Assembly (NCBI GenBank): GCA_031177685.1 | Contig: JAPSGI010000003.1 | Span: 1-64,000, forward strand | From: Solirubrobacteraceae bacterium | GTDB taxonomy: Bacteria; Actinomycetota; Thermoleophilia; Solirubrobacterales; Solirubrobacteraceae | Length of the DNA: 64,000 nt | Reading direction: 5' to 3' | In this document: positions 1-64,000 of the stretch, in pieces | How positions within the stretch are numbered: position 1 is the stretch's first letter | How the letters are laid out: each line of letters opens with the position of its first letter | Position numbers and translations under genes: made by a program | The notes under the pieces: model-generated | What the model was told of the DNA's origin: nothing | Seen by the model: only the letters and a program-made list of their open reading frames with translations | Databases searched by the model: none

Positions 1-39
1 GGCGGTCGGGTCTATCGCGTGTCCGTCGTTGCGCGCCAT
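1..39 (-). CDS. 5' end of an unidentified gene running off the left edge
   Basis: Only thirteen codons are visible, beginning Met-Ala-Arg-Asn-Asp-Gly. The reason to call a gene is the start context: on the minus strand a strong AAGGGAGG Shine-Dalgarno (around positions 47-54) lies 7 bases ahead of the ATG. Too little protein is present to suggest a function. It lies just downstream of the anti-sigma remnant on the same strand, so it need not be related to it. Confidence 0.5.
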   Translation of the reverse strand, partial: MARNDGHAIDPTA

Positions 40-99
40 ATCTGCCTCCCTTTCGCTTCGAGGTGTACGACCTCGCTGTTGCAGCGAGAGGCGTGCGCG

Positions 100-258
100 T
101 TACGGCGAACTGCGAAAGTCGCGAAACGCGGCCATGAGACGGTCGCGCATGTGCGTCGGAATCGCGTCCTCAGCCAGGCCGCCAAGCGAGCCTGCGAGCG
201 TCCGCATCTGCTCCAGGTACTCGGTCATGATCTCGACCTCTTCGATGCACGCGAGATC
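100..258 (-). pseudogene. remnant of a zinc-finger-type anti-sigma factor
   Basis: In this frame the peptide runs from a Cys-containing segment (CIEEVEIMTEYLEQMRTL) to a tail LPT/IPTHMRDRLMAAFRDF. Both pieces resemble the two ends of the small actinobacterial anti-sigma factors, in which a first EYLE block is followed by an H-x3-C-x2-C zinc motif and then a YLEQMR block. Here the first EYLE runs directly into EQMR, so the zinc-binding centre is missing, as if a deletion had collapsed the two similar EYLE stretches. No start codon suits the full reading; the only in-frame ATG lies inside the motif at 226-228. The fragment is fused out of frame to the FAD oxidase debris upstream. It is probably inactive; the identification rests on motif resemblance alone. 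Confidence 0.45.
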
Positions 259-707
259 GTGCGGGTGACGTAGACGCGCCCGCCCGCATGCGGCTGCATG
301 GCCGAGAAGAAGTCGCGCGCCCAGGCGACGGCCGCTCGCCCTCGGGGTCGTCCTCGGTCGGATGGAAGAAGCCGGTACTCGAACGACGTGACGATCCCGA
401 AGTTCCCGCCGCCGCCGCGGACGCCCCAAAGGAGATCGGGGTTCTCGTCCTCGCTCGCGGTGAGCACCTCGCCCTCCGCCGTCACCAGGTCGACCGACCG
501 CAGGTTGTCGACCGTCGCGCCGTGCTTTCGGATGAGCCAGCCGATGCCGCCGCCGAGGGTGAGGCCCGCGATGCCGGTGTGGGTGACGATCCCGCGCACC
601 GTCGCGAGGCCGTAGAGCTGCGTCTCGCGGTCGAGGTCGGCCCCAGAGCACGCCGGCCTGCGCCCTGGCGGTGCCGCCGCCGGGTCGACCCTGATCCCCT
701 TCATCAT
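225..707 (-). pseudogene. fragment of a BBE/6-hydroxynicotine-oxidase-like FAD oxidase
   Basis: The peptide contains the well-known FAD-binding (PCMH) core of berberine-bridge-type oxidases: HTGIAGLTLGGGIGWL, then DNLRSVDLVTAEGEVLTAS, then GVRGGGGNFGIVTSFEYRL. Full-length members have about 450 residues, with an N-terminal His/Cys FAD attachment motif and a large substrate domain. Here the N-terminal part is missing or unreadable (a likely frameshift near its start), and after the YRLLP segment the sequence jumps to a short WARDFFSAMQPHAGG piece typical of a region about 150 residues further on. It then ends out of frame in anti-sigma-like sequence. This is a decayed gene with at least one internal deletion. 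The family is clear; the substrate cannot be known. Confidence 0.75.
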
Positions 708-796
708 GCCGCCAACCTACGCCGGCACTCCGCCACGAGATAGACCGGATTCCGACCCAAGCGGTTCGGATCTCGAACCTGGTCGCGTTCCCGAGT

Positions 797-802
797 TAGC
801 AT
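797..802 (+). promoter_or_regulatory. -10 element (TAGCAT) of the HxlR-type gene
   Basis: TAGCAT ends 9 bases before the ATG of the regulator, with no Shine-Dalgarno in between. The same hexamer-to-start arrangement recurs at many genes in this window, so a leaderless transcript is inferred. Confidence 0.45.
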
Positions 803-811
803 TCGCGCCGG

Positions 812-1558
812 ATGCGCAGCTACGCGCAGTACTGCCCGGTCGCCAAGGCGAGCGAGATCCTGGGCGACCGCTGGACGATGCTGATCGTGCGCGAGATGCT
901 CGGCGGTGCGAGCGGCTTCAACGAGCTGCACCGTGGCCTGCCGGGGATCTCGCGCTCCGTCCTCGCCGATCGGCTGCGCCTGCTCGAGCGCGTCGAGGTC
1001 GTCGAGCGGCGCACCGGCCCCAGGGGGAGGACGCTGGACTACCGCCTGACGCCCGCCGGCCGCGATCTGGAGCCGGTCGTACAGGCGATCGGCGAGTGGG
1101 GGGTGACCTGGTCGTTCACCGATCCCCGGCCCGACGAGCTGGACCCGGACCTCCTGATCGTGTGGATGGCCCGCCACGTCGATCGCGATCGGCTTCCCCC
1201 GGATCGCACGGTCGTCCAGTTCGACTTTCGCGACCCGGCGAAGCGCTACTGGATGGTGCTTGAGCCCGCCGAGGTCTCGGTGTGCCTCCAGCACCCCGGG
1301 TTCGACGTCGACCTCCACGCCACGGCGGACACCGAGACGCTCTACCGCGTCTACCTGGGGCGCGCCGAGCTGGCTGGCGCGCTGCGGGCTGGCACGGTGA
1401 CCCTGAGCGGCCCGAGGGAGCTCCAGCGCGGGTTCGGACGCTGGTTCGCCTGGAGCGCGTTCGCACCCGCCAGCCGCCGAGCCGGTGAGCGCCGCCGGGC
1501 AGCGGCACGACTCTCGGCTCCCCACAGCGTGCAGGTCGAGCGGCCGCTGCCGCTCTGA
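812..1558 (+). CDS. HxlR-family transcriptional regulator with C-terminal sterol-carrier-like domain
   Basis: Residues 1-100 form an HxlR winged helix: the CPVAKASEILGDRWTMLIVREM segment (a Cys near residue 8), FNELHRGLPGISRSVLADRL, and a basic wing before YRLTPAGRDLEPV. HxlR proteins are dimeric DNA-binding regulators, often redox or aldehyde responsive. The remaining 140 or so residues resemble the SCP2-like ligand domain found fused to a subset of actinobacterial HxlR proteins; it could bind a hydrophobic effector. The length (248 residues) fits that two-domain subset. The basic, low-complexity last 30 residues are unusual. It stands alone, converging on gmd with only 6 bases between the stop codons, so it is probably not part of the polysaccharide locus. 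Target genes are unknown. Confidence 0.85.
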   Translation: MRSYAQYCPVAKASEILGDRWTMLIVREMLGGASGFNELHRGLPGISRSVLADRLRLLERVEVVERRTGPRGRTLDYRLTPAGRDLEPVVQAIGEWGVTWSFTDPRPDELDPDLLIVWMARHVDRDRLPPDRTVVQFDFRDPAKRYWMVLEPAEVSVCLQHPGFDVDLHATADTETLYRVYLGRAELAGALRAGTVTLSGPRELQRGFGRWFAWSAFAPASRRAGERRRAAARLSAPHSVQVERPLPL

Positions 1559-1564
1559 CGGTCG

Positions 1565-4054
<2,490 letters not shown>

Positions 4055-5016
4055 GGCTCGTGGCGGCGCAGCCAGGCGACGGTCTGCGCGATCCCCTCCT
4101 CGACGTCGGTCCGCGCCTGCCAGCCCAGCAGCCGGCGCGCCTTCTCGGCCGAGGGCCAGCGCCGCTGCACGTCGACCTCGAAGGACTCGCGGTGCGAGAG
4201 CTCGAACGCGGCCGGGTCGTTGCCGCACGCCTCCCACACGATCCGCGCGATCTCCGCCACCGTCAACTCGCGTGAGGCGGAGACGTTGAAGTCTTCGTTG
4301 AGGCCGGCGGGCGAGCGCATCGCGGTCACGATCCCGTCCGCGATGTCGTCCACGTGCGTGAGCGTGCGCGTCTGCTCGCCGGACCCGAAGATCTCCACGG
4401 GCGCGCGGCCCGGCAGCGACTTGCGGATCAGGTCGGGGACGGCGTGCGCGATCCCGGGCTCGTCGTCGGGCATCTCGCCGGGGCCGTAGGCGTTGAAGGG
4501 GCGGCAGATCGTGTAGGGCAGGCCGTGCTCGTCGTGCGCGGCGCGGCAGTAGACCTCGCCGGTGAGCTTGGAGAACCCGTAGGCCGAGCGGGGGACCGGG
4601 CAGTCGGCCAGGTACTCCTCGGGCGTGGGGAAGACCTCGGCGCGCTCGAACACCATCGAGCTGGACACGTAGACGAAGCGCGCGACCGAGTGGTCCAGGG
4701 CCGCGCGGATCACGCTGTTGTAGAGCGCGTTGTTGACCTCGGTCAGCGTGTGGGGGAGCTTGTGGAAGTTGGCGATCCCGCCCACGATCGCCGCGAGGTG
4801 GATGACGTGCTCGCAGCCCGCCGTGGCGGTGCGCGCCTCGTTGACGTCGCGCAGGTCGCCGGTGTGCACCTCGCAGCCCTCGCGCATCCACTGCGGGGCG
4901 GGGTGCGCATCGGACACGCGGACCTCGAAGTCGGCGTCGGCCAGCAGCCGGCGGACGACGGCGGCGCCGATCGTCCCCGCGCCGCCGGTGACCAGGACTC
5001 GGCTCATGGGGCGCGC

Positions 5017-5033
5017 AGGTTAGTGGCTAGTGT
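5017..5033. promoter_or_regulatory. back-to-back -10 elements of two divergent epimerase genes
   Basis: In 34 bases between two divergent start codons, the minus strand carries TAACCT (5022-5017) 9 bases from its ATG, and the plus strand carries TAGTGT (5028-5033) 8 bases from its ATG. Neither gene has a Shine-Dalgarno. Both messages are inferred to be leaderless. Confidence 0.5.
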
Positions 5034-5041
5034 TCCGCCGC

Positions 5042-5965
5042 ATGCGAACGGCCGTGGTCACCGGGGGTGCCGGCTTCATCGGCTCCCACGTGGCCGACCG
5101 GCTCCTGGAGGAGGGAGTGGCCGTCGTGGCGGTCGACGACCTCTCCACCGGCCGGCGCGAGAACCTCCCGGCGGGCGCGGACTTCGAGGAGTCCGACGTG
5201 CGCGACGCCGAGGCGATGCGCTCGCTGCTGTCCCGCGTGCGGCCCGACGCCGTCTTCCACCTGGCCGCGCAGATCAGCGTCACGCGCTCGGTCTCCGAGG
5301 TGGAGTACGACGCCGACGTGAACGTGCGCGGCACGGCCACGCTGCTGGAGGCCGCGCGGCTGGCCGGCGTGCCGCGCTTCGTCTACGTTTCCACCGGCGG
5401 CGCGCTGTACGGCGAGGCCGACGTGGTGCCCACCCCCGAGGACGCGCCGATCGAGCCGCTGGCGCCCTACGGGCTGAGCAAGTGGGTGGGAGAACGCTAC
5501 TGCGACCTCTACGAGCGCCTGCACGGGCTCTCCACGCTTACGCTGCGCCTGGCCAACATCTACGGCCCGCGTCAGGACCCGCACGGCGAGGCCGGCGTGG
5601 TGGCGATCTTCTGCCAGCGCCTGCACGCCGGCCAGCGGCCGGTGGTGTTCGGCGACGGCCGCCAGACCCGCGACTACGTCTACGCCGGGGACGCGGCGGA
5701 GGCGGTGCTCGCGGCCGGGCGGTCGGACACCACGGGCGCGTTCAACGTCGGTCGCGGCGAGGAGGCCAGCGTGCTCGACCTCGTGGACACGCTGCGCGAG
5801 CTCAGCGGCCGCGACGACTTCCAGCCCGAGCACGCTCCCGAGCGCCCCGGCGAGGCCCGGCGCAGCTGCCTCGACGCCACCCGCGCCGGCGAGGCACTCG
5901 GGTGGCGGGCCACCACGCCCCTGCGCGACGGGCTGGCGGTGACGCTGGAGAGCTTCGCGCCCTAG
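5042..5965 (+). CDS. UDP-glucose 4-epimerase-family protein
   Basis: Extended SDR of 307 residues. GGAGFIG (8-14) binds NAD, DDLSTGRRENLP (32-43) is the classic signature after the second strand, and YGLSK (Tyr143, Lys147) is the catalytic pair, followed by LRLANIYGPRQDP and FGDGRQTRDYVY. These features place it with actinobacterial GalE-like epimerases interconverting UDP-glucose/galactose or their N-acetyl or uronate forms. A GTG four codons upstream is possible, but the ATG starts exactly at the conserved strand and has a -10-like TAGTGT 8 bases ahead. Its TAG stop shares a CTAG with the TAG stop of the converging ATPase gene. Confidence 0.9.
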   Translation: MRTAVVTGGAGFIGSHVADRLLEEGVAVVAVDDLSTGRRENLPAGADFEESDVRDAEAMRSLLSRVRPDAVFHLAAQISVTRSVSEVEYDADVNVRGTATLLEAARLAGVPRFVYVSTGGALYGEADVVPTPEDAPIEPLAPYGLSKWVGERYCDLYERLHGLSTLTLRLANIYGPRQDPHGEAGVVAIFCQRLHAGQRPVVFGDGRQTRDYVYAGDAAEAVLAAGRSDTTGAFNVGRGEEASVLDLVDTLRELSGRDDFQPEHAPERPGEARRSCLDATRAGEALGWRATTPLRDGLAVTLESFAP

Positions 5966-7257
5966 GGACCCAGCAGCGCGGCCGGAACCACGGCGATGCC
6001 GTCCCGCCGCCGGTAAGCCTCCTGCCCCGTGGTGACCACGACCGCGTCGAGGAGCTCATCTCCGATTCGCTCGCCGAGCCACCGGAGGTGACGAACGTCG
6101 GCGTCAGCGACGTCGCGCGCCAGCTTGACCTCGAGCGCGACGATCCGCCCGTCGGCACGCTGCGCGACCAGGTCGATCTCGTGCTCGCCGCCGCCCGTGC
6201 GCAGATGCAGCACGCGCGCCTCGCACGCCTGCGCGTAGACCTTCAGCGAGAGGGTGACCAGCGACTCGAACAGCGCGCCCAGAAGCGTTCCGTCGCGCGG
6301 GATCGGCGGTCCGCTCTCGTTGCCGCTCAGCAGCAAGTCGGCGTCGACGCCCAGCAGGCGTGCGGCCAGGGCGGGGTCGGCCAGATGATGCTTGGGGGCG
6401 AGGCTGAGTCGCCGGATGTGGCTGCGGGTCGGCGCCCACGGTGGCACGGGGTCGAGGATCCACAGCCGGTCCAGGATCTCCCGGTACGGCTGCGTGGTCG
6501 TCTTGGCCGGCTTCTCGCCCTGCCCGCCGGTCGCCGCGCTGCGGATCGTCTCGAATGAGGCCGTCGTCGCCGACGCCGCGGCGTACGCGGTCATCCAGCG
6601 GGTCAGCGCGCCGGGGCTGCGGACCGGATGGCCGAGCTCCGGGAAGTCGCGGTCCACGATCCGTCGGAGGTAGCCGTCGAGCTGCGCCCTCAGCGCGCGC
6701 CCCGAGAGTTCGCGCATGCCGGGGAAGCCGGATCGCAGGATCTCGTCGACGTAGTCGCCGAGCTTCACCGTGGTGGACCCGCCGATCGGTTCGCGCTTCC
6801 CGCCGAGCAGCTCACGCAGGGACACGGTGGGCGGCCCGAGGCCGCGTTCGGCGAGCGACATCGGCCGCATGCGCACGCTGACCATGCGTCCGGCGCCCGA
6901 ATGCGTTCCCGCGCCAGCCGGCGACGCCGAGCTGGCCAGCAGAAACGTCCCTGCGGGGGCGCCCGCGTCCACTCGCCGGCGGACGAGGTCCCAGCACGCG
7001 GGGACGTGCTGCCACTCGTCGAGAAGCACGGGAGGGGGCGAGTCGAGCAGGCGCGCGGGATCTGCGGCGGCGACGTTCCGCTGGGCGGGATCCTCGAGCG
7101 CGTAGACGGTCGCGGCGCGGCGCGACGCCGTGGCGGTCTTGCCCACGGCCTTGGGGCCCTCGACGACCAGGGCCGCGATGGCGGTCATCAAGTCGTCGAG
7201 CTCGGCGTCCACGACGCGCCGGCGATACTCGGGTGGCACGACGACCATTCTCCGCAC
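5962..7257 (-). CDS. AAA_14 / DUF4143 ATPase
   Basis: Residues 34-41 form a Walker A (GPKAVGKT) and LLDEWQ near 78-83 a Walker B, as in the AAA_14 family. The C-terminal half is DUF4143-like, ending in a restriction-endonuclease-like core with EIDLV near 360 and EVK near 376. Such 400-450 residue ATPases are widespread, scattered by transfer, and mostly uncharacterised; toxin-antitoxin or defence roles have been proposed but not established. Two starts are possible: the GTG used here or an ATG three codons later. The gene interrupts the sugar locus and appears to be an insertion. Three CCGTCA iterons spaced exactly 23 bp surround its likely -10 (TAGTCT), so it is probably tightly and perhaps autogenously controlled. 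Confidence 0.88.
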   Translation of the reverse strand: MRRMVVVPPEYRRRVVDAELDDLMTAIAALVVEGPKAVGKTATASRRAATVYALEDPAQRNVAAADPARLLDSPPPVLLDEWQHVPACWDLVRRRVDAGAPAGTFLLASSASPAGAGTHSGAGRMVSVRMRPMSLAERGLGPPTVSLRELLGGKREPIGGSTTVKLGDYVDEILRSGFPGMRELSGRALRAQLDGYLRRIVDRDFPELGHPVRSPGALTRWMTAYAAASATTASFETIRSAATGGQGEKPAKTTTQPYREILDRLWILDPVPPWAPTRSHIRRLSLAPKHHLADPALAARLLGVDADLLLSGNESGPPIPRDGTLLGALFESLVTLSLKVYAQACEARVLHLRTGGGEHEIDLVAQRADGRIVALEVKLARDVADADVRHLRWLGERIGDELLDAVVVTTGQEAYRRRDGIAVVPAALLGP

Positions 7258-7263
7258 CCTACC

Positions 7264-7319
7264 ATCCTGACGGCGTTTAGACTACCGTTTTGACGGCCGC
7301 AAAGCGCCGATTCTGACGG
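7264..7319 (-). promoter_or_regulatory. three 23-bp-phased CCGTCA iterons flanking the -10 of the AAA/DUF4143 gene
   Basis: Read on the plus strand, ATCCTGACGG (7264-7273), GTTTTGACGG (7287-7296) and ATTCTGACGG (7310-7319) start exactly 23 bases apart; the first two extend leftward into CTACC. The middle copy contains the palindrome CCGTTTTGACGG. On the minus strand TAGTCT (7284-7279) is a good -10, lying between the first and second copies and about 20 bases from the start codon. The geometry (same face of the helix, overlapping the promoter) suggests an operator. Confidence 0.55.
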
Positions 7320-7323
7320 AGCG

Positions 7324-8586
7324 CTAGTCGTCCACGGTGACGAGCGCGCTGACCTCGGCCGCGTAGGCGAACACCTGCGAGGAGCCGAAGGTGTTCCACG
7401 GGTCGATGACCAGGCACCCGTCGCCGGCCAGGTCCTGGATCTCGCGCAGGCGGGCGGGGCCGTCGAAGGCGGAGTGGTTGGTGGCCACGACGACGGCGTC
7501 GGCGTCGCGGACGGCGTCCTCGAAGGTCTGGGTCGGCGTGCGCACGACGGGGTCGTGAATCGCCACGTCGGCCAGCTCGCGCTCCAGCAGGCGGATGAGC
7601 TTGTGGGAGAGCGAGTCGCGCTCGTCGTCGGTGTCGCGCTTGAAGGCGAGGCCGAGCACCGCGACCTTGCGGCCCGACAGCTCGCCCAGCCGGCGCTTGG
7701 CGCCCTCGACGAGGAACAGCGGCACCGACTCGTTCACGCGCGAGACCGCCAGCAGCATCCCGGGGGCGGCCGAGCGCTCCTCGGAGAATGCGAAGTCCTT
7801 GCGCAGGCAGGTGCCCGCCGTCAGGCCGGGATCGGCGATCCCGCCGCGCGGATAGTCGCGGTTGATCAGGTCGATCACCTCGAACACGTTCGCGCCGTGC
7901 TGCTCGCAGTCCATCATCAGCAGGTTGGGCAGCGCGAAGTGCGTGTAGCGGATGATGTTCGTCCAGATCTTCGCTAGCTCGGCCTGGACCGGCGTGGTCT
8001 GCACGATCGGCGCGCGAAAGACCGAGAAGAGCTTGGCCACCTCCTCGCCGGAACGCTCGCCCACCCCACCGACGATGCAGGGAAGCGTGTCGATCTCCTC
8101 CAGGAAGCGGCCGGCGGCGATCCGCTCGGGCGCGTGGGCCACGAACATGTCGGCGCCCACGTCGAACCCACGCTGCTTGGCCAGGTAGCCGGCGACGAAG
8201 TCCGTCGTCCCGGGCGCGATCGTCGAGCGCAGCACCAGCGCGTGGCCCGGCCGCAGCACCGGCAGCAGGTCGTCCAGCGCGGAGCGGATGTCGCGCATGT
8301 CGATCTCGATGTGCGAGAACGACGGCGTCCCGAGCGTCATCACGATGTGCTGCGCCTGCGCGGCCTCCGGGACGGCGTCGGTGAGCTTCAGCCGCCCGGA
8401 CGCCTGGACGCGCTCGAGCAGCTCCTGGGTGCCGGTCTCCTCGAACGGCATGCGCCCGGCGCCGACCGCGGCGAGGCGGTCGGGGTCCTTGTCGACGCCC
8501 ACGACGGTCAGGCCGCGATCGGCGAAGCACAGCGCCAGCGGCAGCCCGACTCGCCCGAGGCCGATGACGGAGACGTCCGCGGACAT
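7324..8586 (-). CDS. nucleotide-sugar dehydrogenase (UDP-ManNAc/UDP-glucose dehydrogenase family)
   Basis: Oxidises C6 of a nucleotide sugar to the uronate with two NAD+. The Rossmann glycine motif GLGRVG is at residues 9-14, the catalytic cysteine lies in GTCLRKDF near residue 260, and the C-terminal domain carries VAVLGLAFKRDTDDERDS. The sequence is closer to the WecC/TviB type (UDP-N-acetylhexosamine dehydrogenases) than to Ugd, for example in LRSTIAPGTTD and HAPERIAAGRF. I used the ATG at the start of strand one (420 residues): TAGCCT sits 8 bases upstream of it, overlapping the region where a GTG seven codons earlier would be. The product would supply a uronic acid for the exported glycan. 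Confidence 0.92.
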   Translation of the reverse strand: MSADVSVIGLGRVGLPLALCFADRGLTVVGVDKDPDRLAAVGAGRMPFEETGTQELLERVQASGRLKLTDAVPEAAQAQHIVMTLGTPSFSHIEIDMRDIRSALDDLLPVLRPGHALVLRSTIAPGTTDFVAGYLAKQRGFDVGADMFVAHAPERIAAGRFLEEIDTLPCIVGGVGERSGEEVAKLFSVFRAPIVQTTPVQAELAKIWTNIIRYTHFALPNLLMMDCEQHGANVFEVIDLINRDYPRGGIADPGLTAGTCLRKDFAFSEERSAAPGMLLAVSRVNESVPLFLVEGAKRRLGELSGRKVAVLGLAFKRDTDDERDSLSHKLIRLLERELADVAIHDPVVRTPTQTFEDAVRDADAVVVATNHSAFDGPARLREIQDLAGDGCLVIDPWNTFGSSQVFAYAAEVSALVTVDD

Positions 8587-8594
8587 GGGCGCAG

Positions 8595-8600
8595 AGGCTA
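8595..8600 (-). promoter_or_regulatory. -10 element (TAGCCT) of the nucleotide-sugar dehydrogenase
   Basis: TAGCCT on the minus strand ends 8 bases before the ATG and there is no Shine-Dalgarno. This supports the ATG over the upstream GTG, which would lie before the transcript start. Confidence 0.5.
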
Positions 8601-8670
8601 GCGGCACGTGGACTTCAACGGCCGGCGGGGCGAATCGTTGCTGCGCCGCCTCTTTGAGGCGCTGTTGAGC

Positions 8671-8705
8671 GCATCATGGTGTGCGCCATACTGATGCTAT
8701 GATGC
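8671..8705 (+). promoter_or_regulatory. vapBC promoter and inverted-repeat operator candidate
   Basis: A perfect 7-bp inverted repeat, GCATCAT (8671-8677) and ATGATGC (8699-8705), has arms 28 bp apart centre to centre. The right arm overlaps TATGAT (8698-8703), a near-consensus -10 that ends 6 bases before the GTG of the antitoxin. Ribbon-helix-helix antitoxins usually repress their own promoters by binding such repeats. Confidence 0.5.
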
Positions 8706-8709
8706 CACG

Positions 8710-8961
8710 GTGCGCACGACGCTCACGCTCGACCCGGATGTCGCGGCGAAGCTGCGCGCGCTGTCCCGCGAGCGCGGCATCCCGTTCAAGGAGGCGGTGA
8801 ACTCCACGCTGCGCCGCGGACTGGCCCCTGCCGCCGCGCGGCAGCCGTACCGGCTTCCGACCTACTCCCTCGGGTTGCGCTTCGGGGACGCGACGCCCAG
8901 TGCGGTCCTGGCGGCGCTGGACGACGAGGAGCTGCTGCGAAAGCGCGCGCTGGGCAAGTGA
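8710..8961 (+). CDS. vapB: VapB-type ribbon-helix-helix antitoxin
   Basis: An 83-residue protein starting MRTTLTLDPDVAAKLRAL, the beta strand and first helix of a ribbon-helix-helix DNA-binding fold, followed by ERGIPFKEAVNSTLRRGL. The C-terminal half, with the LGLRFGDATPSAVLAALDDEELL stretch, is the type that wraps the toxin in VapBC complexes. The antitoxin would neutralise the next gene's nuclease and autoregulate the operon. The start is GTG without a Shine-Dalgarno; a TATGAT 6 bases upstream suggests a leaderless message. Its TGA overlaps the toxin's GTG by four bases, so the two are translationally coupled. Confidence 0.9.
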   Translation: MRTTLTLDPDVAAKLRALSRERGIPFKEAVNSTLRRGLAPAAARQPYRLPTYSLGLRFGDATPSAVLAALDDEELLRKRALGK

Positions 8962-9392
8962 AGCTCCCGGACCTCAACGTCGTGGTGTACGCCGTCGACG
9001 AGCAGGCCCCGCACCACGAGCCGGCGCGCGCCTGGCTCGAGGGTGCGCTGTCGGGCGCCGAGACGGTCGCCCTCGCCTGGCAGGTGCTCGTCGGGTTCGT
9101 GCGGCTGGCGACGCATCCCGCCGTCGCCGAGCGTCCGCTCACGACGGACGAGGCGATCGACCTGATCGCGGCCTGGTTGGCCCAGCCGCCCGTGGTCGTG
9201 GTCAACCCGACCGACCGTCATCCCGCCGTCTTGCGCGACCTGCTGGCGCCGCTGGGCACCGGAGGGAACCTCGTCCCCGACGCACACCTGGCGGCCCTCG
9301 CCATCGAGCACGGCGCGGAGCTGGTGTCGTTCGACAACGACTTCTCGCGCTTCCCCGGGTTGCGCTGGACGGACCCGCGCGGCGGCGGGTGA
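8958..9392 (+). CDS. vapC: VapC-type PIN-domain toxin
   Basis: A 144-residue PIN nuclease. PDLNVVVYAVDE begins the fold with Asp5 as the first metal ligand; GFVRLATHP, DAHLAALAIEHGAELVSFDNDFSRFPGLRW supply the later acidic residues and the family signature. Related mycobacterial VapC toxins cleave tRNA or rRNA. As in that subfamily the usual mid-protein glutamate motif is replaced by the LVGFVRL segment. GTG start overlaps the vapB stop. The pair is inserted between the nucleotide-sugar dehydrogenase and an rfbC-like gene and may simply stabilise the locus. Confidence 0.93.
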   Translation: MKLPDLNVVVYAVDEQAPHHEPARAWLEGALSGAETVALAWQVLVGFVRLATHPAVAERPLTTDEAIDLIAAWLAQPPVVVVNPTDRHPAVLRDLLAPLGTGGNLVPDAHLAALAIEHGAELVSFDNDFSRFPGLRWTDPRGGG

Positions 9393-9432
9393 GTCACCCG
9401 GCCCGGGCGTAGCAGGCATCATCCACGCCGTC

Positions 9433-9963
9433 ATGGAGCGGATTCCGACGCGACTCGAAGGTCCCGTGCTCCTCGAGCCGGTCATTCACGGCGACGAGCG
9501 CGGGTTCTTCATGGAGACCTATCGCGCCGCGACTCTGGCCGGGCTGGGCATCCACGACGAGTGGGTGCAGGACAACCACTCGCGGTCGCGGCGGGGGATC
9601 GTGCGCGGCATGCACCTCCAGCCCGGGATGGCCAAGCTCGTGCGCTGCGCGCGCGGCGCGATCCTCGACGTGCTCGTCGACGCCCGTCCCGGCTCGGCGA
9701 CGTTCGGCGAGTGGGAGGGCTTCGAGCTGAGCGACCGCAACGGACGCGTCCTCTACGCGCCCGACGGGTTCGGCCACGGCTTCTGCGTCCTGAGCGAGGA
9801 GGCCGACGTCGTCTACAAGTGCTCGACCTACTACGACGCCGCGGCCGAGCGCGGGTTCGCCTACGACGACCCCGCGGTCGGGATCGAGTGGCCCGCGGAC
9901 CTCGAGCTGACGGCGTCCGCCCGCGACGCCGGCGCGCCGCCGCTGTCGGCCGTGGCCGAATGA
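9433..9963 (+). CDS. rfbC: dTDP-4-dehydrorhamnose 3,5-epimerase family protein
   Basis: A cupin-fold sugar epimerase, 176 residues, the usual RmlC length. DERGFFMETYR (21-31), DNHSRSRRGIVRGMHLQ with the catalytic His61, and VYKCSTYYD with the active-site tyrosine region are all present. RmlC inverts C3 and C5 of dTDP-4-keto-6-deoxyglucose on the way to dTDP-L-rhamnose. No rmlA or rmlB is visible in the window, so the substrate may be made elsewhere or be another 4-keto-6-deoxy nucleotide sugar. Its TGA overlaps the ATG of the following glycosyltransferase (ATGA). Confidence 0.88.
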   Translation: MERIPTRLEGPVLLEPVIHGDERGFFMETYRAATLAGLGIHDEWVQDNHSRSRRGIVRGMHLQPGMAKLVRCARGAILDVLVDARPGSATFGEWEGFELSDRNGRVLYAPDGFGHGFCVLSEEADVVYKCSTYYDAAAERGFAYDDPAVGIEWPADLELTASARDAGAPPLSAVAE

Positions 9964-10673
9964 GCCCGGACGTGGCGGCCGGCCCGGAGCTCTCGATCCT
10001 GATGCCGGTCTACAACGAGGCCGGGACCGTCGAGCGCGCGATCGAGGAGGTGCTGGACGCCGACCTGCCGGTCGAGTTCGAGCTCGTGGTGGTGGACGAC
10101 GGCTCCACCGACGGGACGCGGGAGATCCTGCGGCGGCGCGAGTGGCCGGACCGCGTCCGCGTCTTCGAGCACGACGCCAACCGCGGCAAGGGCGCCGCCG
10201 TGCGCACCGCGCTGAGCCACGCCCGCGGCCGGATGTCGGCGATCTTCGACGCCGACCTGGAGTACGAGCCCGCCGATCTGGCGACCCTCATGGCCCCGCT
10301 GCTGCGCGGCCGCGCCCGCGCGGCGTTCGGCGTGCGCGCCTTCGACGGCTACACGAGCCACTCGTTCACCTACGTCATGGGCAACAAGGGGGTCACGCTG
10401 ATCGCGAACCTCCTGTTCAACGTCTACCTGCGCGACCTCATGACGTGCCACAAGGTGATCGAGACGGAGCTGTTCCGAAGCCTGCGCCTGCGCGAGCCGG
10501 GCTTCGGCATCGAGCCCGAGATCGCCGCGCGCCTGCTGCAGCGCGGGGTGCAGATCTACGAGGTCCCCGTGCAGTACAAGGCCCGCCGCACGGAGGAGGG
10601 GAAGAAGCTCACCTCGCTCGACGGGCTGCGCGTCGTGCGCACGCTGCTGCGCTGCCGCCTGACGCCCGGCTAG
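9960..10673 (+). CDS. GT2 glycosyltransferase (polyprenyl-phosphate hexosyltransferase type)
   Basis: A 237-residue GT-A enzyme resembling dolichol-phosphate mannose synthases. MPVYNEAGTVERAI opens the fold, VVVDDGSTDGT (43-53) binds the nucleotide, and DADLEYEP (97-104) holds the metal-binding DxD. There is no C-terminal membrane domain. It would transfer a hexose from a nucleotide sugar to a lipid or glycan acceptor at the inner face of the membrane. Coupled to the upstream epimerase by an ATGA overlap. Its TAG stop interlocks with the TAG stop of the converging gene in a shared CTAG. Confidence 0.9.
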   Translation: MSPDVAAGPELSILMPVYNEAGTVERAIEEVLDADLPVEFELVVVDDGSTDGTREILRRREWPDRVRVFEHDANRGKGAAVRTALSHARGRMSAIFDADLEYEPADLATLMAPLLRGRARAAFGVRAFDGYTSHSFTYVMGNKGVTLIANLLFNVYLRDLMTCHKVIETELFRSLRLREPGFGIEPEIAARLLQRGVQIYEVPVQYKARRTEEGKKLTSLDGLRVVRTLLRCRLTPG

Positions 10674-11664
10674 GGCAGCAGCCCGGGGTGGCGCCCGTAC
10701 CACTCCACGGTGCGGCGCAGGCCCTCCTCGAGGGAGACCTGTGGGGACCAGCCGGTGAGCTCGTTGAGCTTGGCGCAATCCACGTACTGGCGGTCGATCT
10801 CGTCCTCGGGCGTGCGCTCGCCGCGTACGTCGGGGACCAGCTCGGTCCCGGCCGCACGGCACACGAGCCCGACGACCTCCAGCACGGAGCGCGCCGCGCC
10901 CGCGCCGGCGTTGAACGCCTGCCCCACGGCAGCGCCGTGCGCTTCGCCCAGCGCGTCCGCGATCGCGAGGTAGGCGCGCGCGGCGTCCTCGGCGTAGAGG
11001 AAGTCGCGCTCCGGCGTGCCGTCGGAGCGCACGACCGGACGCCGGCCGCGGATCGCGGCGGCCGCCGCCTCCGGCACGAGCCGGGAGAAGTTGAGGTCGC
11101 CTCCGCCGTAGACGTTGGCGAAACGGGTGACGGCGACCCGGAGTCCGTAGGTGTGCGCGTACGAGCGCGCGATCATGTCCGTCGCGGCCTTGGAGACCTC
11201 GTACGGCTGGCCCGCCGCCAGCGGGAAGTCCTCCGTGTAGGGCAGCCGCGTCGCGGACCCGTAGGCCTTGTACGAGCCGGCCACGACCACGCGCGGGATC
11301 TGCAGCCGCCGGCAGGCGTCCAGCAGCATCCACGTCCCGCGGACGTTGGCCTCGAACGTCGGCACCGGCGACCGGCGCGCCGGTCGCAGCAGCGACTGCG
11401 CGGCGAGGTGGAACACGATCTCCGGCTCGTGCTCCCCGAGTGCGCGCTCGATCGCGTCGCCGTCGCGCACGTCGCCCGTGACCACGTCGCAGCGCTCCTC
11501 GAGACCGTCGAGCTCCAGCGCCGACGGGGTTCCGCCGCCGCGTCGCAGGACCGTCACGCGATCGCCGCGGTCCAGCAGCGCCCGAACGAGCCAGGCGCCC
11601 AGCAGGCCGTAGGCCCCGGTGACGAACGCCCGGCCTACGAGATCACCTGCACGCCCGCTGGCAT
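10670..11664 (-). CDS. CDP-glucose-dehydratase-like SDR with an apparent 5' frameshift
   Basis: Extended SDR most like the CDP-glucose 4,6-dehydratase group: YKAYG, YEVSKAATD (catalytic Tyr and Lys), VAVTRFANVYGGGDLNFSRLVP, then a C-terminal sugar-binding part. The NAD-binding TGAYGLLG is encoded at 11620-11597, in frame with the body, yet this frame has no ATG, GTG or TTG between that motif and the preceding wecG-type gene. The first in-frame start is a GTG at 11557, which would delete the nucleotide-binding motif. An ATG at 11664 begins a plausible leader (nine codons) but runs into TAG at 11637-11635 in another frame. So either a one-base frameshift or error, or a non-standard start, must be assumed. 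Its TAG stop shares CTAG with the upstream-facing glycosyltransferase. Confidence 0.75.
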
Positions 11665-11684
11665 CGAAGCCGGCCGCGCCGCGG

Positions 11685-12557
11685 CTAGCGCCCGGCGCGC
11701 TGGCGCACGAACTGCCGCGCGAACCCCAGCACGAAGCGGGGGTTGTAGCGCGCGTAGCGCCGCCACAGGCGGCGCGGCTCGTGGGCCAGCCGGTAGACCC
11801 ACTCCAGTCCCACCGACTGCATCCATGCGGGCGCCTGGGGCACGAGTCCGGCGTGGAAGTCGAACGCCGCGCCGACGCCGATCATCACCGGTGCGTCGAG
11901 CGAGGATTGCATCTGCGCCATCCACTTCTCCTGCTTGGGCTGGCCGATGCCGACCCACACCACGTCGGCGCCGGAGCGGTTGATCTCGTCCGCCACCGCC
12001 GTGCGCTCCTCGTCGTCGAGGTCGCGGTAGGGAGGGGAGTAGCCGCCCACGATCTTGATGCCCGGGTAGCGGCGGCGGAGGTTGAGCGCCAGCTGGACCA
12101 GCGCGCCCTGGTTGCGCCCGCCGTACAGGAACATCCGCGTGCCGTTGCGCGCCGCCCGTTCGCAGTAGCGCGCCATCAGCTCGGGCCCGTAGACCCTCGA
12201 GGCGTCGCTGTGCCCCAGGAGCTTCATGGCCCACACCAGCGGCTGGCCGTCCGGGACGCTGAGCGCGCCGCCCAGGACCGCGTCGCGTGTCGTCCGGTCC
12301 TCCTGGGCGACCATGACGGCGTGGACGGCGGCCGGGATGATGTAGCCGCGCTCGCGCCGCGCGATCATCGCGTCGATCCAGTCCATCGTGCGGTCGTAGT
12401 CCGTCAGCGCCAGCGGGACGCCGAGGATCTCCACCGTTCTCGGCTGTTCGATCGCGGGCGGCTCGGAAACCGGCAGCGGAGGCGGTTGCTCGCTGGATAG
12501 GGGCATGTCGAGAGAGGAAGCGGACGGGCCCCCCGCGGGCGGAGAATCGGGCCTCAT
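11685..12557 (-). CDS. WecG/TagA/CpsF family glycosyltransferase (GT26)
   Basis: After about 40 disordered, proline-rich residues comes the GT26 fold: VEILGVPLALTDYDRTMDWIDAMI, HAVMVAQEDRTTRDAV, VPDGQPLVWAM, RMFLYGG, VVWVGIGQPKQEKWM and GVGAAFDFHAG. Enzymes of this family add N-acetylmannosamine or its uronate to a lipid-linked sugar. That fits the WecC-like dehydrogenase gene at 7.3-8.6 kb, whose product could be UDP-ManNAcA. Basic C-terminal helices (RRLWRRYARYNPRF) probably dock on the membrane. Length 290 residues. A later ATG at about 12506 would remove part of the disordered leader. Divergent from rfbG, 59 bases apart. Confidence 0.9.
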   Translation of the reverse strand: MRPDSPPAGGPSASSLDMPLSSEQPPPLPVSEPPAIEQPRTVEILGVPLALTDYDRTMDWIDAMIARRERGYIIPAAVHAVMVAQEDRTTRDAVLGGALSVPDGQPLVWAMKLLGHSDASRVYGPELMARYCERAARNGTRMFLYGGRNQGALVQLALNLRRRYPGIKIVGGYSPPYRDLDDEERTAVADEINRSGADVVWVGIGQPKQEKWMAQMQSSLDAPVMIGVGAAFDFHAGLVPQAPAWMQSVGLEWVYRLAHEPRRLWRRYARYNPRFVLGFARQFVRQRAGR

Positions 12558-12616
12558 GCGGATCTAAACGATGCCAAAGCGCAAACGATTCGGCCTTTAG
12601 GGACACTCTTAGCGCT

Positions 12617-13735
12617 GTGGACCGATCCCAAACACCGGCCGGCGCGGGGTTCGTCGATCCGGAATTCTGGCGCGGCCGCCGCGTCCTCGTGACGGGTCAC
12701 ACCGGCTTCAAGGGCGCTTGGCTGAGTTTGTGGCTGGATTCGCTGGGCGCGGAGGTGGTCGGGCTCTCGAACGGCGTCCCGACCGACCCGTCGCTGTTCG
12801 AGCTCGCGAACGTGCGCGAGACGGTGGACCACGTCGAGGGCGACGTCCGCGATCCGGACGCGGTGGACGCCGCCGTGACCGCCGCGGCGCCGGAGGTCGT
12901 CTTCCACATGGCGGCTCAGCCGCTGGTCCGTCGCTCGTTCGCGGATCCGCGCGGCACGTACGCCACCAACGTGATGGGCACGGTCAACGTGCTCGAGGCC
13001 GTCCGCGGGGCCGGAGCGCAAACGGTCCGGGCGGTGGTCAACGTCACCTCGGACAAGTGCTACGACAACCGCGAGCAGGGGCGTCCCTTCGTGGAGGACG
13101 ATCCCATGGGAGGCCGGGACCCGTACTCGAGCTCGAAGGGCTGCGCCGAGCTGGTCGCGGCGGCCTTCGCGCGGTCCTACTTCGGCGACCCCGGCGGCCC
13201 CGCCCTGGCGAGCGCGCGCGCCGGCAACGTGATCGGCGGCGGCGACTGGGGCGAGGACCGGCTGGTGCCCGACGTGATGCGGGCCGCGAGCGCCGCAAGG
13301 CCGATCGCGATTCGCAATCCCGGCGCCGTCCGGCCCTGGCAGCACGTGCTCAACCCGCTCAGCGGCTACCTCGTCCTGGCGCAGGCGCTCCACGCCGACC
13401 CCGAGGGCGCGGGCGGCGGCTGGAACTTCGGGCCGCCACCCGAAGAGGCGCGCGAGGTGCGCTGGATCGCGGGCCGTCTCGCCGAGCTGTGGCCGGACCC
13501 GCTGTCCTGGGAGGTGGATGCGGCGCCGCATCCCCCCGAGGCCCGGTTCCTCTCGCTCGACTCCACGAAGGCGAGTCAGCGGCTGGGCTGGCGGCCGCTC
13601 TGGGACCTCGAGCGAGCGCTGGAGTCGCTCGTGGAGTGGCACCTCGCGCACCGCGACGGCGAGGACGTCCGCGAGGTCACGCTGCGGCAGATCGACGCGT
13701 TCGCGGCGGCCTCTCCCGGGCGTCGCGCCGTCTAG
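12617..13735 (+). CDS. rfbG: CDP-glucose 4,6-dehydratase
   Basis: Converts CDP-glucose to CDP-4-keto-6-deoxyglucose, the common precursor of CDP-linked 3,6-dideoxy and branched sugars. FWRGRRVLVTGHTGFKGAWL (residues 18-37) is diagnostic for RfbG, followed by AAQPLVRRSFADPRGTYATN, VTSDKCYDN, catalytic YSSSK near 169-173 and GNVIGGGDWGEDRLVPD. Length 372 residues is normal. GTG start. It opens a co-directional run of seven genes ending at 19.6 kb, with rfbF immediately after. The intergenic region to the divergent WecG-type gene is comparatively AT-rich and must hold both promoters. Confidence 0.96.
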   Translation: MDRSQTPAGAGFVDPEFWRGRRVLVTGHTGFKGAWLSLWLDSLGAEVVGLSNGVPTDPSLFELANVRETVDHVEGDVRDPDAVDAAVTAAAPEVVFHMAAQPLVRRSFADPRGTYATNVMGTVNVLEAVRGAGAQTVRAVVNVTSDKCYDNREQGRPFVEDDPMGGRDPYSSSKGCAELVAAAFARSYFGDPGGPALASARAGNVIGGGDWGEDRLVPDVMRAASAARPIAIRNPGAVRPWQHVLNPLSGYLVLAQALHADPEGAGGGWNFGPPPEEAREVRWIAGRLAELWPDPLSWEVDAAPHPPEARFLSLDSTKASQRLGWRPLWDLERALESLVEWHLAHRDGEDVREVTLRQIDAFAAASPGRRAV

Positions 13736-13747
13736 GCTAACCGCTCG

Positions 13748-14518
13748 ATGAAAGCGGTGATCCTGGCCGGTGGCCTCGGCTCGCGCCTCAGCGAGGAGAC
13801 CACTCTCAAGCCCAAGCCGATGGTGGAGATCGGCGGCAAGCCGATCCTCTGGCACGTGATGAAGATCTACGCGGCCCACGGGATCGACGACTTCATCGTG
13901 TGCCTGGGCTACAAGGGCTACGTCATCAAGGAGTGGTTCGCCAACTACTCGCTGCACACGTCCGACGTCACGTTCGACCTGCGCAACGGGGCCATGGAGG
14001 TCCACCACTCCACGACGGAGCCGTGGCGCGTGACGCTCGTGGAGACCGGAGAGGCGACCATGACCGGCGGGCGTCTGCGGCGCGTGCTGCCCTACGTGGG
14101 CGACGAGGAGTTCTGCTTCACCTACGGCGACGGCCTCGCGGACATCGACATCCAGGCCCTCATCCGCCATCACCGCGAGCAGGACGTGCTGGCCACGGTG
14201 ACCGCCGTCACGCCCCCCGGGCGCTTCGGCGCGCTGGAGACGGACGGCAGCCGGGTGACCGGCTTCCGCGAGAAGCCGCGCGGCGACGGGGGATGGATCA
14301 ACGGCGGGTTCTTCGTCCTGCGCCCCGACGTCGGGCGCTACATCGGCGGCGACGAGACGGTCTGGGAGCGCGAGCCGATGGAGCGGCTCGCGGCCGAGGG
14401 GCAGATGGCGTGGTTCCCCCACGAGGGGTTCTTCCAGCCCATGGACACCCTGCGCGATCGTCAGCTGTTGGAGTCCCTGTGGGCGGAGCCCGAGCCGCCC
14501 TGGCGGGTGTGGAGCTGA
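13748..14518 (+). CDS. rfbF: glucose-1-phosphate cytidylyltransferase
   Basis: Makes CDP-glucose from CTP and glucose-1-phosphate, the substrate of RfbG. The N-terminal [32 protein letters not shown] is the nucleotidyltransferase signature of RfbF, with [22 protein letters not shown] and [15 protein letters not shown] downstream. Length 256 residues matches the family. The ATG is 12 bases after the rfbG stop; TAGGCT 9 bases ahead of the ATG could be an internal promoter but lies at the very end of rfbG. Together with rfbG this makes the CDP-sugar assignment of the operon firm. Confidence 0.97.
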
Positions 14519-14522
14519 CCGC

Positions 14523-15992
14523 GTGAGCTCGCCGACGGCGCGCGGGCACGACATCCTCGACACGAGCCACGCCGGTCCCGCGGCCCTCCGCGGCAGTGCG
14601 CTGCGCGGCGGCGGCTACGTGCTGGGCATCCTCTTGACGCTGGCGTCGGCGCCGCTGCTCATCCGCCACCTCGGCGTCGCGGACTTCGGCCGCTACGTGA
14701 CCGTCGTCTCGCTGGTCACGCTCGTGACGGGTCTCACGGAGGGCGGACTGACGGCTATCGCGCTGCGGGAGTGGGCCACGCAGCATGGCGAAACGCGCGC
14801 CCGCCTCATGCGCAACCTGTTGGGGATCCGCCTGTCGATCACTGCGATCGGGGTCGTTCTCGCCGTTGCCTTCGCCGTCGCGGCGGGCTACCGGGAGGCC
14901 CTCGTCGTGGGCACCGTGCTGGTAGGCGTGGGCTTCCTTCTGCAGGCCGTCGCGAACCTGCTGATGGTCGCGCTGCAGGGCGAGCTGCGCTTCGGATGGG
15001 TCACCGCGATCGAGCTGGGGCGCCAGGTCGTGACGGTCGCCCTCATCGTGGGGCTGGTGGTGGCGGGCGCCGCCCTCGTTCCGTTCTTCGCCATCTTCAT
15101 CGCCGCCGGCGTTGTGGGGCTCGCCATGACCGTGTGGCTGGTGGGCGCGCGGATGCCCCTGCGGCCGCGCTGGGACATGTCCGAGGCGTGGCCGCTGATT
15201 CGCGACTCGGTGCCGTACGCGGCGGCCGTCGCCGCGAACATCGTCTACTTCCGGATCGCGATCATCATCATGTCGCTGATCGCCACGGCGAAGCAGACGG
15301 GCTACTTCGCCACCTCGTTCCGCGTCGTCGAGGTGCTGGTCGCCGTTCCCGCGCTCGCCGTGGGCGCCGCGTTCCCGATCCTCGCTCGCTCGGCCGCGAA
15401 CGACCGCGCCAGGTTCGGCCACGCGGTCCGGCGGATCTTCGAGATCGCCCTCATCGCGGGCGTCTGGATCGCCCTGGTCATCGAGCTCGCCGCTCCGACC
15501 ATCATGCAGATCCTGGCGGGCGACGAAGGCGAGCCGGCCGTCGCGGTCCTGCGAATCCAGGGCATCGCCCTCGTCGCCACGTTCGTGGCCGTCGCCGCCG
15601 CGTACCCGCTGCTGTCGCTGCGCCGGCACCGGGCGCTGCTGCTGGCCAACGGGGTGGCGCTGGTCGCCAGCGCCGGCCTCACCTTCGCCTTCGTGCCGCT
15701 GTGGGAGGCGCGGGGCGCCGCGCTCGCGGCCGTGCTGGCCGAGGTGTGCCTGGCCGTCGTCCAGACCGCGGTGCTCGTGCGGTCCAGTCCGGACGCCCGC
15801 CCCTCGTTCGGCGCGATCCCCGTCGTCGTGCTCGCCGCGGCGGCCGGCGCGGCGCCCCTGGCGATCCCGGGGCTGCATCCCGGAGCGCGCGCCGTGCTCG
15901 GCACGGCGCTGTACTTTGCGATCATCGCGCTGGGCCGCAAGTTCCCGCCCGAGTTGCGGCACGCGCTGATGCGCCGGCCCGCAAGCGCGTAA
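14523..15992 (+). CDS. Wzx-type polysaccharide flippase
   Basis: A 489-residue integral membrane protein with about twelve or more hydrophobic helices, no signal peptide, and the MATE/MOP-superfamily pattern of O-antigen flippases (an early LRGSALRGGGYVLGILLTL helix, then APLLIRHLGVADFGRYVTV). Such proteins move undecaprenyl-diphosphate-linked oligosaccharides across the membrane. GTG start four bases after the rfbF stop. Its placement inside the CDP-sugar operon implies that the CDP-sugar-containing unit is flipped by this protein; the locus also has an ABC exporter, so two export routes may coexist. Confidence 0.9.
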   Translation: MSSPTARGHDILDTSHAGPAALRGSALRGGGYVLGILLTLASAPLLIRHLGVADFGRYVTVVSLVTLVTGLTEGGLTAIALREWATQHGETRARLMRNLLGIRLSITAIGVVLAVAFAVAAGYREALVVGTVLVGVGFLLQAVANLLMVALQGELRFGWVTAIELGRQVVTVALIVGLVVAGAALVPFFAIFIAAGVVGLAMTVWLVGARMPLRPRWDMSEAWPLIRDSVPYAAAVAANIVYFRIAIIIMSLIATAKQTGYFATSFRVVEVLVAVPALAVGAAFPILARSAANDRARFGHAVRRIFEIALIAGVWIALVIELAAPTIMQILAGDEGEPAVAVLRIQGIALVATFVAVAAAYPLLSLRRHRALLLANGVALVASAGLTFAFVPLWEARGAALAAVLAEVCLAVVQTAVLVRSSPDARPSFGAIPVVVLAAAAGAAPLAIPGLHPGARAVLGTALYFAIIALGRKFPPELRHALMRRPASA

Positions 15993-16023
15993 ATTCCCCG
16001 GCTCGCCTCAGGCAGGCCACCCT

Positions 16024-17310
16024 ATGAGCACTCGTCAGGACATCAGGCCGCAAGCCGCGCCGCCGGTCGACGCTGCGCCGGCCCACGGGCGCTGCCGGTT
16101 CTGCGGCGCCGCCCTGGAGCGTGTGTTCGCCGACCTGGGGATGTCTCCGCTGGCGAACTCCTACCTGCCGCCGGAGCACCTCAACCGGATGGAGCCGTTC
16201 TATCCACTGCGGGCGTTCGTGTGCGACACGTGCCTGCTCGTCCAGCTCGAGGAGTTCGAGACCCCGCACGCGATCTTCTCCGACTACGCGTACTTCTCGT
16301 CCTACTCGCGGACCTGGCTCGACCACGCGCGCGGCTACGTGGAGCGGATGGTCGAGCGGTTCGAGATCGGCCCCGACAGCCAGGTCGTGGAGATCGCGTC
16401 CAACGACGGCTACCTCCTGCAGTACTTCCACGAGCGCGGCATCCCGGTCCTGGGCATCGAGCCCGCCGCCAACGTCGCCAAGGTGGCGCTGCAGAAGGGG
16501 ATCCCGACGCTGGTGGAGTTCTTCGGCGTGGAGACGGCCGGGACCCTGCGGCCGGACAGCCAGGCCGACCTGCTCCTCGGCAACAACGTGCTGGCGCACG
16601 TGCCGGACCTCAACGACTTCGTCGCCGGCATGAAGCTGCTGCTCAAGCCGCGCGGGCTGATCACGATGGAGTTCCCCCACCTCCAGCGCCTGGTGGACGA
16701 CAACCAGTTCGACACGATCTACCACGAGCACTTCTCCTACTTCTCCTTCCGGACCGTCCGCGAGGTCTTCGCCGCCCACGGCCTGCGCGTCTTCGACGTG
16801 GAGGAGCTGCCGACCCATGGCGGCTCGCTGCGGGTGTACGGGTGCCACGCGGACGACGCGACCAGGGAGGAGACGGTCGCCGCGCGCGAGCTGGAGGCGC
16901 GGGAGGCGCGGCTCGGATACGGCGATCCCGAGTTCTACGAGCGCTACGCGGCGCGCGTGCGGGCGTCCAAGCGCGCGATCCTGCGCTTCCTGTCCGAGCT
17001 GAAGGACGAGGGGCGCTCGATCGTCGGCTACGGGGCTCCGGCCAAGGGCAACACGCTGCTCAACTACTGCGGCATCGGCCGTGACTTCCTCGACTACACC
17101 GTCGACCTGAACCCCCACAAGCAGGGTCACTACCTCCCCGGCAGCCACATTCCGATCCGGTCCCCGGAGACGATTCGAGAGACGAAGCCCGACGTGGTCC
17201 TCATCCTGCCCTGGAACCTCAAGGACGAGATCGTCGAGCAGCTGAGCTACATCCGGGAGTGGGGCGGTGCGTTCGCCGCCCGCACGCCCGACCTCGAGCT
17301 GCTGCCGTGA
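16024..17310 (+). CDS. sugar C-methyltransferase (TylC3/NovU-like)
   Basis: A three-part protein of 428 residues: an N-terminal zinc domain with Cys24, Cys27, Cys67 and Cys70; a central SAM-binding domain with VVEIASNDGYLLQYF near 121-135 and the characteristic YHEHFSYFS near 236-244; and a C-terminal Rossmann domain with GYGAPAKGNTLLNY and HKQGHYLPG. This is the architecture of enzymes that methylate C3 (or C5) of 4-keto nucleotide sugars, giving branched sugars such as mycarose or noviose. In this operon the likely substrate is CDP-4-keto-6-deoxyhexose. The ATG follows a 31-base gap after the flippase. Its TGA overlaps the GTG of the next gene. Confidence 0.93.
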   Translation: MSTRQDIRPQAAPPVDAAPAHGRCRFCGAALERVFADLGMSPLANSYLPPEHLNRMEPFYPLRAFVCDTCLLVQLEEFETPHAIFSDYAYFSSYSRTWLDHARGYVERMVERFEIGPDSQVVEIASNDGYLLQYFHERGIPVLGIEPAANVAKVALQKGIPTLVEFFGVETAGTLRPDSQADLLLGNNVLAHVPDLNDFVAGMKLLLKPRGLITMEFPHLQRLVDDNQFDTIYHEHFSYFSFRTVREVFAAHGLRVFDVEELPTHGGSLRVYGCHADDATREETVAARELEAREARLGYGDPEFYERYAARVRASKRAILRFLSELKDEGRSIVGYGAPAKGNTLLNYCGIGRDFLDYTVDLNPHKQGHYLPGSHIPIRSPETIRETKPDVVLILPWNLKDEIVEQLSYIREWGGAFAARTPDLELLP

Positions 17311-18188
17311 CCGCCGCGCCGTGTCCGCTCTGCGGAGCGTCGTCGGTGCTCGCGCTGCGCGCGCGCGACCGCAACCGGCGGACCACCGAGGCGCGCTTCC
17401 ACTACTGCCGCTGTCAGGGCTGCGGCATCCTCTTCCTCGCCGATCGACCGCAGGATCTCGGGCGCCACTACACCGACGACTACCACGGAGCGCTCTCGGC
17501 GCGGGACATCGCCCAGCGCGCGCGCAACGAGGCGTACAAGCTCGAGATCGTGCGCCCGCACGCGCCGGGCGGGCGCCTGATCGACGTCGGCCCGAGCTAC
17601 GGCGGCTTCCCCTATCTCGCGCGCGAGTCCGGCTACGACGTCGCGGCGATCGAGATGGACCCGGACTGCTGCGCGTTCATCGAGGGCGAGCTCGGCATCG
17701 AGGTGCACCAGTCCGCCACTCCCGAAGGACCCCTGCGCTCCCTCGGCCAGGCCGACGTGATCACGCTGTGGCACTCCCTCGAGCACCTGCCGAACCCTTG
17801 GGCCGCGCTGGAGGCGGCGGCGGGCGCGCTGCGGCCCGGCGGCGTGCTCGTGGTCGCCACGCCCAACCCCGCCGGACTGCAGGCCCGCGTGCTGCGCGGC
17901 CGCTGGCCGCACGTGGACGCGCCGCGACACCTGTTCCTGATCCCTCCCGACGCGCTGTTCGCGCAGGCGCGCGGTCTCGGCCTTGAGCCGGTCGCGTCGA
18001 CCGCGACCGATCCCGGAGGGTTGGACTGCAACTTCTTCGGCTGGCACCACGGGTTGTTCGGGCGCTCGGTTTGGCGCCCGTTCGTCGCGATGAGCACGGT
18101 CGTCATGCAGGCGGCGCGCCCGCTGGAGCGGCGCGGGCTGAGGGGAGCCTGCTACACCGCGGTCCTGCGCCGGGAGGGCGCATCGTGA
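17307..18188 (+). CDS. SAM-dependent methyltransferase with N-terminal zinc motif
   Basis: Starts CPLCGASS with Cys6 and Cys9, then YCRCQGCGILF with Cys36 and Cys39, forming a zinc ribbon like that of sugar methyltransferases. The SAM-binding loop LIDVGPSYGGFPYLA lies near residues 91-105, and TLWHSLEHLPNP near 152 is motif IV. Length 293 residues. GTGA overlap with the previous gene fixes the start; an upstream GTG 16 codons earlier would lie in the neighbouring coding region. It may methylate a hydroxyl of the same CDP-sugar or of the assembled glycan. Specific substrate unknown. Confidence 0.88.
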   Translation: MTAAPCPLCGASSVLALRARDRNRRTTEARFHYCRCQGCGILFLADRPQDLGRHYTDDYHGALSARDIAQRARNEAYKLEIVRPHAPGGRLIDVGPSYGGFPYLARESGYDVAAIEMDPDCCAFIEGELGIEVHQSATPEGPLRSLGQADVITLWHSLEHLPNPWAALEAAAGALRPGGVLVVATPNPAGLQARVLRGRWPHVDAPRHLFLIPPDALFAQARGLGLEPVASTATDPGGLDCNFFGWHHGLFGRSVWRPFVAMSTVVMQAARPLERRGLRGACYTAVLRREGAS

Positions 18189-18724
18189 TCTTCACCCCCA
18201 CGTCGATCGAGGGCGCCCACGTCGTGGAGCAGGAGCGCATGGAGGACGAGCGCGGCTTCTTCGCGCGGACGTTCTGCGGCGAGGAGTTCGCGTCACTCGG
18301 GCTCGACGCGCGCGTCGCCCAGTCGAACACCTCCTACAACGCGCGGGCGGGAACCCTGCGCGGGATGCACTACCAGGCCGACCCGCACGGCGAGGCCAAG
18401 CTCGTGCGCTGTACGCGCGGCGCCATCTTCGACGTCGCGGTCGACCTGCGACGCGACTCGCCCACCCACGCGCGCTGGTTCGGCGTGGAGCTGACCGAGG
18501 AGAACGGGTCCGCGTTCTTCGTCCCCGCGGGATGCGCGCACGGGTTCCAGACCCTGGCCGACGCGACCGAGGTGCTCTATCTCATGTCCACGCCCTACGT
18601 CGCGGGAAGCGGGCGCGGGGTTCGCTGGGACGATCCTGCCTTCGGCATCGTGTGGCCCGACCCGCCGGCGCACGGGCGCACCATGTCCGAGCGCGACGCA
18701 ACCTATCCCGACTACCGCGTGTGA
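18185..18724 (+). CDS. RfbC-like sugar 3,5-epimerase, second copy
   Basis: A cupin-fold epimerase of 179 residues, related to but clearly distinct from the copy at 9.4 kb. DERGFFARTF (21-30), SNTSYNARAGTLRGMHYQ with catalytic His62, and GCAHGFQTLADATEVLYLMSTPY contain the family residues. Because it is coupled on both sides (GTGA overlaps) to a methyltransferase and a reductase in an rfbFG operon, its substrate is most likely a CDP-4-keto-6-deoxy sugar rather than the dTDP sugar of classical RmlC. One-position epimerisation, as in related C-methyl-sugar pathways, is possible. Confidence 0.87.
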   Translation: MIFTPTSIEGAHVVEQERMEDERGFFARTFCGEEFASLGLDARVAQSNTSYNARAGTLRGMHYQADPHGEAKLVRCTRGAIFDVAVDLRRDSPTHARWFGVELTEENGSAFFVPAGCAHGFQTLADATEVLYLMSTPYVAGSGRGVRWDDPAFGIVWPDPPAHGRTMSERDATYPDYRV

Positions 18725-19617
18725 GCCGCGTTCTGGTGACGGGGGCGACCGGCTTCGTCGGCCGCCACGTGCTCGATCCGCTGCTGCGGGCCGGGCACGA
18801 GGTCCATGCGGTCGCCCGCCGGCCCGCCGACGGCGACCCGCGCGTGACCTGGCACGCCGCCGACCTGCTGGAGGGCGACCCGGACGTCGTCGGCGAGATC
18901 GAGCCCGAGCTGCTCCTGCACCTGGCCTGGTACGCCGAGCATGGCCGCTTCTGGTCATCGCCGCAGAACCTGAACTGGGTGGAGGCGTCGTTGAGGCTCC
19001 TGAGGGCCTTCGCCGGCGCGGGCGGGCGCCGCGCCGTTCTCGCCGGGACGTGTGCGGAGTACGACTGGAGCACCGGCGTGGACGCCTACGACGAGGCCAG
19101 CGCGCCCGTGCGGCCGGTCACGCTGTACGGAGCCGCGAAGCACGGGCTCCACACCGTCGCAGCGGCCTACGCGGCGCAGGCGGGGTTCGAGCTCGCGTGG
19201 GGACGGATCTTCTTCCTCTACGGCCCGGGCGAGGCGCCCGAACGGCTGGTGCCGGCCGTGGCCCGGTCGCTGCTCGCCGGCGAGCCGGCCGAGACGACCT
19301 CCGGCACGCAGGTCCGCGACTTCCTCCACGTGTCCGACGTCGCGGCCGCGTTCGCCGCGCTGCTCGACAGCGACGTGCGCGGTCCCGTGAACGTCGGGTC
19401 CGGAGAGCCCGTGCGCATCGCCGACGTCGTGCAGCTCCTGGGAGAGGTCGCCGGGCGCCCGGACCTCCTGCGCCTCGGCGCGCTCCCTACCCGAGAGGGG
19501 GAGCCCGAGCGCATCGTCGCGAGCGTGCGCCGCCTGCGCGAGGAGGTGGGCTGGGCGCCCCGGATCGGGCTGCGCGAGGGTCTTCAGGATACGGTCGCGC
19601 GGCTGCGCGACCGCTGA
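18721..19617 (+). CDS. NAD(P)-dependent 4-ketosugar reductase/epimerase
   Basis: An extended SDR, 298 residues, starting MSRVLVTGATGFVG (cofactor loop 8-14) with Tyr136 and Lys140 (YGAAK). VHAVARRP after strand two has the basic residues that often select NADPH. HLAWYAEHGRFWSSPQN and CAEYDW are features of RfbJ-like CDP-abequose synthases and related reductases that finish CDP-deoxysugars. As the last gene of the GTGA-coupled run it probably reduces the C4 ketone after methylation and epimerisation. The next gene converges with 1 base between stop codons. Confidence 0.85.
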   Translation: MSRVLVTGATGFVGRHVLDPLLRAGHEVHAVARRPADGDPRVTWHAADLLEGDPDVVGEIEPELLLHLAWYAEHGRFWSSPQNLNWVEASLRLLRAFAGAGGRRAVLAGTCAEYDWSTGVDAYDEASAPVRPVTLYGAAKHGLHTVAAAYAAQAGFELAWGRIFFLYGPGEAPERLVPAVARSLLAGEPAETTSGTQVRDFLHVSDVAAAFAALLDSDVRGPVNVGSGEPVRIADVVQLLGEVAGRPDLLRLGALPTREGEPERIVASVRRLREEVGWAPRIGLREGLQDTVARLRDR

Positions 19618-19618
19618 C

Positions 19619-20614
19619 TCAGGCTCCCTCGCCCCACCGGCGGCGCGCCCACCCGAGGAGGCCCGGCAGCCGGCGCAAGCGTCGCCGACGGCCGAGCCGG
19701 ATGAGGGCCGGGCCCAGCAGGTGGAAGGCGAGCGAGCGCCAGTGGATCAGCGACCACGCGCTCGCCAGCCCGACGCGCACACGCGCCGGCGGCGCGAGCG
19801 ATCGGTAGAGCGGGCTGCGCCACGCGACGTCGGCGAAGGCGTGCCACGCCATCACGAGGTGCGGGACGCGGGCCTGCGCCGGTCGTGACCCGAAGGTCTC
19901 GAGGATCCGGTCGATTCCGACGCTGGTGCCGTCCAGGCGCCGATGGATCGAGGTCTCCTCCAGCGTTCGCACCTTGCCCGTGTAGGCGATCCCGGCCAGC
20001 AGCAGCCAGTCGTTGCCCAGGACGTTGCGCAACGGCGCCGCGGCCCGCAGGGCCTCCGTGCGCATCAGGCCGTAGAAGGTGCCGTTGTCGTCGACCGACC
20101 CGTAATAGCCCCGCACGCGTCGCTCCGGGCGCTCGTCGAGCAGCTGGATGGCCACGCCGTCGCCGACGTGGTCGTCGTCGCGGTAGTACCGCGCCCGCCC
20201 CGCGACGAGCGCGTGGTCGTCGCGCTCGCGCAGCACCGCGAGGCAGCGGGCGACGTAGTCGGCGTCCACCCAGTCGTCGTCGGCCAGCATCATCGTGAAC
20301 GGTCCGCGCACGGCTCCGAACAGGGTGTTGAAGTTCTCCGTGGGCCCGCGGTTCTCCGGCTGACGCAGGTAGCGCACCCGGGGGTCCGCGGCGGCGACGG
20401 CCCGGCACAGGTCCTCGGTGCCGTCGGTCGACGCGTTGTCGGAGATCACGACCTCGAGGTTGCGGTGGGTCTGCCCCAGGGCCGACGCGAGCGTGCGCTC
20501 GAGCGTGTCGCGCCGGTTGTAGGTTGGGACGGCGATGCTGACGAGGGGCTCGTCGCGCGGGACCGGTGGCTCGCGCCTAACATCGGGGCCGTGGAGCCGA
20601 TCTGCCTCATTCAT
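19619..20614 (-). CDS. GT2 glycosyltransferase
   Basis: A 331-residue GT-A glycosyltransferase. SIAVPTYNRRDTLERTLAS, VVISDNASTDGTEDL and MMLADDDWVDADY (nucleotide and metal binding) are followed by an acceptor part ending in amphipathic basic helices (RRRRLRRLPGLLGWARRRW) that probably bind the membrane. The start is the only in-frame ATG before the conserved strand; it lies 23 bases inside the divergent gene, so the two coding regions overlap head to head. Donor and acceptor are unknown. Confidence 0.88.
   Translation of the reverse strand: MNEADRLHGPDVRREPPVPRDEPLVSIAVPTYNRRDTLERTLASALGQTHRNLEVVISDNASTDGTEDLCRAVAAADPRVRYLRQPENRGPTENFNTLFGAVRGPFTMMLADDDWVDADYVARCLAVLRERDDHALVAGRARYYRDDDHVGDGVAIQLLDERPERRVRGYYGSVDDNGTFYGLMRTEALRAAAPLRNVLGNDWLLLAGIAYTGKVRTLEETSIHRRLDGTSVGIDRILETFGSRPAQARVPHLVMAWHAFADVAWRSPLYRSLAPPARVRVGLASAWSLIHWRSLAFHLLGPALIRLGRRRRLRRLPGLLGWARRRWGEGA
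20578..20583 (+). promoter_or_regulatory. -10 element (TAACAT) ahead of the 20.6 kb gene
   Basis: TAACAT ends 7 bases before the GTG, with no Shine-Dalgarno. It lies inside the first codons of the opposite-strand glycosyltransferase. Confidence 0.42.
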
Positions 20615-21403
20615 CTCGTGTGGGCGCCGGCGGGACGAGCCAGTCTGGAGCGCTTCGTCGCATCGTACAAGCAGCATGACGCCGGAGCCCCGCACCGGCT
20701 GGTGGCCGCCTTCAAGGACTTCGAGAGCGCCGGGGACCTGGACGACCGCCGCGCCGCGCTGGCCGGCCTGCCACACGACGAGTTCGTCCTGGAGCCGGGG
20801 CTGCTCGACCTCGGCGCCTACCGAGCTGTCGCGGAGACGATCGACGAGCCGCGGCTGTGCATGGTCAACTCCGAGAGCGTGATCCTGGCCGCCGGCTGGC
20901 TCGGCGCCCTCGCCGAGCAGCTGGCGCGTCCCGGCGTCGGCCTCGTCGGCGCGACCGGCTCGTGGGAGAGCCACCTGTCGGCCGCGCCGCGTCCGCTCAA
21001 GCCGCTGCGCCGCCGCCGCTTTCCCGCCTTCCCCAACCCGCACGTCCGCACGAACGCGTTCATGCTCGACCGGGCGTTGCTGCTCGACCTGGCGTGGCCC
21101 CGGGTGCGCAGCAAGCGCGAGGCCTACGTCCTGGAGAGCGGGAAGGCCAGCCTCACCCGCCAGGTCTGGGCGCACGGGTTGCGGGCGCAGGTGGTCGGCC
21201 GGGACGCCGACGGCTACGAGCCCGAGCGTTGGCCCGCCAGCCGCACCTTCCGCAGCGGGGATCAGGAGAACCTGCTGGTCGCCGACAACCGTACGCGCCA
21301 GTACGTGGATGCGGACCCCGGCGAGCGCGAGCGCCTGCGCCGGATGGCCTGGGGCGAGGCCGGTGCGGTCAGCCCGCCGCGCGCTCCAGTGCCCGTACCG
21401 TAA
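20591..21403 (+). CDS. uncharacterised protein of polysaccharide loci, glycosyltransferase-like
   Basis: A 270-residue soluble protein beginning MEPICLIHLVWAPAGRASLERFVASY. LVAAFKDF, VNSESVILAAGWLGALAEQL, GLVGATGSWESH, and PHVRTNAFMLDRALLL are laid out like a degenerate GT2 fold: the part after the usual DxD position describes where the enzyme looks at the acceptor, but I see no clear DDG nucleotide motif. Proteins of this type occur in actinobacterial surface-glycan clusters without assigned function. GTG start with a TAACAT 7 bases upstream. The 5' end overlaps the opposite-strand glycosyltransferase by 24 bases and the 3' end overlaps another by 35. Confidence 0.78.
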   Translation: MEPICLIHLVWAPAGRASLERFVASYKQHDAGAPHRLVAAFKDFESAGDLDDRRAALAGLPHDEFVLEPGLLDLGAYRAVAETIDEPRLCMVNSESVILAAGWLGALAEQLARPGVGLVGATGSWESHLSAAPRPLKPLRRRRFPAFPNPHVRTNAFMLDRALLLDLAWPRVRSKREAYVLESGKASLTRQVWAHGLRAQVVGRDADGYEPERWPASRTFRSGDQENLLVADNRTRQYVDADPGERERLRRMAWGEAGAVSPPRAPVPVP

Positions 21404-22469
21404 GCTCGGCGGTGCGGGCCCACGAGAACTCCCGGGCACGCCGCACGCCGAGGTCGCCGAGCTCACGGCGGCGCTGCGGCGAGCGCAGGACGCGCTCCAG
21501 CGCCGCGGCGATGCTCGCGCTGTCGAGGGGATCCGCGTACTCGACCGCGTCGCCGCCGACCTCCGGCAGCGAGGACACGTTCGACGTGACGACGGCCGCC
21601 CCGGCGGCCATCGCCTCGAGGACCGGAAGCCCGAAGCCCTCCCCGAGCGAGGGGTAGCAGAAGACGGCGCAGCGACGGTAGAGCTCGGCGAGCGCCTCGT
21701 CGGGCACGTAGCCGAGCAGGTGCACGCGGTCGCCGAGCGAGCGCAGCTCCGCGAGCGTCTCGTCGGCGTCCCACCCGAGCTTGCCGACGACGGCGAGCGG
21801 ATGGGCGCGCTGGAGGTCGTCGGGCAGCCGGCGGTAGGCGGCGACGAGACGGGGCAGGTTCTTGCGCGGCTCGAGCGTGCCGACCGCCAGGACGAACCCC
21901 GGCTCCGGTAGGTCCGCGATCTGCGCGCCGGGGTCGCCCGCGAGCGTGGGCGCCACGCCGAGCGGCGTCACGTCGACCCGCGGCGCGACCCTGGGGAAGC
22001 GCGCGACGAGCTCACGGGCCGTCGCCTCGGAGATCGCGACCACCCGCGCCGAGCGGCGCAGGGCCAGGCTCAGCGTCAGGCGCTCGATGACCATCGACCG
22101 GCGGTTCGGCTTCAGCCGGCGGTCGAACGTCACGAGGTCGTAGACGATCGGCACGGCGGGCACCCGCAAAAACCACACCGTCAGGTAGGAGTTCGACGAC
22201 AGGAAGACGTCGCAGTGCTTGTTGGCGTCCCGCGCCGCCCGGACGTGCCACCAGGGGTCCCGCGCGGCGATCGTGCGCCACTCGAAGCGCTCGTCGCGCA
22301 CCGCGTCCCAGCGCTCGCGCGCGAAGCACACGTAGCGGTGCGGGTCTTCGCGCTCGGCCAGCGCGGTCAGCAGCTCGCGCACCACCCGTCCTCTGCCGGC
22401 CGGGACCTCCACCGCGGCGCGCGCGTCGATACCGATGGTGAGGGGGCGGCCGGACACGCGGTCCGGCAT
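21369..22469 (-). CDS. GT4 glycosyltransferase
   Basis: A 366-residue GT-B enzyme. The N-terminal domain starts LTIGIDARAAV and binds the acceptor; the C-terminal nucleotide-sugar domain carries LAVGTLEPRKNLPRLVAAY, VVGKLGW and the E-x7-E signature in PSLGEGFGLPVLEAMAAG. This pattern is typical of retaining mannosyl- or related transferases that build lipid-linked glycans. The last 35 bases overlap the converging gene. Start codons of this gene and the next, divergent GT4 gene are only 11 bases apart, so the promoters must overlap one another or lie within coding sequence. Confidence 0.93.
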   Translation of the reverse strand: MPDRVSGRPLTIGIDARAAVEVPAGRGRVVRELLTALAEREDPHRYVCFARERWDAVRDERFEWRTIAARDPWWHVRAARDANKHCDVFLSSNSYLTVWFLRVPAVPIVYDLVTFDRRLKPNRRSMVIERLTLSLALRRSARVVAISEATARELVARFPRVAPRVDVTPLGVAPTLAGDPGAQIADLPEPGFVLAVGTLEPRKNLPRLVAAYRRLPDDLQRAHPLAVVGKLGWDADETLAELRSLGDRVHLLGYVPDEALAELYRRCAVFCYPSLGEGFGLPVLEAMAAGAAVVTSNVSSLPEVGGDAVEYADPLDSASIAAALERVLRSPQRRRELGDLGVRRAREFSWARTAELTVRALERAAG

Positions 22470-22480
22470 GATCGCGCGTC

Positions 22481-23617
22481 GTGCCAGCCCACGTCGGCCT
22501 CAACCTGATCTTCCTGGTCCCGGGCCAGACCGGCGGCATGGAGGTGGCGGCGCGCGAGCTGGTGCCCGAGCTCGTCGCGGCCGCGCCGGAGATCCGCTTC
22601 ACCGCGTTCGTCAACCGCGAGGCGGCCGCCGCGGGAGGGCCCTGGAGCGAGGCCATGCCCTCGATCACCGTCCCCGTGCGCGCGACGAGCCGCGTCCAGT
22701 GGGTCCGCGGCGAGCAGCAGCTCCTACCCCGGCTCGCGCGCCGCGCGGGGATCGACCTGCTCCACAGCCTCGGCAGCACGGCGCCGGCGCGCGGTCCGTT
22801 CGTGCGCGTGACGACGATTCACGACCTGCACTACCGGTTGGTCCCCGAGGCGCACTTCGGCCTGCGCGCGCTGGGGATGCGCGTGCTCGTCCCGCTCGCG
22901 GCGCGCCGCTCACGCCGCCTGATCGCGGTCTCGCGACACACGCGCGACGACCTGGTCCGGCTGCTGCACGTCGCCCCGGAAAAGGTGGACGTGGTGCCAT
23001 GGGGCGTCGGGGCCCGAACGCACGTCGCGCCGCTCCCCGAGGTCGAGCTGCGCCGCCGCCACGATCTCGGCGAACGGCCCTTCGTCCTGTCGGTCTCCGC
23101 CAAGCGACCCCATAAGAACCTCGTCCGCCTGCTCGACGCGCTCGCCACCATCCCCGCCGAGCGCCGGCCGGTGCTCGTCCTGCCCGGCTACGCGACGCCG
23201 CACGAGGAGGAGCTGCGCCGCCGGGCGCACGAACTGGGGATCGAGGGGGACGTCCGCTTCCCGTCCTGGGTCGACGAGAGCGAGCTCGAGGCGCTCTACG
23301 CCGCGGCCCGGTGCTTCGTGTTCCCGTCCCTGCACGAGGGGTTCGGGCTCCCGGTACTGGAGGCGATGGCGCGCGGCGTCCCCGTCGCCTGCTCCGACCG
23401 TTCCTCGCTGCCCGAAGTGGCCGGGGAGGCCGCCCTGCTGTTCGATCCGCAGGACACCGGGCAGATCGCGGCCGCGGTGTCGACGATGCTCACGGATCGG
23501 GCGCTGGCCGGGCGTCTGGCGCAGGCGGGCCGCGCCCGCGCCGGGACGTTTTCGTGGCGGCGCGCGGCCGAGCTGACTGTCGAGACCTATCGCAAGGCTC
23601 TAGATTCCTCGCGATGA
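22481..23617 (+). CDS. GT4 glycosyltransferase
   Basis: A 378-residue GT-B enzyme, paralogous in layout to the divergent neighbour. FLVPGQTGGMEVAARELVPEL near the N terminus forms the first glycine loop; VSAKRPHKNLVRLLDAL and PSLHEGFGLPVLEAMARGVPV (E-x7-E) are in the nucleotide-sugar domain. It presumably adds one sugar to the growing chain. GTG start; CATGAT 8 bases upstream is a possible weak -10 but overlaps the neighbour's start codon. The stop overlaps the ATG of the next membrane protein (ATGA). Confidence 0.93.
   Translation: MPAHVGLNLIFLVPGQTGGMEVAARELVPELVAAAPEIRFTAFVNREAAAAGGPWSEAMPSITVPVRATSRVQWVRGEQQLLPRLARRAGIDLLHSLGSTAPARGPFVRVTTIHDLHYRLVPEAHFGLRALGMRVLVPLAARRSRRLIAVSRHTRDDLVRLLHVAPEKVDVVPWGVGARTHVAPLPEVELRRRHDLGERPFVLSVSAKRPHKNLVRLLDALATIPAERRPVLVLPGYATPHEEELRRRAHELGIEGDVRFPSWVDESELEALYAAARCFVFPSLHEGFGLPVLEAMARGVPVACSDRSSLPEVAGEAALLFDPQDTGQIAAAVSTMLTDRALAGRLAQAGRARAGTFSWRRAAELTVETYRKALDSSR
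23601..23606 (+). promoter_or_regulatory. -10 element (TAGATT) inside the preceding gene's last codons
   Basis: TAGATT ends 7 bases before the ATG of the membrane protein. It would give that gene its own leaderless transcript in addition to read-through from the glycosyltransferase. Confidence 0.38.
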
Positions 23618-25248
23618 CGGCCGGCCGCCTGCCGCTGGAGCCGCGCCTCGCCCGCGCGTGGCCGTGGCTGCCGCTCGCGTTCGCCGCGGTGTGGGCGCTG
23701 CTGCTCGTCGCCAGCATCCGCTCGCTGGTCTACGGGATCTACCTCGACGCCGACCTGGCGTCCGCCCTGTTCATCGGCGAGGTCTACGACGAGGCGCCCG
23801 ACGGGGCCGAGGTGATCCTCGGCAACTACCCCTGGTACAGCACGCTGTGGTTCGAGCAGCTCACGCGCGGCCTGCCGGCCCACCGTGCGCTGTGGCAGGT
23901 GGCGCCCTGGGTCGGCTCGCTGATCGGAATCGGCGCGCTCGCCTGGGCGACGGTGCGCGCCTCCGACCGGTGGGCGGGAACGGTGGTGGCGGTGGTGCTC
24001 GCGTGCAGCGGCTCGGGGCTGCTGATCTTCCAGTTCGCGGGCAACGCGCGGGCGCCGACCGTGGCCAGCGTCTGCCTGTTCGGCGCGTTCCTCGTGCTGT
24101 GCGCGGTGCGAGGGGGCATGGTCGGCGGACCCGTCGCGCACGTGGCGCTCAGCGCCGTCGTGGCGGCGATCGGCGCCGCCGGCTTCGCGTCGGACAAGCT
24201 GTTCGCCGTGGCGGGCATCGCCCCGTTCGTCGGCGCCGGCCTTGTCTCGCTGTGGCTGCTCGACGCGCGCACGGGCCGCCGCCTGGCCGCGACGGCTGCG
24301 CTGGTCGGCGGGGTCTCCGCCATCGGGGGCGCCGTGCTCCTGGACCGGATGCGCGACAGCGGCGTGAGGGCGCTGCCGCTGGAGATCGCGTTCGCGCCCT
24401 TCGAGGAGCTGTTCTCCAACCTGCGCCTGCTCGGGCAGGCGCAGCTGTACCTGTTCAACGGGAACTTCGCCGGGCGGCCGATCGAGTTCTCGGCGGTGCT
24501 GGCCCTCGCTTGCGCCGTGGTCGTCGTGGCCGCCTGGATCGCGGCCATCGGCTTCGCCCGGCGCTGGACGCGTCAGACGGCCCTCGACCGGCCCGCGCCG
24601 CGACCGGCGAACGGCGACGGCGCGGCGCGCCCGGTGCACCTCTCCTTCTGGCTGCTCGCCACGGCGCTTCCCGCGCTCGCCTTCGTCTTCTCGACCGTTC
24701 CCGTGGACACGCTGTCCGCGCGCTACGTCGTGACCGTCGGCTATGGCGTCGTCACGCTGGTCGCCGTGCGGGCGGCCGGCGGCGGCGCGGTCGCGCGCGC
24801 CCTGGTCGTGGCGGGAGCGTGCGTCGTGGTCACGGGCAGCATCGCCTCCCTCGTGCGGCGCGACATCCAGGACAACTACTCGAACTTCCCGACCGCGCGG
24901 GAGTCCAAGCCGCTGCTGGACTTCGCCCGCGCGCAAGGGATCGAGTACGGCTACGCCGGCTACTGGGACGCCGCGCCGCTGTCGTGGCAGATGAAGGCGA
25001 AGGTCCAGATCTACCCCGTGTCGACGTGCGGCAGCGGGCTGTGCGCGTTCTGGCTGCACCGGATCTCGTCGTGGTACACGCCGCGCCCCGGGGAGCGGAC
25101 CATGCTGATCGTCGATCCCACCCAGCTGCGATCGGCCGCGCCGGGGGGTCCCCCGCGGAAGTTCGGCCGCCCGTCGCAGACCGCCGGCTTCGGGCAGCTG
25201 CGCGTCTACGTCTACCCCTACGACATCGCGTCGCGCTTCGGCCCGTAG
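23614..25248 (+). CDS. large polytopic membrane protein, glycosyltransferase-C-like topology
   Basis: A 544-residue protein with roughly ten hydrophobic helices. The first helix (LPLAFAAVWALLLVASI) is followed by a loop with LDADLASALFIGEVYDEAP and NYPWYSTLWFEQLTRGLP, where acidic residues sit just outside the membrane as in GT-C polyprenol-sugar-dependent transferases. The C-terminal 100 residues after the last helix form a non-membrane domain with several cysteines (STCGSGLCAFW). I do not recognise a named family. Its coupling to the GT4 gene suggests a role in assembling or modifying the glycan on the outer face. The last 31 bases overlap the converging GT4 gene. Confidence 0.75.
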   Translation: MTAGRLPLEPRLARAWPWLPLAFAAVWALLLVASIRSLVYGIYLDADLASALFIGEVYDEAPDGAEVILGNYPWYSTLWFEQLTRGLPAHRALWQVAPWVGSLIGIGALAWATVRASDRWAGTVVAVVLACSGSGLLIFQFAGNARAPTVASVCLFGAFLVLCAVRGGMVGGPVAHVALSAVVAAIGAAGFASDKLFAVAGIAPFVGAGLVSLWLLDARTGRRLAATAALVGGVSAIGGAVLLDRMRDSGVRALPLEIAFAPFEELFSNLRLLGQAQLYLFNGNFAGRPIEFSAVLALACAVVVVAAWIAAIGFARRWTRQTALDRPAPRPANGDGAARPVHLSFWLLATALPALAFVFSTVPVDTLSARYVVTVGYGVVTLVAVRAAGGGAVARALVVAGACVVVTGSIASLVRRDIQDNYSNFPTARESKPLLDFARAQGIEYGYAGYWDAAPLSWQMKAKVQIYPVSTCGSGLCAFWLHRISSWYTPRPGERTMLIVDPTQLRSAAPGGPPRKFGRPSQTAGFGQLRVYVYPYDIASRFGP

Positions 25249-26387
25249 GCCTCGACCACACGCTCCAGCGAGGACTCGAGCGAGAGCCGGCGCGCGTTGC
25301 GCGCGAACCACTGCGCGGAGCTGCGCCGCATCTCGTCGCCCGCCGCGCGCACCCGCAGGATCGCCTCGGCCAGGTCCTCGGGGGCGGCGGAGGGCGCGAC
25401 CGTTCCGTTCTCGCCGTCGCTGACGAGCTCGACGGCGGCGTTGTCCGGATCGGCCACGACGACGCTGGGCGTTCCACGGGCGGACGACTCGATCACGACG
25501 AGTCCGTATCCCTCCCGGCGCGACGGCAGCGCCATGCACAGCGCATGGCTCAGCGCGCGGTCGACCGTCTCGCCGGGCACGAACCCGTGGACGCGCACGA
25601 CGCCGTCCAGGCCGTGAGCGCGCACCGCAGCCTCCACCGCGGCACGGTCGGGACCGTCGCCGTACACGTCGCACGTGAGGTCGGGAGCCGTCTCGCGCGC
25701 CCGCGCGATCGCGGGGACCAGCGCCGGGACGCGCTTCTCGGGGATGTGCCGTCCGGCGAACACGACGACGGAGTCGGCCGGCTGCGGCTCGCGCGGCTGC
25801 AGCTCGCCGCGATACTCGCCCTCGAGCACGGTCACCTCGCCGCGCAGCCCCTCGGCGCGCAGGCGCCCGGCGTGCAGGCGCGAGAACGCGAACGCCCGCT
25901 GGGGAACGCGCGCGCACAGGCGCTGGACCCGCGCGCCGACCCACCCGCCCGCGGCGCCCAGGTACTCGCGCCAGTACGCGCCGGTCCACACCTCGTGCCA
26001 GTCCACGACCAGCGAGAAGCGCCGCAGCGGACGCACCGCGGCGGCCGCCAGCAGCGAGAAGTAGGGGAAGGAGGCGGTGTGGACGACGTCGTAGCGGCGG
26101 CCGTGGCGCAGCAGGTGCCACGCGACGCCCGCGCCGAAGACCAGCGGCGGCGCCACCCGGCGGCGGCCGCCGACGTACAGCTCCATGCGGGGCCCGACCG
26201 CGACGACCTCGACCCCCTCGACCTCGGCCCGCTCGTCGCGGTCCCACTGACGGAGGGTGAGCATCGTCACCCGGTGGCCCTCGACCGCGAGGCGCTCGCC
26301 GAGGTTGCGATACCACCGCTCGGCGCCTCCCACCGTGTAGGGGTACAGGCAGTCGTAGACGAGGCAGATCCGCACGGGCGGTACCAT
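25218..26387 (-). CDS. GT4 glycosyltransferase
   Basis: A 389-residue GT-B enzyme. ICLVYDCLYPYTVGGAERWYRNLGERL is the N-terminal glycine-loop motif, VVVFAGRHIPEKRVPALV the start of the C-terminal domain, and PSRREGYGLVVIESSARGTPSV the E-x7-E donor motif. I chose the ATG four codons after an in-frame TTG because the conserved strand begins just after it. It is flanked on both sides by convergent or divergent neighbours and so is likely a single-gene unit. Donor sugar unknown. Confidence 0.92.
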   Translation of the reverse strand: MVPPVRICLVYDCLYPYTVGGAERWYRNLGERLAVEGHRVTMLTLRQWDRDERAEVEGVEVVAVGPRMELYVGGRRRVAPPLVFGAGVAWHLLRHGRRYDVVHTASFPYFSLLAAAAVRPLRRFSLVVDWHEVWTGAYWREYLGAAGGWVGARVQRLCARVPQRAFAFSRLHAGRLRAEGLRGEVTVLEGEYRGELQPREPQPADSVVVFAGRHIPEKRVPALVPAIARARETAPDLTCDVYGDGPDRAAVEAAVRAHGLDGVVRVHGFVPGETVDRALSHALCMALPSRREGYGLVVIESSARGTPSVVVADPDNAAVELVSDGENGTVAPSAAPEDLAEAILRVRAAGDEMRRSSAQWFARNARRLSLESSLERVVEAYGPKRDAMS

Positions 26388-26458
26388 GCCAGGCTTCAAC
26401 CGCGCGACTCTGGCCGCCGCCGCGCGTTATTGACTGCGACGAGCGCCAGGGCGGCCCC

Positions 26459-27643
26459 ATGTCGATGAGCACTGTCGAAAGCACACGCGACGCTCCGCGC
26501 GAGCGGGGACCCGGTACGCCGCCGCGCGTCTCGGTGGTCATCCCGTGCCTGAACGAGGCCGAGACGATCGAGGAGTGCGTCCGGCGCGCACTCGCCGCCA
26601 TCGAGGCCGCGGGCGTCCCCGGCGAGGTGGTGGTGGCCGACAACGGGTCGGACGACGGCAGCGCGCAGCTGGCCGAGGCCGCCGGCGCTCACGTCGTGCA
26701 CGAGCCGCGCCGTGGCTACGGCAGCGCCTACCTCGCCGGCTTCGCGGCCGCCCAGGGCGAGTACATCGTGATGGCCGACGCCGACCTGACCTACGACTTC
26801 GGCTACCTCCCGCGCTTCGTCGCCGAGCTCGACAACGGGGCCGAGATGGTCATCGGCGACCGCATGGACAACATCCATCCAGGCGCGATGCCGTGGCTGC
26901 ACCGCTACGTCGGCAACCCGGTCCTGACCGGCACGCTGAACGCCTTCTTCCGCACGGGGATCAAGGACGCGCACTGCGGCATGCGGGGCTTTCGCCGCGA
27001 CGTGCTGCCGCGCCTGGACCTGCGGACCACCGGCATGGAGTTCGCCTCCGAGATGGTGATCCGGGCGGCCAAGGAGAAGCTGGACGTCCGGCAGTTCCCG
27101 ATCGAGTACCACCCACGTGGCGGGGAGTCCAAGCTCTCGAGCTTCCGCGATGGGTGGCGGCACCTGCGCTTCCTGCTCGTGCACAGCCCGACGCACCTGT
27201 TCATCATCCCCGGCGCGATCATGGCGGCGCTCGGCGTGCTCGCCGCCGCGGTGGTGCTGGCGCAGATCGACCTGTTCGGCCGCACGTGGGACCTCCACGC
27301 GATGGTCGCGGGGTGCCTGCTGATGGTCGTGGGGGTCCAGGTCCTGGCGCTGGGCCTGTGCGCCCACGCGTACGGCACCTACTTCATGGGCGAGCGCGAT
27401 CCCTGGTTCGATCGCATGCGCGCCCGCTTCCGCCTGGAGCACGGTCTGCTGCTGGGCGCCGGGATCGGCTTCACCGGCCTGGTCATCGCCGGCGTGATCG
27501 TGGGCATCTGGATCGACCGCGGCTTCGGCGACCTCTCAGAGGAGCGCCTCGCGGTGTGGGCCGCCACGCTGATCATCGTGGGGATCCAGGTCTTCTTCTC
27601 TTCGTTCTTGCTCTCGATCCTCGGTCTGCGCCGCCGCGACTAG
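26459..27643 (+). CDS. GT2 glycosyltransferase with C-terminal membrane domain
   Basis: A 394-residue DPM1-like enzyme. VSVVIPCLNEAETIEECV, VVADNGSDDGSAQLA, a glycine-rich RRGYGSAYLAGF and MADADLTYDF (metal site) occupy residues 20-115; HCGMRGFRRDVL and YHPRGGESKLSSFRDG are the acceptor motifs. Four hydrophobic helices follow from about residue 255. Such proteins load a sugar onto polyprenyl phosphate for use by membrane GT-C enzymes, two candidates for which are in this locus. Met3 is an alternative start. The final 108 bases overlap the large GT2 gene on the other strand, the longest convergent overlap in the window. Confidence 0.92.
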   Translation: MSMSTVESTRDAPRERGPGTPPRVSVVIPCLNEAETIEECVRRALAAIEAAGVPGEVVVADNGSDDGSAQLAEAAGAHVVHEPRRGYGSAYLAGFAAAQGEYIVMADADLTYDFGYLPRFVAELDNGAEMVIGDRMDNIHPGAMPWLHRYVGNPVLTGTLNAFFRTGIKDAHCGMRGFRRDVLPRLDLRTTGMEFASEMVIRAAKEKLDVRQFPIEYHPRGGESKLSSFRDGWRHLRFLLVHSPTHLFIIPGAIMAALGVLAAAVVLAQIDLFGRTWDLHAMVAGCLLMVVGVQVLALGLCAHAYGTYFMGERDPWFDRMRARFRLEHGLLLGAGIGFTGLVIAGVIVGIWIDRGFGDLSEERLAVWAATLIIVGIQVFFSSFLLSILGLRRRD

Positions 27644-30370
27644 CGGGGCGGCGGGCGGAGGCGACGGCAGCGCCCCCCGCCGCTGCCAGAAGTTCGGGAA
27701 GTAGGGGTCGCGCGGCAGCTCGGCCAGCCACCGCTGCTTGAACTCGGCGAGCTCGCGCAGCGAGGCGGCGCGCCCGCGGGCCGCGCCGGTCAACTCGAAC
27801 GTCGCGTCCGGGGCGAACACGGTCCGCAGGTCGCGCGACCGCGCGCGCAGGCAGTAGTCGGCCTCCGCGACGGGCGAGCGCGCCGGGCCGAGGCCGCCGA
27901 GCTCGAGGAACAGCTCCCGCGCAGTCATCATCACCCCGGCGACGGCGCAGTAGTTGCAGCTCACGACGAGGTTGCCCAGATACCCGACGAAATCGGACGG
28001 CACGGCGCGATAGACCGGTAGCGGAAGGCCTTCGCCGACCATCACGCCCGCGTGCTCGATGGTCCGGTCGGGGCGCAGCACCTTGGCGCCGACCGCGCCG
28101 ACGCCCGCCAGCTCGACGTGGCCCAGCAGAACGTCGAGCCATCCTCCGTCACGCGGGACGCACGGCTCGTCGAGCACCAGCAGGTGGCGGCCGTTCGCCG
28201 CACGGGCGGCGTCGTCCACGGACGCGTGGGCCTGCACTCCCAGGACCGTCGAGGGCGACCGCTCGCCGGCGACCAGGATCTCGAGCGCGCGGTGCCGCGT
28301 GCGCGCGGAGATGCCCTCGATCGAGGCTTGCAGCGCCGGCAGATCGTCCTGACCGTCCACCCGGACGATCACCGATACGGGCGTGTCGGGCCGGCTGCGG
28401 TGGACGACGCGGTACAGGCCCGGAAGCTCCGTGCGCTCGGCCGTGCCGGGGACCCCGGCCCGGTCGAGGTGAGACTGCAGCGCCCGCGTTCCGGCGTCGT
28501 AGGCGTAGGGCTTGGCCGCCGGGTTGATGGCGACGGACGCGTCGCTGGCGCGCCAGTGGTAGAGCACGCGGGGGACGTGGCGGATGCGCTGCGTGCGCTC
28601 GGCGATGCGCAGCATGAGGTCAAAGTCCTGAGCGCCGTCGAACTCGCTGCGGAAGCCGCCGACCTCCTCCATCAGGGTCCGCCGGTAGACGCCGAGGTGG
28701 CACGTGTACATCCCCGAGCGCAGCAGCTCGGGAGACCATCCGGGCTTGAGCATGGCGCCGAACCGGGTGCCGTCGGGCAGCAGGCGGTCCTCGTCGGTGT
28801 AGACGACGTCCGTGTCCGGGTGCTCGCGCAGGCACGCCGCGACCTCCTCCAGAGCGTCGTGCTCGAGCTCGTCGTCGTGGTCGAGCAGCGCGACGAACTC
28901 CCCGCGCGCCAGCTCCATCGCGGCGTTGGTCCCCGACGCGATGCCGCCGCCGTGCTCCCGGCGCACGAGCGCGATACGGTCGTCGCGCGCGGCGTGCTCG
29001 CGCAGCATCTCGACGACCTCGGGGTCGCGGCTCCCGTCGTCGGCGATGCACAGCTGCCAGCGCTCGTACGTCTGGGCGAGCACCGACCGGATCGCGCGCT
29101 CCAGGAAGCGCGGAGCCGGGTCGTGCACCGGCATGACCACGGAGATCGTGGGCGGTGGGACACGCGGCGCGCGCGCGGACGGTGCCGACGGAGCGCCGTC
29201 GCGGCCGGCGGGCACCGCGACGTCCGCCTCCTCCCACGCCACGGTCGGACGCGCGGAGGGGTCGCGCACCGGGTGGGCGGCGAGGACCAGCCGGCAGCCG
29301 TCCCCGCCCTCGCCGAAGTCCAGGTGCAGGACGGCCGCCGGCCCCGCGCTGTGCAGCTCGCCGGGATCGATCAGCGCGCAGTCGCCGGCCAGTTGCCGCC
29401 CGTCCGCGGCGAGCAGGGCGGCCTCGACGCGCGCGGGCTCCTTGCCGGCGCTCCAGCGCCCCGCCCTGATGCCCACGGGGAGCGAGAGCCGGCAGCCCGG
29501 CGGTGCGTCGATCCGGTACGCGATGCGCGACGGCGCCTCCTGCTCCAGGCGCCAGTCATCGCGGCCGCTGGCCTCGGAGACCTTGGTCCAGCGCGCGGGC
29601 TGGCCAAAGCGGTCGACCGCCTCCTCGACCGCCCAGTCCAGGCTGGAAAGCGGGATGCCCACGACCTCGGGGCCCTTGCCGCGCAGCTTGGCGCGCGCCC
29701 GCCGGGCGAGCGCGACGGCGCGCTGCAGCGGCTTGGTCAGGCGCCAGTAGGGGCTCGACCAGGTCGCATGCAGCTGCTCCGCCTGGTCGGCGAAGGCGGA
29801 CTCGAGAACCTCCGCGTAGCGCTCGCGCTGGAGCGCGACGGCCTCGAGCACGATCAGCCGGCCCTCCAGCTCGAGCACCCGGGGATCGCCGTCCGGCGCC
29901 GCCGCGCCGCGTTCGTGGGCCTGCCGCAGCGCGCTGCCGAGCGGGCGCTCGCAGACCACGAGGAGCGGCTCGTCGCCGGCCAGCGTCGCGAGCTCGACGT
30001 CACGCGACGTGATGCGCAGGAAGTTGTCGAGCGCCGCGCGGGGCGCGCCCCGCACCGCGCCCGCCACGAAGCAGGTGGGGAAGCCGCCGGGCAGCGGCGG
30101 GCTGAGCGCGTCCAGCAGCGCGAAGACGGCGTCGAGCTGGCCGAGCATCCGCTGCGAGTCGACGAGGACGACGTCCGCCTCGCCGGCCACCTCGGGCAGC
30201 GACTCCATCGGAGAGCGGCTGTCGTCGACCGCGCGCAGGGTCGTCTCGCCGGCACGAATTCGGTCGGCGAGCGCGTTCAGCGCAGGGCTGTCGCCGGGGC
30301 CCAGATAGACGATCGAGGCGGGGCGCAGCCGCTCCAGGATTGGCTCGAGAAGAGGCCAGCTGCGATGCAT
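27536..30370 (-). CDS. multidomain GT2 glycosyltransferase, 944 residues
   Basis: Residues 1-150 have a Rossmann-like pattern (IVYLGPGDSPALNALADRI, ADVVLVDSQRMLGQLDAVFALLDAL) reminiscent of a degenerate methyltransferase. A coiled-coil/linker with SSPYWRLTKPLQRAVAL follows, then a beta domain (about 240-390), then a GT2 domain with ISVVMPVHDPAPRFLERAI, IADDGSRDPEV, LLDHDDELEHDAL (DxD-like) and DFDLMLRIAERT. A second GT-A-like portion with VSVIVRVDGQDDLPAL and AEADYCLRAR completes the protein. The layout matches large O-antigen glycosyltransferases that often contain two GT2 units. The last 36 or so residues are charged and lie opposite the 3' end of the converging gene, so they may be a recent extension. 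It starts at a symmetric divergent promoter. Confidence 0.88.
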   Translation of the reverse strand: MHRSWPLLEPILERLRPASIVYLGPGDSPALNALADRIRAGETTLRAVDDSRSPMESLPEVAGEADVVLVDSQRMLGQLDAVFALLDALSPPLPGGFPTCFVAGAVRGAPRAALDNFLRITSRDVELATLAGDEPLLVVCERPLGSALRQAHERGAAAPDGDPRVLELEGRLIVLEAVALQRERYAEVLESAFADQAEQLHATWSSPYWRLTKPLQRAVALARRARAKLRGKGPEVVGIPLSSLDWAVEEAVDRFGQPARWTKVSEASGRDDWRLEQEAPSRIAYRIDAPPGCRLSLPVGIRAGRWSAGKEPARVEAALLAADGRQLAGDCALIDPGELHSAGPAAVLHLDFGEGGDGCRLVLAAHPVRDPSARPTVAWEEADVAVPAGRDGAPSAPSARAPRVPPPTISVVMPVHDPAPRFLERAIRSVLAQTYERWQLCIADDGSRDPEVVEMLREHAARDDRIALVRREHGGGIASGTNAAMELARGEFVALLDHDDELEHDALEEVAACLREHPDTDVVYTDEDRLLPDGTRFGAMLKPGWSPELLRSGMYTCHLGVYRRTLMEEVGGFRSEFDGAQDFDLMLRIAERTQRIRHVPRVLYHWRASDASVAINPAAKPYAYDAGTRALQSHLDRAGVPGTAERTELPGLYRVVHRSRPDTPVSVIVRVDGQDDLPALQASIEGISARTRHRALEILVAGERSPSTVLGVQAHASVDDAARAANGRHLLVLDEPCVPRDGGWLDVLLGHVELAGVGAVGAKVLRPDRTIEHAGVMVGEGLPLPVYRAVPSDFVGYLGNLVVSCNYCAVAGVMMTARELFLELGGLGPARSPVAEADYCLRARSRDLRTVFAPDATFELTGAARGRAASLRELAEFKQRWLAELPRDPYFPNFWQRRGALPSPPPAAPLVAAAQTEDREQERREEDLDPHDDQRGGPHREALL

Positions 30371-30409
30371 CTCGGTGGGCGTCGGCGGCGGTTCGCCCAG
30401 GTCGAGGCG

Positions 30410-30419
30410 ATGCTAGCAT
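30410..30419. promoter_or_regulatory. symmetric bidirectional -10 element (ATGCTAGCAT)
   Basis: ATGCTAGCAT is a perfect palindrome, so each strand reads TAGCAT, the preferred -10 of this genome. From each -10 there are exactly 39 bases to the start codon of the gene on that strand (30370 minus, 30459 plus). One element therefore appears to serve both genes. Confidence 0.5.
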
Positions 30420-30458
30420 GGCCGCCTCCGGCGCCTGGAGGGGCGCGCGGCCTCTCCC

Positions 30459-31115
30459 ATGCTGAAGCGGATCTCGCCTGTGACGGCAGCGGTGGCGCTC
30501 GGCCTCCTGCTGGCGATCTTCGCGCTCGTCGCCGTGCTCGCGCAGCGCGGGACTCGGCTGGCGGCCACCAACACGCTCGTCGACATCAGCGGCGTCGCCC
30601 TGCCCGTGGCGCCGGGCCAGCAGCGCTGCAGCCGCGAGTACGTGCCCGGGGGCGCCGACCGGGTCCGCATCTACGCGAGCGCCTTCGCCCCGCGCGGGCA
30701 GCCGGTCGCGGTGACCGTCCACCGCGGCGGGGAGCAGGTCTCCGCGGGACGGGTCCCCGGCGGGTATCCGAACAACTCGATCCTGCTGGTCCCGTTGCGG
30801 CCCGTGACCCGCAGGCTCGACCCCGCCCGCGTGTGCGTGCGCAACCTCGGGTCCCGCCGGGCGCGCTTCGCCGGGAACCGCACGTCGGGGGGTCCCAATC
30901 CGTCCCCGCGCGTGCATGGCGAGGAAGCGATCCGGTTCGACTGGCTGCTCCCGGGCCGTCCGGCGTGGGCGGACCTCGCGCCGAAGATCGCGACGCGCTT
31001 CGCGGCCGCGAAGCCGACGTTCGTCGGGGCCTGGACGTTCTGGGCGCTCGGCGCGGTCCTGCTCGTGCTGTGGGCCGCGACGATCGCCCTCGTGGTGCGG
31101 GAGGCGCGCCGATGA
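30459..31115 (+). CDS. bitopic membrane protein of the polysaccharide locus, unknown function
   Basis: A 218-residue protein with one hydrophobic helix at residues 10-28 and another near 190-212, leaving about 160 residues outside. The external part is beta-rich (RVRIYASAFAPRGQPVAVTVHRGGEQVSAG) with two cysteines and looks like a small sandwich domain. I recognise no named family. It is coupled by ATGA to the DUF2142-type membrane protein, a pairing that suggests a subunit or partner of that enzyme, perhaps gripping the glycan or lipid carrier outside the membrane. Confidence 0.8.
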   Translation: MLKRISPVTAAVALGLLLAIFALVAVLAQRGTRLAATNTLVDISGVALPVAPGQQRCSREYVPGGADRVRIYASAFAPRGQPVAVTVHRGGEQVSAGRVPGGYPNNSILLVPLRPVTRRLDPARVCVRNLGSRRARFAGNRTSGGPNPSPRVHGEEAIRFDWLLPGRPAWADLAPKIATRFAAAKPTFVGAWTFWALGAVLLVLWAATIALVVREARR

Positions 31116-32590
31116 GCCGGCTCCGGCGCCTTGGCCTCGGGGCTCGACGCGTGCCGCGCGCGTGCCTGGCGTGCGCGGCGATCGCCTTCGTCAACGCGGG
31201 CGTCTGGGCCGTGATCACCCCGCCCTTCCAGGTTCCGGACGAGATCGCGCACGTGACCTACCTGCAGTACATGGTGGAGTGGGGCGAGTTGCCGGGCGGC
31301 ACGCCCCACGGGCCCAACAACACGTCCGACGAGATGAGCGCGGCGGCCGCGTCCGTGCCGTTCAGCGCCAACGCCCAGAATCCGACGTGGTCGCCGCGCA
31401 ACCTGCGCGAGTACCGTCGTGTCCAGCCACGGCTCGACCGGCGGCCCGGATCGGTCCCGCCCGCGGCGGTCAACAACCCGCCCCTCTATTACGTCGTCCA
31501 GGCGTTGCCCTACCTCGCCACTCGCGACGTGGACGCGTTCGATCGCCTCCTGCTCCTGCGCCTCGTCTCCGCGCTGCTCGCCGCGGTCACCGTCGCGGCG
31601 ACGTTCCTGTTCGTCCGCGAGCTGCTTCCGGGGCGTCCGTGGGCCTGGACCGTCGGCGCGCTGGCCGTCGCGTTCCAGCCGATGTTCGGCTTCATGTCCG
31701 GGGGCGTCAACAACGACAACCTCCTCTACGCGCTCGGCGCCGTCCTCGCGTACCTGGTCGCCCGGATCATGCGCCGCGGGCTGACCCCCGGCCTGGCCGC
31801 GGCCCTCGCGCTCGTGTCGCTCGCCGGCATGCTGACGAAGACGAGCTTCGCGGGACTGCTGGGAGGTGCCGCCTTCGGAGTCGTCGTGGCCATCGCGCGG
31901 ATGCCCGCGCCGGCGCGCCGCCGCGCCGCGCTGGTCGCGGGTGTCGCCGCCGTCGCCTTCGTCGTGCCCTTCGGCGCGTGGCTCGTGGCCAACCAGGAGG
32001 TGTTCGGCCGCGCGGCGTCGACGACGACGGGCGGTTTCGTGTCCTCCGCGACGACCGACGTGACGACGCTGCGGGGACATCTCTCCTACATCTGGCAGGT
32101 GTTCCTCCCGCGCCTGCCGGGGATGCAGACCTTCATTCCGACGTCGGGCGCGTATCCCCTGTGGGACACGTTCATCCAGGGCTTCGTCGGGCGCTTCGGC
32201 TGGTGGCATTTCGGCTTCCCGCTGTGGGTCAACCAGCTGGCGCTCGGGATCTACGTCGCCGTGGTCGGGCTGGCCGGGGCGGGGCTGTACCGGGCGCGAG
32301 CGGCCCTGCGTCGCCGGTGGGCGGAGCTGCTGACCTTCGCGCTGATCGCGGCCGGCTACGTGATCCTCGTGGAGGTCGCCGCCTACCGCTATCAGGCCGT
32401 GCACCTGCAGGCGTTCGAGCAGGCGCGCTACCTGCTGCCGCTGCTGCCGTTCTACGGCGGGCTGGTCGCGGTCGCGGCGACCGCCGGGGGCCGGCGGTGG
32501 GGACCGGCGCTCGGCGCCTTCCTCGTGGTCCTCGCCATGACGCACTCGCTGTTCGCGATGCTGCTCGTCATCGGCCGCTACTACGCGTAG
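31112..32590 (+). CDS. DUF2142-type polytopic membrane protein (GT-C-like)
   Basis: A 492-residue integral membrane protein with about ten helices. After the first helix comes ITPPFQVPDEIAHVTYLQYM, the DUF2142 hallmark, with acidic residues in the first external loop as in protein O-mannosyltransferases and arabinofuranosyltransferases. NNPPLYYVVQALPY and AFQPMFGFMSGGVNNDNLLY are further conserved loops. It probably transfers a sugar from a polyprenyl-phosphate donor onto the glycan outside the membrane; the DPM-like gene at 26.5 kb could make the donor. ATGA overlap with the upstream small membrane protein fixes the start. Confidence 0.87.
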   Translation: MSRLRRLGLGARRVPRACLACAAIAFVNAGVWAVITPPFQVPDEIAHVTYLQYMVEWGELPGGTPHGPNNTSDEMSAAAASVPFSANAQNPTWSPRNLREYRRVQPRLDRRPGSVPPAAVNNPPLYYVVQALPYLATRDVDAFDRLLLLRLVSALLAAVTVAATFLFVRELLPGRPWAWTVGALAVAFQPMFGFMSGGVNNDNLLYALGAVLAYLVARIMRRGLTPGLAAALALVSLAGMLTKTSFAGLLGGAAFGVVVAIARMPAPARRRAALVAGVAAVAFVVPFGAWLVANQEVFGRAASTTTGGFVSSATTDVTTLRGHLSYIWQVFLPRLPGMQTFIPTSGAYPLWDTFIQGFVGRFGWWHFGFPLWVNQLALGIYVAVVGLAGAGLYRARAALRRRWAELLTFALIAAGYVILVEVAAYRYQAVHLQAFEQARYLLPLLPFYGGLVAVAATAGGRRWGPALGAFLVVLAMTHSLFAMLLVIGRYYA

Positions 32591-32603
32591 ACGTGGAGTG
32601 AGG

Positions 32604-34187
32604 GTGAGCGTCGCGCGCCGCCTCCGCCGAAGCGCCGCCGCCCGCGCGCGCTATGCCCGGTTTCGCGCGCAAGTGGAGCCCGCGCTCCTGCGCAGCCCGC
32701 ACGTGCACCGGTTCGCCGAGGTCCCCGCGCCGCTGGCGGCGGCGGCGCCTGTGGCGCTCGGCGTCGCGATCGACGTCGATGCTGAGGCGGACGCCTCGCA
32801 CACCCACGCCTCGCTGGAACGCCAGTCCGTCGCGCCGGCGGCGGTGACCGCGGCGCGCGGCACGGAGGCGCTGGCCGCATCCGCGACCGGCTGGCTCGTC
32901 CTCGTGCGCGCCGGCGACACGCTCGCCCCCCGCGCCCTGGAGACCCTCGGCCGCGCGGTCGCCGCCGCGCCGGACGCCGCGCTGGTCACCTGCGACGAGG
33001 ACCGCCTCGATCGCCGCGGGCGCCGCGTGGATCCGGTCTGCCGGCCGGGGCCCTCGCCGGACTTCATGCTGGCCCGCGACCTGGGCGGGGCCCTGATCGC
33101 GGTGCGGCGCGAGGCTGCGCTCGCCGCCGCGCCCCCCGCCACGCCGGCCTGGCGCCGCGAGCTGGCGCTCGCGCTCGCGGGGCCGGACGGCGCCGGCCAC
33201 GCCCATGTGCCCGCGATCCTCTGCCACCGCGGCGGCTCGGCCTCCGAGCGCGACGATCGCGCCGAGCTCGCGGCGGTCGAGCGCGTCCTGCGCCGATGGG
33301 GCGACGTCGCGGCGCGCGTCGAGGCGGTGGGGCCGGGGCGCCAGCGCGTGGTGCGCCGCCTGGACGGCGAGCCGTCGGTCGAGGCGATCGTCTGCTTCCG
33401 CGACCGGCCCGACCTGCTGCGGCGCTGCGCCGAGTCGTTTTTGAGCCGGACCGTGTACGACCGGCTCGCCCTGCGGCTCGTGGACAACGGCAGCGCGGAC
33501 CCCGAGGTCGCCGCGCTGCTGGCCCGCCTGAGCGAGGATCCCCGCGTGACCGTGGAGCGCGATCCCCGCCCGTTCAACTTCTCCGCGCTCAACAACGCCG
33601 CGGCGGCGCGGTCGCGAGCGGACTTCCTCGTGTTCCTCAACAACGACGTGGAGATCACCGCGGAGACCTGGGTGCAGGAGCTGCTGTCCGAGGCGGCGCG
33701 GCCCGAGGTCGGCGCGGTGGCGCCGCTGCTCGTCTACGAGGACGGCCGCGTGCAGCACGCCGGCGCCGCCATCGGGCTGCACGGCTACGCCGGTCACCCG
33801 TTCGCCGGGCTGCGCCCCGGGACGCAGACTCCGTTCGGGACCGCCACGGACGGGACGCGCAACTGGCTCGCGGTGAGCGCGGCCTGCCTGATGGTGCAGC
33901 GGCGCAAGTTCGACGCGGCCGGCGGTTTCGACGAGGGCTTCGCGATCGGGGGCGGCGACGTGGACCTCTGCCTGCGCCTGACCGCCGCCGGGCAGCGCTC
34001 GCTGTGCGTGCCGCACGTGCGCCTGCGCCACGACGAGTCCGCCTCGCGCGACCCGCGCGACCTGCCGGCCGGCGACTTCGAGCGCTCGCGCGAGCGCTAC
34101 GGGGCCTTTCGCACCGTCGGCGATCCCTTCTACAACTCCAACCTGACGCTCGACGACACCACGTGCGCGATGCGCGAGGCGCCGTGA
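32604..34187 (+). CDS. GT2 glycosyltransferase with N-terminal extension
   Basis: The C-terminal 270 residues form a GT2 domain: VEAIVCFRDRPDLLRRCAESFL, LRLVDNGSADPEVAALL, FNFSALNNAAAARSRADFLVFLNNDVEI (metal site) and GGFDEGFAIGGGDVDLCLRL. The N-terminal 240 residues contain a degenerate GT-A-like segment (WLVLVRAGDTLAPRALETLG, LVTCDEDRLD). This resembles rhamnosyl- or galactofuranosyltransferases with two GT2 halves. A GTG two codons earlier also exists; I chose the one with GGAG 5 bases upstream. The stop overlaps the next gene's GTG. Confidence 0.88.
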   Translation: MSVARRLRRSAAARARYARFRAQVEPALLRSPHVHRFAEVPAPLAAAAPVALGVAIDVDAEADASHTHASLERQSVAPAAVTAARGTEALAASATGWLVLVRAGDTLAPRALETLGRAVAAAPDAALVTCDEDRLDRRGRRVDPVCRPGPSPDFMLARDLGGALIAVRREAALAAAPPATPAWRRELALALAGPDGAGHAHVPAILCHRGGSASERDDRAELAAVERVLRRWGDVAARVEAVGPGRQRVVRRLDGEPSVEAIVCFRDRPDLLRRCAESFLSRTVYDRLALRLVDNGSADPEVAALLARLSEDPRVTVERDPRPFNFSALNNAAAARSRADFLVFLNNDVEITAETWVQELLSEAARPEVGAVAPLLVYEDGRVQHAGAAIGLHGYAGHPFAGLRPGTQTPFGTATDGTRNWLAVSAACLMVQRRKFDAAGGFDEGFAIGGGDVDLCLRLTAAGQRSLCVPHVRLRHDESASRDPRDLPAGDFERSRERYGAFRTVGDPFYNSNLTLDDTTCAMREAP

Positions 34188-35464
34188 ACCGCAAGCGCGC
34201 CCGCCACATCGCCCGGACGGTGCGCCAGGGCCCCGGCGAGGCCCTGTACGCGGCGCTGCGGGCGCGCCGCCGCCGGCGCAACGTCGCCGACGACGAGCTC
34301 GAGCTGCTGGAGTCCGACGCGCTGGCGCTGTCCGGGCTCTTCGAGCTGGAGCCGGCGGACCTGGAGGCCAACGCGCGCATCCTGCGCGAGCAGGCGGCGC
34401 GCGACGGGCTCGACGTGCGCACGGTCCAGTGGTTCTTGCCCTGGTTTCACCTCGTGCACGGGGGCGGCGTCCACACCGTCCTGCGCTTCGCCGACCACTT
34501 CGCGCGCGAGCACGGCGTGGAGAACCGCTTCGCGGTGTACGACCGCGACGCCGGCGCGGCGGCGCGCGACGTGTCGGCCAAGATCGGACGCGCCTTCCCC
34601 GCGCTGGCGAGCGCGCCGGTCACCGCCGGCCCCGCGCCGCCGGGCGAGGCCGACGCCGCCATCGCCACCGCGTGGCCCGGCGCATACCCGCTCGTGCGCT
34701 TCGGGCGCACGCGCGCCAAGTTCTTCCTCGTCCAGGACTGGGAGCCCGACTTCCACCCGGCCGGCTCGGCCTCCGCGCTGCTGGAGCAGGCGGCGCGGTT
34801 CGGGATCCCGGGCCTGGTGAACACGCCCGGGCTGGCCGAGGCCTACCGCGCCCACGGCAACCCCGCGGTCGCCTTCCGTCCCGCGCCCGACGCGCGCTAC
34901 GCGCCGCCCGCGAGCCCCCGGCCCGGCACGCCCGTACGCGTCTTCTTCTACGGGCGCCCGAGCGTCGCGCGCAACGCGTTCGGCCTCGGGCTGGCCACCC
35001 TGCGCCGGGTCAAGCAGGCGCTCGGCGACGGCGTCGAGATCGTGTGCGCCGGCGAGGACTGGAGCCCCGGCCAGTACGGCGTCGCCGACGTGCTCACCAA
35101 CGCGGGGATGCTGGAGGACCCCGACGCCGTCGCGCAGCTGTACCGCCGCTGCCACGCCGGCCTCGTGTTCATGCTCACCCGCCACCCCTCCTACCAGCCG
35201 CTGGAGTGGATGGCCAGCGGCATGGTGACCGTGACCAACGAGAGCCCGCACACCGCCTGGCTGCTGCGCCACGACGAGAACGCCCTCCTCGCCCCGCCGC
35301 TCCCGGCCCTGGTCGCCGAGCAGGTCATCCGCGCCGCCACCGACCCCGCCCTGCGCGACCGCATCGCCACGGCCGGCCTCGCCACGGTGGCAGACCTCGA
35401 GTGGCCGGCCGAGATCGACCGCGTCTACGCCGCCATGACCAAGCGCGGCGAGACCTTCGTCTAG
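34184..35464 (+). CDS. WsaF-like glycosyltransferase (GT4 type)
   Basis: A 426-residue GT-B enzyme. WFLPWFHLVHGGGVHTVLRFADHFA contains the N-terminal glycine loop; FFLVQDWEPDFHPAGSASALLEQA and PVRVFFYGRPSVARNAFGLGLATL, then GLVFMLTRHPSYQPLEWMASGMVTVTN, match the WsaF-type rhamnosyltransferases that build surface glycans, including the shortened donor-site motif instead of the classic E-x7-E. The first 80 residues are basic and helical. GTGA overlap with the GT2 gene indicates a coupled pair that may act in succession. The TAG stop shares CTAG with the converging small gene. Confidence 0.85.
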   Translation: MNRKRARHIARTVRQGPGEALYAALRARRRRRNVADDELELLESDALALSGLFELEPADLEANARILREQAARDGLDVRTVQWFLPWFHLVHGGGVHTVLRFADHFAREHGVENRFAVYDRDAGAAARDVSAKIGRAFPALASAPVTAGPAPPGEADAAIATAWPGAYPLVRFGRTRAKFFLVQDWEPDFHPAGSASALLEQAARFGIPGLVNTPGLAEAYRAHGNPAVAFRPAPDARYAPPASPRPGTPVRVFFYGRPSVARNAFGLGLATLRRVKQALGDGVEIVCAGEDWSPGQYGVADVLTNAGMLEDPDAVAQLYRRCHAGLVFMLTRHPSYQPLEWMASGMVTVTNESPHTAWLLRHDENALLAPPLPALVAEQVIRAATDPALRDRIATAGLATVADLEWPAEIDRVYAAMTKRGETFV

Positions 35465-35679
35465 AGCCGCTCGGCGATCCGCGGCGACGGCGTGCCGACG
35501 GGTCCGCGCCGCCGCCGCCCCGTGACGCAGTGGTAACAGGCGTCGTGGTCGGCGTCCTGGCGGTACCACTCGTGGTTGCCGCAATCCTTCGGTCCCTTGG
35601 GGATCCGCGCGGAGACGATGCTCGGCAGGTTGCGGCGCAGCCACGTGCGCAGGCGGTACCTGCCGGACGATTCGATCAT
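35461..35679 (-). CDS. small zinc-ribbon-like protein
   Basis: A 72-residue protein with RTWLRRNLPSIVSARIPKGPKDCGNHEW followed by a C-Y-H-C segment: two CxxC/CxxH-type clusters (DCGNHEWY and ACYHC) 17 residues apart could bind one zinc. The basic N-terminal half might contact nucleic acid or membrane. I do not know a characterised family. The start is uncertain: ATG 35679 is used; an ATG at 35694 and a TTG at 35724, which overlaps the preceding small gene's TGA, are alternatives. It ends the minus-strand run after wzm and interlocks stops with the WsaF-like gene. Confidence 0.6.
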   Translation of the reverse strand: MIESSGRYRLRTWLRRNLPSIVSARIPKGPKDCGNHEWYRQDADHDACYHCVTGRRRRGPVGTPSPRIAERL

Positions 35680-35720
35680 GGCTCCAGCGATCATAGTCGC
35701 GGCTCGACCGAAAACTCGGG

Positions 35721-35891
35721 TCAACGATCTCGGCGCCGGTTCCGCAAGCCTCGCGCCTTCTCCTCCCGCACGTACTTCCGCCGCTCAGACCGCGGAAGCG
35801 TCCTGTCATGGGCGAGTTTCACCACGTCGGCATCGGTCAGCTGCTGAAGATCCGTTTGACGCTTTCTCCCACGGCCGCGGCCCGGCACCAT
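35721..35891 (-). CDS. small basic protein, 56 residues
   Basis: A short open frame beginning MVPGRGRGRKRQTDLQQLTD and ending in RKYVREEKARGLRNRRRDR, with DADVVKLAHDRTLP in between. Basic ends around an amphipathic core and an LRNRRR tail look protein-like rather than random for this GC content, and I have the impression of similar short tails in bacterial hypothetical proteins. No Shine-Dalgarno or -10 is obvious. Its TGA overlaps a possible TTG start of the zinc-ribbon gene, and both lie in the same orientation downstream of wzm, so a small operon tail is possible. Function unknown. Confidence 0.45.
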   Translation of the reverse strand: MVPGRGRGRKRQTDLQQLTDADVVKLAHDRTLPRSERRKYVREEKARGLRNRRRDR

Positions 35892-35943
35892 GGGAGTAGG
35901 CGCCCGGCCGGCTGTGTTCGCCCCCCACAGGAGCGTCGCTCGC

Positions 35944-36804
35944 CTAGAGCTGCTCGGCGATCTGCGGGGCCTGGCGCTCGAACACGACGAACCCCAGGAT
36001 GCAGATCCCCAGGAAGACCCCCGTGGGGATCAGCAGCCACGGCAGGCCGCCGATCACGTCGAAGGCGCCCTGCGTGCTGGGGTCCACGACCCAGCGGCGG
36101 ACCTGCTGGAGCAGGTCGGCGATCGGGTTGGCCAGCGCCACGCGCTGGAAGTCCTCGGGCACCTTGTCGATCGGGTAGAGCACCGGCGTGGCGTAGAACA
36201 GCGCGGTCGACAGCACGGCCCAGATCGGCGACACGTCGCGGAAGCGCACGTACAGCGACGACAGGATCATCGCCGCCCCCGCGGTGAGCAGGATTAGCGG
36301 GATCAGGATCAGCGGCAGCAGCAGCCACGTCCAGCGCGGGTCCACGCCGTAGGCGACCAGGAACACGAACACCGCGACGAGGTTCACCAGCATCGTGAAC
36401 GTGGCGGTCAGGACGCACGACAGCGGGATCACGATGCGCGGGAAGTGCATCTTGCGCACGATCTGCTCGTTCTCCACGACCGCGGTCACCGAGCGCGTCG
36501 CGGCGTCCGCGAAGAAGCTGAACAGCACGATGTTCAGCAGCAGGAGCACCGGGTAGTTGCGCACGTCCTCGCCGAACTTCAGGACCTGGCTGAACACCAC
36601 GTAGAGCACGCCGAACAGCATCAGCGGCCGCATCAGCGACCACAGGTAGCCCAGCGCCGAGCCGAAGTACGTGAGGCGGTACTCGGTCAGCCCGATCATC
36701 CACGTCAGGTAGAGGAAGCGCCGCAGGCCGCCGCCGAAGGCGGAGGGACCGCGGATCTCGCGCGCCTCCGGCGAGAGCGGGAACGTCGCCTCGGTCGCGC
36801 TCAT
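35944..36804 (-). CDS. wzm: polysaccharide ABC transporter permease
   Basis: A 286-residue ABC-2-type permease with six hydrophobic helices beginning near residue 50 (LGYLWSLMRPLMLFGVLYVVF). FGEDVRNYPVLLLLNIVLFSFFADAATRSVTAVVENEQIVRKMHFPR is the coupling and interhelical region characteristic of Wzm/TagG. With the ATPase encoded immediately upstream it exports a finished, lipid-linked polysaccharide across the membrane. The ATG overlaps the TGA of wzt (ATGA), giving stoichiometric translation. Confidence 0.94.
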   Translation of the reverse strand: MSATEATFPLSPEAREIRGPSAFGGGLRRFLYLTWMIGLTEYRLTYFGSALGYLWSLMRPLMLFGVLYVVFSQVLKFGEDVRNYPVLLLLNIVLFSFFADAATRSVTAVVENEQIVRKMHFPRIVIPLSCVLTATFTMLVNLVAVFVFLVAYGVDPRWTWLLLPLILIPLILLTAGAAMILSSLYVRFRDVSPIWAVLSTALFYATPVLYPIDKVPEDFQRVALANPIADLLQQVRRWVVDPSTQGAFDVIGGLPWLLIPTGVFLGICILGFVVFERQAPQIAEQL

Positions 36805-38015
36805 GTGACGCGCTCCATCTCGCGCTCCACCCGCATCGTGTGAGGCAGCGAGACCAGCCCGGATCCCGTCGTGCCGCCGAACACCACGAATTCGCACGCG
36901 CGACCGCGGAAGGCGATCATGCCGCGCTCCGCGCCGTGGAGGCTGCAGTCGACGAAGTAGCGCCCGTCGCCCAGCGCGTTCTCGGACGTCATCCGCACGA
37001 CGATGCGCTCGCCGGGCAGGAACGGCTCGTCGTCGTTCGCCGCGACGGCGCGCGAGGTCGCGCCGAACACGTTGAGCACCTCGTCGGTGTTGAAGGCGAA
37101 GTGGACGTCGGGCCGGTCGATGCGCTCCCGGACGTCCAGCAGCGCGCAGACGCTGAACGGCTCGCCGTGCGCCACCGCCGGGACGCGCTTGCCCTCGGCG
37201 TCCTCGATCCACACGTCGGCGACGTCCGCGGCGTCGCCGCCCTCGGACTGCGCGCCGGGTACCTCGGCGCGGCGTTCGAAGTTGAGCTCGAGGTAGCGGC
37301 GCCCCACCTCGTGCGCGTCGCCGGACATCTCCACGAGCCCGTCCTCGAGCAGCAGCACGCGGTGGCAGAAGCGCTCGATCATCCCCGTGTCGTGCGTGAC
37401 GAGGACGATCGTGCGGCCCTCCTCGCGCAGGCGGTAGAAGACGTCCAGGCACTTCTGCTGGAACGACGCGTCGCCGACCGCGAGCACCTCGTCGATCAGG
37501 AGCATCTCGGCGTCGGAGTGCACCATCAGCGAGAAGGCCAGGCGCACCTGCATCCCCGACGAGTAGTTCTTGAGCTTGAGGTCGAGGAAGTCCTCCAACT
37601 CGGCGAAGGCGATCACCTCGTCGAAGCGCCCGCGCGCCTGCGCGGGGGAGAGGCCCATCATCACCCCGTTGATGACGACGTTGTCGTGCGCGGTCAGGTC
37701 GGGGTTGAACCCCACGCCCAGCTCGATGAACGGCGCCAGGCGCCCTGCGATGCGGATCTCGCCCTCGTCGGCGCGGTAGATGCCCGCCAGGCACTTCAGC
37801 AGCGTGCTCTTGCCCGAGCCGTTGCGCCCGACGATCCCGAAGAACTCGCCCTCGCGGACCTGGAACGAGATCCCGCGCAGAACGCGCAGCTCGTCGAACT
37901 CCGCGCGCCGAAAGGGATGCAGCGCGCGCTCCTTGAGGGTCATCATGTGCTGGCGGGGGACGCGGAACGTCTTGCGCAGGTTCCGCACGTCCACCGCCGC
38001 GTGCGGGGCGGGCAT
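36801..38015 (-). CDS. wzt: polysaccharide ABC transporter ATPase with C-terminal glycan-binding domain
   Basis: A 404-residue ATPase. The nucleotide-binding domain (1-250) has GRNGSGKST (Walker A), NYSSGMQVRLAFSL (signature), MLLIDEVLAVGD (Walker B) and VTHD (H-loop). Residues 265-400 form a beta-sandwich Wzt C-terminal domain (VADVWIEDAEGKRVPAV, HFAFNTDEVLNVFGATSR). In O9a-type systems this domain recognises the modified non-reducing end of the completed chain, so export here is probably linked to a terminating modification. TAGCCT 8 bases before the ATG, without Shine-Dalgarno, suggests a leaderless wzt-wzm message. Confidence 0.95.
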   Translation of the reverse strand: MPAPHAAVDVRNLRKTFRVPRQHMMTLKERALHPFRRAEFDELRVLRGISFQVREGEFFGIVGRNGSGKSTLLKCLAGIYRADEGEIRIAGRLAPFIELGVGFNPDLTAHDNVVINGVMMGLSPAQARGRFDEVIAFAELEDFLDLKLKNYSSGMQVRLAFSLMVHSDAEMLLIDEVLAVGDASFQQKCLDVFYRLREEGRTIVLVTHDTGMIERFCHRVLLLEDGLVEMSGDAHEVGRRYLELNFERRAEVPGAQSEGGDAADVADVWIEDAEGKRVPAVAHGEPFSVCALLDVRERIDRPDVHFAFNTDEVLNVFGATSRAVAANDDEPFLPGERIVVRMTSENALGDGRYFVDCSLHGAERGMIAFRGRACEFVVFGGTTGSGLVSLPHTMRVEREMERVT

Positions 38016-38023
38016 GTGCGGGA

Positions 38024-38029
38024 AGGCTA
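38024..38029 (-). promoter_or_regulatory. -10 element (TAGCCT) of wzt-wzm
   Basis: The hexamer ends 8 bases before the wzt ATG on the minus strand. The divergent HAD gene starts 40 bases away and has a weaker TAATGC 8 bases ahead of its ATG. Confidence 0.5.
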
Positions 38030-38055
38030 CCGACCGGCCTGTAATGCTTTTCGCG

Positions 38056-40650
38056 ATGTCCACCCGCCTGGAGACGCCGCCGACCGGCGGCGACGCGCGT
38101 CTGGCGCCCGCTTTCGAGGCGCTCGGCGCGGGCCGCGTCAAGGCGCTGTCGGTCGACGTCTTCGACACGCTGCTGTTCCGCCGCGTCGCCGAGCCGGTCG
38201 ATGCCTTCGGGCTGATCGGCGAGCGTCTGCGCGCGCGCGGCGCCCTGGCCCCGGGGACGACGCCGGCAGTGTTCGCGCGGGTGCGCGAGGAGGCCGAGGA
38301 CCGCGCGCGCTGCGCGCGTCGCGACGCCGGCGATGGCGTGGAGGTCACGCTGGCGGAGATCCACGCGCTGCTGCCGCGCGCGCTGTTCGCGCGCGGCGCC
38401 GACCCCGCCGCCTCCCTGGAGGCCGAGCGCGCCGTGGAGGCAGAACTGCTGGTGCCCGACCTCGACGTGGTGGCGCTCCTGCAGGCCGCCGCGCAGCGCG
38501 GGCTCGCGCTCGCGGCGATCTCGGACACCTACTTCTCCGAGCGCGACCTGCGGCTGTTCATCGCGCGCGGCGCGCTGGCGGGCGTGCGCCTGGACCGCGT
38601 GTTCGCCTCGTCGGAGTACCGCACGGGCAAGGCGACGGGCCTGTTCAGCATCGTGCTCGAACAGCTCGGCCTCGCGCCGCGGGAGCTGCTGCACGTGGGC
38701 GACAACCACGAGTCCGACATCGCGTCCGCGCGCCGCCTGGGCATCGACGCCGTCTACTTCGAGAAGCGCACGCCCGCGCTGGCGCGGATCCTGGAGCGCG
38801 AGCGGCTCCACCTCCCTCCCGAGCCGGCGACCGACGGCGCCACGGCCGCGCTGCGCGGCAAGGTGCTGCACCGCGACGAGGCGGAGCGCCAACCCGCGGG
38901 GCTGCGTTCCTTCTGGGAGTTCGGCGCCGCCACGCTGGGGCCGGCCTTCGCCGGGTTCGCCGACTGGGTGCACCAGCAGGCCGGCGAGCTGGACGTCTCC
39001 AAGGTCTTCTGCCTGATGCGCGAGGGCGAGCTGCTCTCCGCGCTGGTCAACGCCGCGGGGCGCACCGGCGTGACGGCCGAGCCGCTGTGGCTCTCGCGCC
39101 ACGTGTGCGCGCGCGCGTCGATCCGCGAGGGCACCGTGCAGGAGCTGGAGGCGCTGTTCGCGCGCCGCGACATGCCGACCGTGCGCGAGTTCCTGTCGTC
39201 GCTCGGCGTGTCCCTGGACGAGCTGCCCGCCTTCGCCTCCGTCGCCGACCGCCGCGTCGACGACCGGGCCCTCGGCGACGAGGTCGTGGACGCCATCGTG
39301 TTCGATCCCGAGCTGCGCGCGCGCGTCGTCGCGCGCTCGCTGGAACTGCGCCGGCGGCTGCAGCGCTACGTCGAGGCGCGCCTGGCGCCGGGCGAGTCGC
39401 GCCTGGTGCTGGTCGACCTGGGCTGGGGCGGGACGATCCAGGCCATGGCCGAGGCGCTGCTGCGCGAGAGCGGCGTGGAGTGCACCACCGCCGGCCTGTA
39501 CGTCGTCACCAACCACGTGGCGCTCGACCGTGCGCTGGAGGGCCTCGACGTGCGCGGGTTCGTGGGCGACTACGGCGTCCCGGAGACGACGATCGCGGCC
39601 ATCGGGCGCAGCCCCGAACTGCTCGAGCAGGTGTGCATGCCCGACTGCGGGACCCAGCTCGGCGTGACCGAGGAGCTGCAGCCGGTGCTGGCCGAGCCGG
39701 GCGAGATGTCGCTGCAGAGCGTGGAGCGCGCCGCGGTGCAGCAGGGCATCCTCGCCTTCCAGCGCGAGTGGGTGCGCTACCGCGGCGCCGGCGCGCGCGA
39801 GCTGTCGCTGACTGCCGGGGAGGTGCGCCCGCGACTGCTGGCCTCGGTGGCGCGCGCGGTGACCGCGCCCACGCCGGAGGAGGTGCCGCTGTTCGCGCGC
39901 TGGCTGCACGACGAGAACTTCGGCTCGGAGCGCATCGAGTCGATCGCCGCCGGCCCGAGCGTGAAGGCGCTGGGGCACATGGACCCGCGCGCGCTCATGA
40001 AGGTCCCGATGACCGAGCTGTACTGGCCGTTCGGGCTGGCCGGCATGCACGACGAGCACCTCGCCGGCGCGCTGGCCGCCGCGGCCGCCGGCACGCTGCC
40101 GTGGGACACGTTCTCCTCGTCGCTGGAGATCGGGAGCTTCGAGATCGAGGGCGACTTCGGGTGGGGCTTCGAGGACCGGGCGAAGGGCACGATCGCGCCG
40201 CGGCGCAACCGCCGCGGGCTCTCGTATGCGCGCGCGACCGTGCGCGGGGAGTTCGTCCAGCGCCTGCGGCTGCGCCCCGCCCGCCGTCCGTGCCTGCTGC
40301 GCTTCGACTGGGTCCGCGTGCGCTGCCGGCTGCACGGTGGCGGCACGGCGACGGTCGACCTCGACGCGCCGGACGACTTCGGGCGCCTGCGGGTGGCGGG
40401 CGCCCACTGGGTCGCGCCCGGCCTGCTGATGGTCACGAGCGGCAACCCGCGCCTGGTGCTCGACCTGCGCCGGCTGGCCGGCGAAAAGGTCTACGAGGCG
40501 GTCGTGGACGTCGGCTTCGCCGCGCTGGCGCTGCCCCACACCCAGGCGCGCGAGCGCTGGGGCCGCGCGAAGGACTGGCTGCGCCACGTGGCCAAGGACA
40601 CCAAGGCCGGCGCCCCGCTGCGCGCGCTGCGCCGCCTCGTGCGACGCTGA
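38056..40650 (+). CDS. large HAD-type protein of glycan loci, 864 residues
   Basis: Residues 25-230 form a HAD domain: VKALSVDVFDTLLFRR with the nucleophile Asp, AAISDTYFSE (motif II), and LHVGDNHESDIASARRLG (motif IV). A long middle region (250-680) contains VFCLMREGELLSALV, PLWLSRHVCARASI and VLVDLGWGGTIQAMAEALL, and about 170 C-terminal residues are beta-rich and may bind sugar. This architecture is seen next to ABC-exported polysaccharides, but the biochemical role is not established; phosphate removal from, or phosphoglycan transfer to, the chain end is plausible given the adjacent Wzt. A further ATG four codons upstream exists. Confidence 0.85.
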   Translation: MSTRLETPPTGGDARLAPAFEALGAGRVKALSVDVFDTLLFRRVAEPVDAFGLIGERLRARGALAPGTTPAVFARVREEAEDRARCARRDAGDGVEVTLAEIHALLPRALFARGADPAASLEAERAVEAELLVPDLDVVALLQAAAQRGLALAAISDTYFSERDLRLFIARGALAGVRLDRVFASSEYRTGKATGLFSIVLEQLGLAPRELLHVGDNHESDIASARRLGIDAVYFEKRTPALARILERERLHLPPEPATDGATAALRGKVLHRDEAERQPAGLRSFWEFGAATLGPAFAGFADWVHQQAGELDVSKVFCLMREGELLSALVNAAGRTGVTAEPLWLSRHVCARASIREGTVQELEALFARRDMPTVREFLSSLGVSLDELPAFASVADRRVDDRALGDEVVDAIVFDPELRARVVARSLELRRRLQRYVEARLAPGESRLVLVDLGWGGTIQAMAEALLRESGVECTTAGLYVVTNHVALDRALEGLDVRGFVGDYGVPETTIAAIGRSPELLEQVCMPDCGTQLGVTEELQPVLAEPGEMSLQSVERAAVQQGILAFQREWVRYRGAGARELSLTAGEVRPRLLASVARAVTAPTPEEVPLFARWLHDENFGSERIESIAAGPSVKALGHMDPRALMKVPMTELYWPFGLAGMHDEHLAGALAAAAAGTLPWDTFSSSLEIGSFEIEGDFGWGFEDRAKGTIAPRRNRRGLSYARATVRGEFVQRLRLRPARRPCLLRFDWVRVRCRLHGGGTATVDLDAPDDFGRLRVAGAHWVAPGLLMVTSGNPRLVLDLRRLAGEKVYEAVVDVGFAALALPHTQARERWGRAKDWLRHVAKDTKAGAPLRALRRLVRR

Positions 40651-40655
40651 GGCTC

Positions 40656-41606
40656 ATGCGCCAGCGCTTCGCCATCTCGCCCGAGACGTACGTCCGCGTC
40701 GCCCAGGTCGCCCTGGTGGCGCTGACGCTGATCGTGCTCACGGGCGCGGCGGTCCGCCTGACGGGCTCCGGCCTGGGCTGCCCGGACTGGCCCAAGTGCT
40801 ACGGCAAGGCGGTCGCGCCGCTGGAGACCCACGCGGTGATCGAGTACGGCAATCGCATCCTGTCCGGGCTGGTCGGCGTGGCGGCCTTCGCGGCGGCGGC
40901 GCTGGCCTGGTTCCGGCGCCCGTTCCGGCGCGACCTGGCCGTCATCTCCGCGCTGCTGCCCTTCGGCGTGCTGTGCCAGGCGGTGCTCGGCGGCTTCACC
41001 GTGCGCCACCACCTGGCGCCGGGGTTCGTGATGTCGCACTTCGGCCTGTCGATGCTGATCCTGATCGCGGCGGTCGGGCTGGTGTGGCGCGCCCGCCACG
41101 CCCCGGGCGAGCGCCCGCCCGCGGACGACCCCGCGGCCACCTGGGCGGTTCGCACGCTGGCGCCGCTGGGCGCGCTGACGATCTTCGTGGGGACCGCCGC
41201 CACCGCCGCCGGCCCGCACGCGGGCGGCGAGGGCACCGGCGACGAGATCCGCCGCCTGGACTTCAAGGGCGCCGACACGCTGGACTGGGCGATCCAGCAG
41301 CACGCGCGCATAGCCTTCGTCATGGGCCTCGCCACGCTGGGCACCTGGGCCTTCCTGCGCCAGCGCAACGCCCCCGCGGACGTACGGCGCGCGGTGACCG
41401 AGGTCCTCGCCCTGCTGGTCCTCCAGGGCGCGGTGGGGACGCTCCAGTACGCCCTGGAGCTGCCGGCCGAGCTGGTGTGGGTCCACGTCACGCTGGCCGT
41501 GCTGACCTGGATCTCGATCCTGCGCGCGCTCTACGCGGCGGGCCGGCTGCCCGAGCGCGTCGGCGTCAGCCACCCAACGCCGGGTCGATCGCGTACCGCG
41601 GCCTGA
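40656..41606 (+). CDS. ctaA: heme A synthase, CtaA/COX15 family
   Basis: A 316-residue protein with eight membrane helices in two similar halves. VRLTGSGLGCPDWPKCYG, with two cysteines in the first extracytoplasmic loop, EYGNRILSGLVG, HFGLSMLIL, QQHARIAF and HVTLAVLTW supply the conserved heme ligands. It oxidises heme O to heme A for cytochrome aa3 oxidase. The gene lies 5 bases after the HAD gene although it belongs to respiration, not to the glycan locus, and so marks the end of the polysaccharide region. No ctaB or cox genes are in view. Confidence 0.93.
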   Translation: MRQRFAISPETYVRVAQVALVALTLIVLTGAAVRLTGSGLGCPDWPKCYGKAVAPLETHAVIEYGNRILSGLVGVAAFAAAALAWFRRPFRRDLAVISALLPFGVLCQAVLGGFTVRHHLAPGFVMSHFGLSMLILIAAVGLVWRARHAPGERPPADDPAATWAVRTLAPLGALTIFVGTAATAAGPHAGGEGTGDEIRRLDFKGADTLDWAIQQHARIAFVMGLATLGTWAFLRQRNAPADVRRAVTEVLALLVLQGAVGTLQYALELPAELVWVHVTLAVLTWISILRALYAAGRLPERVGVSHPTPGRSRTAA

Positions 41607-41612
41607 CGCTGG

Positions 41613-42668
41613 TCAAGCGCTCCTCTTCAACGCGCGGATGGCGCGCTTGCCGCTGCGTAGCGGACGCGTGATCTTCCACGAGACCGAGCCCTCGATGTCG
41701 CGAATCGCCTTCGCGGCCGCGCTCAACTGCTCCGTCAGGTCGGCGGACCGAGTGATCAGCTCGCGATTTTCCTCTTCTGCCGAGCGCAGCTCTGACTGAA
41801 CGTCGGCGAGCACGGTTTCGGACTGCACAAGCTCCACGAGGAGGTTCGAACGGTCTTCGACCGAGCGACATGCCGCCTCTAAGGCCGTTGCCTGCTCCTC
41901 CAAAAGTTGCTGCTGTGCGGCGAACCGCTTTACCCATTCCTCGATTTCGATCGGTGCGGCGAGCGTCAGCAGGGGGGTGATGTCCGGTAGCGAGCCGTTC
42001 GTGGCGGCAGCGATCGTGTACGTCTCCTCTCCTGGGCCCTTCTGGACAAGCTGATGGACCGGCAGGTTTCCCCTCGGCCCTGCGGTGCGAGAATCGCTCG
42101 AGGGCAGAATCGTCGACGCTACGAAGTTGTGCTGCTGGAGCAGCGACACGGTCGTCCAGCGCTCCGATAGCGCGCTGCGGAGCTCTTCCGCGGTGTACTC
42201 GTGCAAGTGATGCGGATTGCCGGGTACGTAGACTCCCCGGTTCGGAGAGGAGATCAGAAGGACTCCTCCCGGGGCGAGCACACGCTTCATCTCGTCGAGT
42301 GCCTCTTGCTGCCGATCGAGGTGCTCGATGACCTCGAAGCATGTCACCAGATCAAAGGCCGCATCCTCGAAGGGCAGACTCCGCACGTCCGCGACGCAGA
42401 AGTCGACGGACGAGGCATTGCTGTGGGCGGCGTGGATCACGTCGTCTGCGATGTCGACGGCCGTCACAGCCGCGGCCCCGGCGTCGGCGAGCATGACGGC
42501 TCCATAGCCGATCCCGCACCCAGCGTCCAGCACTCGACGCCTCGAAGCCACGAACGAAGCCCACTGGTAGCGCGTCAGGTGCTCGGCCTCGACCAACCGA
42601 CCGTGCATCTCGTCGGGTACGAATCGACCGGGCGTTCCGTCGATCAGGTCCGCAAGCTCACTTGGCAT
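41613..42668 (-). CDS. class I SAM methyltransferase with C-terminal coiled coil
   Basis: A 351-residue protein. RRVLDAGCGIGYGAVMLADAG (motif I), VTAVDIADDVI, FDLVTCFEVIEHLDRQQEAL (motif II) and LAPGGVLLISSPN form the methyltransferase; HHLHEYTAEEL is typical of glycan O-methyltransferases. From about residue 230 to 330 follows a coiled coil rich in Glu, Ala and Leu, ending with a basic SWKITRPLRSGKRAIRALKRSA tail common in membrane-associated glycan enzymes. Third-position A/T is clearly more frequent than in neighbours, hinting at transfer. TACGAT 6 bases before the ATG suggests a leaderless message. Confidence 0.88.
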   Translation of the reverse strand: MPSELADLIDGTPGRFVPDEMHGRLVEAEHLTRYQWASFVASRRRVLDAGCGIGYGAVMLADAGAAAVTAVDIADDVIHAAHSNASSVDFCVADVRSLPFEDAAFDLVTCFEVIEHLDRQQEALDEMKRVLAPGGVLLISSPNRGVYVPGNPHHLHEYTAEELRSALSERWTTVSLLQQHNFVASTILPSSDSRTAGPRGNLPVHQLVQKGPGEETYTIAAATNGSLPDITPLLTLAAPIEIEEWVKRFAAQQQLLEEQATALEAACRSVEDRSNLLVELVQSETVLADVQSELRSAEEENRELITRSADLTEQLSAAAKAIRDIEGSVSWKITRPLRSGKRAIRALKRSA

Positions 42669-42674
42669 CGCGCA

Positions 42675-42718
42675 ATCGTAGACATGCGCTGAAAAGAAGG
42701 GGAACGATCTCCTACAAT
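42675..42718. promoter_or_regulatory. divergent -10 elements of the transferred glycan-enzyme pair
   Basis: Minus strand: TACGAT (42680-42675) ends 6 bases before the methyltransferase ATG. Plus strand: TACAAT (42713-42718) ends 9 bases before the glycosyltransferase GTG. The 59-base intergenic region is AT-richer than its surroundings. Confidence 0.5.
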
Positions 42719-42727
42719 GCCGCGCTC

Positions 42728-44584
42728 GTGGAGCTCGCCTTCGTCCTTGCCCGCGGACAGAATCTCTTCTTCGTCGAGCTCGTCGCGGCGCTGCGAGCGG
42801 AGCTTGAACGCCTAGGGGTCGATACGAGCGTCCATATGGGCGTCTTCCCACCTGCGCGCTCGGACCTCGTCTACGTCCTCGTGCCGCCACACGAGTACTT
42901 CACCCTCACGGAAGGGCGGCCCGAGCCGCCCCCCAGCGTACTGGCGCGAAGCATCTTCGTATGCGCCGAGCAGCCCGGCACTCCCTTCTTCGACCGAAAC
43001 GTCCAGCTGGCCCCCCGTGCTGGAGCGGTGTTCGACATCAATCGGCTCGCGGTCCGAGCTATGAAGGCGGCCGAGATCGACGCTGAGCACCTGCAAGTCG
43101 GCTGGGCCTCGACGTGGGACCACTTCGAGGGCTCGGAACGCGACATAGACGTCCTCTTCATGGGCGCCGCGACTGAGCGTCGACTCGAGCATTTGAGCAG
43201 CTACGTCTCTCATCTGTGGGACTACCGCTGCCACTATGTGATTTCCGACAACTCGCTCCCTAATGCGGCGCCCTCCGATTCGTTTGTGAGCGGCGACGAC
43301 AAGTGGAGCCTCCTCAGCCGTAGCCGTGTGCTGATCAACCTCCATCAAGCCACGGCTTCGTACTTCGAGTGGCTCCGCGTTGTTCAAGCGATGGCCAGCG
43401 GGTGTGTCGTCGTAAGTGAGACATCGGTCGGCTACGAACCGCTGCAGCCCGGACAAGACCTGCTTTTCGGACGCCCGGAGACGCTTGGCCTGCTTGCGCA
43501 GCACGTACTCGAAGACGAAAGAACCGAGACCGAGCTGCGCCACCGTGCGTATCGCACTCTGCGCGAGAAGCTGCCGCTTCGTGAGTCGGCCGAGGCTCTC
43601 GCCTCTGCGGGGCGCAGGATCGCCGAGCAGCCCATCGAATGGACCCCCTGGTTCTCGAAGCAGCGTCCACTGTCCGAGAGGGACGTCGAACGGACGCTGC
43701 AGCGCTTTCGCCCAAGTCACGACCACCCATCGGATGACGTACGCCGGGTGCTGAAGGATCTGAAGCTGGATCTGATCGACATGCGGCGAGCGATCAGCCG
43801 GTTGTCGAGGGCACAAGACGACTCGGGCATGGCGGAACTCGAAGTGCACCGCCGATCGACTGGCTGGCTCGGCGCAACGCCCCGCGTTACGGTCCTGGTC
43901 TCCGTCTACAACTACGCGGCTTGCGTCACGCGGGCGCTCGATTCTTTGCTTCGAAGCCGGTGTCGATCATGGGAGGTCGTGATCGTGGACGACGGGTCTT
44001 CCGACGAGTCGCTCGACACTGCCTCGGATTGGATCTCGCACCACGACACCGCTCCCGCAACCCTGCTCCACCATCCGGTCAACCGTGGGCTTGCGTTGAC
44101 GCGCAATGCTGCGACCGCTTTTGCCCGCGGTGAGTTCTGTTTCATCCTGGATGCCGACAACGAGATCTACCCCAACTGCCTTGAGCGGCTGATCTATACC
44201 CTCGAGCAGAACCCGCGTGCCGCATTCGCGTACGGGATGCTTGAGCAGTTCACGGATTCCGGACCCGTCGGACTGATGAACGTCTTTCCCTGGGAGCCGT
44301 CGCGGTTCGCCGAGCGCAACTACATCGACGCCATGGCCCTGATCAGGACGAAAATCTTGCGTACCGTCGGGGGTTACCGGGCCGACCCCCGGCTCTACGG
44401 CTGGGAGGACTATGACCTCTGGTGCCGGATGGCCGAGCAAGGGATGTGGGGTGCGCATCTACCGTCTGTCGTGGCCCGCTACCGCGTGAGCGAGAACTCC
44501 ATGCGCAGCGTCACGGACATCTCCGTCGCCGACGTCCGGTCGCTGATCGCCGAGGGCAGCCCGACGGTGATGGCGGGGGTCTGA
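42728..44584 (+). CDS. two-domain glycosyltransferase (GT-B-like plus GT2)
   Basis: A 618-residue protein. Residues 1-300 form a GT-B-like domain (LARGQNLFFVELVAALRAEL, VLINLHQATASYFEWLRVVQAMASGCVVVSE, GRPETL) of the kind that reads glycan or lipid acceptors. Residues 390-610 are a GT2 domain with VTVLVSVYNYAACVTRALDSL, VVIVDDGSSDESLDT, FILDADNEIYPNCL and GWEDYDLWCRMAEQG. GTG start with TACAAT upstream. Codon use shows many A/T-ending codons (for example CTT, GAA, AAT) unusual for this window. With the divergent methyltransferase it looks like a small transferred glycan-modification cassette between ctaA and msrB. Confidence 0.88.
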   Translation: MELAFVLARGQNLFFVELVAALRAELERLGVDTSVHMGVFPPARSDLVYVLVPPHEYFTLTEGRPEPPPSVLARSIFVCAEQPGTPFFDRNVQLAPRAGAVFDINRLAVRAMKAAEIDAEHLQVGWASTWDHFEGSERDIDVLFMGAATERRLEHLSSYVSHLWDYRCHYVISDNSLPNAAPSDSFVSGDDKWSLLSRSRVLINLHQATASYFEWLRVVQAMASGCVVVSETSVGYEPLQPGQDLLFGRPETLGLLAQHVLEDERTETELRHRAYRTLREKLPLRESAEALASAGRRIAEQPIEWTPWFSKQRPLSERDVERTLQRFRPSHDHPSDDVRRVLKDLKLDLIDMRRAISRLSRAQDDSGMAELEVHRRSTGWLGATPRVTVLVSVYNYAACVTRALDSLLRSRCRSWEVVIVDDGSSDESLDTASDWISHHDTAPATLLHHPVNRGLALTRNAATAFARGEFCFILDADNEIYPNCLERLIYTLEQNPRAAFAYGMLEQFTDSGPVGLMNVFPWEPSRFAERNYIDAMALIRTKILRTVGGYRADPRLYGWEDYDLWCRMAEQGMWGAHLPSVVARYRVSENSMRSVTDISVADVRSLIAEGSPTVMAGV

Positions 44585-44648
44585 CGGTCGGCCTCTACGC
44601 CGCCGGCCGGCTGCTCGAGCGCTGTGGCGAGGGCGGCGGCGGCGCGGC

Positions 44649-45044
44649 TCAGGATTGCTTGGACTCGGAATCGAGCCTCAGCGCCGCGGAGTTGATGCAG
44701 TAGCGCTGGCCCGTCGGGTCCGGCCCGTCGTCGAACAGGTGGCCGAGGTGCGCGCCGCAGTTGCGGCAGACGACCTCGGTGCGCCGCATCATCAGCGAGC
44801 GGTCGTCGCGCTCCTCCACCTTCTCGGGATCGGCGGGCTGGTAGAAGCTCGGCCAGCCGGTGCCGGAGTCGAACTTGGTGTCCGCGTCGAAGAGCTGTTC
44901 GCCGCACACGACGCAGCGGTACACGCCGTCGTCGTGGCAGTCCCAGTACTCGCCGGTGAACGGCCGCTCGGTGCCCGCCTCCTGCGTCACGTGGTACTGC
45001 TCGGGGGTGAGCCGCTCGCGCAGCTCGGGTTCGGTCTTCGCCAT
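44649..45044 (-). CDS. msrB: peptide-methionine (R)-S-oxide reductase
   Basis: Reduces methionine-R-sulfoxide in proteins. 131 residues, standard length. The structural zinc site is Cys44, Cys47, Cys93, Cys96 (CVVCG and CRNCG); the catalytic Cys116 is in RYCINSAAL; GTGWPSFYQP (61-70) and HLGHLFDDGP complete the family pattern. No resolving cysteine is evident near residue 60, so reduction probably uses a sulfenic acid attacked directly by thioredoxin or mycothiol. TAGCCT stands 6 bases before the ATG with no Shine-Dalgarno, one of the clearest leaderless arrangements in the window. Confidence 0.97.
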   Translation of the reverse strand: MAKTEPELRERLTPEQYHVTQEAGTERPFTGEYWDCHDDGVYRCVVCGEQLFDADTKFDSGTGWPSFYQPADPEKVEERDDRSLMMRRTEVVCRNCGAHLGHLFDDGPDPTGQRYCINSAALRLDSESKQS

Positions 45045-45050
45045 GAGGAC

Positions 45051-45056
45051 AGGCTA
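45051..45056 (-). promoter_or_regulatory. -10 element (TAGCCT) of msrB
   Basis: Minus-strand TAGCCT ends 6 bases before the msrB ATG; no ribosome-binding site fits between them. Confidence 0.55.
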
Positions 45057-45076
45057 GCGGCCCGGCCGAGTTGCGC

Positions 45077-46087
45077 CTACGCCACGGCGGCGTGCTCGGC
45101 GCCCGCCGTCACGACGCGGCCCGGGCCCAGCGCGCGGGCCTCGACGAGCGCTCCCTGGGCGGCCGCCACCAGCTCGGGCGTGCGGGCTCCGTGCTGGGGA
45201 AAGGCGGCCACGCCGAAGCAGACGTCGGCGTCCTCCAGCGCGCGCTGGAGCTGTTCGGCCAGCACGTAGCCGCCGTGGTCGCCGGTCCCCGGGGAAATCA
45301 CCGCGACGGTCCGCTCGCCGATGCGCGCCGCCACGTCGGTCGCCCGCACCGCGCCGGCCAGCGCCGCGCCCACGGCGGCCATGCTGACCCCGTCGGCGGG
45401 CTGGCCGACCGCGAGCGCCAGGCGACCCTGGGTGCGGCGCGCCAGCTCCAGCGAGCGCCCCAGCGTCTCGTCGAACGCGCGGCGGTTGAGCAGCCCGGTC
45501 TCCCGGTCCGCCCGCGAGACGTCCTCCAGCTGCGCGATCACGCGGTCCAGACGCTCCTTGAGCAGGCCGATCAGCGCGCCGGCCACGATCAGCGCGCCGG
45601 TGGTCACCGTCCAGCGCACCGCGGTGTCGGTCGTGGGGTCGGGGGACTGCGACAGCACCGCGGCGTACGCGAGCACGATCACGCCCAGCTGGATCAGCGC
45701 CTGACCGCGCGAGAGGAAGTAGAAGGCGTAGATCGCCAGCCAGAACCAGAACATCGCGTACGGGCTGGCGGACTCGCCGCTCGCGTAGATCGTCCACTCG
45801 ATCAGCAGGCTTCCGCAGGCGAGGAACAGCGGGAAGACGAAGCCCGGCAGGTTGGCGTAGCCGAAGAACAGCACGGCCGAGATCGTCAGGGCGCTGAGGG
45901 CCATGATCGCCATCTGCCTGCGGTCGGCGCCGCCGTCGTCCAGGAACAGCGCGGCCAGCGTGATCGCCGCGCCGGCCAGGAACAGGCACATCAGCGAGCG
46001 CGCCATCAGCGCGCGGTCGGGCTCGCCGGCGGGCGGCGGAGCGACGGAGGGGCGCAGGCCGAGGCGCTCGGCGACCGATGGCGTCAT
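45077..46087 (-). CDS. membrane protein with degenerate GGDEF domain
   Basis: A 336-residue protein. Six or so hydrophobic helices occupy residues 25-190, then DRETGLLNRRAFDETL opens a GGDEF fold. The active-site segment that should read GGDEF is IGERTVAVIS, so the catalytic loop and metal ligand are gone; diguanylate cyclase activity is not expected, and a sensory or GTP-binding role remains possible. I preferred the ATG at MTPSVAERLG. An ATG 105 bases upstream is in frame, but the intervening codons include TTA, AGA, CGA and several other codons rare here and look non-coding. Confidence 0.8.
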   Translation of the reverse strand: MTPSVAERLGLRPSVAPPPAGEPDRALMARSLMCLFLAGAAITLAALFLDDGGADRRQMAIMALSALTISAVLFFGYANLPGFVFPLFLACGSLLIEWTIYASGESASPYAMFWFWLAIYAFYFLSRGQALIQLGVIVLAYAAVLSQSPDPTTDTAVRWTVTTGALIVAGALIGLLKERLDRVIAQLEDVSRADRETGLLNRRAFDETLGRSLELARRTQGRLALAVGQPADGVSMAAVGAALAGAVRATDVAARIGERTVAVISPGTGDHGGYVLAEQLQRALEDADVCFGVAAFPQHGARTPELVAAAQGALVEARALGPGRVVTAGAEHAAVA

Positions 46088-46140
46088 GGCGGGTGGTTCG
46101 GCCTGTGCATCGAAAACCTTGACGAATCTGGACAAGGTGG

Positions 46141-46196
46141 CCAGATGGTTGGACGGGCGCTTCAGTAATCGCGTCAGCTTCCGATGAACCATCTGG
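46141..46196. promoter_or_regulatory. 10-bp perfect inverted repeat between divergent genes
   Basis: CCAGATGGTT (46141-46150) and AACCATCTGG (46187-46196) are exact reverse complements with 36 bases between them. They lie between the starts of the GGDEF-like gene and the secreted glycosidase, in sequence that is AT-richer than its flanks. A repressor or activator site for both genes is the simplest reading. Confidence 0.4.
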
Positions 46197-46221
46197 GATG
46201 CGTACGAGGCGCCACGACATC

Positions 46222-47868
46222 ATGCGACGGCTGACGGCCGCCCTGGCGGCGTGCGCTCTGGCCGCCGTCGCCCTGCCCGCCATCGCGGGCGCCGCGCAGC
46301 CGGGCGTAGTGCTCCCGAACCCGTCGTTGGGCGACGGGACGCTCGAGCGCATCCAGACCTCGGGCGCCAAGCACGTGCGCGTCTTCGCGTCCTGGCGGAT
46401 GCTCGAGCCCCAGCGCGGTCAGCTCTCCTCTCACATCCTCGCCGGCTACGACGAGCTGGCCGACCGCATGAGGGCGATGGGCATCGGCGTCTACTTCGTC
46501 GTCACCCAGACGCCGGCGTGGGCCACCACCTCCGGTGCCCACAACGCGCCGCCGCCGCCCGGCCTGTACGCCGACTTCATGCGCCGGCTCGCCGCCCACT
46601 TCCGCGGGCGGGTGCGCGGCTACGAGGTCTGGAACGAGCCCAACGACGTGATCTTCTGGGCCGGCTCCGCCACGCCGGCCGCCTACTCGGCGCTGCTGCG
46701 CCCGGCCTACGCGGCGGTCAAGGCCGCGGACCCCTCCGCGCGCGTGGGAATCGGCGGGCTGATCGGCAACGACTACGACTACGTCGGCAAGCTCTACGAC
46801 GCGGGCGTGAAGGGCTCCTTCGACTTCGTGGGGATCCACACCGACGGCGCATGCGCCTTCACCGACCCGCGCCATGCCGCGCGTGACGTGGACGGGCGCA
46901 TCTCGCGCTGGTCGTTCACCGGCTACCGCGAGGTGCGCGCCACGATGCTCGCGCACGGCGACCCCAAGCCGATCTGGATGACCGAGATCGGCTGGCAGGT
47001 GACCGGGCGCAGGTGCCCGGTGAACCCGAAGGACCCTGGTGGAGTGTCCGCGGCCGACCAGGCCGCCTTCCTGTCGCGCGCGTACTCGTGCCTGGCCGTG
47101 GACGACTACGTCGAGCTGGCCTCGTGGTTCTCGCTCACCGACTTCGGCGCGCACGAGGACGAGGGCGGCGGCTACGGGCTCTACGGCTTCGGTGGCGTCC
47201 CGCGCCCGTCGCTGAGCGCCTTCCAGCGGGCGGGCGGCGCCGCGCCCGACCCCGGCTGCGGCCTGCGGGTCGACGGCGGCGCTGCGGGCATCGACGTCGC
47301 GTACCCGACCGGCGCCACGGGTGTGTCCGGCGACCTGCGCTACAAGGCCTCGGCGTCCGACGACCAGGGCATCCGGACGCTGGCGATCCTCGTCGACGGC
47401 CGGCAGATCAAGGTCACCGCCAAGCAGGCGATCAGCGGCACCTGGACGGGCTGGCGCAAGCTGAGCTTCGGTCCGCACACCGTGACGTTCAAGGCCCTCG
47501 ACCACGGCCGCAACGTCTCCGAGCGCACGATCACGGTCAACCGCGTGCCGTACGGCGACGGCGAGCCGGTCCGCACCCGCATCGGCTTGGGCCTGTACGG
47601 CTCGGGCAAGGCGCGGATCGCCGCCGGGCGGCTGTACACGCGGCCGGGCGAGGCCAAGCGCTTCCTGCGCGGGCGACTGCAGATCTCCTTCGAGCGCAAG
47701 GCGGGACGTCGCTGGCGGCCCTACGGCGGCGCGGTGTCGCGCAAGGCGACGATGGCGGTGCAGCGGCGGCGCAAGTTCAAGCCGGGCACGTACCGCATGG
47801 TGGTCCGGTTCGCCGGCTACAAGTCGTTCAAGCCGGCGGTGGCCCGCCGGACCTTCCGCATCCGCTAG
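46222..47868 (+). CDS. secreted clan GH-A glycosidase (GH39/GH5-like)
   Basis: A signal peptide (MRRLTAALAACALAAVALPAIAGAA) precedes a TIM-barrel domain of about 320 residues. EVWNEPN near residue 142 carries the acid/base glutamate and WMTEIGWQ near 254 the nucleophile, the clan GH-A pair. After the barrel come an Ig-like region (DVAYPTGATGVSGDLRYKASASDDQGIRTLAILVDG pattern) and a basic beta-rich C terminus, possibly for wall or glycan binding. It may trim an extracellular polysaccharide. An ATG 24 bases upstream would lengthen the signal peptide; that start is only 5 bases from the alternative divergent start. Its TAG stop shares CTAG with the converging LapA-like gene. Confidence 0.85.
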   Translation: MRRLTAALAACALAAVALPAIAGAAQPGVVLPNPSLGDGTLERIQTSGAKHVRVFASWRMLEPQRGQLSSHILAGYDELADRMRAMGIGVYFVVTQTPAWATTSGAHNAPPPPGLYADFMRRLAAHFRGRVRGYEVWNEPNDVIFWAGSATPAAYSALLRPAYAAVKAADPSARVGIGGLIGNDYDYVGKLYDAGVKGSFDFVGIHTDGACAFTDPRHAARDVDGRISRWSFTGYREVRATMLAHGDPKPIWMTEIGWQVTGRRCPVNPKDPGGVSAADQAAFLSRAYSCLAVDDYVELASWFSLTDFGAHEDEGGGYGLYGFGGVPRPSLSAFQRAGGAAPDPGCGLRVDGGAAGIDVAYPTGATGVSGDLRYKASASDDQGIRTLAILVDGRQIKVTAKQAISGTWTGWRKLSFGPHTVTFKALDHGRNVSERTITVNRVPYGDGEPVRTRIGLGLYGSGKARIAAGRLYTRPGEAKRFLRGRLQISFERKAGRRWRPYGGAVSRKATMAVQRRRKFKPGTYRMVVRFAGYKSFKPAVARRTFRIR

Positions 47869-48110
47869 GCGTCGCGGCGCGACTTGCGGCGGGCGGCCAG
47901 CGCCCCGATCGCGATGCCCAGCCCGAGCGAGACGGCGATCACGACGATCAGCGGCGTCCTCCAGGTCCCCAGCGCCCAGTTGACGCGCACCTCGTCGAGG
48001 TTGAGCGCCGCGAAGACGCCGCCCAGCGCGACCAGCACGAGTCCCAGCCCGCCGCCGAGGCGCTCGCGCAGCGGGGCGCGCTCGCGCTTGGCTGTCTCCT
48101 CGCCGGCCAC
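47865..48110 (-). CDS. LapA-like (DUF1049) small membrane protein
   Basis: An 81-residue protein with two hydrophobic helices (LGLVLVALGGVFAALNL and TPLIVVIAVSLGLGIAIGALAA) separated by DEVRVNWALGTW. The second part, a hydrophobic helix ending in a basic tail, is the lipopolysaccharide-assembly protein A-like pattern common as a short standalone protein in many phyla. Role unclear, probably envelope-related. GTG start, with TAGCAT 7 bases upstream and no Shine-Dalgarno. Confidence 0.85.
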   Translation of the reverse strand: MAGEETAKRERAPLRERLGGGLGLVLVALGGVFAALNLDEVRVNWALGTWRTPLIVVIAVSLGLGIAIGALAARRKSRRDA

Positions 48111-48117
48111 GGCCGCG

Positions 48118-48123
48118 ATGCTA
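48118..48123 (-). promoter_or_regulatory. -10 element (TAGCAT) of the LapA-like gene
   Basis: Minus-strand TAGCAT ends 7 bases before the GTG start and has no Shine-Dalgarno after it. Confidence 0.5.
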
Positions 48124-48156
48124 TGTGAAGGGGTGGACCTGGGTAGGGGACAGGCG

Positions 48157-48435
48157 ATGACCCGCGCGATCCTGCTGACCGTGCGCTACGGGATTCCCGG
48201 GGCGCTCGTCCTCACCGGACTCGTCCTGCTGGTCGTCGCCGACCGCGGGGCGGGCCTCGACGGGTGGGCGCTGTTCACCGGCGCCGGCCTGGCGATCCTG
48301 TTCCTGAACCTGGCGTTCCGCTTCGGCGCCACCGGCGACCGCGAGCGCGACGAGGAAGACGCGGCCCGCGCCTTCTACGCGCGGCACGGGCGCTGGCCGG
48401 ACGACCCGCCCGAGCGCGCGGGACGACGCTCGTGA
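48157..48435 (+). CDS. small two-helix membrane protein
   Basis: A 92-residue protein with helices YGIPGALVLTGLVLLVVA and GWALFTGAGLAILFLNLAF, then a charged tail RERDEEDAARAFYARHGRWPDDP. I know no functional name. AGGGGA 9 bases before the ATG is a good ribosome-binding site, in contrast to most single genes here. The stop overlaps the GTG of the TPM-like gene, so the two are coupled and may form a membrane complex. Confidence 0.8.
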   Translation: MTRAILLTVRYGIPGALVLTGLVLLVVADRGAGLDGWALFTGAGLAILFLNLAFRFGATGDRERDEEDAARAFYARHGRWPDDPPERAGRRS

Positions 48436-49733
48436 GGCGCATCCTCGCCGCGGCCGGCGTGGCCGCCGGGCTGCTCGCGCCCGCCGCGGGCGCCCAGACG
48501 ACCCAGACCTCGTACGTGGAGGAGGCGGTGCGCGCGCTGCGCGACGCGCCGGTGTACGTCGCGTCCGACGCCGATCCGCGCCTGACGGAGCGCGAGGTCG
48601 ACGACGTGCGCCGGGCGATCGCCCGCCACGACGCGGGCCCCGTGTACGTCGCGGTCCTGCCCGAGCGCGCGCGCGACCAGGCGGGCGGGAGCACGAGCGA
48701 GCTGCTGCGCGAGATCGCCGAGTCGCTGCGGCGGCGGGGCACCTACGTCGTGGTGGCCGGCCGCCAGCTGCGTGCGGCCAGCACGCTGCTCCCGGCCGGC
48801 CGGGCCGGCGACCTGGCGGCGCGCGCGGTCGCGGAGCGGCGTGGGGACGGGCTCGGCGCGATCCTCGTCGACTTCGTGCGCCGGTTGGGCGATGCCCGCG
48901 GCTCGGGCGCGCAGGACCGGGGGAACGGCCGTGGCGGCGGCGGGTTCGTGCCGCTGCTGGTGCTGCTGGGTGCGGGTGGCGGGCTCTTCGGGTTCTTTCG
49001 CATGCGTCGCCGCCGGCGCGAGCGCGCGGAGGCCGAGGAGGTCCGCGAGGTCGCGCGCGACGACGTCGTGCGGCTGGGCGACGACATCCGCGAACTCGAC
49101 CTCGACGTGGAGATGCCCGGCGCCGACGCGGCGGCGCGCGCCGACTACGCGCGCGGCCTGGACGCCTACGAGCGTGCGAACGCGGCGCTGGCGCGGGTCC
49201 GGCGGCCGCAGGATTTGGCCGCGGTCAGCGAGGCCGTCGAGGAGGGCCGCTTCGCGCTGGCCAGCGCGAAGGCTCGCCTGGAGGGGCGGCCCGTGCCCGA
49301 GCGGCGACCGCCCTGCTTCTTCGACCCGCGGCACGGTCCGTCCGTGCGCGACGTCGACTGGGCGCCGCCGGGTGGCGCGCCCCGGCCCGTCCCGGCATGC
49401 GCGGCCGACGCCCTCGCCGTGGAGGAGGGCCGCGACCCCGCCACGCGCGAGATCGAGGTGGGCGGGCGCTCGATGCCCTACTACGAGGCGCCCGGCGCCT
49501 ACGCCCCGTGGGCCGGGGGCTTCTTCGGCGGGTTCGGGGGCGGCTTCTTGCCCGGCCTGCTGTTCGGCTCGATGCTGGGCTGGGGCCCCGGCCTCTTTCA
49601 CGGCGGCGAGGCGCATGGCGGCGAGGGGGGCTTCGGCGGCGGCGACTTCGGCGGCGGCGACTTCGGCGGCGGCGACTTCGGGGGCGGCGACTTCGGGGGC
49701 GGCGGCGGCGACTTCGGCGGGGGAGACTTCTGA
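48432..49733 (+). CDS. secreted TPM-like membrane protein with GGGDF-repeat tail
   Basis: A 433-residue protein. A signal peptide (RRILAAAGVAAGLLAPAAGA) is followed by an external domain to about residue 160 (APVYVASDADPRLTEREVDDVRRAI, GPVYVAVLPERA), resembling the TPM fold. A hydrophobic helix (GGGFVPLLVLLGAGGGLFGFF) lies near 165-185, then a cytoplasmic or linker region with helices, and a Gly/Phe/Asp-rich C terminus: after a second hydrophobic, glycine-rich stretch it ends in six imperfect GGGDF units. TPM proteins with glycine-rich ends have been linked to photosystem or envelope upkeep, but the role here is unknown. GTGA overlap with the previous gene. Confidence 0.8.
   Translation: MRRILAAAGVAAGLLAPAAGAQTTQTSYVEEAVRALRDAPVYVASDADPRLTEREVDDVRRAIARHDAGPVYVAVLPERARDQAGGSTSELLREIAESLRRRGTYVVVAGRQLRAASTLLPAGRAGDLAARAVAERRGDGLGAILVDFVRRLGDARGSGAQDRGNGRGGGGFVPLLVLLGAGGGLFGFFRMRRRRRERAEAEEVREVARDDVVRLGDDIRELDLDVEMPGADAAARADYARGLDAYERANAALARVRRPQDLAAVSEAVEEGRFALASAKARLEGRPVPERRPPCFFDPRHGPSVRDVDWAPPGGAPRPVPACAADALAVEEGRDPATREIEVGGRSMPYYEAPGAYAPWAGGFFGGFGGGFLPGLLFGSMLGWGPGLFHGGEAHGGEGGFGGGDFGGGDFGGGDFGGGDFGGGGGDFGGGDF
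49632..49730 (+). repeat. 15-bp tandem repeat coding FGGGD
   Basis: Six units starting at 49632, 49647, 49662, 49677, 49692 and 49713. The first three are identical (TTCGGCGGCGGCGAC), the next has one change, the fifth carries a 6-bp insertion, the last has drifted. It encodes the extreme C terminus of the TPM-like protein and could expand or contract by slippage in frame. Confidence 0.9.
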
Positions 49734-49761
49734 GCTGCGGCAGCGATGCGCCGCAAGCGGG

Positions 49762-49767
49762 TAGATT
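49762..49767 (+). promoter_or_regulatory. -10 element (TAGATT) of the SDR gene
   Basis: TAGATT ends 7 bases before the GTG start; no Shine-Dalgarno is present. Confidence 0.48.
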
Positions 49768-49774
49768 GCCCGCC

Positions 49775-50587
49775 GTGCCCTTGCCCGCCCCGGCTGCGGA
49801 TTCCACCGCGCTCGTGACCGGCGCGTCCGCCGGCATCGGCGTGGCGCTCGCCCGGGCGCTCGCACAGCGCGGTCACGGGGTGACGCTGGTGGCCCGCCGC
49901 GGGGAGCGTCTCGAGGCGCTTGCCGGGGAGTTGTCGTCGGCGCACGGAATCCGCGCGGAATGGGTCGCCGCGGACCTCGCCGTGGCGGCCGAGCGCGACC
50001 GCGTGGCCGCGGAGATCGAGCAGCGCGGGCTGACCGTCGAGGTCCTCGTCAACAGCGCGGGCTTCGGCATCTACGCGCCCTTCGCCAGCAGCGAGCGCGA
50101 GCGCGAGATCCGGCAGGTGCGGCTGCTGGTGGAGGCGGTGGTCGACCTCGACTCCCGCTACGTGCCCGGCATGGTGGAGCGCGGCCGGGGCGCGGTGATC
50201 AACCTCTCGTCCACCGCCGGCTTCCAGGCGCTGCCCGGAAACGGCACCTACTCGGCGAGCAAGTCCTTCGTCCTGTACCACACGGAAGCTCTGTGCGAGG
50301 AGGTGCGCCGCCACGGCGTCACGGTCGTCGCTGTGTGCCCCGGCCCGGTGGCGACGGAGTTCCAGGAGGCCTCGGAGCCGGCCTTCACGGAGCGGATCCC
50401 CAAGACGCTGTGGATCGACGCCGAGCGCACCGCGCGCGATGCCCTGCGCGCGGTGGACGCCGGCAAGCGCACCATCGTCCCGGGCGGGCCGGCGGTCCGC
50501 GCGTTCTTCTCGCCCGGCCGGATGTCGCCGCCCGCCGTCTCGCTCGCCGTGGGGCGCCGGCTCATGTCCAAGGAGCTGGAACGGTGA
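49775..50587 (+). CDS. short-chain dehydrogenase/reductase
   Basis: A classical SDR of 270 residues. TALVTGASAGIGVALARALAQRGH holds the TGxxxGIG cofactor motif, LVARRGERLEAL has the arginines favouring NADP, VNSAGFGIYAPF corresponds to the NNAG motif (with Ser in place of the second Asn), and YSASKSF is the catalytic Tyr-Lys pair with the Ser in NLSSTAGF. CPGPVATEF is also typical. Members are often annotated DltE-like and reduce lipid or ketone substrates. GTG start with TAGATT 7 bases upstream. The TGA overlaps the lipoprotein GTG. Confidence 0.92.
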   Translation: MPLPAPAADSTALVTGASAGIGVALARALAQRGHGVTLVARRGERLEALAGELSSAHGIRAEWVAADLAVAAERDRVAAEIEQRGLTVEVLVNSAGFGIYAPFASSEREREIRQVRLLVEAVVDLDSRYVPGMVERGRGAVINLSSTAGFQALPGNGTYSASKSFVLYHTEALCEEVRRHGVTVVAVCPGPVATEFQEASEPAFTERIPKTLWIDAERTARDALRAVDAGKRTIVPGGPAVRAFFSPGRMSPPAVSLAVGRRLMSKELER

Positions 50588-50952
50588 GGGCATGCGCGCT
50601 CGCGCTGGTGCTCGCGGGCGCGCTGGGAATCGCCGGATGCGGCGGCGACGACGAGAGCGGCCCGGCGACCGTGACGGTCACGCAGACCCAGACGGCGCCG
50701 ACGGCGACCGCGCCGCCCTCGACCGTGTCCGGCGCCAACCGCTGTCCCGACGTGGTGATCACGCCCAACAGCGGCGACGGCGTGTTCGACATCACGACGG
50801 AGAACGTGACGTGCGCCGAGGCCGAGACGCTGCTGCGCAGCTCCGACGGGCTGCGCAGCTGGAACTGCCGCGTGGTCGCGGAGGGCGAGGGACGCAAGAC
50901 GACGAGCTGCTCGCAGGGCGACAAGGTCATCGTCTTCGCCACCGAGGCCTGA
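50584..50952 (+). CDS. small lipoprotein
   Basis: A 122-residue protein. The signal peptide RACALALVLAGALGIAGC ends in a lipobox (IAGC), so Cys becomes lipid-anchored outside the membrane. A low-complexity linker of Thr, Pro, Ala and Val follows, then a compact domain with two cysteine pairs (NRCPDVVITP, VTCAEAETLLRS, WNCRVVAEGEGRKTTSC), likely disulfide-bonded. This layout is frequent among actinobacterial lipoproteins of unknown role. Coupled to the SDR by GTGA. Confidence 0.85.
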   Translation: MRACALALVLAGALGIAGCGGDDESGPATVTVTQTQTAPTATAPPSTVSGANRCPDVVITPNSGDGVFDITTENVTCAEAETLLRSSDGLRSWNCRVVAEGEGRKTTSCSQGDKVIVFATEA

Positions 50953-50957
50953 ACCCG

Positions 50958-51887
50958 ATGCGCCCGCTGCACGAGCGCTTCGCCCGGGTCGGCGACGTCG
51001 AGCTCTGCTACGAGACGGTCGGGGACCCCTCCGGGCGCCCGCTGCTGCTGGTGATGGGACTGGCGACGCAGATGCTCGGCTGGCACGAGGACTTCTGCGA
51101 CCAGCTCGCGGAGCGCGGGTTCTACGTGATCCGCTACGACAACCGCGACATCGGGCGTTCGACGCGCCTGGACGGACGCCGGCCGCCCAGCACCGCGGAG
51201 ATCGTCCTGCGCCGCCCGCGCGATCCCGCCTACACGCTGAGCGACATGGCGGCCGACGCGGCGGGGCTGCTCAGACACCTGGATTTGGACTCCGCGCACG
51301 TGGCGGGCGCCTCGATGGGCGGCATGATCGCCCAGACGCTGGCGGCCGAGCACCCCGATCGCGTGCGCTCGCTGGTCTCGATCATGTCGACGACGGGGCG
51401 CGCCTGGGTGGGCCGCCCGGCGCTGCGGACGCTGCCGATCCTGCTCACGCGGGCGGGCGGGGGCCGGGAGGAGTACGTCCGGCGCGTGGAGCGCGTCGCC
51501 GCGCTGGTCGGCTCGCCCGGCTTCCAGCGCGACTCCGACCACGTGCGCGAGCTCGCGGCGCTCAGCTACGACCGCGGCGTGACCGCCGCCGGGGTGGCGC
51601 GCCAGATGGGCGCGATCCTGGCCTCCGGCGACCGCACCGCGACGCTGCGGCGGATCAGGGCGCCCACGCTGGTGATCCACGGCACCGCCGACCGCCTCGT
51701 CGGCGTCTCCGGCGGCCGCGCCACCGCCCGCGCGATCCCGGACGCGAAGCTCATGCTGATCGACGGCATGGGCCACGACCTCCCTCGCGGCGTGTGGCCG
51801 CGCCTGATCGGCGGGATCGAGGAGACCGCCGACCGTGGGGACCAGTCCCACCGCGTCCCGTCCGAATCGCTGGCCGGATTGAAGTAG
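50958..51887 (+). CDS. alpha/beta-fold hydrolase
   Basis: A 309-residue hydrolase. LLLVMGLATQMLGWHEDFCDQLAERG provides the oxyanion-hole region, VIRYDNRDIGRSTRL the strand-4 turn, and AGASMGGMIAQTLA the nucleophile elbow (G-x-S-x-G with Ser). LVIHGTADRLVG carries the acid and GMGHDLPRG the catalytic His. This is the RdmC/AclR-like esterase group, many of which hydrolyse small esters. Five bases separate it from the lipoprotein stop, and a strong terminator follows about 60 bases after its stop, closing the operon. Confidence 0.92.
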   Translation: MRPLHERFARVGDVELCYETVGDPSGRPLLLVMGLATQMLGWHEDFCDQLAERGFYVIRYDNRDIGRSTRLDGRRPPSTAEIVLRRPRDPAYTLSDMAADAAGLLRHLDLDSAHVAGASMGGMIAQTLAAEHPDRVRSLVSIMSTTGRAWVGRPALRTLPILLTRAGGGREEYVRRVERVAALVGSPGFQRDSDHVRELAALSYDRGVTAAGVARQMGAILASGDRTATLRRIRAPTLVIHGTADRLVGVSGGRATARAIPDAKLMLIDGMGHDLPRGVWPRLIGGIEETADRGDQSHRVPSESLAGLK

Positions 51888-51946
51888 GAAACCGGTCCAG
51901 CGCGCCGAAAACAGGCGCGGGCCATGAACCGCATGACACCCAAGCG

Positions 51947-51983
51947 CTCCGGGCGGACCCGCAAGGTCCGCCCGGAGTGTTTA
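51947..51983 (+). terminator. rho-independent terminator after the hydrolase gene
   Basis: A perfect 13-bp stem (CTCCGGGCGGACC and its complement) with loop CGCAA is followed by TGTTTAA. On the plus strand it would end the SDR-lipoprotein-hydrolase message. On the minus strand the hairpin lies just after the PASTA lipoprotein stop, but no U-rich tail follows. Confidence 0.85.
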
Positions 51984-51991
51984 ACGGCTCG

Positions 51992-52420
51992 CTACTCGTG
52001 GTCCTTCTTGGAGCGCAGCGTGATCGTCTGGTCCTCGTTCACCATCGTGCCGGGCGGGGGGCTCTGGGAGACGACGGTCCAGTTGCGATCCAGAATCAGG
52101 AGACGACCCTGCCCGGTGGCGTCCTCCTCGGCGAGGTTGTACAGGCCTGCAGCCTGCATCGTGTCTTGGGCCAGCTGGTGGTCCTTGCCGACGACGTTCG
52201 GCACTCGGATCGTGCCAGCGTCAGCCGAATCGTCCTGGTCCTCAGCAGGTGGCGGGGCCTCGTCGCGAGGAGGAGGTGTCGACGTCGTCTCGGTGACGGT
52301 CTGCGTCACGGTGGCCGGCGCCGTCGCAGCCTGCTCCTCGGAACCGGACTCCTCCCCGCACCCGACTACGACTCCGACGAGACAGACGACCAGTACGCCA
52401 AGGCAGCTTCGAACTCTCAC
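51992..52420 (-). CDS. PASTA-domain lipoprotein
   Basis: A 142-residue protein. RVRSCLGVLVVCLVGVVVGC is a lipoprotein signal (VVGC lipobox). A linker rich in Thr, Glu and Pro is followed by one PASTA domain with TIRVPNVVGKDHQLAQDTMQ and VVSQSPPPGTMV, the fold that in serine/threonine kinases and PBPs binds muropeptides or the cell wall. The start is the GTG at the head of the signal peptide; a longer frame upstream overlaps the previous gene. Seven bases separate it from that gene's stop, so the two form an operon. Base composition is lower in GC than most of the window. Confidence 0.88.
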   Translation of the reverse strand: MRVRSCLGVLVVCLVGVVVGCGEESGSEEQAATAPATVTQTVTETTSTPPPRDEAPPPAEDQDDSADAGTIRVPNVVGKDHQLAQDTMQAAGLYNLAEEDATGQGRLLILDRNWTVVSQSPPPGTMVNEDQTITLRSKKDHE

Positions 52421-52427
52421 CGTGCGT

Positions 52428-53399
52428 CTATGTCGGTCGCTTGAAGATTTGGATCTCCACGGTCCATGAATCCCCCATGACGTCGAGGTAGTACCTGCCA
52501 GGGTCATATACCCGGGTCTTTCCGGACGTCGGACCGATGTCGTTTACGAGCAGGTCTACGTACTCGCGCGGAGCGCGGTACAGCGTGATCGCGTTGTTGC
52601 CTTCGCCGGGCATGTTGTAGACGATTCGCACCGAGCCGCGGGGAATCGTGAACTGGTCTGACTTCGAGGCGCCTCCGCTGCCCGTCAGGGTCCGTATGGT
52701 CACCCACTGCTTCGGCTTGGGCGGCGGCTTGCGTGCCACAGCCAGCGTGATCGAGCGCCCTGCGGCGAGAACCTTGCCCTCGTTGGGCGTCTGCCCTATC
52801 ACGGTTCCCGGGTCCGCTTCGTCCGAGATCTGGCGTCGCGGCTTGATCTTCCACTCGTACAGCGTGACCTGCTCGTTCGTCTCGGCCTCGGCGAGCGTCT
52901 GGCCTGTGAAATCGGGGACCTCGCCGCGGGCGGAGAGCTTCTCGATCCGGTCCTCCGCCGCCGTGAGCCGACTCTCCAGGCGCCGGTTCTCGGACCGCGT
53001 GCGGTCCAGCTGCGCGCTTGTCTGTTCCAGCTCCGTGCGCGCGTCCTCGAGCTCGGGATCCGAACCGGACAACCCGATCGCGATTCCGACGAGAAGCGCG
53101 ATGCCGGACCCGACGGCGAGCGTTGCCCACGGGTGACGTAACAGCCATCCGCGCACACCACTGCGTTGGCTCCGCGCGGGAACCGACGCACCAGCTTCCG
53201 CTGCTTCTTCGTCGGGGGGCTCTCGCGGCACCGGTTCTGTCCGCCCGACACCGGGCCCAGGCACAGGAGCTGGTCCCGCCTGAGCCGCGGGACCGGTGCG
53301 CGGAGCGCGATGCTCGGTCCAGCGGCCTCCGTCCCAGTAGCGAAACTGGGCGTTGTCTTCGGGGTCCGGATACCAGCCGGCGGGTGGAACGTTCGCCAT
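52428..53399 (-). CDS. DUF2510-PASTA membrane protein
   Basis: A 323-residue protein. NVPPAGWYPDPEDNAQFRYWDGGRWTEH (residues 3-30) is the DUF2510 zinc-free mini-domain with conserved Trp residues found on actinobacterial membrane proteins. A Pro/Glu linker, one membrane helix (ATLAVGSGIALLVGIAIGL, about 95-112), a coiled coil, one PASTA domain (VPDFTGQTLAEAE, GTVIGQTPNEGKVL) and an external beta domain follow. So the DUF2510 end faces the cytoplasm and PASTA the wall. GAGGAG 5 bases before the ATG is a strong ribosome-binding site. It leads the operon with the PASTA lipoprotein and has an operator-like palindrome upstream. Confidence 0.88.
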   Translation of the reverse strand: MANVPPAGWYPDPEDNAQFRYWDGGRWTEHRAPRTGPAAQAGPAPVPGPGVGRTEPVPREPPDEEAAEAGASVPARSQRSGVRGWLLRHPWATLAVGSGIALLVGIAIGLSGSDPELEDARTELEQTSAQLDRTRSENRRLESRLTAAEDRIEKLSARGEVPDFTGQTLAEAETNEQVTLYEWKIKPRRQISDEADPGTVIGQTPNEGKVLAAGRSITLAVARKPPPKPKQWVTIRTLTGSGGASKSDQFTIPRGSVRIVYNMPGEGNNAITLYRAPREYVDLLVNDIGPTSGKTRVYDPGRYYLDVMGDSWTVEIQIFKRPT

Positions 53400-53422
53400 C
53401 ACATCTCCTCAGAGCCGACGCG

Positions 53423-53466
53423 ACTCTAGTCAGCAACACTTCAGAAGTACAAACTTCAGGAGTGTT
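53423..53466 (-). promoter_or_regulatory. promoter and palindromic operator of the PASTA operon
   Basis: A 14-bp imperfect inverted repeat, AACACTTCAGAAGT (53435-53448) and ACTTCAGGAGTGTT (53453-53466), matches at 12 of 14 positions around a 4-base centre. On the minus strand TTGTAC overlaps its centre, 18 bases upstream of TAGAGT (53428-53423), giving a complete -35/-10 pair. The repeat thus covers the -35, as expected for a repressor site. Confidence 0.55.
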
Positions 53467-53542
53467 CAGACCGGCTCTGCTGGCCTTTGCGGACGCCTCG
53501 TCTGCTGGCATGGACCACTCTGGCCACGGGTAGCCTCGCCCC

Positions 53543-53764
53543 GTGGACCCCGCGCTGCGCCGCCGGCTGGTGCCCGTCTCCGTGGCGATCGTCGCCATGG
53601 CGATCGCCGGCCTCGTCCTCGTCCTCGTCTCCGACGCCACGGCCGTCGACTTCGCCGGCATCGTCCTGCTCGGCGCGGCCTTCGTCGCGGTCGTCTCCTG
53701 GGTCTTCTTCGAGGTCGGCCGCAGCGAGGACGTGGAGCGCCAGCGCTCCGAGCGCCGTCGGTAG
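53543..53764 (+). CDS. small two-helix membrane protein
   Basis: A 73-residue protein with helices LVPVSVAIVAMAIAGLVLVLV and FAGIVLLGAAFVAVVSWVFF, and a basic, hydrophilic tail (RQRSERRR). No named family recognised; similar short proteins are common in this class of bacteria. The evidence for expression is the start context: TAGCCT ends 6 bases before the GTG, with no Shine-Dalgarno, the same spacing as at msrB. It is divergent from the PASTA operon. Confidence 0.75.
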   Translation: MDPALRRRLVPVSVAIVAMAIAGLVLVLVSDATAVDFAGIVLLGAAFVAVVSWVFFEVGRSEDVERQRSERRR

Positions 53765-53820
53765 CGTCCGGCGGTCTCCTCGGGGTCACGGCGTCCGGAG
53801 GCGGTCACAGAATCGAGACC

Positions 53821-54516
53821 GTGAAGCTCGGTTGGAGTTGGCTGTTCTCACTGCGGACGGCGGTGATCGCCGGGCTCGTACTCGTCTTCGTGCCGACAGT
53901 CTTCTCGCTGTTTCCGGAGTGGGCGAGGTGGTCGCCGCCAATGCGCGTGCTGATCGTTTTGGGATGGTTCGCGTCGGCGGTGGTCGTCGTCGTCTCAACC
54001 GCTCGCCAGAGCGCTCAAATCGACGACCTGGTCGGCGAGCCTCGCAGCCGGCGCGACGAGGCACGTCAGACGGCGGTCAACCGTCTCCTGCGCACGGCGT
54101 TGCAGCCTGCCTCCGCGGGGATTCCGGAGCACTACGAGCTCCGGCTGTTCCTTCCAGACGACGACGGCACACTGGTCCCGGAATACGAGCGCACGCCGTC
54201 GGTGGTGTGGAATCCGGGTCGCGGCGCCGTCGGCATGGCTTGGACGACAAACGGGATGGTTGTCGCCGAAGGGGACGCCGTACGCGACGCCACGTACAAC
54301 CTGACGTCCGAGGAACAGGAGCGGTTCAGCCACCTGGAGGTCGTCGCCGCGAACCCGGTCCAGAACGCGCGTGGACGCGCCATCGGCGTCCTAGCAGCGA
54401 GCAGCAAGCGGGATGACGGCTACTTCCGTCGACCTGCTGGCCAGCTCGATCTCGTTGCGCTGTCTGAGGTCGTAGCGCGCATCCTGATCGACATTGCGCG
54501 GGTCGAGCGGGACTGA
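53821..54516 (+). CDS. membrane-anchored GAF-like sensor
   Basis: A 231-residue protein. Two hydrophobic helices lie at residues 10-30 and 42-60, then a cytoplasmic domain from about 90: YELRLFLPDDDGTLVPEYE, GVAGMAWTTNG-like GAVGMAWTTNGMVVAEGD, and a C-terminal AIGVLAASSKRDDGYF. These segments follow the GAF fold (the second strand, the ligand-contact loop with an aromatic GMAW, and the final strand). No enzymatic domain is attached, so it could be a stand-alone ligand sensor. GTG start; the base composition is lower in GC than in the core regions. Effector unknown. Confidence 0.72.
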   Translation: MKLGWSWLFSLRTAVIAGLVLVFVPTVFSLFPEWARWSPPMRVLIVLGWFASAVVVVVSTARQSAQIDDLVGEPRSRRDEARQTAVNRLLRTALQPASAGIPEHYELRLFLPDDDGTLVPEYERTPSVVWNPGRGAVGMAWTTNGMVVAEGDAVRDATYNLTSEEQERFSHLEVVAANPVQNARGRAIGVLAASSKRDDGYFRRPAGQLDLVALSEVVARILIDIARVERD

Positions 54517-54551
54517 TTGAACCCGTCGGGTCGTTCGGGTACCTTCGAGGC

Positions 54552-54734
54552 GTGCACAGGCCGGAACATCATCCCTCGAAGACCGCCGATAACGGCGTCT
54601 GGACGCACCGCTACACGGTGAGCGAGATTCGCGAGGCGTTGCGTCAAGCAAGAGCTCGCGACCGGGTCTACTTCCGCTCCGGCGGTCGCCTTCAGGCGCT
54701 CAGCGAAGGCCGGACCGGACGCCGCAGGCTGTAA
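54552..54734 (+). CDS. small basic protein, 60 residues
   Basis: A short frame with WTHRYTVSEIREALRQARARDRVYFRSGGRLQALSEG-like content: one clear amphipathic helix (VSEIREALRQARARD) between His/Trp-rich and basic ends. I do not recognise a family. The main support is the start context: TACCTT (54540-54545) ends exactly 6 bases before the GTG, the arrangement seen at the other leaderless genes. It may be a partner of the GAF-like protein, 35 bases upstream. Function unknown. Confidence 0.45.
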   Translation: MHRPEHHPSKTADNGVWTHRYTVSEIREALRQARARDRVYFRSGGRLQALSEGRTGRRRL

Positions 54735-54792
54735 CCCGCGTTCCTGACTGCGCAGACGCCGCTCACGCTCGACTGTACTGGACGCCTGGCTC

Positions 54793-54894
54793 TATGGTGA
54801 CGGGTGTCAGCACGCCATCCGCGTGCGGTGCGGATGGCGACCGAGGCGCCGAGCCGGGTCCAGGAGGGCCGGGATAGCGCACCGGCTCTTGGCG
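54793..54894 (+). other. non-coding segment with two consecutive stem-loops
   Basis: No gene is visible between 54735 and 54940. TATGGT (54793-54798) could be a -10. It is followed by a perfect 9-bp hairpin, GCCATCCGC with a 7-base loop (54814-54838), then a longer stem of 11 pairs with a 2-base bulge (54847-54857 with 54882-54894). Neither has a U-tract. This could be a small structured RNA, or an attenuator or terminator region of the neighbouring genes. Confidence 0.25.
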
Positions 54895-54940
54895 TCCTGC
54901 AAGCCGCCGCGACCGAGCGAGATTTGTTCGGCGCCTGACC

Positions 54941-55153
54941 CTACGCGGCGTGACGCTTGAGGCGCCGTAACGCTAGCTCATCGTCCTGGAGCGGCGTGGG
55001 AGTGAGAGGAGCGCTGCAATCCCAGCCCTGTACCAACCACTGTGCCGCAGTCGGATCGTCGCCCGTGAGAATCCGGTCCTTCGGAACGCGGGTCGATGTC
55101 CGCCGGAAAGAGTTAGGCGTGATCTCGTCGTGAGGATATGCGCTGTCAGGCAT
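54941..55153 (-). CDS. 70-residue protein coupled to the HELGH peptidase
   Basis: Begins MPDSAYPHDEITPNSFRRTS, continues through KDRILTGDDPTAAQWLVQGWDCSAPL, and ends in a short basic LALRRLKRHAA. It is acidic to neutral with one cysteine and no membrane segment. Its ATG overlaps the stop of the metallopeptidase gene (TGATG), so the two are almost certainly co-translated. Such small coupled partners are often inhibitors, substrates or adaptors of the enzyme, but nothing in the sequence decides this. No family recognised. Confidence 0.6.
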   Translation of the reverse strand: MPDSAYPHDEITPNSFRRTSTRVPKDRILTGDDPTAAQWLVQGWDCSAPLTPTPLQDDELALRRLKRHAA

Positions 55154-55920
55154 CAGGGACCCATTCCAGCATCGACACCAAAGCTCAGCTGCGGAGCGTC
55201 CTCTTCAGCGATACTGAGGATGACCAATAACTCGGACAGCAGGGTTGCCGGAAGCTCCTCATGCCGTCCGACCACCACGAAGACGTACGCCTCCGCCAAT
55301 GCCTCTTCAGCTCTGACCCTGATCGATCTCGCGTCGGAACCATCGCCGTACGACGCGACGTGGTGAGCGATGTCGCCGGGAAGATTCCGAAGGAGATCCT
55401 GCCGAGGAACAACGGCGTGCATTGTCATGGCGTGGCCAAGCTCATGCAGCACTACACGCTCGATGTCCCTGGTCACATAGCTGGTCGGCAACACGAGGGC
55501 GTCAAGCTCAGGGTCGTAAGCAGCAGCCGTACGAGATTCCAACGAGTAGTCCATACGTAAATCCCAGAGCTCATGCGCGGAAAGCCGTCGGCCACGTCGC
55601 TCAGCAGCCCAATCAGAACTCAGGACGGCCGGGATCGTCGGCCCGAAGACAGCGCAACCGCTTCTGCGCCGCAGAACTGCGAGATGGTGAGGCGGGGCCA
55701 TGCTCATTGCGGAGTGGTACGCCTCGACGACTGGGGCGTGCGGTCCGAGGAGTACCGTCATTTCCCGAGCTAACCGCCACGACGCTTCGCAGGAGCGGGT
55801 GCCGTTTCCTGCGATATGCAAGGAAGAGAACGGGTTAGTCCCGCGCCGCGCAGCGGAATCCCCAGGACCCAATCGCACGGCTGGAACATGCATCCGTGCG
55901 CTGCGGATCCGCTCGTTCAT
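55153..55920 (-). CDS. HELGH zinc metallopeptidase-like protein
   Basis: A 255-residue protein with no signal peptide. VVLHELGHAMTMH (zinc ligands His159 and His163, base Glu160) is the gluzincin-type HExxH helix; EEALAEAYVF near residues 206-213 may supply the third ligand. Before the helix, DPELDALVLPTSYVTRDIE fits the edge strand that holds substrate. I do not recognise the family; an ImmA/IrrE-like or house-cleaning role is possible. The gene starts 12 bases after the nrdJ stop on the same strand and may share its message. Start uncertain: ATG 10 codons later is also possible. Composition is lower in GC than nrdJ. Confidence 0.72.
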   Translation of the reverse strand: MNERIRSARMHVPAVRLGPGDSAARRGTNPFSSLHIAGNGTRSCEASWRLAREMTVLLGPHAPVVEAYHSAMSMAPPHHLAVLRRRSGCAVFGPTIPAVLSSDWAAERRGRRLSAHELWDLRMDYSLESRTAAAYDPELDALVLPTSYVTRDIERVVLHELGHAMTMHAVVPRQDLLRNLPGDIAHHVASYGDGSDARSIRVRAEEALAEAYVFVVVGRHEELPATLLSELLVILSIAEEDAPQLSFGVDAGMGP

Positions 55921-55932
55921 TGTCCGCGACCG

Positions 55933-58731
<2,799 letters not shown>

Positions 58732-58884
58732 GCTCGGGATCTCCTCTCCGACGGCTTGCGGGGTGCATCTACGGCGGGCAGATGGACCATGCATCGTCGC
58801 GGCTGGGCCGGACGGAAAACGCCGTTCGAAGGGGCCTCTTAAGGGTAGTGATCGGGCTTTCCCCGCAAGGTGCGGGAACAACCC

Positions 58885-59493
58885 TCAGGCGCCGCGGCGG
58901 ACCAGGGCGCGGAGGCGGTCGGCGAGCCCGGACAGCGCGTCGCCGGAGCGCGTCCGCAACTCGCCGAAGGCGTGGCGGAGCGGGTCGAGGCGGTCCAGCC
59001 CCCAGCCCATGTAGCGGGCCGTCGCGGCCAGCGCCGCGCCGACGGCCGCCAGCAGCAGCATGATCGCCAGCGCGATGATCGGCGCGGGCGTGGTCGTGTC
59101 GCCGCGGACCGAGAGCGGGGCGTAGGGCACCACCTGCGCCTCGGCCTCTCCGACCGACTTCGGCGGGGCGGGCGGCTTGGGGACGAACGCGGCGCCGGGC
59201 GGGAGCGGGCGCCCGTTGGAAGTCACGGGGACACCCTCCTCCGTCTCCGTCGGCTTCGTTGGGGTGGGGGCCGCGCACCCGCGGTTCTTCGCGGCCTTGT
59301 AGGCCTCCAGGAAGTCGGGCGCGTACTGCGCGACGTCGTTGGGGATGTCGCCCGGCCCGCCCGAGGCCGTGCAGATGTTGATCCGGCCGGTGCGCTGGTA
59401 CTGCTCGAGGGCGGTCTCGGCCGGAGCGGCCGGCGCGAGCGCGAGAAGCCCCACGAGGGCGGCCAGGACGGAGCCGGTGAACGTCGTCCGCAT
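58885..59493 (-). CDS. secreted single-helix membrane protein, unknown function
   Basis: A 202-residue protein. A signal peptide (RTTFTGSVLAALVGLLALAPAAPA) precedes an external region with TALEQYQRTGRINICTASGGPG and DFLEAYKAAKNRGC, a Pro/Thr-rich linker, one helix near 150-172 (PIIALAIMLLLAAVGAALAA) and a basic cytoplasmic tail. Two cysteines in the external part could pair. No family is known to me. The start is the second of two nearby ATGs because the first overlaps the -10 (TAGCAT). It is divergent from the ligase-like gene, sharing a near-symmetric promoter. Confidence 0.78.
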   Translation of the reverse strand: MRTTFTGSVLAALVGLLALAPAAPAETALEQYQRTGRINICTASGGPGDIPNDVAQYAPDFLEAYKAAKNRGCAAPTPTKPTETEEGVPVTSNGRPLPPGAAFVPKPPAPPKSVGEAEAQVVPYAPLSVRGDTTTPAPIIALAIMLLLAAVGAALAATARYMGWGLDRLDPLRHAFGELRTRSGDALSGLADRLRALVRRGA

Positions 59494-59503
59494 GGAACGA
59501 CGC

Positions 59504-59513
59504 ATGCTAGCGT
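59504..59513. promoter_or_regulatory. near-symmetric divergent -10 element (ATGCTAGCGT)
   Basis: On the minus strand TAGCAT (59509-59504) ends 10 bases before the ATG of the secreted protein; on the plus strand TAGCGT (59508-59513) ends 11 bases before the ATG of the ligase-like protein. One ten-base element therefore seems to drive both genes. Confidence 0.5.
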
Positions 59514-59524
59514 GGCCGCGCTCC

Positions 59525-61774
59525 ATGGCCGCGACCGCGCCGACCCTGCGCTCCTCCGGCGTCGCCGCTGACGCTCCGACCGGCGAGATCGCTTCCGGCG
59601 CACCGGCGGACCGTGGCGCCGGCGCGGCGCTGCTGGCCGCGCTGCTCGCGGTCCTGCTCTACGCCGTGTTCGCGGACGGGGCCGCCGCGTATCCCGAGGA
59701 GGCGCGCGTCCAGGTCGCGCTGTGCGCGCTGGCGACCGTCACCGTGGGCGCACTGCTGTGGCGCGGCGGGGGTCTGCGGCTGACCGGCGCGCGCGCCGGC
59801 TGGGCGGGGCTGGGGCTGCTGGCGGCGTTCGCCGCGTGGGCCGGGCTCAGCCTGGCCTGGAGCGTCGCGCCGTCCGAGACGTGGGAGGAGTTCAACCGCG
59901 CCACGGCGTACGTGCTCGCCGTGGCGTGCGCGCTGGCGGCCGCGTCCTGGTATCCGCGGGCGGTCTGGCACGGCGCGCGCGCGTACGCGGCGATCGCGCT
60001 CGCCGTCGCGCTGTACGCGCTGGGCGGGAAGGTCGCGCCCGGGCTCTGGCTCGGACCGATCGACCTCGACCAGACGGAGGTCCTCGGGCGGCTGCGCGCG
60101 CCGCTGGAGTACTGGAACGCGCTCGCGCTGTTCCTCGCCATGGCGGTGCCGGTGGTGCTGCGACTGGCGGTGGACGAGACGCGTTCCGCTCCCGCCCGGC
60201 TGGCCGCGCTCGCGGCCCTCCCGGTGTACCTGGTCACCCTCGGGCTGACGTTCTCGCGCGGGGGCCTCATCGCCGCGCTGGTCGCGGTCGCGGTGACGAT
60301 CGCGCTCGCGGGTGCGGGGTTGCGCACGCTCATGTACCTGGGGCTGGCGCTCCTGGCGAGCGCCCCGGCCCTGACCCTCGGCTTCACCGCGGACGACCTG
60401 ACCGGCAACGCCGTCCCGCTGAACGAGCGCGAGTGGGAGGGCATCCTGCTCGGGCTCCTGCTGGCAGCCTCCATCGCGCTGCTCGCCCTGGCCGGGCGGG
60501 CGGCGATGCGCGCGGAGGACCGCGTGCCCTGGACGCCGTCGCGCTCGCGCGCGGTCGTGCGGGGATTGGTGGCGGTCATCGCGCTGGCGGCGGCGGTCGG
60601 CCTGGGCGCGATGACGTTCTCCGACCGCGGCCTGACCGGGACCGTGTCGCACGAGTGGGAGCGCTTTCGTTCCTCGCGCGAGGCGCCGGCGCAGTTCGAC
60701 CCCGGCCGGATCGCCTCCACGAACGCCGGCAACCGCTGGGTCTGGTGGTCGGAGGCCGTGGGCGCGTGGTGGGACCGTCCGCTGGCGGGCCACGGCGCGG
60801 GCTCGTTCCCGGTCGTCCACCGCCAGTACCGGACGAACCAGCTGGACGTCCTGCAGCCGCACTCCGTGCCGCTGCAGTTCCTCTCGGAGACGGGGCTGGC
60901 GGGGCTGCTGCTCGCCGGGGGAGGCCTGCTGCTGCTGGCGTTCGGAGCGCTCGGCGCCGTGCGGCGTCTGGTCCCCGGGCCCGAGCGCGGCCTGGCCGCG
61001 GCGCTGTTCGGGGCGTCCGCGGCGTGGCTGGTGCACGGGTTCTACGACTGGGACTGGGACATGCCGGGCGTGACGCTGCCCGCCCTGGTGTTCCTCGGAC
61101 TGCTGTGCGCGCGCGGGACGGGCGTGGCGTGGTCTGCGCGCGGCTGGTCGCCGGGCGTGCGCGCGGGGCTGCTGTCGGCGTCCGTGCTGGTCCTGGGGAC
61201 CGTCGCGCTGTCGGCGATCCTGCCTGCGTGGGCGCGGTCCGAGACCGACGGCGCGCTCGCCTCCGTCGCGCGCACCGATTCGCCGGCGCGCCTGGAACGC
61301 GCGCAGGCCGATGCGGACTTCGCCGCGCGCCTGGACACCCTGTCGGTGGAGCCGCTGCTGGCGGCGGCCGCGCTGGCCGAGCGCCGCGACCGGCCGCGCC
61401 AGGCGCGGTCGTACCTGGTCGACGCGGTCCGGCGCCAGCCGTCCAGCGTGACGGCGTGGCTGGCGCTGGCCCGGTTCTCGCTGGAGCGCGGCGATCTGGT
61501 GAACGGGCGCATCGCGATGCGGCGCGTCCTGCGGCTGGACCCGCGCAACCGGACGGTCCCGCTGCTGATCGCCGTGGAGCAGGCGACGACGGTGCCGGCC
61601 AACCGCTCCGCGACGGCCACGGGCACGCCGCTGGTCGCGATCGTGGGACAGACCCCCGCCACGGCGAAGCGGTTCGCCGACGAGCTGCGCGCGGCGGGAC
61701 TGCCAGTCCCGGAGGACCTCGCCCGCCTGGCCGCCGCGGCGGAGCGCGGTCGCCGCAACGGCGCTCAGCCGTAG
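59525..61774 (+). CDS. O-antigen ligase/polymerase-like membrane protein
   Basis: A 749-residue protein. About ten helices span residues 30-560. TETWEEFNRATAYVL, GRLRAPLEYWNALALFLAMAVP and, after a long loop, RWVWWSEAVGAWWDRPLAGHGAGSFPVVHRQYR with LQPHSVPLQFLSETGLAGLLL are the Wzy_C (PF04932-type) signature, including the catalytic-loop His and Arg. The last 190 residues are a soluble helical, TPR-like region (AARLDTLSVEPLLAAAALAERR, AWLALARFSLERGD). Such proteins join or polymerise undecaprenyl-linked glycan outside the membrane. It would complete the Wzx-type pathway of the main locus. Confidence 0.88.
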   Translation: MAATAPTLRSSGVAADAPTGEIASGAPADRGAGAALLAALLAVLLYAVFADGAAAYPEEARVQVALCALATVTVGALLWRGGGLRLTGARAGWAGLGLLAAFAAWAGLSLAWSVAPSETWEEFNRATAYVLAVACALAAASWYPRAVWHGARAYAAIALAVALYALGGKVAPGLWLGPIDLDQTEVLGRLRAPLEYWNALALFLAMAVPVVLRLAVDETRSAPARLAALAALPVYLVTLGLTFSRGGLIAALVAVAVTIALAGAGLRTLMYLGLALLASAPALTLGFTADDLTGNAVPLNEREWEGILLGLLLAASIALLALAGRAAMRAEDRVPWTPSRSRAVVRGLVAVIALAAAVGLGAMTFSDRGLTGTVSHEWERFRSSREAPAQFDPGRIASTNAGNRWVWWSEAVGAWWDRPLAGHGAGSFPVVHRQYRTNQLDVLQPHSVPLQFLSETGLAGLLLAGGGLLLLAFGALGAVRRLVPGPERGLAAALFGASAAWLVHGFYDWDWDMPGVTLPALVFLGLLCARGTGVAWSARGWSPGVRAGLLSASVLVLGTVALSAILPAWARSETDGALASVARTDSPARLERAQADADFAARLDTLSVEPLLAAAALAERRDRPRQARSYLVDAVRRQPSSVTAWLALARFSLERGDLVNGRIAMRRVLRLDPRNRTVPLLIAVEQATTVPANRSATATGTPLVAIVGQTPATAKRFADELRAAGLPVPEDLARLAAAAERGRRNGAQP

Positions 61775-61833
61775 CAAAGTGGAATTACCCGCGCATGTCG
61801 CGGTGAAGTCCGATCGCCTGGTTTGCGGAGCGG

Positions 61834-64000
61834 CTACAGGAGCTTTCCGATCAGCCCCGTCATCACGAGGAGGCTGAGCAGGACGCCCACGAGGAGCAGG
61901 CCGGCAGCGAACGCCCACTCGGGCGGCATCCAGCTCGGCTGCTCGCGCTGCGCCGGAACGCGCCGGCCGGCCGCACGCGCCGCGCGGGCCCGCTGGATCG
62001 CCTCGGCGCGGCGGCGGCGGGCCTCGACGGCGGTCTCGTCGCGACGGCGGGGCGGCGGGGCGCTCTCGGTGGCGGCGCCGCCCCCCACTGCCGCCGCGAC
62101 AGGCTCCCCGGACCTCACCTGCGCCGCGGCCAGCGCCTCCTCGAGCTCGGCGACGCGCCGGTCGGCTTCCGCGCGCGCCTCGGCGTGCGCGGCCAGGATC
62201 GACTCCAGCTGCCCGCGCCCCTCGGCCTCCTCGGCGAGGCGGAGCTCCAGCCGCTCGCGCTCCTGGAGCACGGCCGCGAGACGCTCCTCGACGTCCTGGC
62301 GCGCCCGCCCTTCCGCGTCCGAGCCGGACCGCGCGTCGACGAGCTGCGCTTCCAGCTCCGTCGCGCGAGCTCCGGTGGCGCGTACCGTGGTCTCGAGCTC
62401 CGCCGCGCGGGCCTCGGTGGCGCGTAGGGCGGTCTCGAGCTGCGCCGCCCGCTCCCCCGCAGCACGCAGCTGCCGCTCGAGCTCGTCGGAGCTCCCATCC
62501 GCACTTGCCCGAGCCGCCGCGAGCTCACCCCGCAGCTGCTCGACCTGCCGATCGGCGGACGCGCGGACCTGCGCGAGCTCCCCGGCGAGCCGCCGCTCCG
62601 TGTCCGCCGCCCGGCCGGACATCTCCGTCGCGCGCGCTTCCGCGGCGCCGGCACGGCTCTCGAGTTCCCGCGCGCGGGCGTCGGCTTCTCGGGCGTGCAT
62701 CTCGAATTCCGACGCGCGCGTCTCGGCTTCTTCCGCGCGCGCTTCCAGCTGCTGGGCGAGCGCCTCGGCTTCTGCGGCTCGCACTTCCAGCGGTCGGACT
62801 CGCGTCTCGGCTTCTTCCGCCCGCGCCTCCAGCTGCTGTGCCCGCGCTTCGGCTTCTCCGGCCCGCGCTTCCAGCGGTTGGACTCGCGTCTCGGCTTCTT
62901 CCGCGCGCGCTTCCAGCTGCTGCGCGTGCGCCTCGGCTTCTGCCGCGCGCGCTTCCAGTTCCTGCGCGCGCTTCTCGGCGTCTCCGGCGCGCGCCTGGAG
63001 TTGTTGCGCGCGCGCGTCGACCTCTCCCGCCCGCGTTTCGATTTCCAGCGCGCGCGTTTCCAGCTCGAGCGCGCGGGCCTCGACCTCGCCTGCACGGCTC
63101 TCGGCTTCCTGCGCGCGGCGCAGGGCCTTGGCCGTCTCGTGCTCGGCGACCTCGGCGCGGCGTCGCGTGTCTGCGAGTGCCGCGGCCGCCTCGACGCCGG
63201 CGGCCTCTACCTCGTCGCGCGCTCGCCTGGCCTCGGCTTCCGCATTTTGGATCCGCGCCGCCAGCTCCTCGGCTCGCGACGATGCCGTCTGCGCCTCCTC
63301 CTCGAGCGAGTGCGCCCGCTGGCGGGCGTCGTCGCGCTCGGCGCGCACGGCGTCCGCCTCGGCCTCAAGCAGCGCGGCGCGATCGCCGGCGTCGGCCGCG
63401 GCCGTCTCGGCCTGCGTGAGCCGCGCTTCCAGTCCCTGGGCGCGAGCGGTGGCATCGGCGGCGGCGGCCTCCGTTTGGGTGAGGCGCTCCTGCAGCGCAT
63501 CGGCCCGCGCGGCTGCCTCGGCGAGCTCGTCGCGCTCGCGCTGCACCCGCGCGAGCGCGATGTCGCGTTCCTCGCGCTCGGCGGCGGCGCGCTGCACCAA
63601 GGCCTCCAGCTCGACGGCGCGATCTGCGCCGGCCCGCGCCTCGTCGCGCTCGGCTTCGAGCCGGGCGACGATCTCGCCTCGCTCCTCCGCCTCGCGCGTC
63701 GCCCGCTCGAGCTGCGCGCCGAGATCGTCGAGCTGCGCCCGCGCCGCATCGCGCTCGTCGGCGAGCCGTGCGGCGGAGCCCGCCTGCTCCTCCAACGCCC
63801 GCGCCCGCTGCTCCTGCGCATCGGCTCGTCCGCGTGCCTCCTCCACAGACCGCAGGAGCTCTTCGCGCTGTGCCTGCGCCGCCCGCGCGGCTTCGCGAGC
63901 CTCTTCGAGGTCGCCCCTCAGCGAATCTTGCTCGGCCTGCGCGGCCGTCGCGGCTTGCTGGGCCGCTTCGAGACCGGCTTGGAGGGCGTCGCGCTCGGCC
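61834..64000 (-). CDS. tail-anchored coiled-coil protein with 14-residue repeats, N terminus beyond the window
   Basis: The frame is open to the right edge, so the start is not seen; at least 722 residues are present. Nearly the whole visible part is continuous coiled coil of Glu, Ala, Arg, Leu and Gln in heptads. The middle section (62700-63035) repeats a 14-residue unit of the type ARAQQLEARAEEAE. Near the C terminus come a basic segment (RRRAEAIQRARAARAAGRR) and one helix (WAFAAGLLLVGVLLSLLVMTGLIGKLL) that ends the protein, so it is tail-anchored with the coil in the cytoplasm. It could be a membrane-attached scaffold or spacer. Low-complexity sequence makes family assignment by eye unsafe. 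Confidence 0.85.
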   Translation of the reverse strand, partial: AERDALQAGLEAAQQAATAAQAEQDSLRGDLEEAREAARAAQAQREELLRSVEEARGRADAQEQRARALEEQAGSAARLADERDAARAQLDDLGAQLERATREAEERGEIVARLEAERDEARAGADRAVELEALVQRAAAEREERDIALARVQRERDELAEAAARADALQERLTQTEAAAADATARAQGLEARLTQAETAAADAGDRAALLEAEADAVRAERDDARQRAHSLEEEAQTASSRAEELAARIQNAEAEARRARDEVEAAGVEAAAALADTRRRAEVAEHETAKALRRAQEAESRAGEVEARALELETRALEIETRAGEVDARAQQLQARAGDAEKRAQELEARAAEAEAHAQQLEARAEEAETRVQPLEARAGEAEARAQQLEARAEEAETRVRPLEVRAAEAEALAQQLEARAEEAETRASEFEMHAREADARARELESRAGAAEARATEMSGRAADTERRLAGELAQVRASADRQVEQLRGELAAARASADGSSDELERQLRAAGERAAQLETALRATEARAAELETTVRATGARATELEAQLVDARSGSDAEGRARQDVEERLAAVLQERERLELRLAEEAEGRGQLESILAAHAEARAEADRRVAELEEALAAAQVRSGEPVAAAVGGGAATESAPPPRRRDETAVEARRRRAEAIQRARAARAAGRRVPAQREQPSWMPPEWAFAAGLLLVGVLLSLLVMTGLIGKLL
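62700..63035 (-). repeat. exact 42-bp-period repeat in a coiled-coil gene
   Basis: Aligned copies of (C/T)TTCCAG-type seeds start at 62742, 62784, 62826, 62868, 62910, 62952 and 62994, each exactly 42 bases apart, with a weaker copy at 62700. Each unit codes 14 residues, two heptads, and alternate units are more alike (84-bp higher-order period), suggesting duplication of a pair. Confidence 0.85.

What the first reader, a model, noticed from the sequence alone, without database searches (positions are those of the whole stretch)
7264..7319. 23-bp iterons over the promoter of a DUF4143 ATPase
Three TGACGG-cored copies begin exactly 23 bases apart, two helical turns, and the -10 lies between the first two. 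Exact phasing of this kind usually marks cooperative binding of a dedicated protein. The ATPase family is widespread and functionally unresolved, so a conserved operator would be a handle on its biology, for example autoregulation or a defence switch.
Basis: seen in the sequence. Interest (0 to 1): 0.6.

Follow-up and report, generated by a model that had tools for sequence, protein, structure and literature searches.

The report
Self-reading operators of DUF4143 ATPase genes
Genes for a very common but uncharacterised bacterial ATPase-nuclease family (a candidate anti-phage system) carry, on their own promoters, two to five copies of a short DNA word that differs from gene to gene but always repeats every 22-24 bases, and the word changes in step with particular amino acids of the protein, so each protein almost certainly reads, and probably switches off, its own gene.

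Summary
The three repeats are real: TGACGG at 7268, 7291 and 7314, exactly 23 bp apart. They are one instance of a rule for the whole gene family. Of 73 promoters (window plus homologues), 66 have 23 bp as the best self-match spacing. Among 145 promoters of neighbouring genes, 3 do. The phase (22-24 bp) persists in most homologues down to about 25-30% protein identity, in seven or more phyla. The repeated word is locus-specific: paralogues in one genome carry unrelated words. The last copy contains the -10 of a mostly leaderless promoter. Operator bases co-vary with the ATPase's own residues. In phylogenetically independent pairs, K252/R252 go with G/T at position 11 in 18 of 22, and H,Q-type/R,K at 355 go with G/C at position 6 in 15 of 17. 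So the ATPase itself almost certainly binds the repeats; autorepression by covering the -10 is the best-supported mechanism (inferred). Walker and PD-(D/E)XK residues are nearly invariant in 118 relatives. The protein matches PADLOC's PDC-S01, an abundant unvalidated defence candidate. No published description of the operator was found in the library searched. About 20 viral contigs carry such operators with no DUF4143 gene detected nearby, possibly decoys.

The parts
7298..7320 (-). iteron copy 1 (distal), TCCGTCAGAATCGGCGCTTTGCG; starts just past the stop of the upstream UDP-glucose/GDP-mannose dehydrogenase gene
   Evidence: sequence; register from the 102-locus operator model
7275..7297 (-). 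iteron copy 2, GCCGTCAAAACGGTAGTCTAAAC
7252..7274 (-). iteron copy 3 (proximal), GCCGTCAGGATGGTAGGGTGCGG; contains the -10
7256..7261 (-). -10 hexamer TAGGGT inside copy 3, 7 nt before the start codon
   Evidence: TAnnnT at this operator position in 80 of 102 loci; start codon 6-8 nt downstream in 55; no sigma-70 -35/-10 consensus pair in 5900-8700
5962..7248 (-). AAA_14 + DUF4143 ATPase / PD-(D/E)XK-type nuclease, probable leaderless ATG start (428 aa). Residue numbers in this report count from the longer GTG 7257 ORF (431 aa)
   Evidence: Pfam PF13173 and PF13635; PADLOC PDC-S01 E 1.1e-71
7135..7158 (-). Walker A, GPKAVGKT, residues 34-41
   Evidence: G34, G39, K40 invariant in 118 relatives
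6496..6507 (-). residues A251-K252-T253-T254, inferred recognition helix; co-vary with operator columns 11 and 14-17
6184..6195 (-). residues 355-358 (GGGE), loop just before the nuclease motif; co-vary with operator columns 6 and 2-3
6124..6180 (-). PD-(D/E)XK motif E360-x-D362 ... E376-x-K378
   Evidence: D362 and E376 invariant, E360 and K378 at 90% or more in 118 relatives (whose numbering is one lower)

Best explanation
The repeats are the self-operator of the DUF4143 ATPase. Each protein recognises a bipartite site of about 17 bp, and two to five such sites stand head to tail at 22-24 bp on its own promoter. Residues 251-254, probably the recognition helix of a winged helix in DUF4143, read the GGTAG half. 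A loop beside the PD-(D/E)XK active site (355-358) and residues 282-283 read the variable box. The proximal site includes the -10 element, so the bound protein should exclude RNA polymerase and hold its own level down (autorepression); adjacent copies presumably bind side by side. Each locus has its own word, so paralogues in one cell do not cross-regulate. Shown here by computation: family-wide phase, locus-specific words, overlap with the -10, base-residue co-variation, conservation of catalytic residues. Inferred: direct binding, winged helix, autorepression, cooperativity, and derepression on invasion by foreign DNA.
For: Phase: best lag 23 bp in 66 of 73 promoters, 24 in 3 more, about 1 of 73 in gene-body or distal controls; 3 of 145 for other promoters in the same loci; 78 of 82 above 50% identity, and still 22-24 in most at 20-34%. 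Other phyla: Bacteroidota, Pseudomonadota, Bacillota, Chlorobiota and further Actinomycetota, beyond the phyla of the close set. Locus-specific word: operator columns 4-6 are 81-85% identical within a locus, 32-36% between loci; column 12 is 93% and 90%; linker columns 21, 22, 0, 1 near background. Different words in paralogues of one genome. Reader: column 11 against residue 252, r 0.60, z 12.7; the best 15-residue window, 251-265, r 0.46 against a label-permutation maximum of 0.27; independent pairs 18 of 22 (252) and 15 of 17 (355). Dedicated: 2 further sites in 76 loci, 1 in the control; no other array in the own genome; a blind search for phased GGTAGYSTA in 296 genomes hit only two places, both at DUF4143 promoters. 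Promoter overlap: T13, A14, T18 in 95-97% of last copies. No conserved neighbour gene among 435 flanking ORFs.
Against: No binding or expression data. Thermus and Subdoligranulum homologues showed no array and Sinorhizobium only a weak one, and at 20-30% identity about a third of upstreams have no clear phase. In some distant members the array lies upstream of the -10, where activation would be possible. The co-variation sites were picked from many columns, although the independent-pair test and label permutations guard against phylogeny.
Confidence: 0.82

Rival explanations
1. Auto-activation: the protein binds the same repeats but recruits RNA polymerase, replacing a missing -35.
For: No -35 consensus; upstream copies sit where class II activators bind.
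Against: Residues 251-254 co-vary with columns 14-17, which lie inside the -10 hexamer of the last copy, so protein and sigma compete for the same bases.
Confidence: 0.13
2. A host regulator other than the ATPase, for example an unlinked repressor, binds the repeats.
For: Such phased sites often serve unlinked regulators in general.
Against: Words differ between paralogues in one genome, no linked partner gene, and operator bases switch with residues of the ATPase itself.
Confidence: 0.03
3. The repeats are also the nuclease's DNA target: the PD-(D/E)XK domain, whose loop 355-358 reads the variable box, cuts or nicks there, as exclusion of incoming copies of the same element or as a mobility site. 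This could hold together with autoregulation.
For: Nuclease residues conserved; the specificity loop adjoins the active site; patchy multi-phylum distribution and plasmid copies.
Against: The sites lie on the gene's own promoter and remain intact; no matching sites elsewhere in the loci, so no ends of an element.
Confidence: 0.15
4. Iterons of a plasmid-type replication origin.
For: Head-to-tail phased direct repeats next to an ATPase gene; weak profile similarity of the AAA domain to clamp-loader and ORC subunits.
Against: Most copies lie on genome contigs with no conserved neighbours of any kind; the array abuts a leaderless promoter.
Confidence: 0.02
5. Chance or promoter-composition artefact.
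For: The single window alone gives only p about 0.03 in the lag test.
Against: 66 of 73 against about 1 of 73 in controls and 3 of 145 other promoters.
Confidence: 0.005

Closest known systems
PDC-S01 (PADLOC phage-defence candidate; AAA_14 + DUF4143, also COG1373 from memory)
   Same: Same protein family by profile; single gene; ATPase fused to a PD-(D/E)XK-type domain, as described in PMC12988326.
   Different: The literature held describes only the protein and its spread; no operator or regulation was found there. No anti-phage activity has been shown for PDC-S01.
Controller (C) proteins of restriction-modification systems (from general knowledge)
   Same: Nuclease expression tied to a self-specific promoter operator that diversifies between systems.
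   Different: There regulator and nuclease are separate proteins and the operators are inverted repeats; here one polypeptide would be both, on direct repeats.
Type II toxin-antitoxin operon autoregulation (from general knowledge)
   Same: Autoregulated promoter with repeated operator sites; many divergent paralogues per genome.
   Different: No antitoxin gene or conserved partner.
Plasmid iterons and Rep initiators (from general knowledge)
   Same: Direct repeats at about two helical turns bound by a winged-helix protein that can also repress its own gene.
   Different: Mainly on genome contigs, on the -10; no origin features sought or seen.

Membership tests
AAA_14 / DUF4143 ATPase | Matches to PF13173 and PF13635 above gathering scores | tested here: met
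   41.6 against 27 bits and 85.9 against 28.1 bits
PDC-S01 (PADLOC) | Profile match to a PDC-S01 model over the full length | tested here: met
   PDLC04790, E 1.1e-71, residues 10-429 of 431
PDC-S01 (PADLOC) | ATPase domain fused to a PD-(D/E)XK domain | tested here: met
   By sequence motifs: Walker residues and E360/D362/E376/K378 conserved in 118 sequences; the fold itself was not modelled
PDC-S01 (PADLOC) | Protection against phage or plasmid | not testable with these tools
   No experimental validation reported either (PMC12988326)
Self-binding autoregulator | Operator on the own promoter | tested here: met
Self-binding autoregulator | The encoded protein reads the operator | tested here: met
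   By co-variation only: independent pairs 18/22 and 15/17; no binding assay
Self-binding autoregulator | Expression changes with protein level | not testable with these tools
   needs a reporter assay
Iteron-controlled replication origin | Replication or partition genes alongside | tested here: not met
   no conserved neighbour among 435 flanking ORFs
Toxin-antitoxin module | Adjacent conserved partner gene | tested here: not met

The most novel reading that the evidence does not exclude
DUF4143/PDC-S01 proteins are one-protein switches in which a nuclease-ATPase parks on its own locus-specific repeats, and phages fight back (or eavesdrop) by carrying copies of the operator as decoys: about 20 distinct arrays in viral contigs have the same column grammar and 23-bp phase, with no DUF4143 gene found on the stretches held.
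Probability: 0.3. Interest if true: 0.93.

Novelty: new variant of a known kind. Interest (0 to 1): 0.85.

Why it matters
PDC-S01 is reported as the fourth most common defence candidate across prokaryotes, with 29,494 bacterial and 9,986 archaeal instances and no validation (PMC12988326). A self-operator visible in the DNA of most members gives the family its first molecular handle: a defined DNA ligand for every protein, a residue-to-base code that can be tested with single mutants, and a reporter to find what induces it. It also joins ATPase, nuclease and specific DNA reading in a single polypeptide, which is an unusual design for an autoregulator. If phages really carry the operators, it would show counter-play at the level of DNA decoys.

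Tried and rejected
Searching homologues for CCGTCA itself: fails, only the phase is shared. Regulon in the own genome: the other CCGTCARRAYSG hits are isolated and form no array. Relatives of the close clade in IMG/VR by protein: none; exact CCGTCA arrays in viral contigs: none. Conserved partner genes: none. Centring genome searches on other phyla: not accepted, so archaea were not tested. Host match for the phage operator group in 396 genomes of the window's phylum: none. Paper searches: DUF4143 occurs in one paper, PDC-S01 in three, COG1373 in seven; none of the passages read mentions an operator, and no paper combines iterons, autoregulation, ATPase, winged helix and defense. Subscription journals and preprints are mostly not in that library.

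Full report
Observation. Three TGACGG copies start at 7268, 7291 and 7314, exactly 23 bp apart. The hexamer is not over-represented in the window, but an equally spaced triplet never appeared in 200 resamples. On the gene strand the shared site is longer: CCGTCARRAYSG followed by a -10-like TAG stretch. The array fills the gap between a UDP-glucose/GDP-mannose dehydrogenase gene (7324-8607, minus) and an AAA_14 + DUF4143 gene. The proximal copy holds TAGGGT (7261-7256), 7 nt before ATG 7248, so the transcript is probably leaderless; the GTG at 7257 overlaps the -10. 23 bp is about 2.2 turns, not two.

Homologues. One scan of genome contigs gave 77 relatives whose record titles name Actinomycetota, Chloroflexi, Gemmatimonadetes, Acidobacteria, Elusimicrobia, Bacteroidota and Gammaproteobacteria (many are metagenome bins, so single assignments may be wrong). 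Their upstream regions almost all show direct repeats in the promoter. The best self-match lag is 23 bp in 66 of 73 and 24 in 3 more; control windows in gene bodies or 400-600 bp upstream give about 1 of 73, and 145 promoters of other genes in the same loci give 3. With more distant relatives from the phylum search, lag 23 holds in 78 of 82 above 50% identity, and lags 22-24 in 12 of 14 at 34-38%, 33 of 37 at 30-34% and 27 of 40 at 20-30%. Plasmid-borne relatives in Bacteroides, Collinsella, Agrobacterium, Novosphingobium, Azotobacter, Lentilactobacillus, Mycobacterium and Prosthecochloris have it too; Thermus and Subdoligranulum do not show it and Sinorhizobium is unclear. Other DUF4143 lineages in the window's own family also carry arrays.

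What is repeated. In 102 loci aligned to one operator model, columns 4-6 are 81-85% identical between copies of one locus but 32-36% between loci, columns 12 and 18 are shared by most loci, and columns 21, 22, 0 and 1 are close to background even within a locus. So each unit is a bipartite site of about 17 bp plus spacer, with a locus-specific box and a common GGTAGYGTA part. Half of the loci have three copies. Paralogues in one genome carry unrelated words. T13, A14 and T18, the -10 hexamer, are 95-97% conserved in the last copy and 70-90% in upstream copies, so these bases serve both the promoter and the binder; the start codon follows at 6-8 nt in 55 of 102. Matching sites elsewhere in the loci are at chance level. 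A blind search for two phased GGTAGYSTA in 296 genomes hit only two places, both at DUF4143 promoters.

Who reads it. After removing overall protein identity, similarity of the operator's common part is best predicted by residues 251-265 (r 0.46; largest value in 200 label permutations 0.27). At single positions, operator column 11 goes with residue 252 (r 0.60, z 12.7), columns 14-17 with 251, 253 and 254, column 6 with 355 (z 7.4), column 2 with 358, and column 4 with 270, 282 and 283. The tables read like a code: K252 with G, R252 with T; R or K355 with C (G on the other strand), H355 with G in 18 of 18; R282 with T4. On a tree built without these regions, 18 of 22 independent K/R pairs at 252 show exactly G against T, and 15 of 17 pairs at 355 exactly G against C. 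The window obeys the rules for 252 (K; G in two of three copies), 282 (R; T4) and 358 (E; C2). This is strong evidence, short of a binding assay, that the protein binds its own repeats, with 251-254 as a probable recognition helix and 355-358 as a DNA-reading loop next to the nuclease motif.

The protein. Walker A and B, E360-x-D362 and E376-x-K378 are invariant or nearly so in 118 relatives of 24-72% identity to the window protein, so both ATPase and nuclease chemistry appear to be kept. It matches PADLOC PDC-S01, reported as the fourth most common defence candidate across prokaryotes and as unvalidated (PMC12988326). No gene travels with it. In Thermus thermophilus a DUF4143 gene, TT_P0211, rises 6.6-fold in RNA when a plasmid is present in an Argonaute-proficient strain (PMC4406477), which fits an inducible system, although the Thermus homologue examined here lacks a clear array.

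Mechanism. Most likely the protein covers the -10 with its proximal site and represses itself, the upstream copies adding occupancy. Auto-activation cannot be excluded. Locus-specific words would insulate paralogues from each other. What releases repression, and what the nuclease cuts, are unknown.

Viral operators. A scan of IMG/VR for the phased pair gave 33 contigs at 23 bp, 10 at 22, 26 at 24 and 1 at 26. The 24-bp hits have unrelated boxes. The 23-bp hits (19 distinct after removing exact repeats) have A/T at columns 8-9 in 95% (38% at 24 bp) and boxes repeated within an array (identity 0.59; 0 of 2000 shuffles). No DUF4143 relative was found on the stretches held. This suggests operators carried by phages without the gene; the role is open.

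Noticed in passing
L266-L298 (IMG/VR contigs), e.g. L272:7260-7291, L288, L271/L282/L291/L293/L294/L295/L297: DUF4143-type operator pairs at 23 bp in viral contigs with no DUF4143 gene detected on the held stretch; one group (GTGATATTTCGGTAGTGTATAAA GTGATAAAACGGTAGTGTA) most resembles the operator of a Pontimonas DUF4143 gene (L074).
   Followed up: partly
window 8710-9392 (+): Small ORF followed by a PIN-domain gene (PF01850), a VapBC-like toxin-antitoxin pair two genes away from the DUF4143 gene; no Pfam match for the small ORF.
   Followed up: no
G218:C36, G386:C87, G616:C1:1736894-1738163, G055:C13: Broken or split copies of DUF4143 homologues (stops, fragments) in several relatives, suggesting frequent gain and loss.
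   Followed up: no
L049: A second, oppositely oriented DUF4143-type gene lies upstream of the first; how two self-operators share the gap was not examined.
   Followed up: no
L171, L172, L196, L246, L260, L261, L263 (22 bp); L084, L086, L087, L116, L117, L162 (24 bp): Some sub-lineages have 22- or 24-bp phase instead of 23, which may report on different spacing of the bound protomers.
   Followed up: partly

Follow-up and report, generated by a model that had tools for sequence, protein, structure and literature searches.

The protein encoded at 38056-40650 is very probably an actinobacterial bipartite PRPP-dependent ribofuranosyltransferase, as judged from its sequence and a structure model, and we consider it highly likely that this predicted two-step enzyme helps to build the polysaccharide exported by the adjacent Wzm/Wzt pair. 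The window, i.e. the whole stretch of 64,000 nucleotides analysed here, comes from a Solirubrobacteraceae bacterium. Within it the frame is intact (plus strand, ATG at 38056, stop codon ending at 40650, no internal stops), and the gene is present as a single copy in the window genome. Near-full-length, stop-free homologues occur in other genomes, the nearest with 46-49% identity, and the frame is therefore more than a chance ORF. A gap of 40 bases (38016-38055) separates its start from the start of wzt, from which it diverges. The enzyme and the neighbours that bear on its role are as follows.

27536..30370, minus strand: family 2 glycosyltransferase, 944 aa (Pfam)
31112..32590, plus strand: DUF2142 membrane protein (Pfam)
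32598..34187, plus strand: family 2 glycosyltransferase (Pfam)
34184..35464, plus strand: WsaF-type glycosyltransferase (Pfam)
35944..36804, minus strand: Wzm, ABC-2 type permease, with a 4-base overlap with wzt (Pfam)
36801..38015, minus strand: Wzt, ABC ATPase with a Wzt_C terminus-binding domain (Pfam)
38056..40650, plus strand: HAD phosphatase-glycan phosphoribosyltransferase, 864 aa, a predicted ribofuranosyltransferase (profile, model and structure matches)
41613..42668, minus strand: class I methyltransferase with a C-terminal coiled coil, a candidate chain terminator (Pfam and heptad test)
42662..44584, plus strand: glycosyltransferase with Glyco_trans_1_2 and Glycos_transf_2 matches (start uncertain; Pfam scan from 42728)

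The original prediction held that the divergent partner is a Wzt with a chain-end-binding domain, and matches to ABC_tran and Wzt_C (PF14524, E 6.6e-17) bear this out. The presence of Wzm, Wzt and several glycosyltransferases around the enzyme supports a role in the local polysaccharide, for which context alone is no proof, since the neighbouring genes change from one lineage to the next. Nucleotide-sugar genes (GDP-mannose dehydratase, UDP-sugar dehydrogenase, epimerases) and a WecG/TagA transferase lie at 1565-19617, and a Wzx-like flippase (14523-15992) shares the window with Wzm and Wzt. The DUF2142 gene has counterparts near 23 of 79 homologue loci among the matches listed. Directly 3' of the enzyme, on the same strand and despite its unrelated function, stands a CtaA/COX15-type haem A synthase gene (40656-41606) whose ATG at 40656 is five bases past the enzyme stop. 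A scan of 37900-38200 for sigma-70 promoters and terminators found none.

The protein had been described as a HAD phosphatase-like domain followed by a large uncharacterised central region and a beta-rich end. The first and last of these parts stand. PF00702 is the best Pfam match (residues 84-229, 31.3 bits against a cut-off of 26.4), and the elements of residues 695-825 are mostly strands. The middle region is nameless in Pfam and NCBIfam, where searches with the enzyme returned HAD matches only, and PHROGs gave no match, yet it is covered by two solved structures, 7shg from Thermobacillus and Bcs3 from Haemophilus influenzae type b (Hib). We thus arrive at the following layout.

38131..38805, plus strand: HAD half, residues ~26-250, phosphoribose phosphatase-like, with D34, S156, K192, D216 and D221 present
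38842..39975, plus strand: gPRT/CriT-like transferase half, residues ~263-640, with R322, E323, S347, R348, D454 and E524 present
40126..40533, plus strand: C-terminal beta-sandwich, residues ~691-826, kept in relatives and without a family or PDB sequence match
40543..40644, plus strand: basic C-terminal helices, residues ~830-863, of low confidence (model)

Two kinds of evidence lead us to regard both halves as being of the CrpP-CriT kind. First, phmmer with the single protein as query already found 7shg (E 2.5e-9) and Bcs3 (E 5.8e-9) in the PDB, and a 56-row profile raised these matches to E 1e-41 for 7shg and E 1.6e-38 for the CrpP-CriT part of Hib Bcs3. The 7shg chain aligned to the profile in two stretches, 25-252 (HAD) and 318-637 (transferase; i-Evalue 1.7e-17). 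The alignment comprises the window protein and 55 of 82 homologous ORFs; the 27 others were left out by choice, being mainly near-duplicates, with some short ends and one sequence with N, and two weak second copies (55-56 bits; at loci L052 and L093) had been removed ahead of the selection. Secondly, an AlphaFold2 model built with this alignment reached a pLDDT of 91.3 and a pTM of 0.90, and its first eight Foldseek hits were all Bcs3 or 7shg chains. By VIA-align the model fitted Bcs3 (8a0c) with Z 25.3 (rmsd 6.3, 582 aligned, model residues 26-671) and 7shg with Z 25.2 (rmsd 13.1, 521 aligned); the best entry beyond these two was a HAD protein with Z 17.3, and no single HAD domain exceeded that value. 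A model from the single sequence (pLDDT 38.9) was discarded. Structure prediction of the middle region, suggested earlier as a check, is thus confident, and the fit of both catalytic halves to ribofuranosyltransferases speaks for a phospho-sugar transferase.

The catalytic positions are largely those of the characterised proteins. In Bcs3, according to PMC10299916, CriT moves ribofuranose-5-phosphate from PRPP and CrpP strips the 5-phosphate; the catalytic or substrate-binding residues named there are D386 and K548 for CrpP, and S678, R679, D680, S707, R708, R712, E818, T825 and S884 for CriT, with E874 as the proposed base, and D680 and E818 are said to be conserved across all homologues considered in that paper. 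By profile alignment D34 corresponds to the nucleophile D386 and K192 to the motif III lysine K548, and in the transferase half R322, S347 and R348 correspond to R679, S707 and R708. Both acids are kept with their type exchanged (E323 for D680, D454 for E818), and 7shg likewise has E and D at these positions. S678, R712 and T825 are replaced by M321, A352 and I461 in the profile alignment. E524 would be the counterpart of E874, and T533 that of S884. Conservation over the 56 rows is nearly complete, with D34 in 55, K192 in 56, D216 in 55 and D221 in 56 on the HAD side, and R322 in 55, E323 in 54 and R348, D454 and E524 in all 56 on the transferase side. One Thermoleophilaceae MAG has a second copy (L030:17440-19890) that carries D34E, S156C, D216E, R322G and E323S in an open frame adjoining wzt, and on its sequence this copy is possibly a pseudoenzyme. 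Tandem copies, with starts chosen by us, were seen at L026:9944-15242 and L042:9998-15279, where some 30 bases separate them or their ends overlap a little, and at both loci the ten key residues are intact in both copies.

Bipartite ribofuranosyltransferases have been described only recently, and the protein is informative without being a new principle. With Thermobacillus composti 7shg it shares both halves, HAD first and gPRT second; the two proteins differ in that the halves appear, in the model, to be set at another angle (rmsd 13.1), and in that the 648-residue 7shg chain has no counterpart of the beta-sandwich, which lies past its matched end (residue 632 of 648). With Bcs3 (8a0c, 9h50) it shares the CrpP and CriT folds, the nucleophile, the lysine and several PRPP-pocket positions. 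Bcs3 differs in its extra CroT ribitol-phosphate transferase and SH3b polymer-binding domain (PMC10299916), where our profile did not align and in place of which the window protein has the beta-sandwich. By description, it also resembles the separate gPRT-PRP proteins of Klebsiella O4 and O7 (ORF5-O4, ORF7-O7; PMC11231755), which serve a Gram-negative LPS O antigen, and Campylobacter jejuni Cj1432, in which a HAD phosphatase likewise precedes a PRPP-dependent ribosyltransferase but an N-terminal GT4 domain and a four-helix bundle are added (PMC12096443).

The C-terminal part folds as a beta-sandwich in the AlphaFold2 model (residues ~691-826) and is filled in all 56 rows with 127-170 residues each. 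A profile of this stretch (25 rows including the window) found no credible chain in the PDB (best E 0.11) and no credible Pfam family, and hhalign found no likeness to the Wzt_C of the window's own Wzt (probability 0.1). The structure search says little on the sandwich because HAD domains fill the match list, and its fold may well be known already. Since accessory parts differ among the known members, we do not take it as defining a new type of enzyme.

According to our proposal the gPRT/CriT-type half would, by homology and by the residues kept, act in the cytoplasm and transfer beta-D-ribofuranose-5-phosphate from PRPP to the nascent chain at its non-reducing end. The HAD half at the N terminus (PRP/CrpP type) would then take off the 5-phosphate, whereupon the next glycosyltransferase could extend the chain. 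The beta-sandwich may, as a guess, bind either the acceptor chain or a partner protein. The terminal mark for Wzt_C would be written by another protein.

The original prediction had favored a different role, in which the enzyme adds or removes the terminal signal that Wzt reads. In its most explicit form, the enzyme would end each completed chain with one ribose or phospho-ribose as a cap recognized by Wzt_C. The idea draws on the 40 bases between the enzyme and a wzt that carries Wzt_C, and on the Klebsiella O4 and O12 systems, where the signal is a sugar cap (Kdo; PMC11231755). It also draws on co-occurrence, since all eight enzyme genomes in the window's order have Wzt_C. These are eight of 151 genomes searched at E 1e-10, and Wzt_C was found in 104 of the same 151 at E 0.001 (101 above cut-off); as two thirds of all the genomes carry Wzt_C anyway, the complete overlap is weak evidence that the two are linked. 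It is the part of the result that fits the original prediction, but 96 of the 104 genomes with Wzt_C in this draw lack the enzyme.

The wider set of homologue loci speaks against the capping role as well. Our 79 loci stem from one scan seeded with nine relatives and are biased to this branch; many end early, and 49 of the 79 among the matches listed retain flanks longer than 9 kb to the left and to the right. Within the flanks available, 36 of the 79 loci among the matches listed have a Wzm/ATPase pair and 12 a Wzt_C-like ORF. Within the 49 long-flank loci among the matches listed, the pair is found in 22, a Wzt_C-like ORF in 9 and a Methyltransf_24 (MT24, PF13578) ORF in 46. These Wzm, Wzt, Wzt_C and MT24 counts rest on home-made profiles and stop-to-stop ORFs, so that divergent genes may escape and gene distances are lower limits. 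Whole genomes were searched for a hand-picked set of 29 (30 loci chosen), comprising 19 without a local Wzm, 5 of the GlfT2-linked type and 5 with a local Wzt_C; Wzt_C matches were found in 1 of 19, 0 of 5 and 5 of 5, respectively, leaving 23 of the 29 homologue-bearing genomes without one. An Actinomadura Wzm query at E 0.01 gave no match in 17 of 18 genomes without a local Wzm, where other ABC exporters are possible, and at the stricter 1e-15 it matched 1 of the 19. The original prediction had implied that homologues should not lie mainly in genomes without ABC export; outside the window's order they partly do, which counts against it.

Klebsiella O4 provides a comparison. Its O antigen is ABC-exported and employs a gPRT-PRP enzyme, with a similar gene set that includes Wzm and a Wzt with a predicted terminus-binding module; the ribose lies inside the repeat unit, and the terminal Kdo is written by a different protein, which has a coiled coil at its C terminus, a feature consistently found in terminators (all PMC11231755). 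In the window's enzyme our home-made heptad test found no coil-like stretch, with no eligible 49-residue stretch to serve as a coiled-coil ruler of the kind seen in the WbdD, WbbB and ORF7-O4 type terminators, and the longest helix in the confident model has 31 residues (281-311). Together, the counts and the Klebsiella comparison make a capping role improbable.

The original prediction had also offered a phosphoglycan transferase, and this comes close: a phospho-sugar, ribofuranose-5-phosphate, would be transferred to the glycan, and on sequence the HAD half would then remove the phosphate. Two further alternatives fare worse. Were the HAD half idle or regulated, the glycan would retain ribose-5-phosphate and become a phosphoglycan. 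The product of the first step carries the phosphate, and Campylobacter Cj1432 is slower in its phosphatase step (PMC12096443), but the HAD motif residues that we looked at are all present in the window protein, and we regard such retention as very unlikely. Least probable of all is that the enzyme produces a lipid-linked donor from which ribose would be added outside the membrane, since, although the three-component system with polyprenyl phosphoribose synthase also fuses a HAD-type PRP domain to a PRPP-using partner (PMC11127046), that partner (Citrobacter ORF15 type, set apart here by description only) is a membrane-embedded protein, whereas the partner half in the window matches CriT/gPRT by profile and structure.

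If the enzyme is a ribofuranosyltransferase that acts during polymer building, the terminal signal would come from elsewhere. Among the matches listed, an MT24 ORF (search seeded from two loci; e.g. L064:12591-13709) is found in 70 of the 79 loci, in 68 of them within 400 bases of the enzyme as measured to stop-to-stop ORFs. A coil-like 42-residue stretch is present in 51 of the 70 MT24 ORFs among the matches listed, and 19 fail the home-made threshold; the control ORFs among the matches listed gave none (Wzm 0/38, Wzt 0/46, GLF 0/22, GlfT2 0/27, DUF2142 0/23). The test is our own, with our own thresholds and in two versions; in the first, 0 of 500 shuffles equalled the MT24 of L064 and 36 of 500 that of L029. 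The placement and the coil are the layout of known chain terminators, and by analogy MT24 is a candidate for this function. In the window's order MT24 matched 38 of 151 genomes, namely each of the 8 enzyme genomes (weakly in that of the window) and 30 of 143 without it, and in four enzyme-free loci that we picked it lies within ~7 kb of a Wzt and a Wzm that are 42-54% identical to those of the window.

MT24 was rejected as a terminator for the window itself, from which it is absent at E 1e-3; its sole relative in the genome is weak and belongs to a different contig (C13:3316-3918, 37% over query residues 40-246). The methyltransferase at 41613-42668, for which 1 of 500 shuffles did as well in the heptad test, is a better terminator candidate than the enzyme and would be the best local candidate for the writer of the terminal signal. 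Relatives of it occur in 2 of 79 loci at E 1e-8 and 1 of 79 at E 1e-15 among the matches listed, and in two of the four enzyme-free loci. We tentatively suggest that in Actinomycetota the enzyme and a coiled-coil methyltransferase may form a polymerase-terminator pair as in Gram-negative O antigens, with galactofuranan-like wall glycans among its targets and also in genomes in which a terminus-reading Wzt was not found, and that the window genome would have swapped this methyltransferase for a different coiled-coil one; this is a possibility that we would not yet favor.

The loci of other genera may widen the range of glycans concerned. A UDP-galactopyranose mutase gene is near the enzyme in 22 of the 79 loci among the matches listed, all of them from Actinomadura, in a row of UDP-galactopyranose mutase, GlfT2, Wzm, Wzt, enzyme and methyltransferase (L050, L054, L055, L061-L065 and 14 more); DUF2142 was found in 8 of these 22 loci among the matches listed. 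Five further loci among the matches listed, from Williamsia, have a GlfT2-like gene. The Actinomadura gene row suggests a ribose-bearing galactofuranan, and more generally that ribofuranose may be placed on galactofuranan-like glycans in the GlfT2-linked loci. In the open-access library searched we found nothing relevant on ribofuranose or galactofuran in Actinomadura or actinobacteria.

In conclusion, the presented analysis gives a so far anonymous "HAD hydrolase" family of Actinomycetota a predicted and testable role as the ribose-adding component of a polymerase. It predicts that various actinobacteria have ribofuranose in their surface or wall glycans, and the coiled-coil methyltransferase so often encoded next to the enzyme points to a possible system of chain-length control that could be tested in culturable genera.
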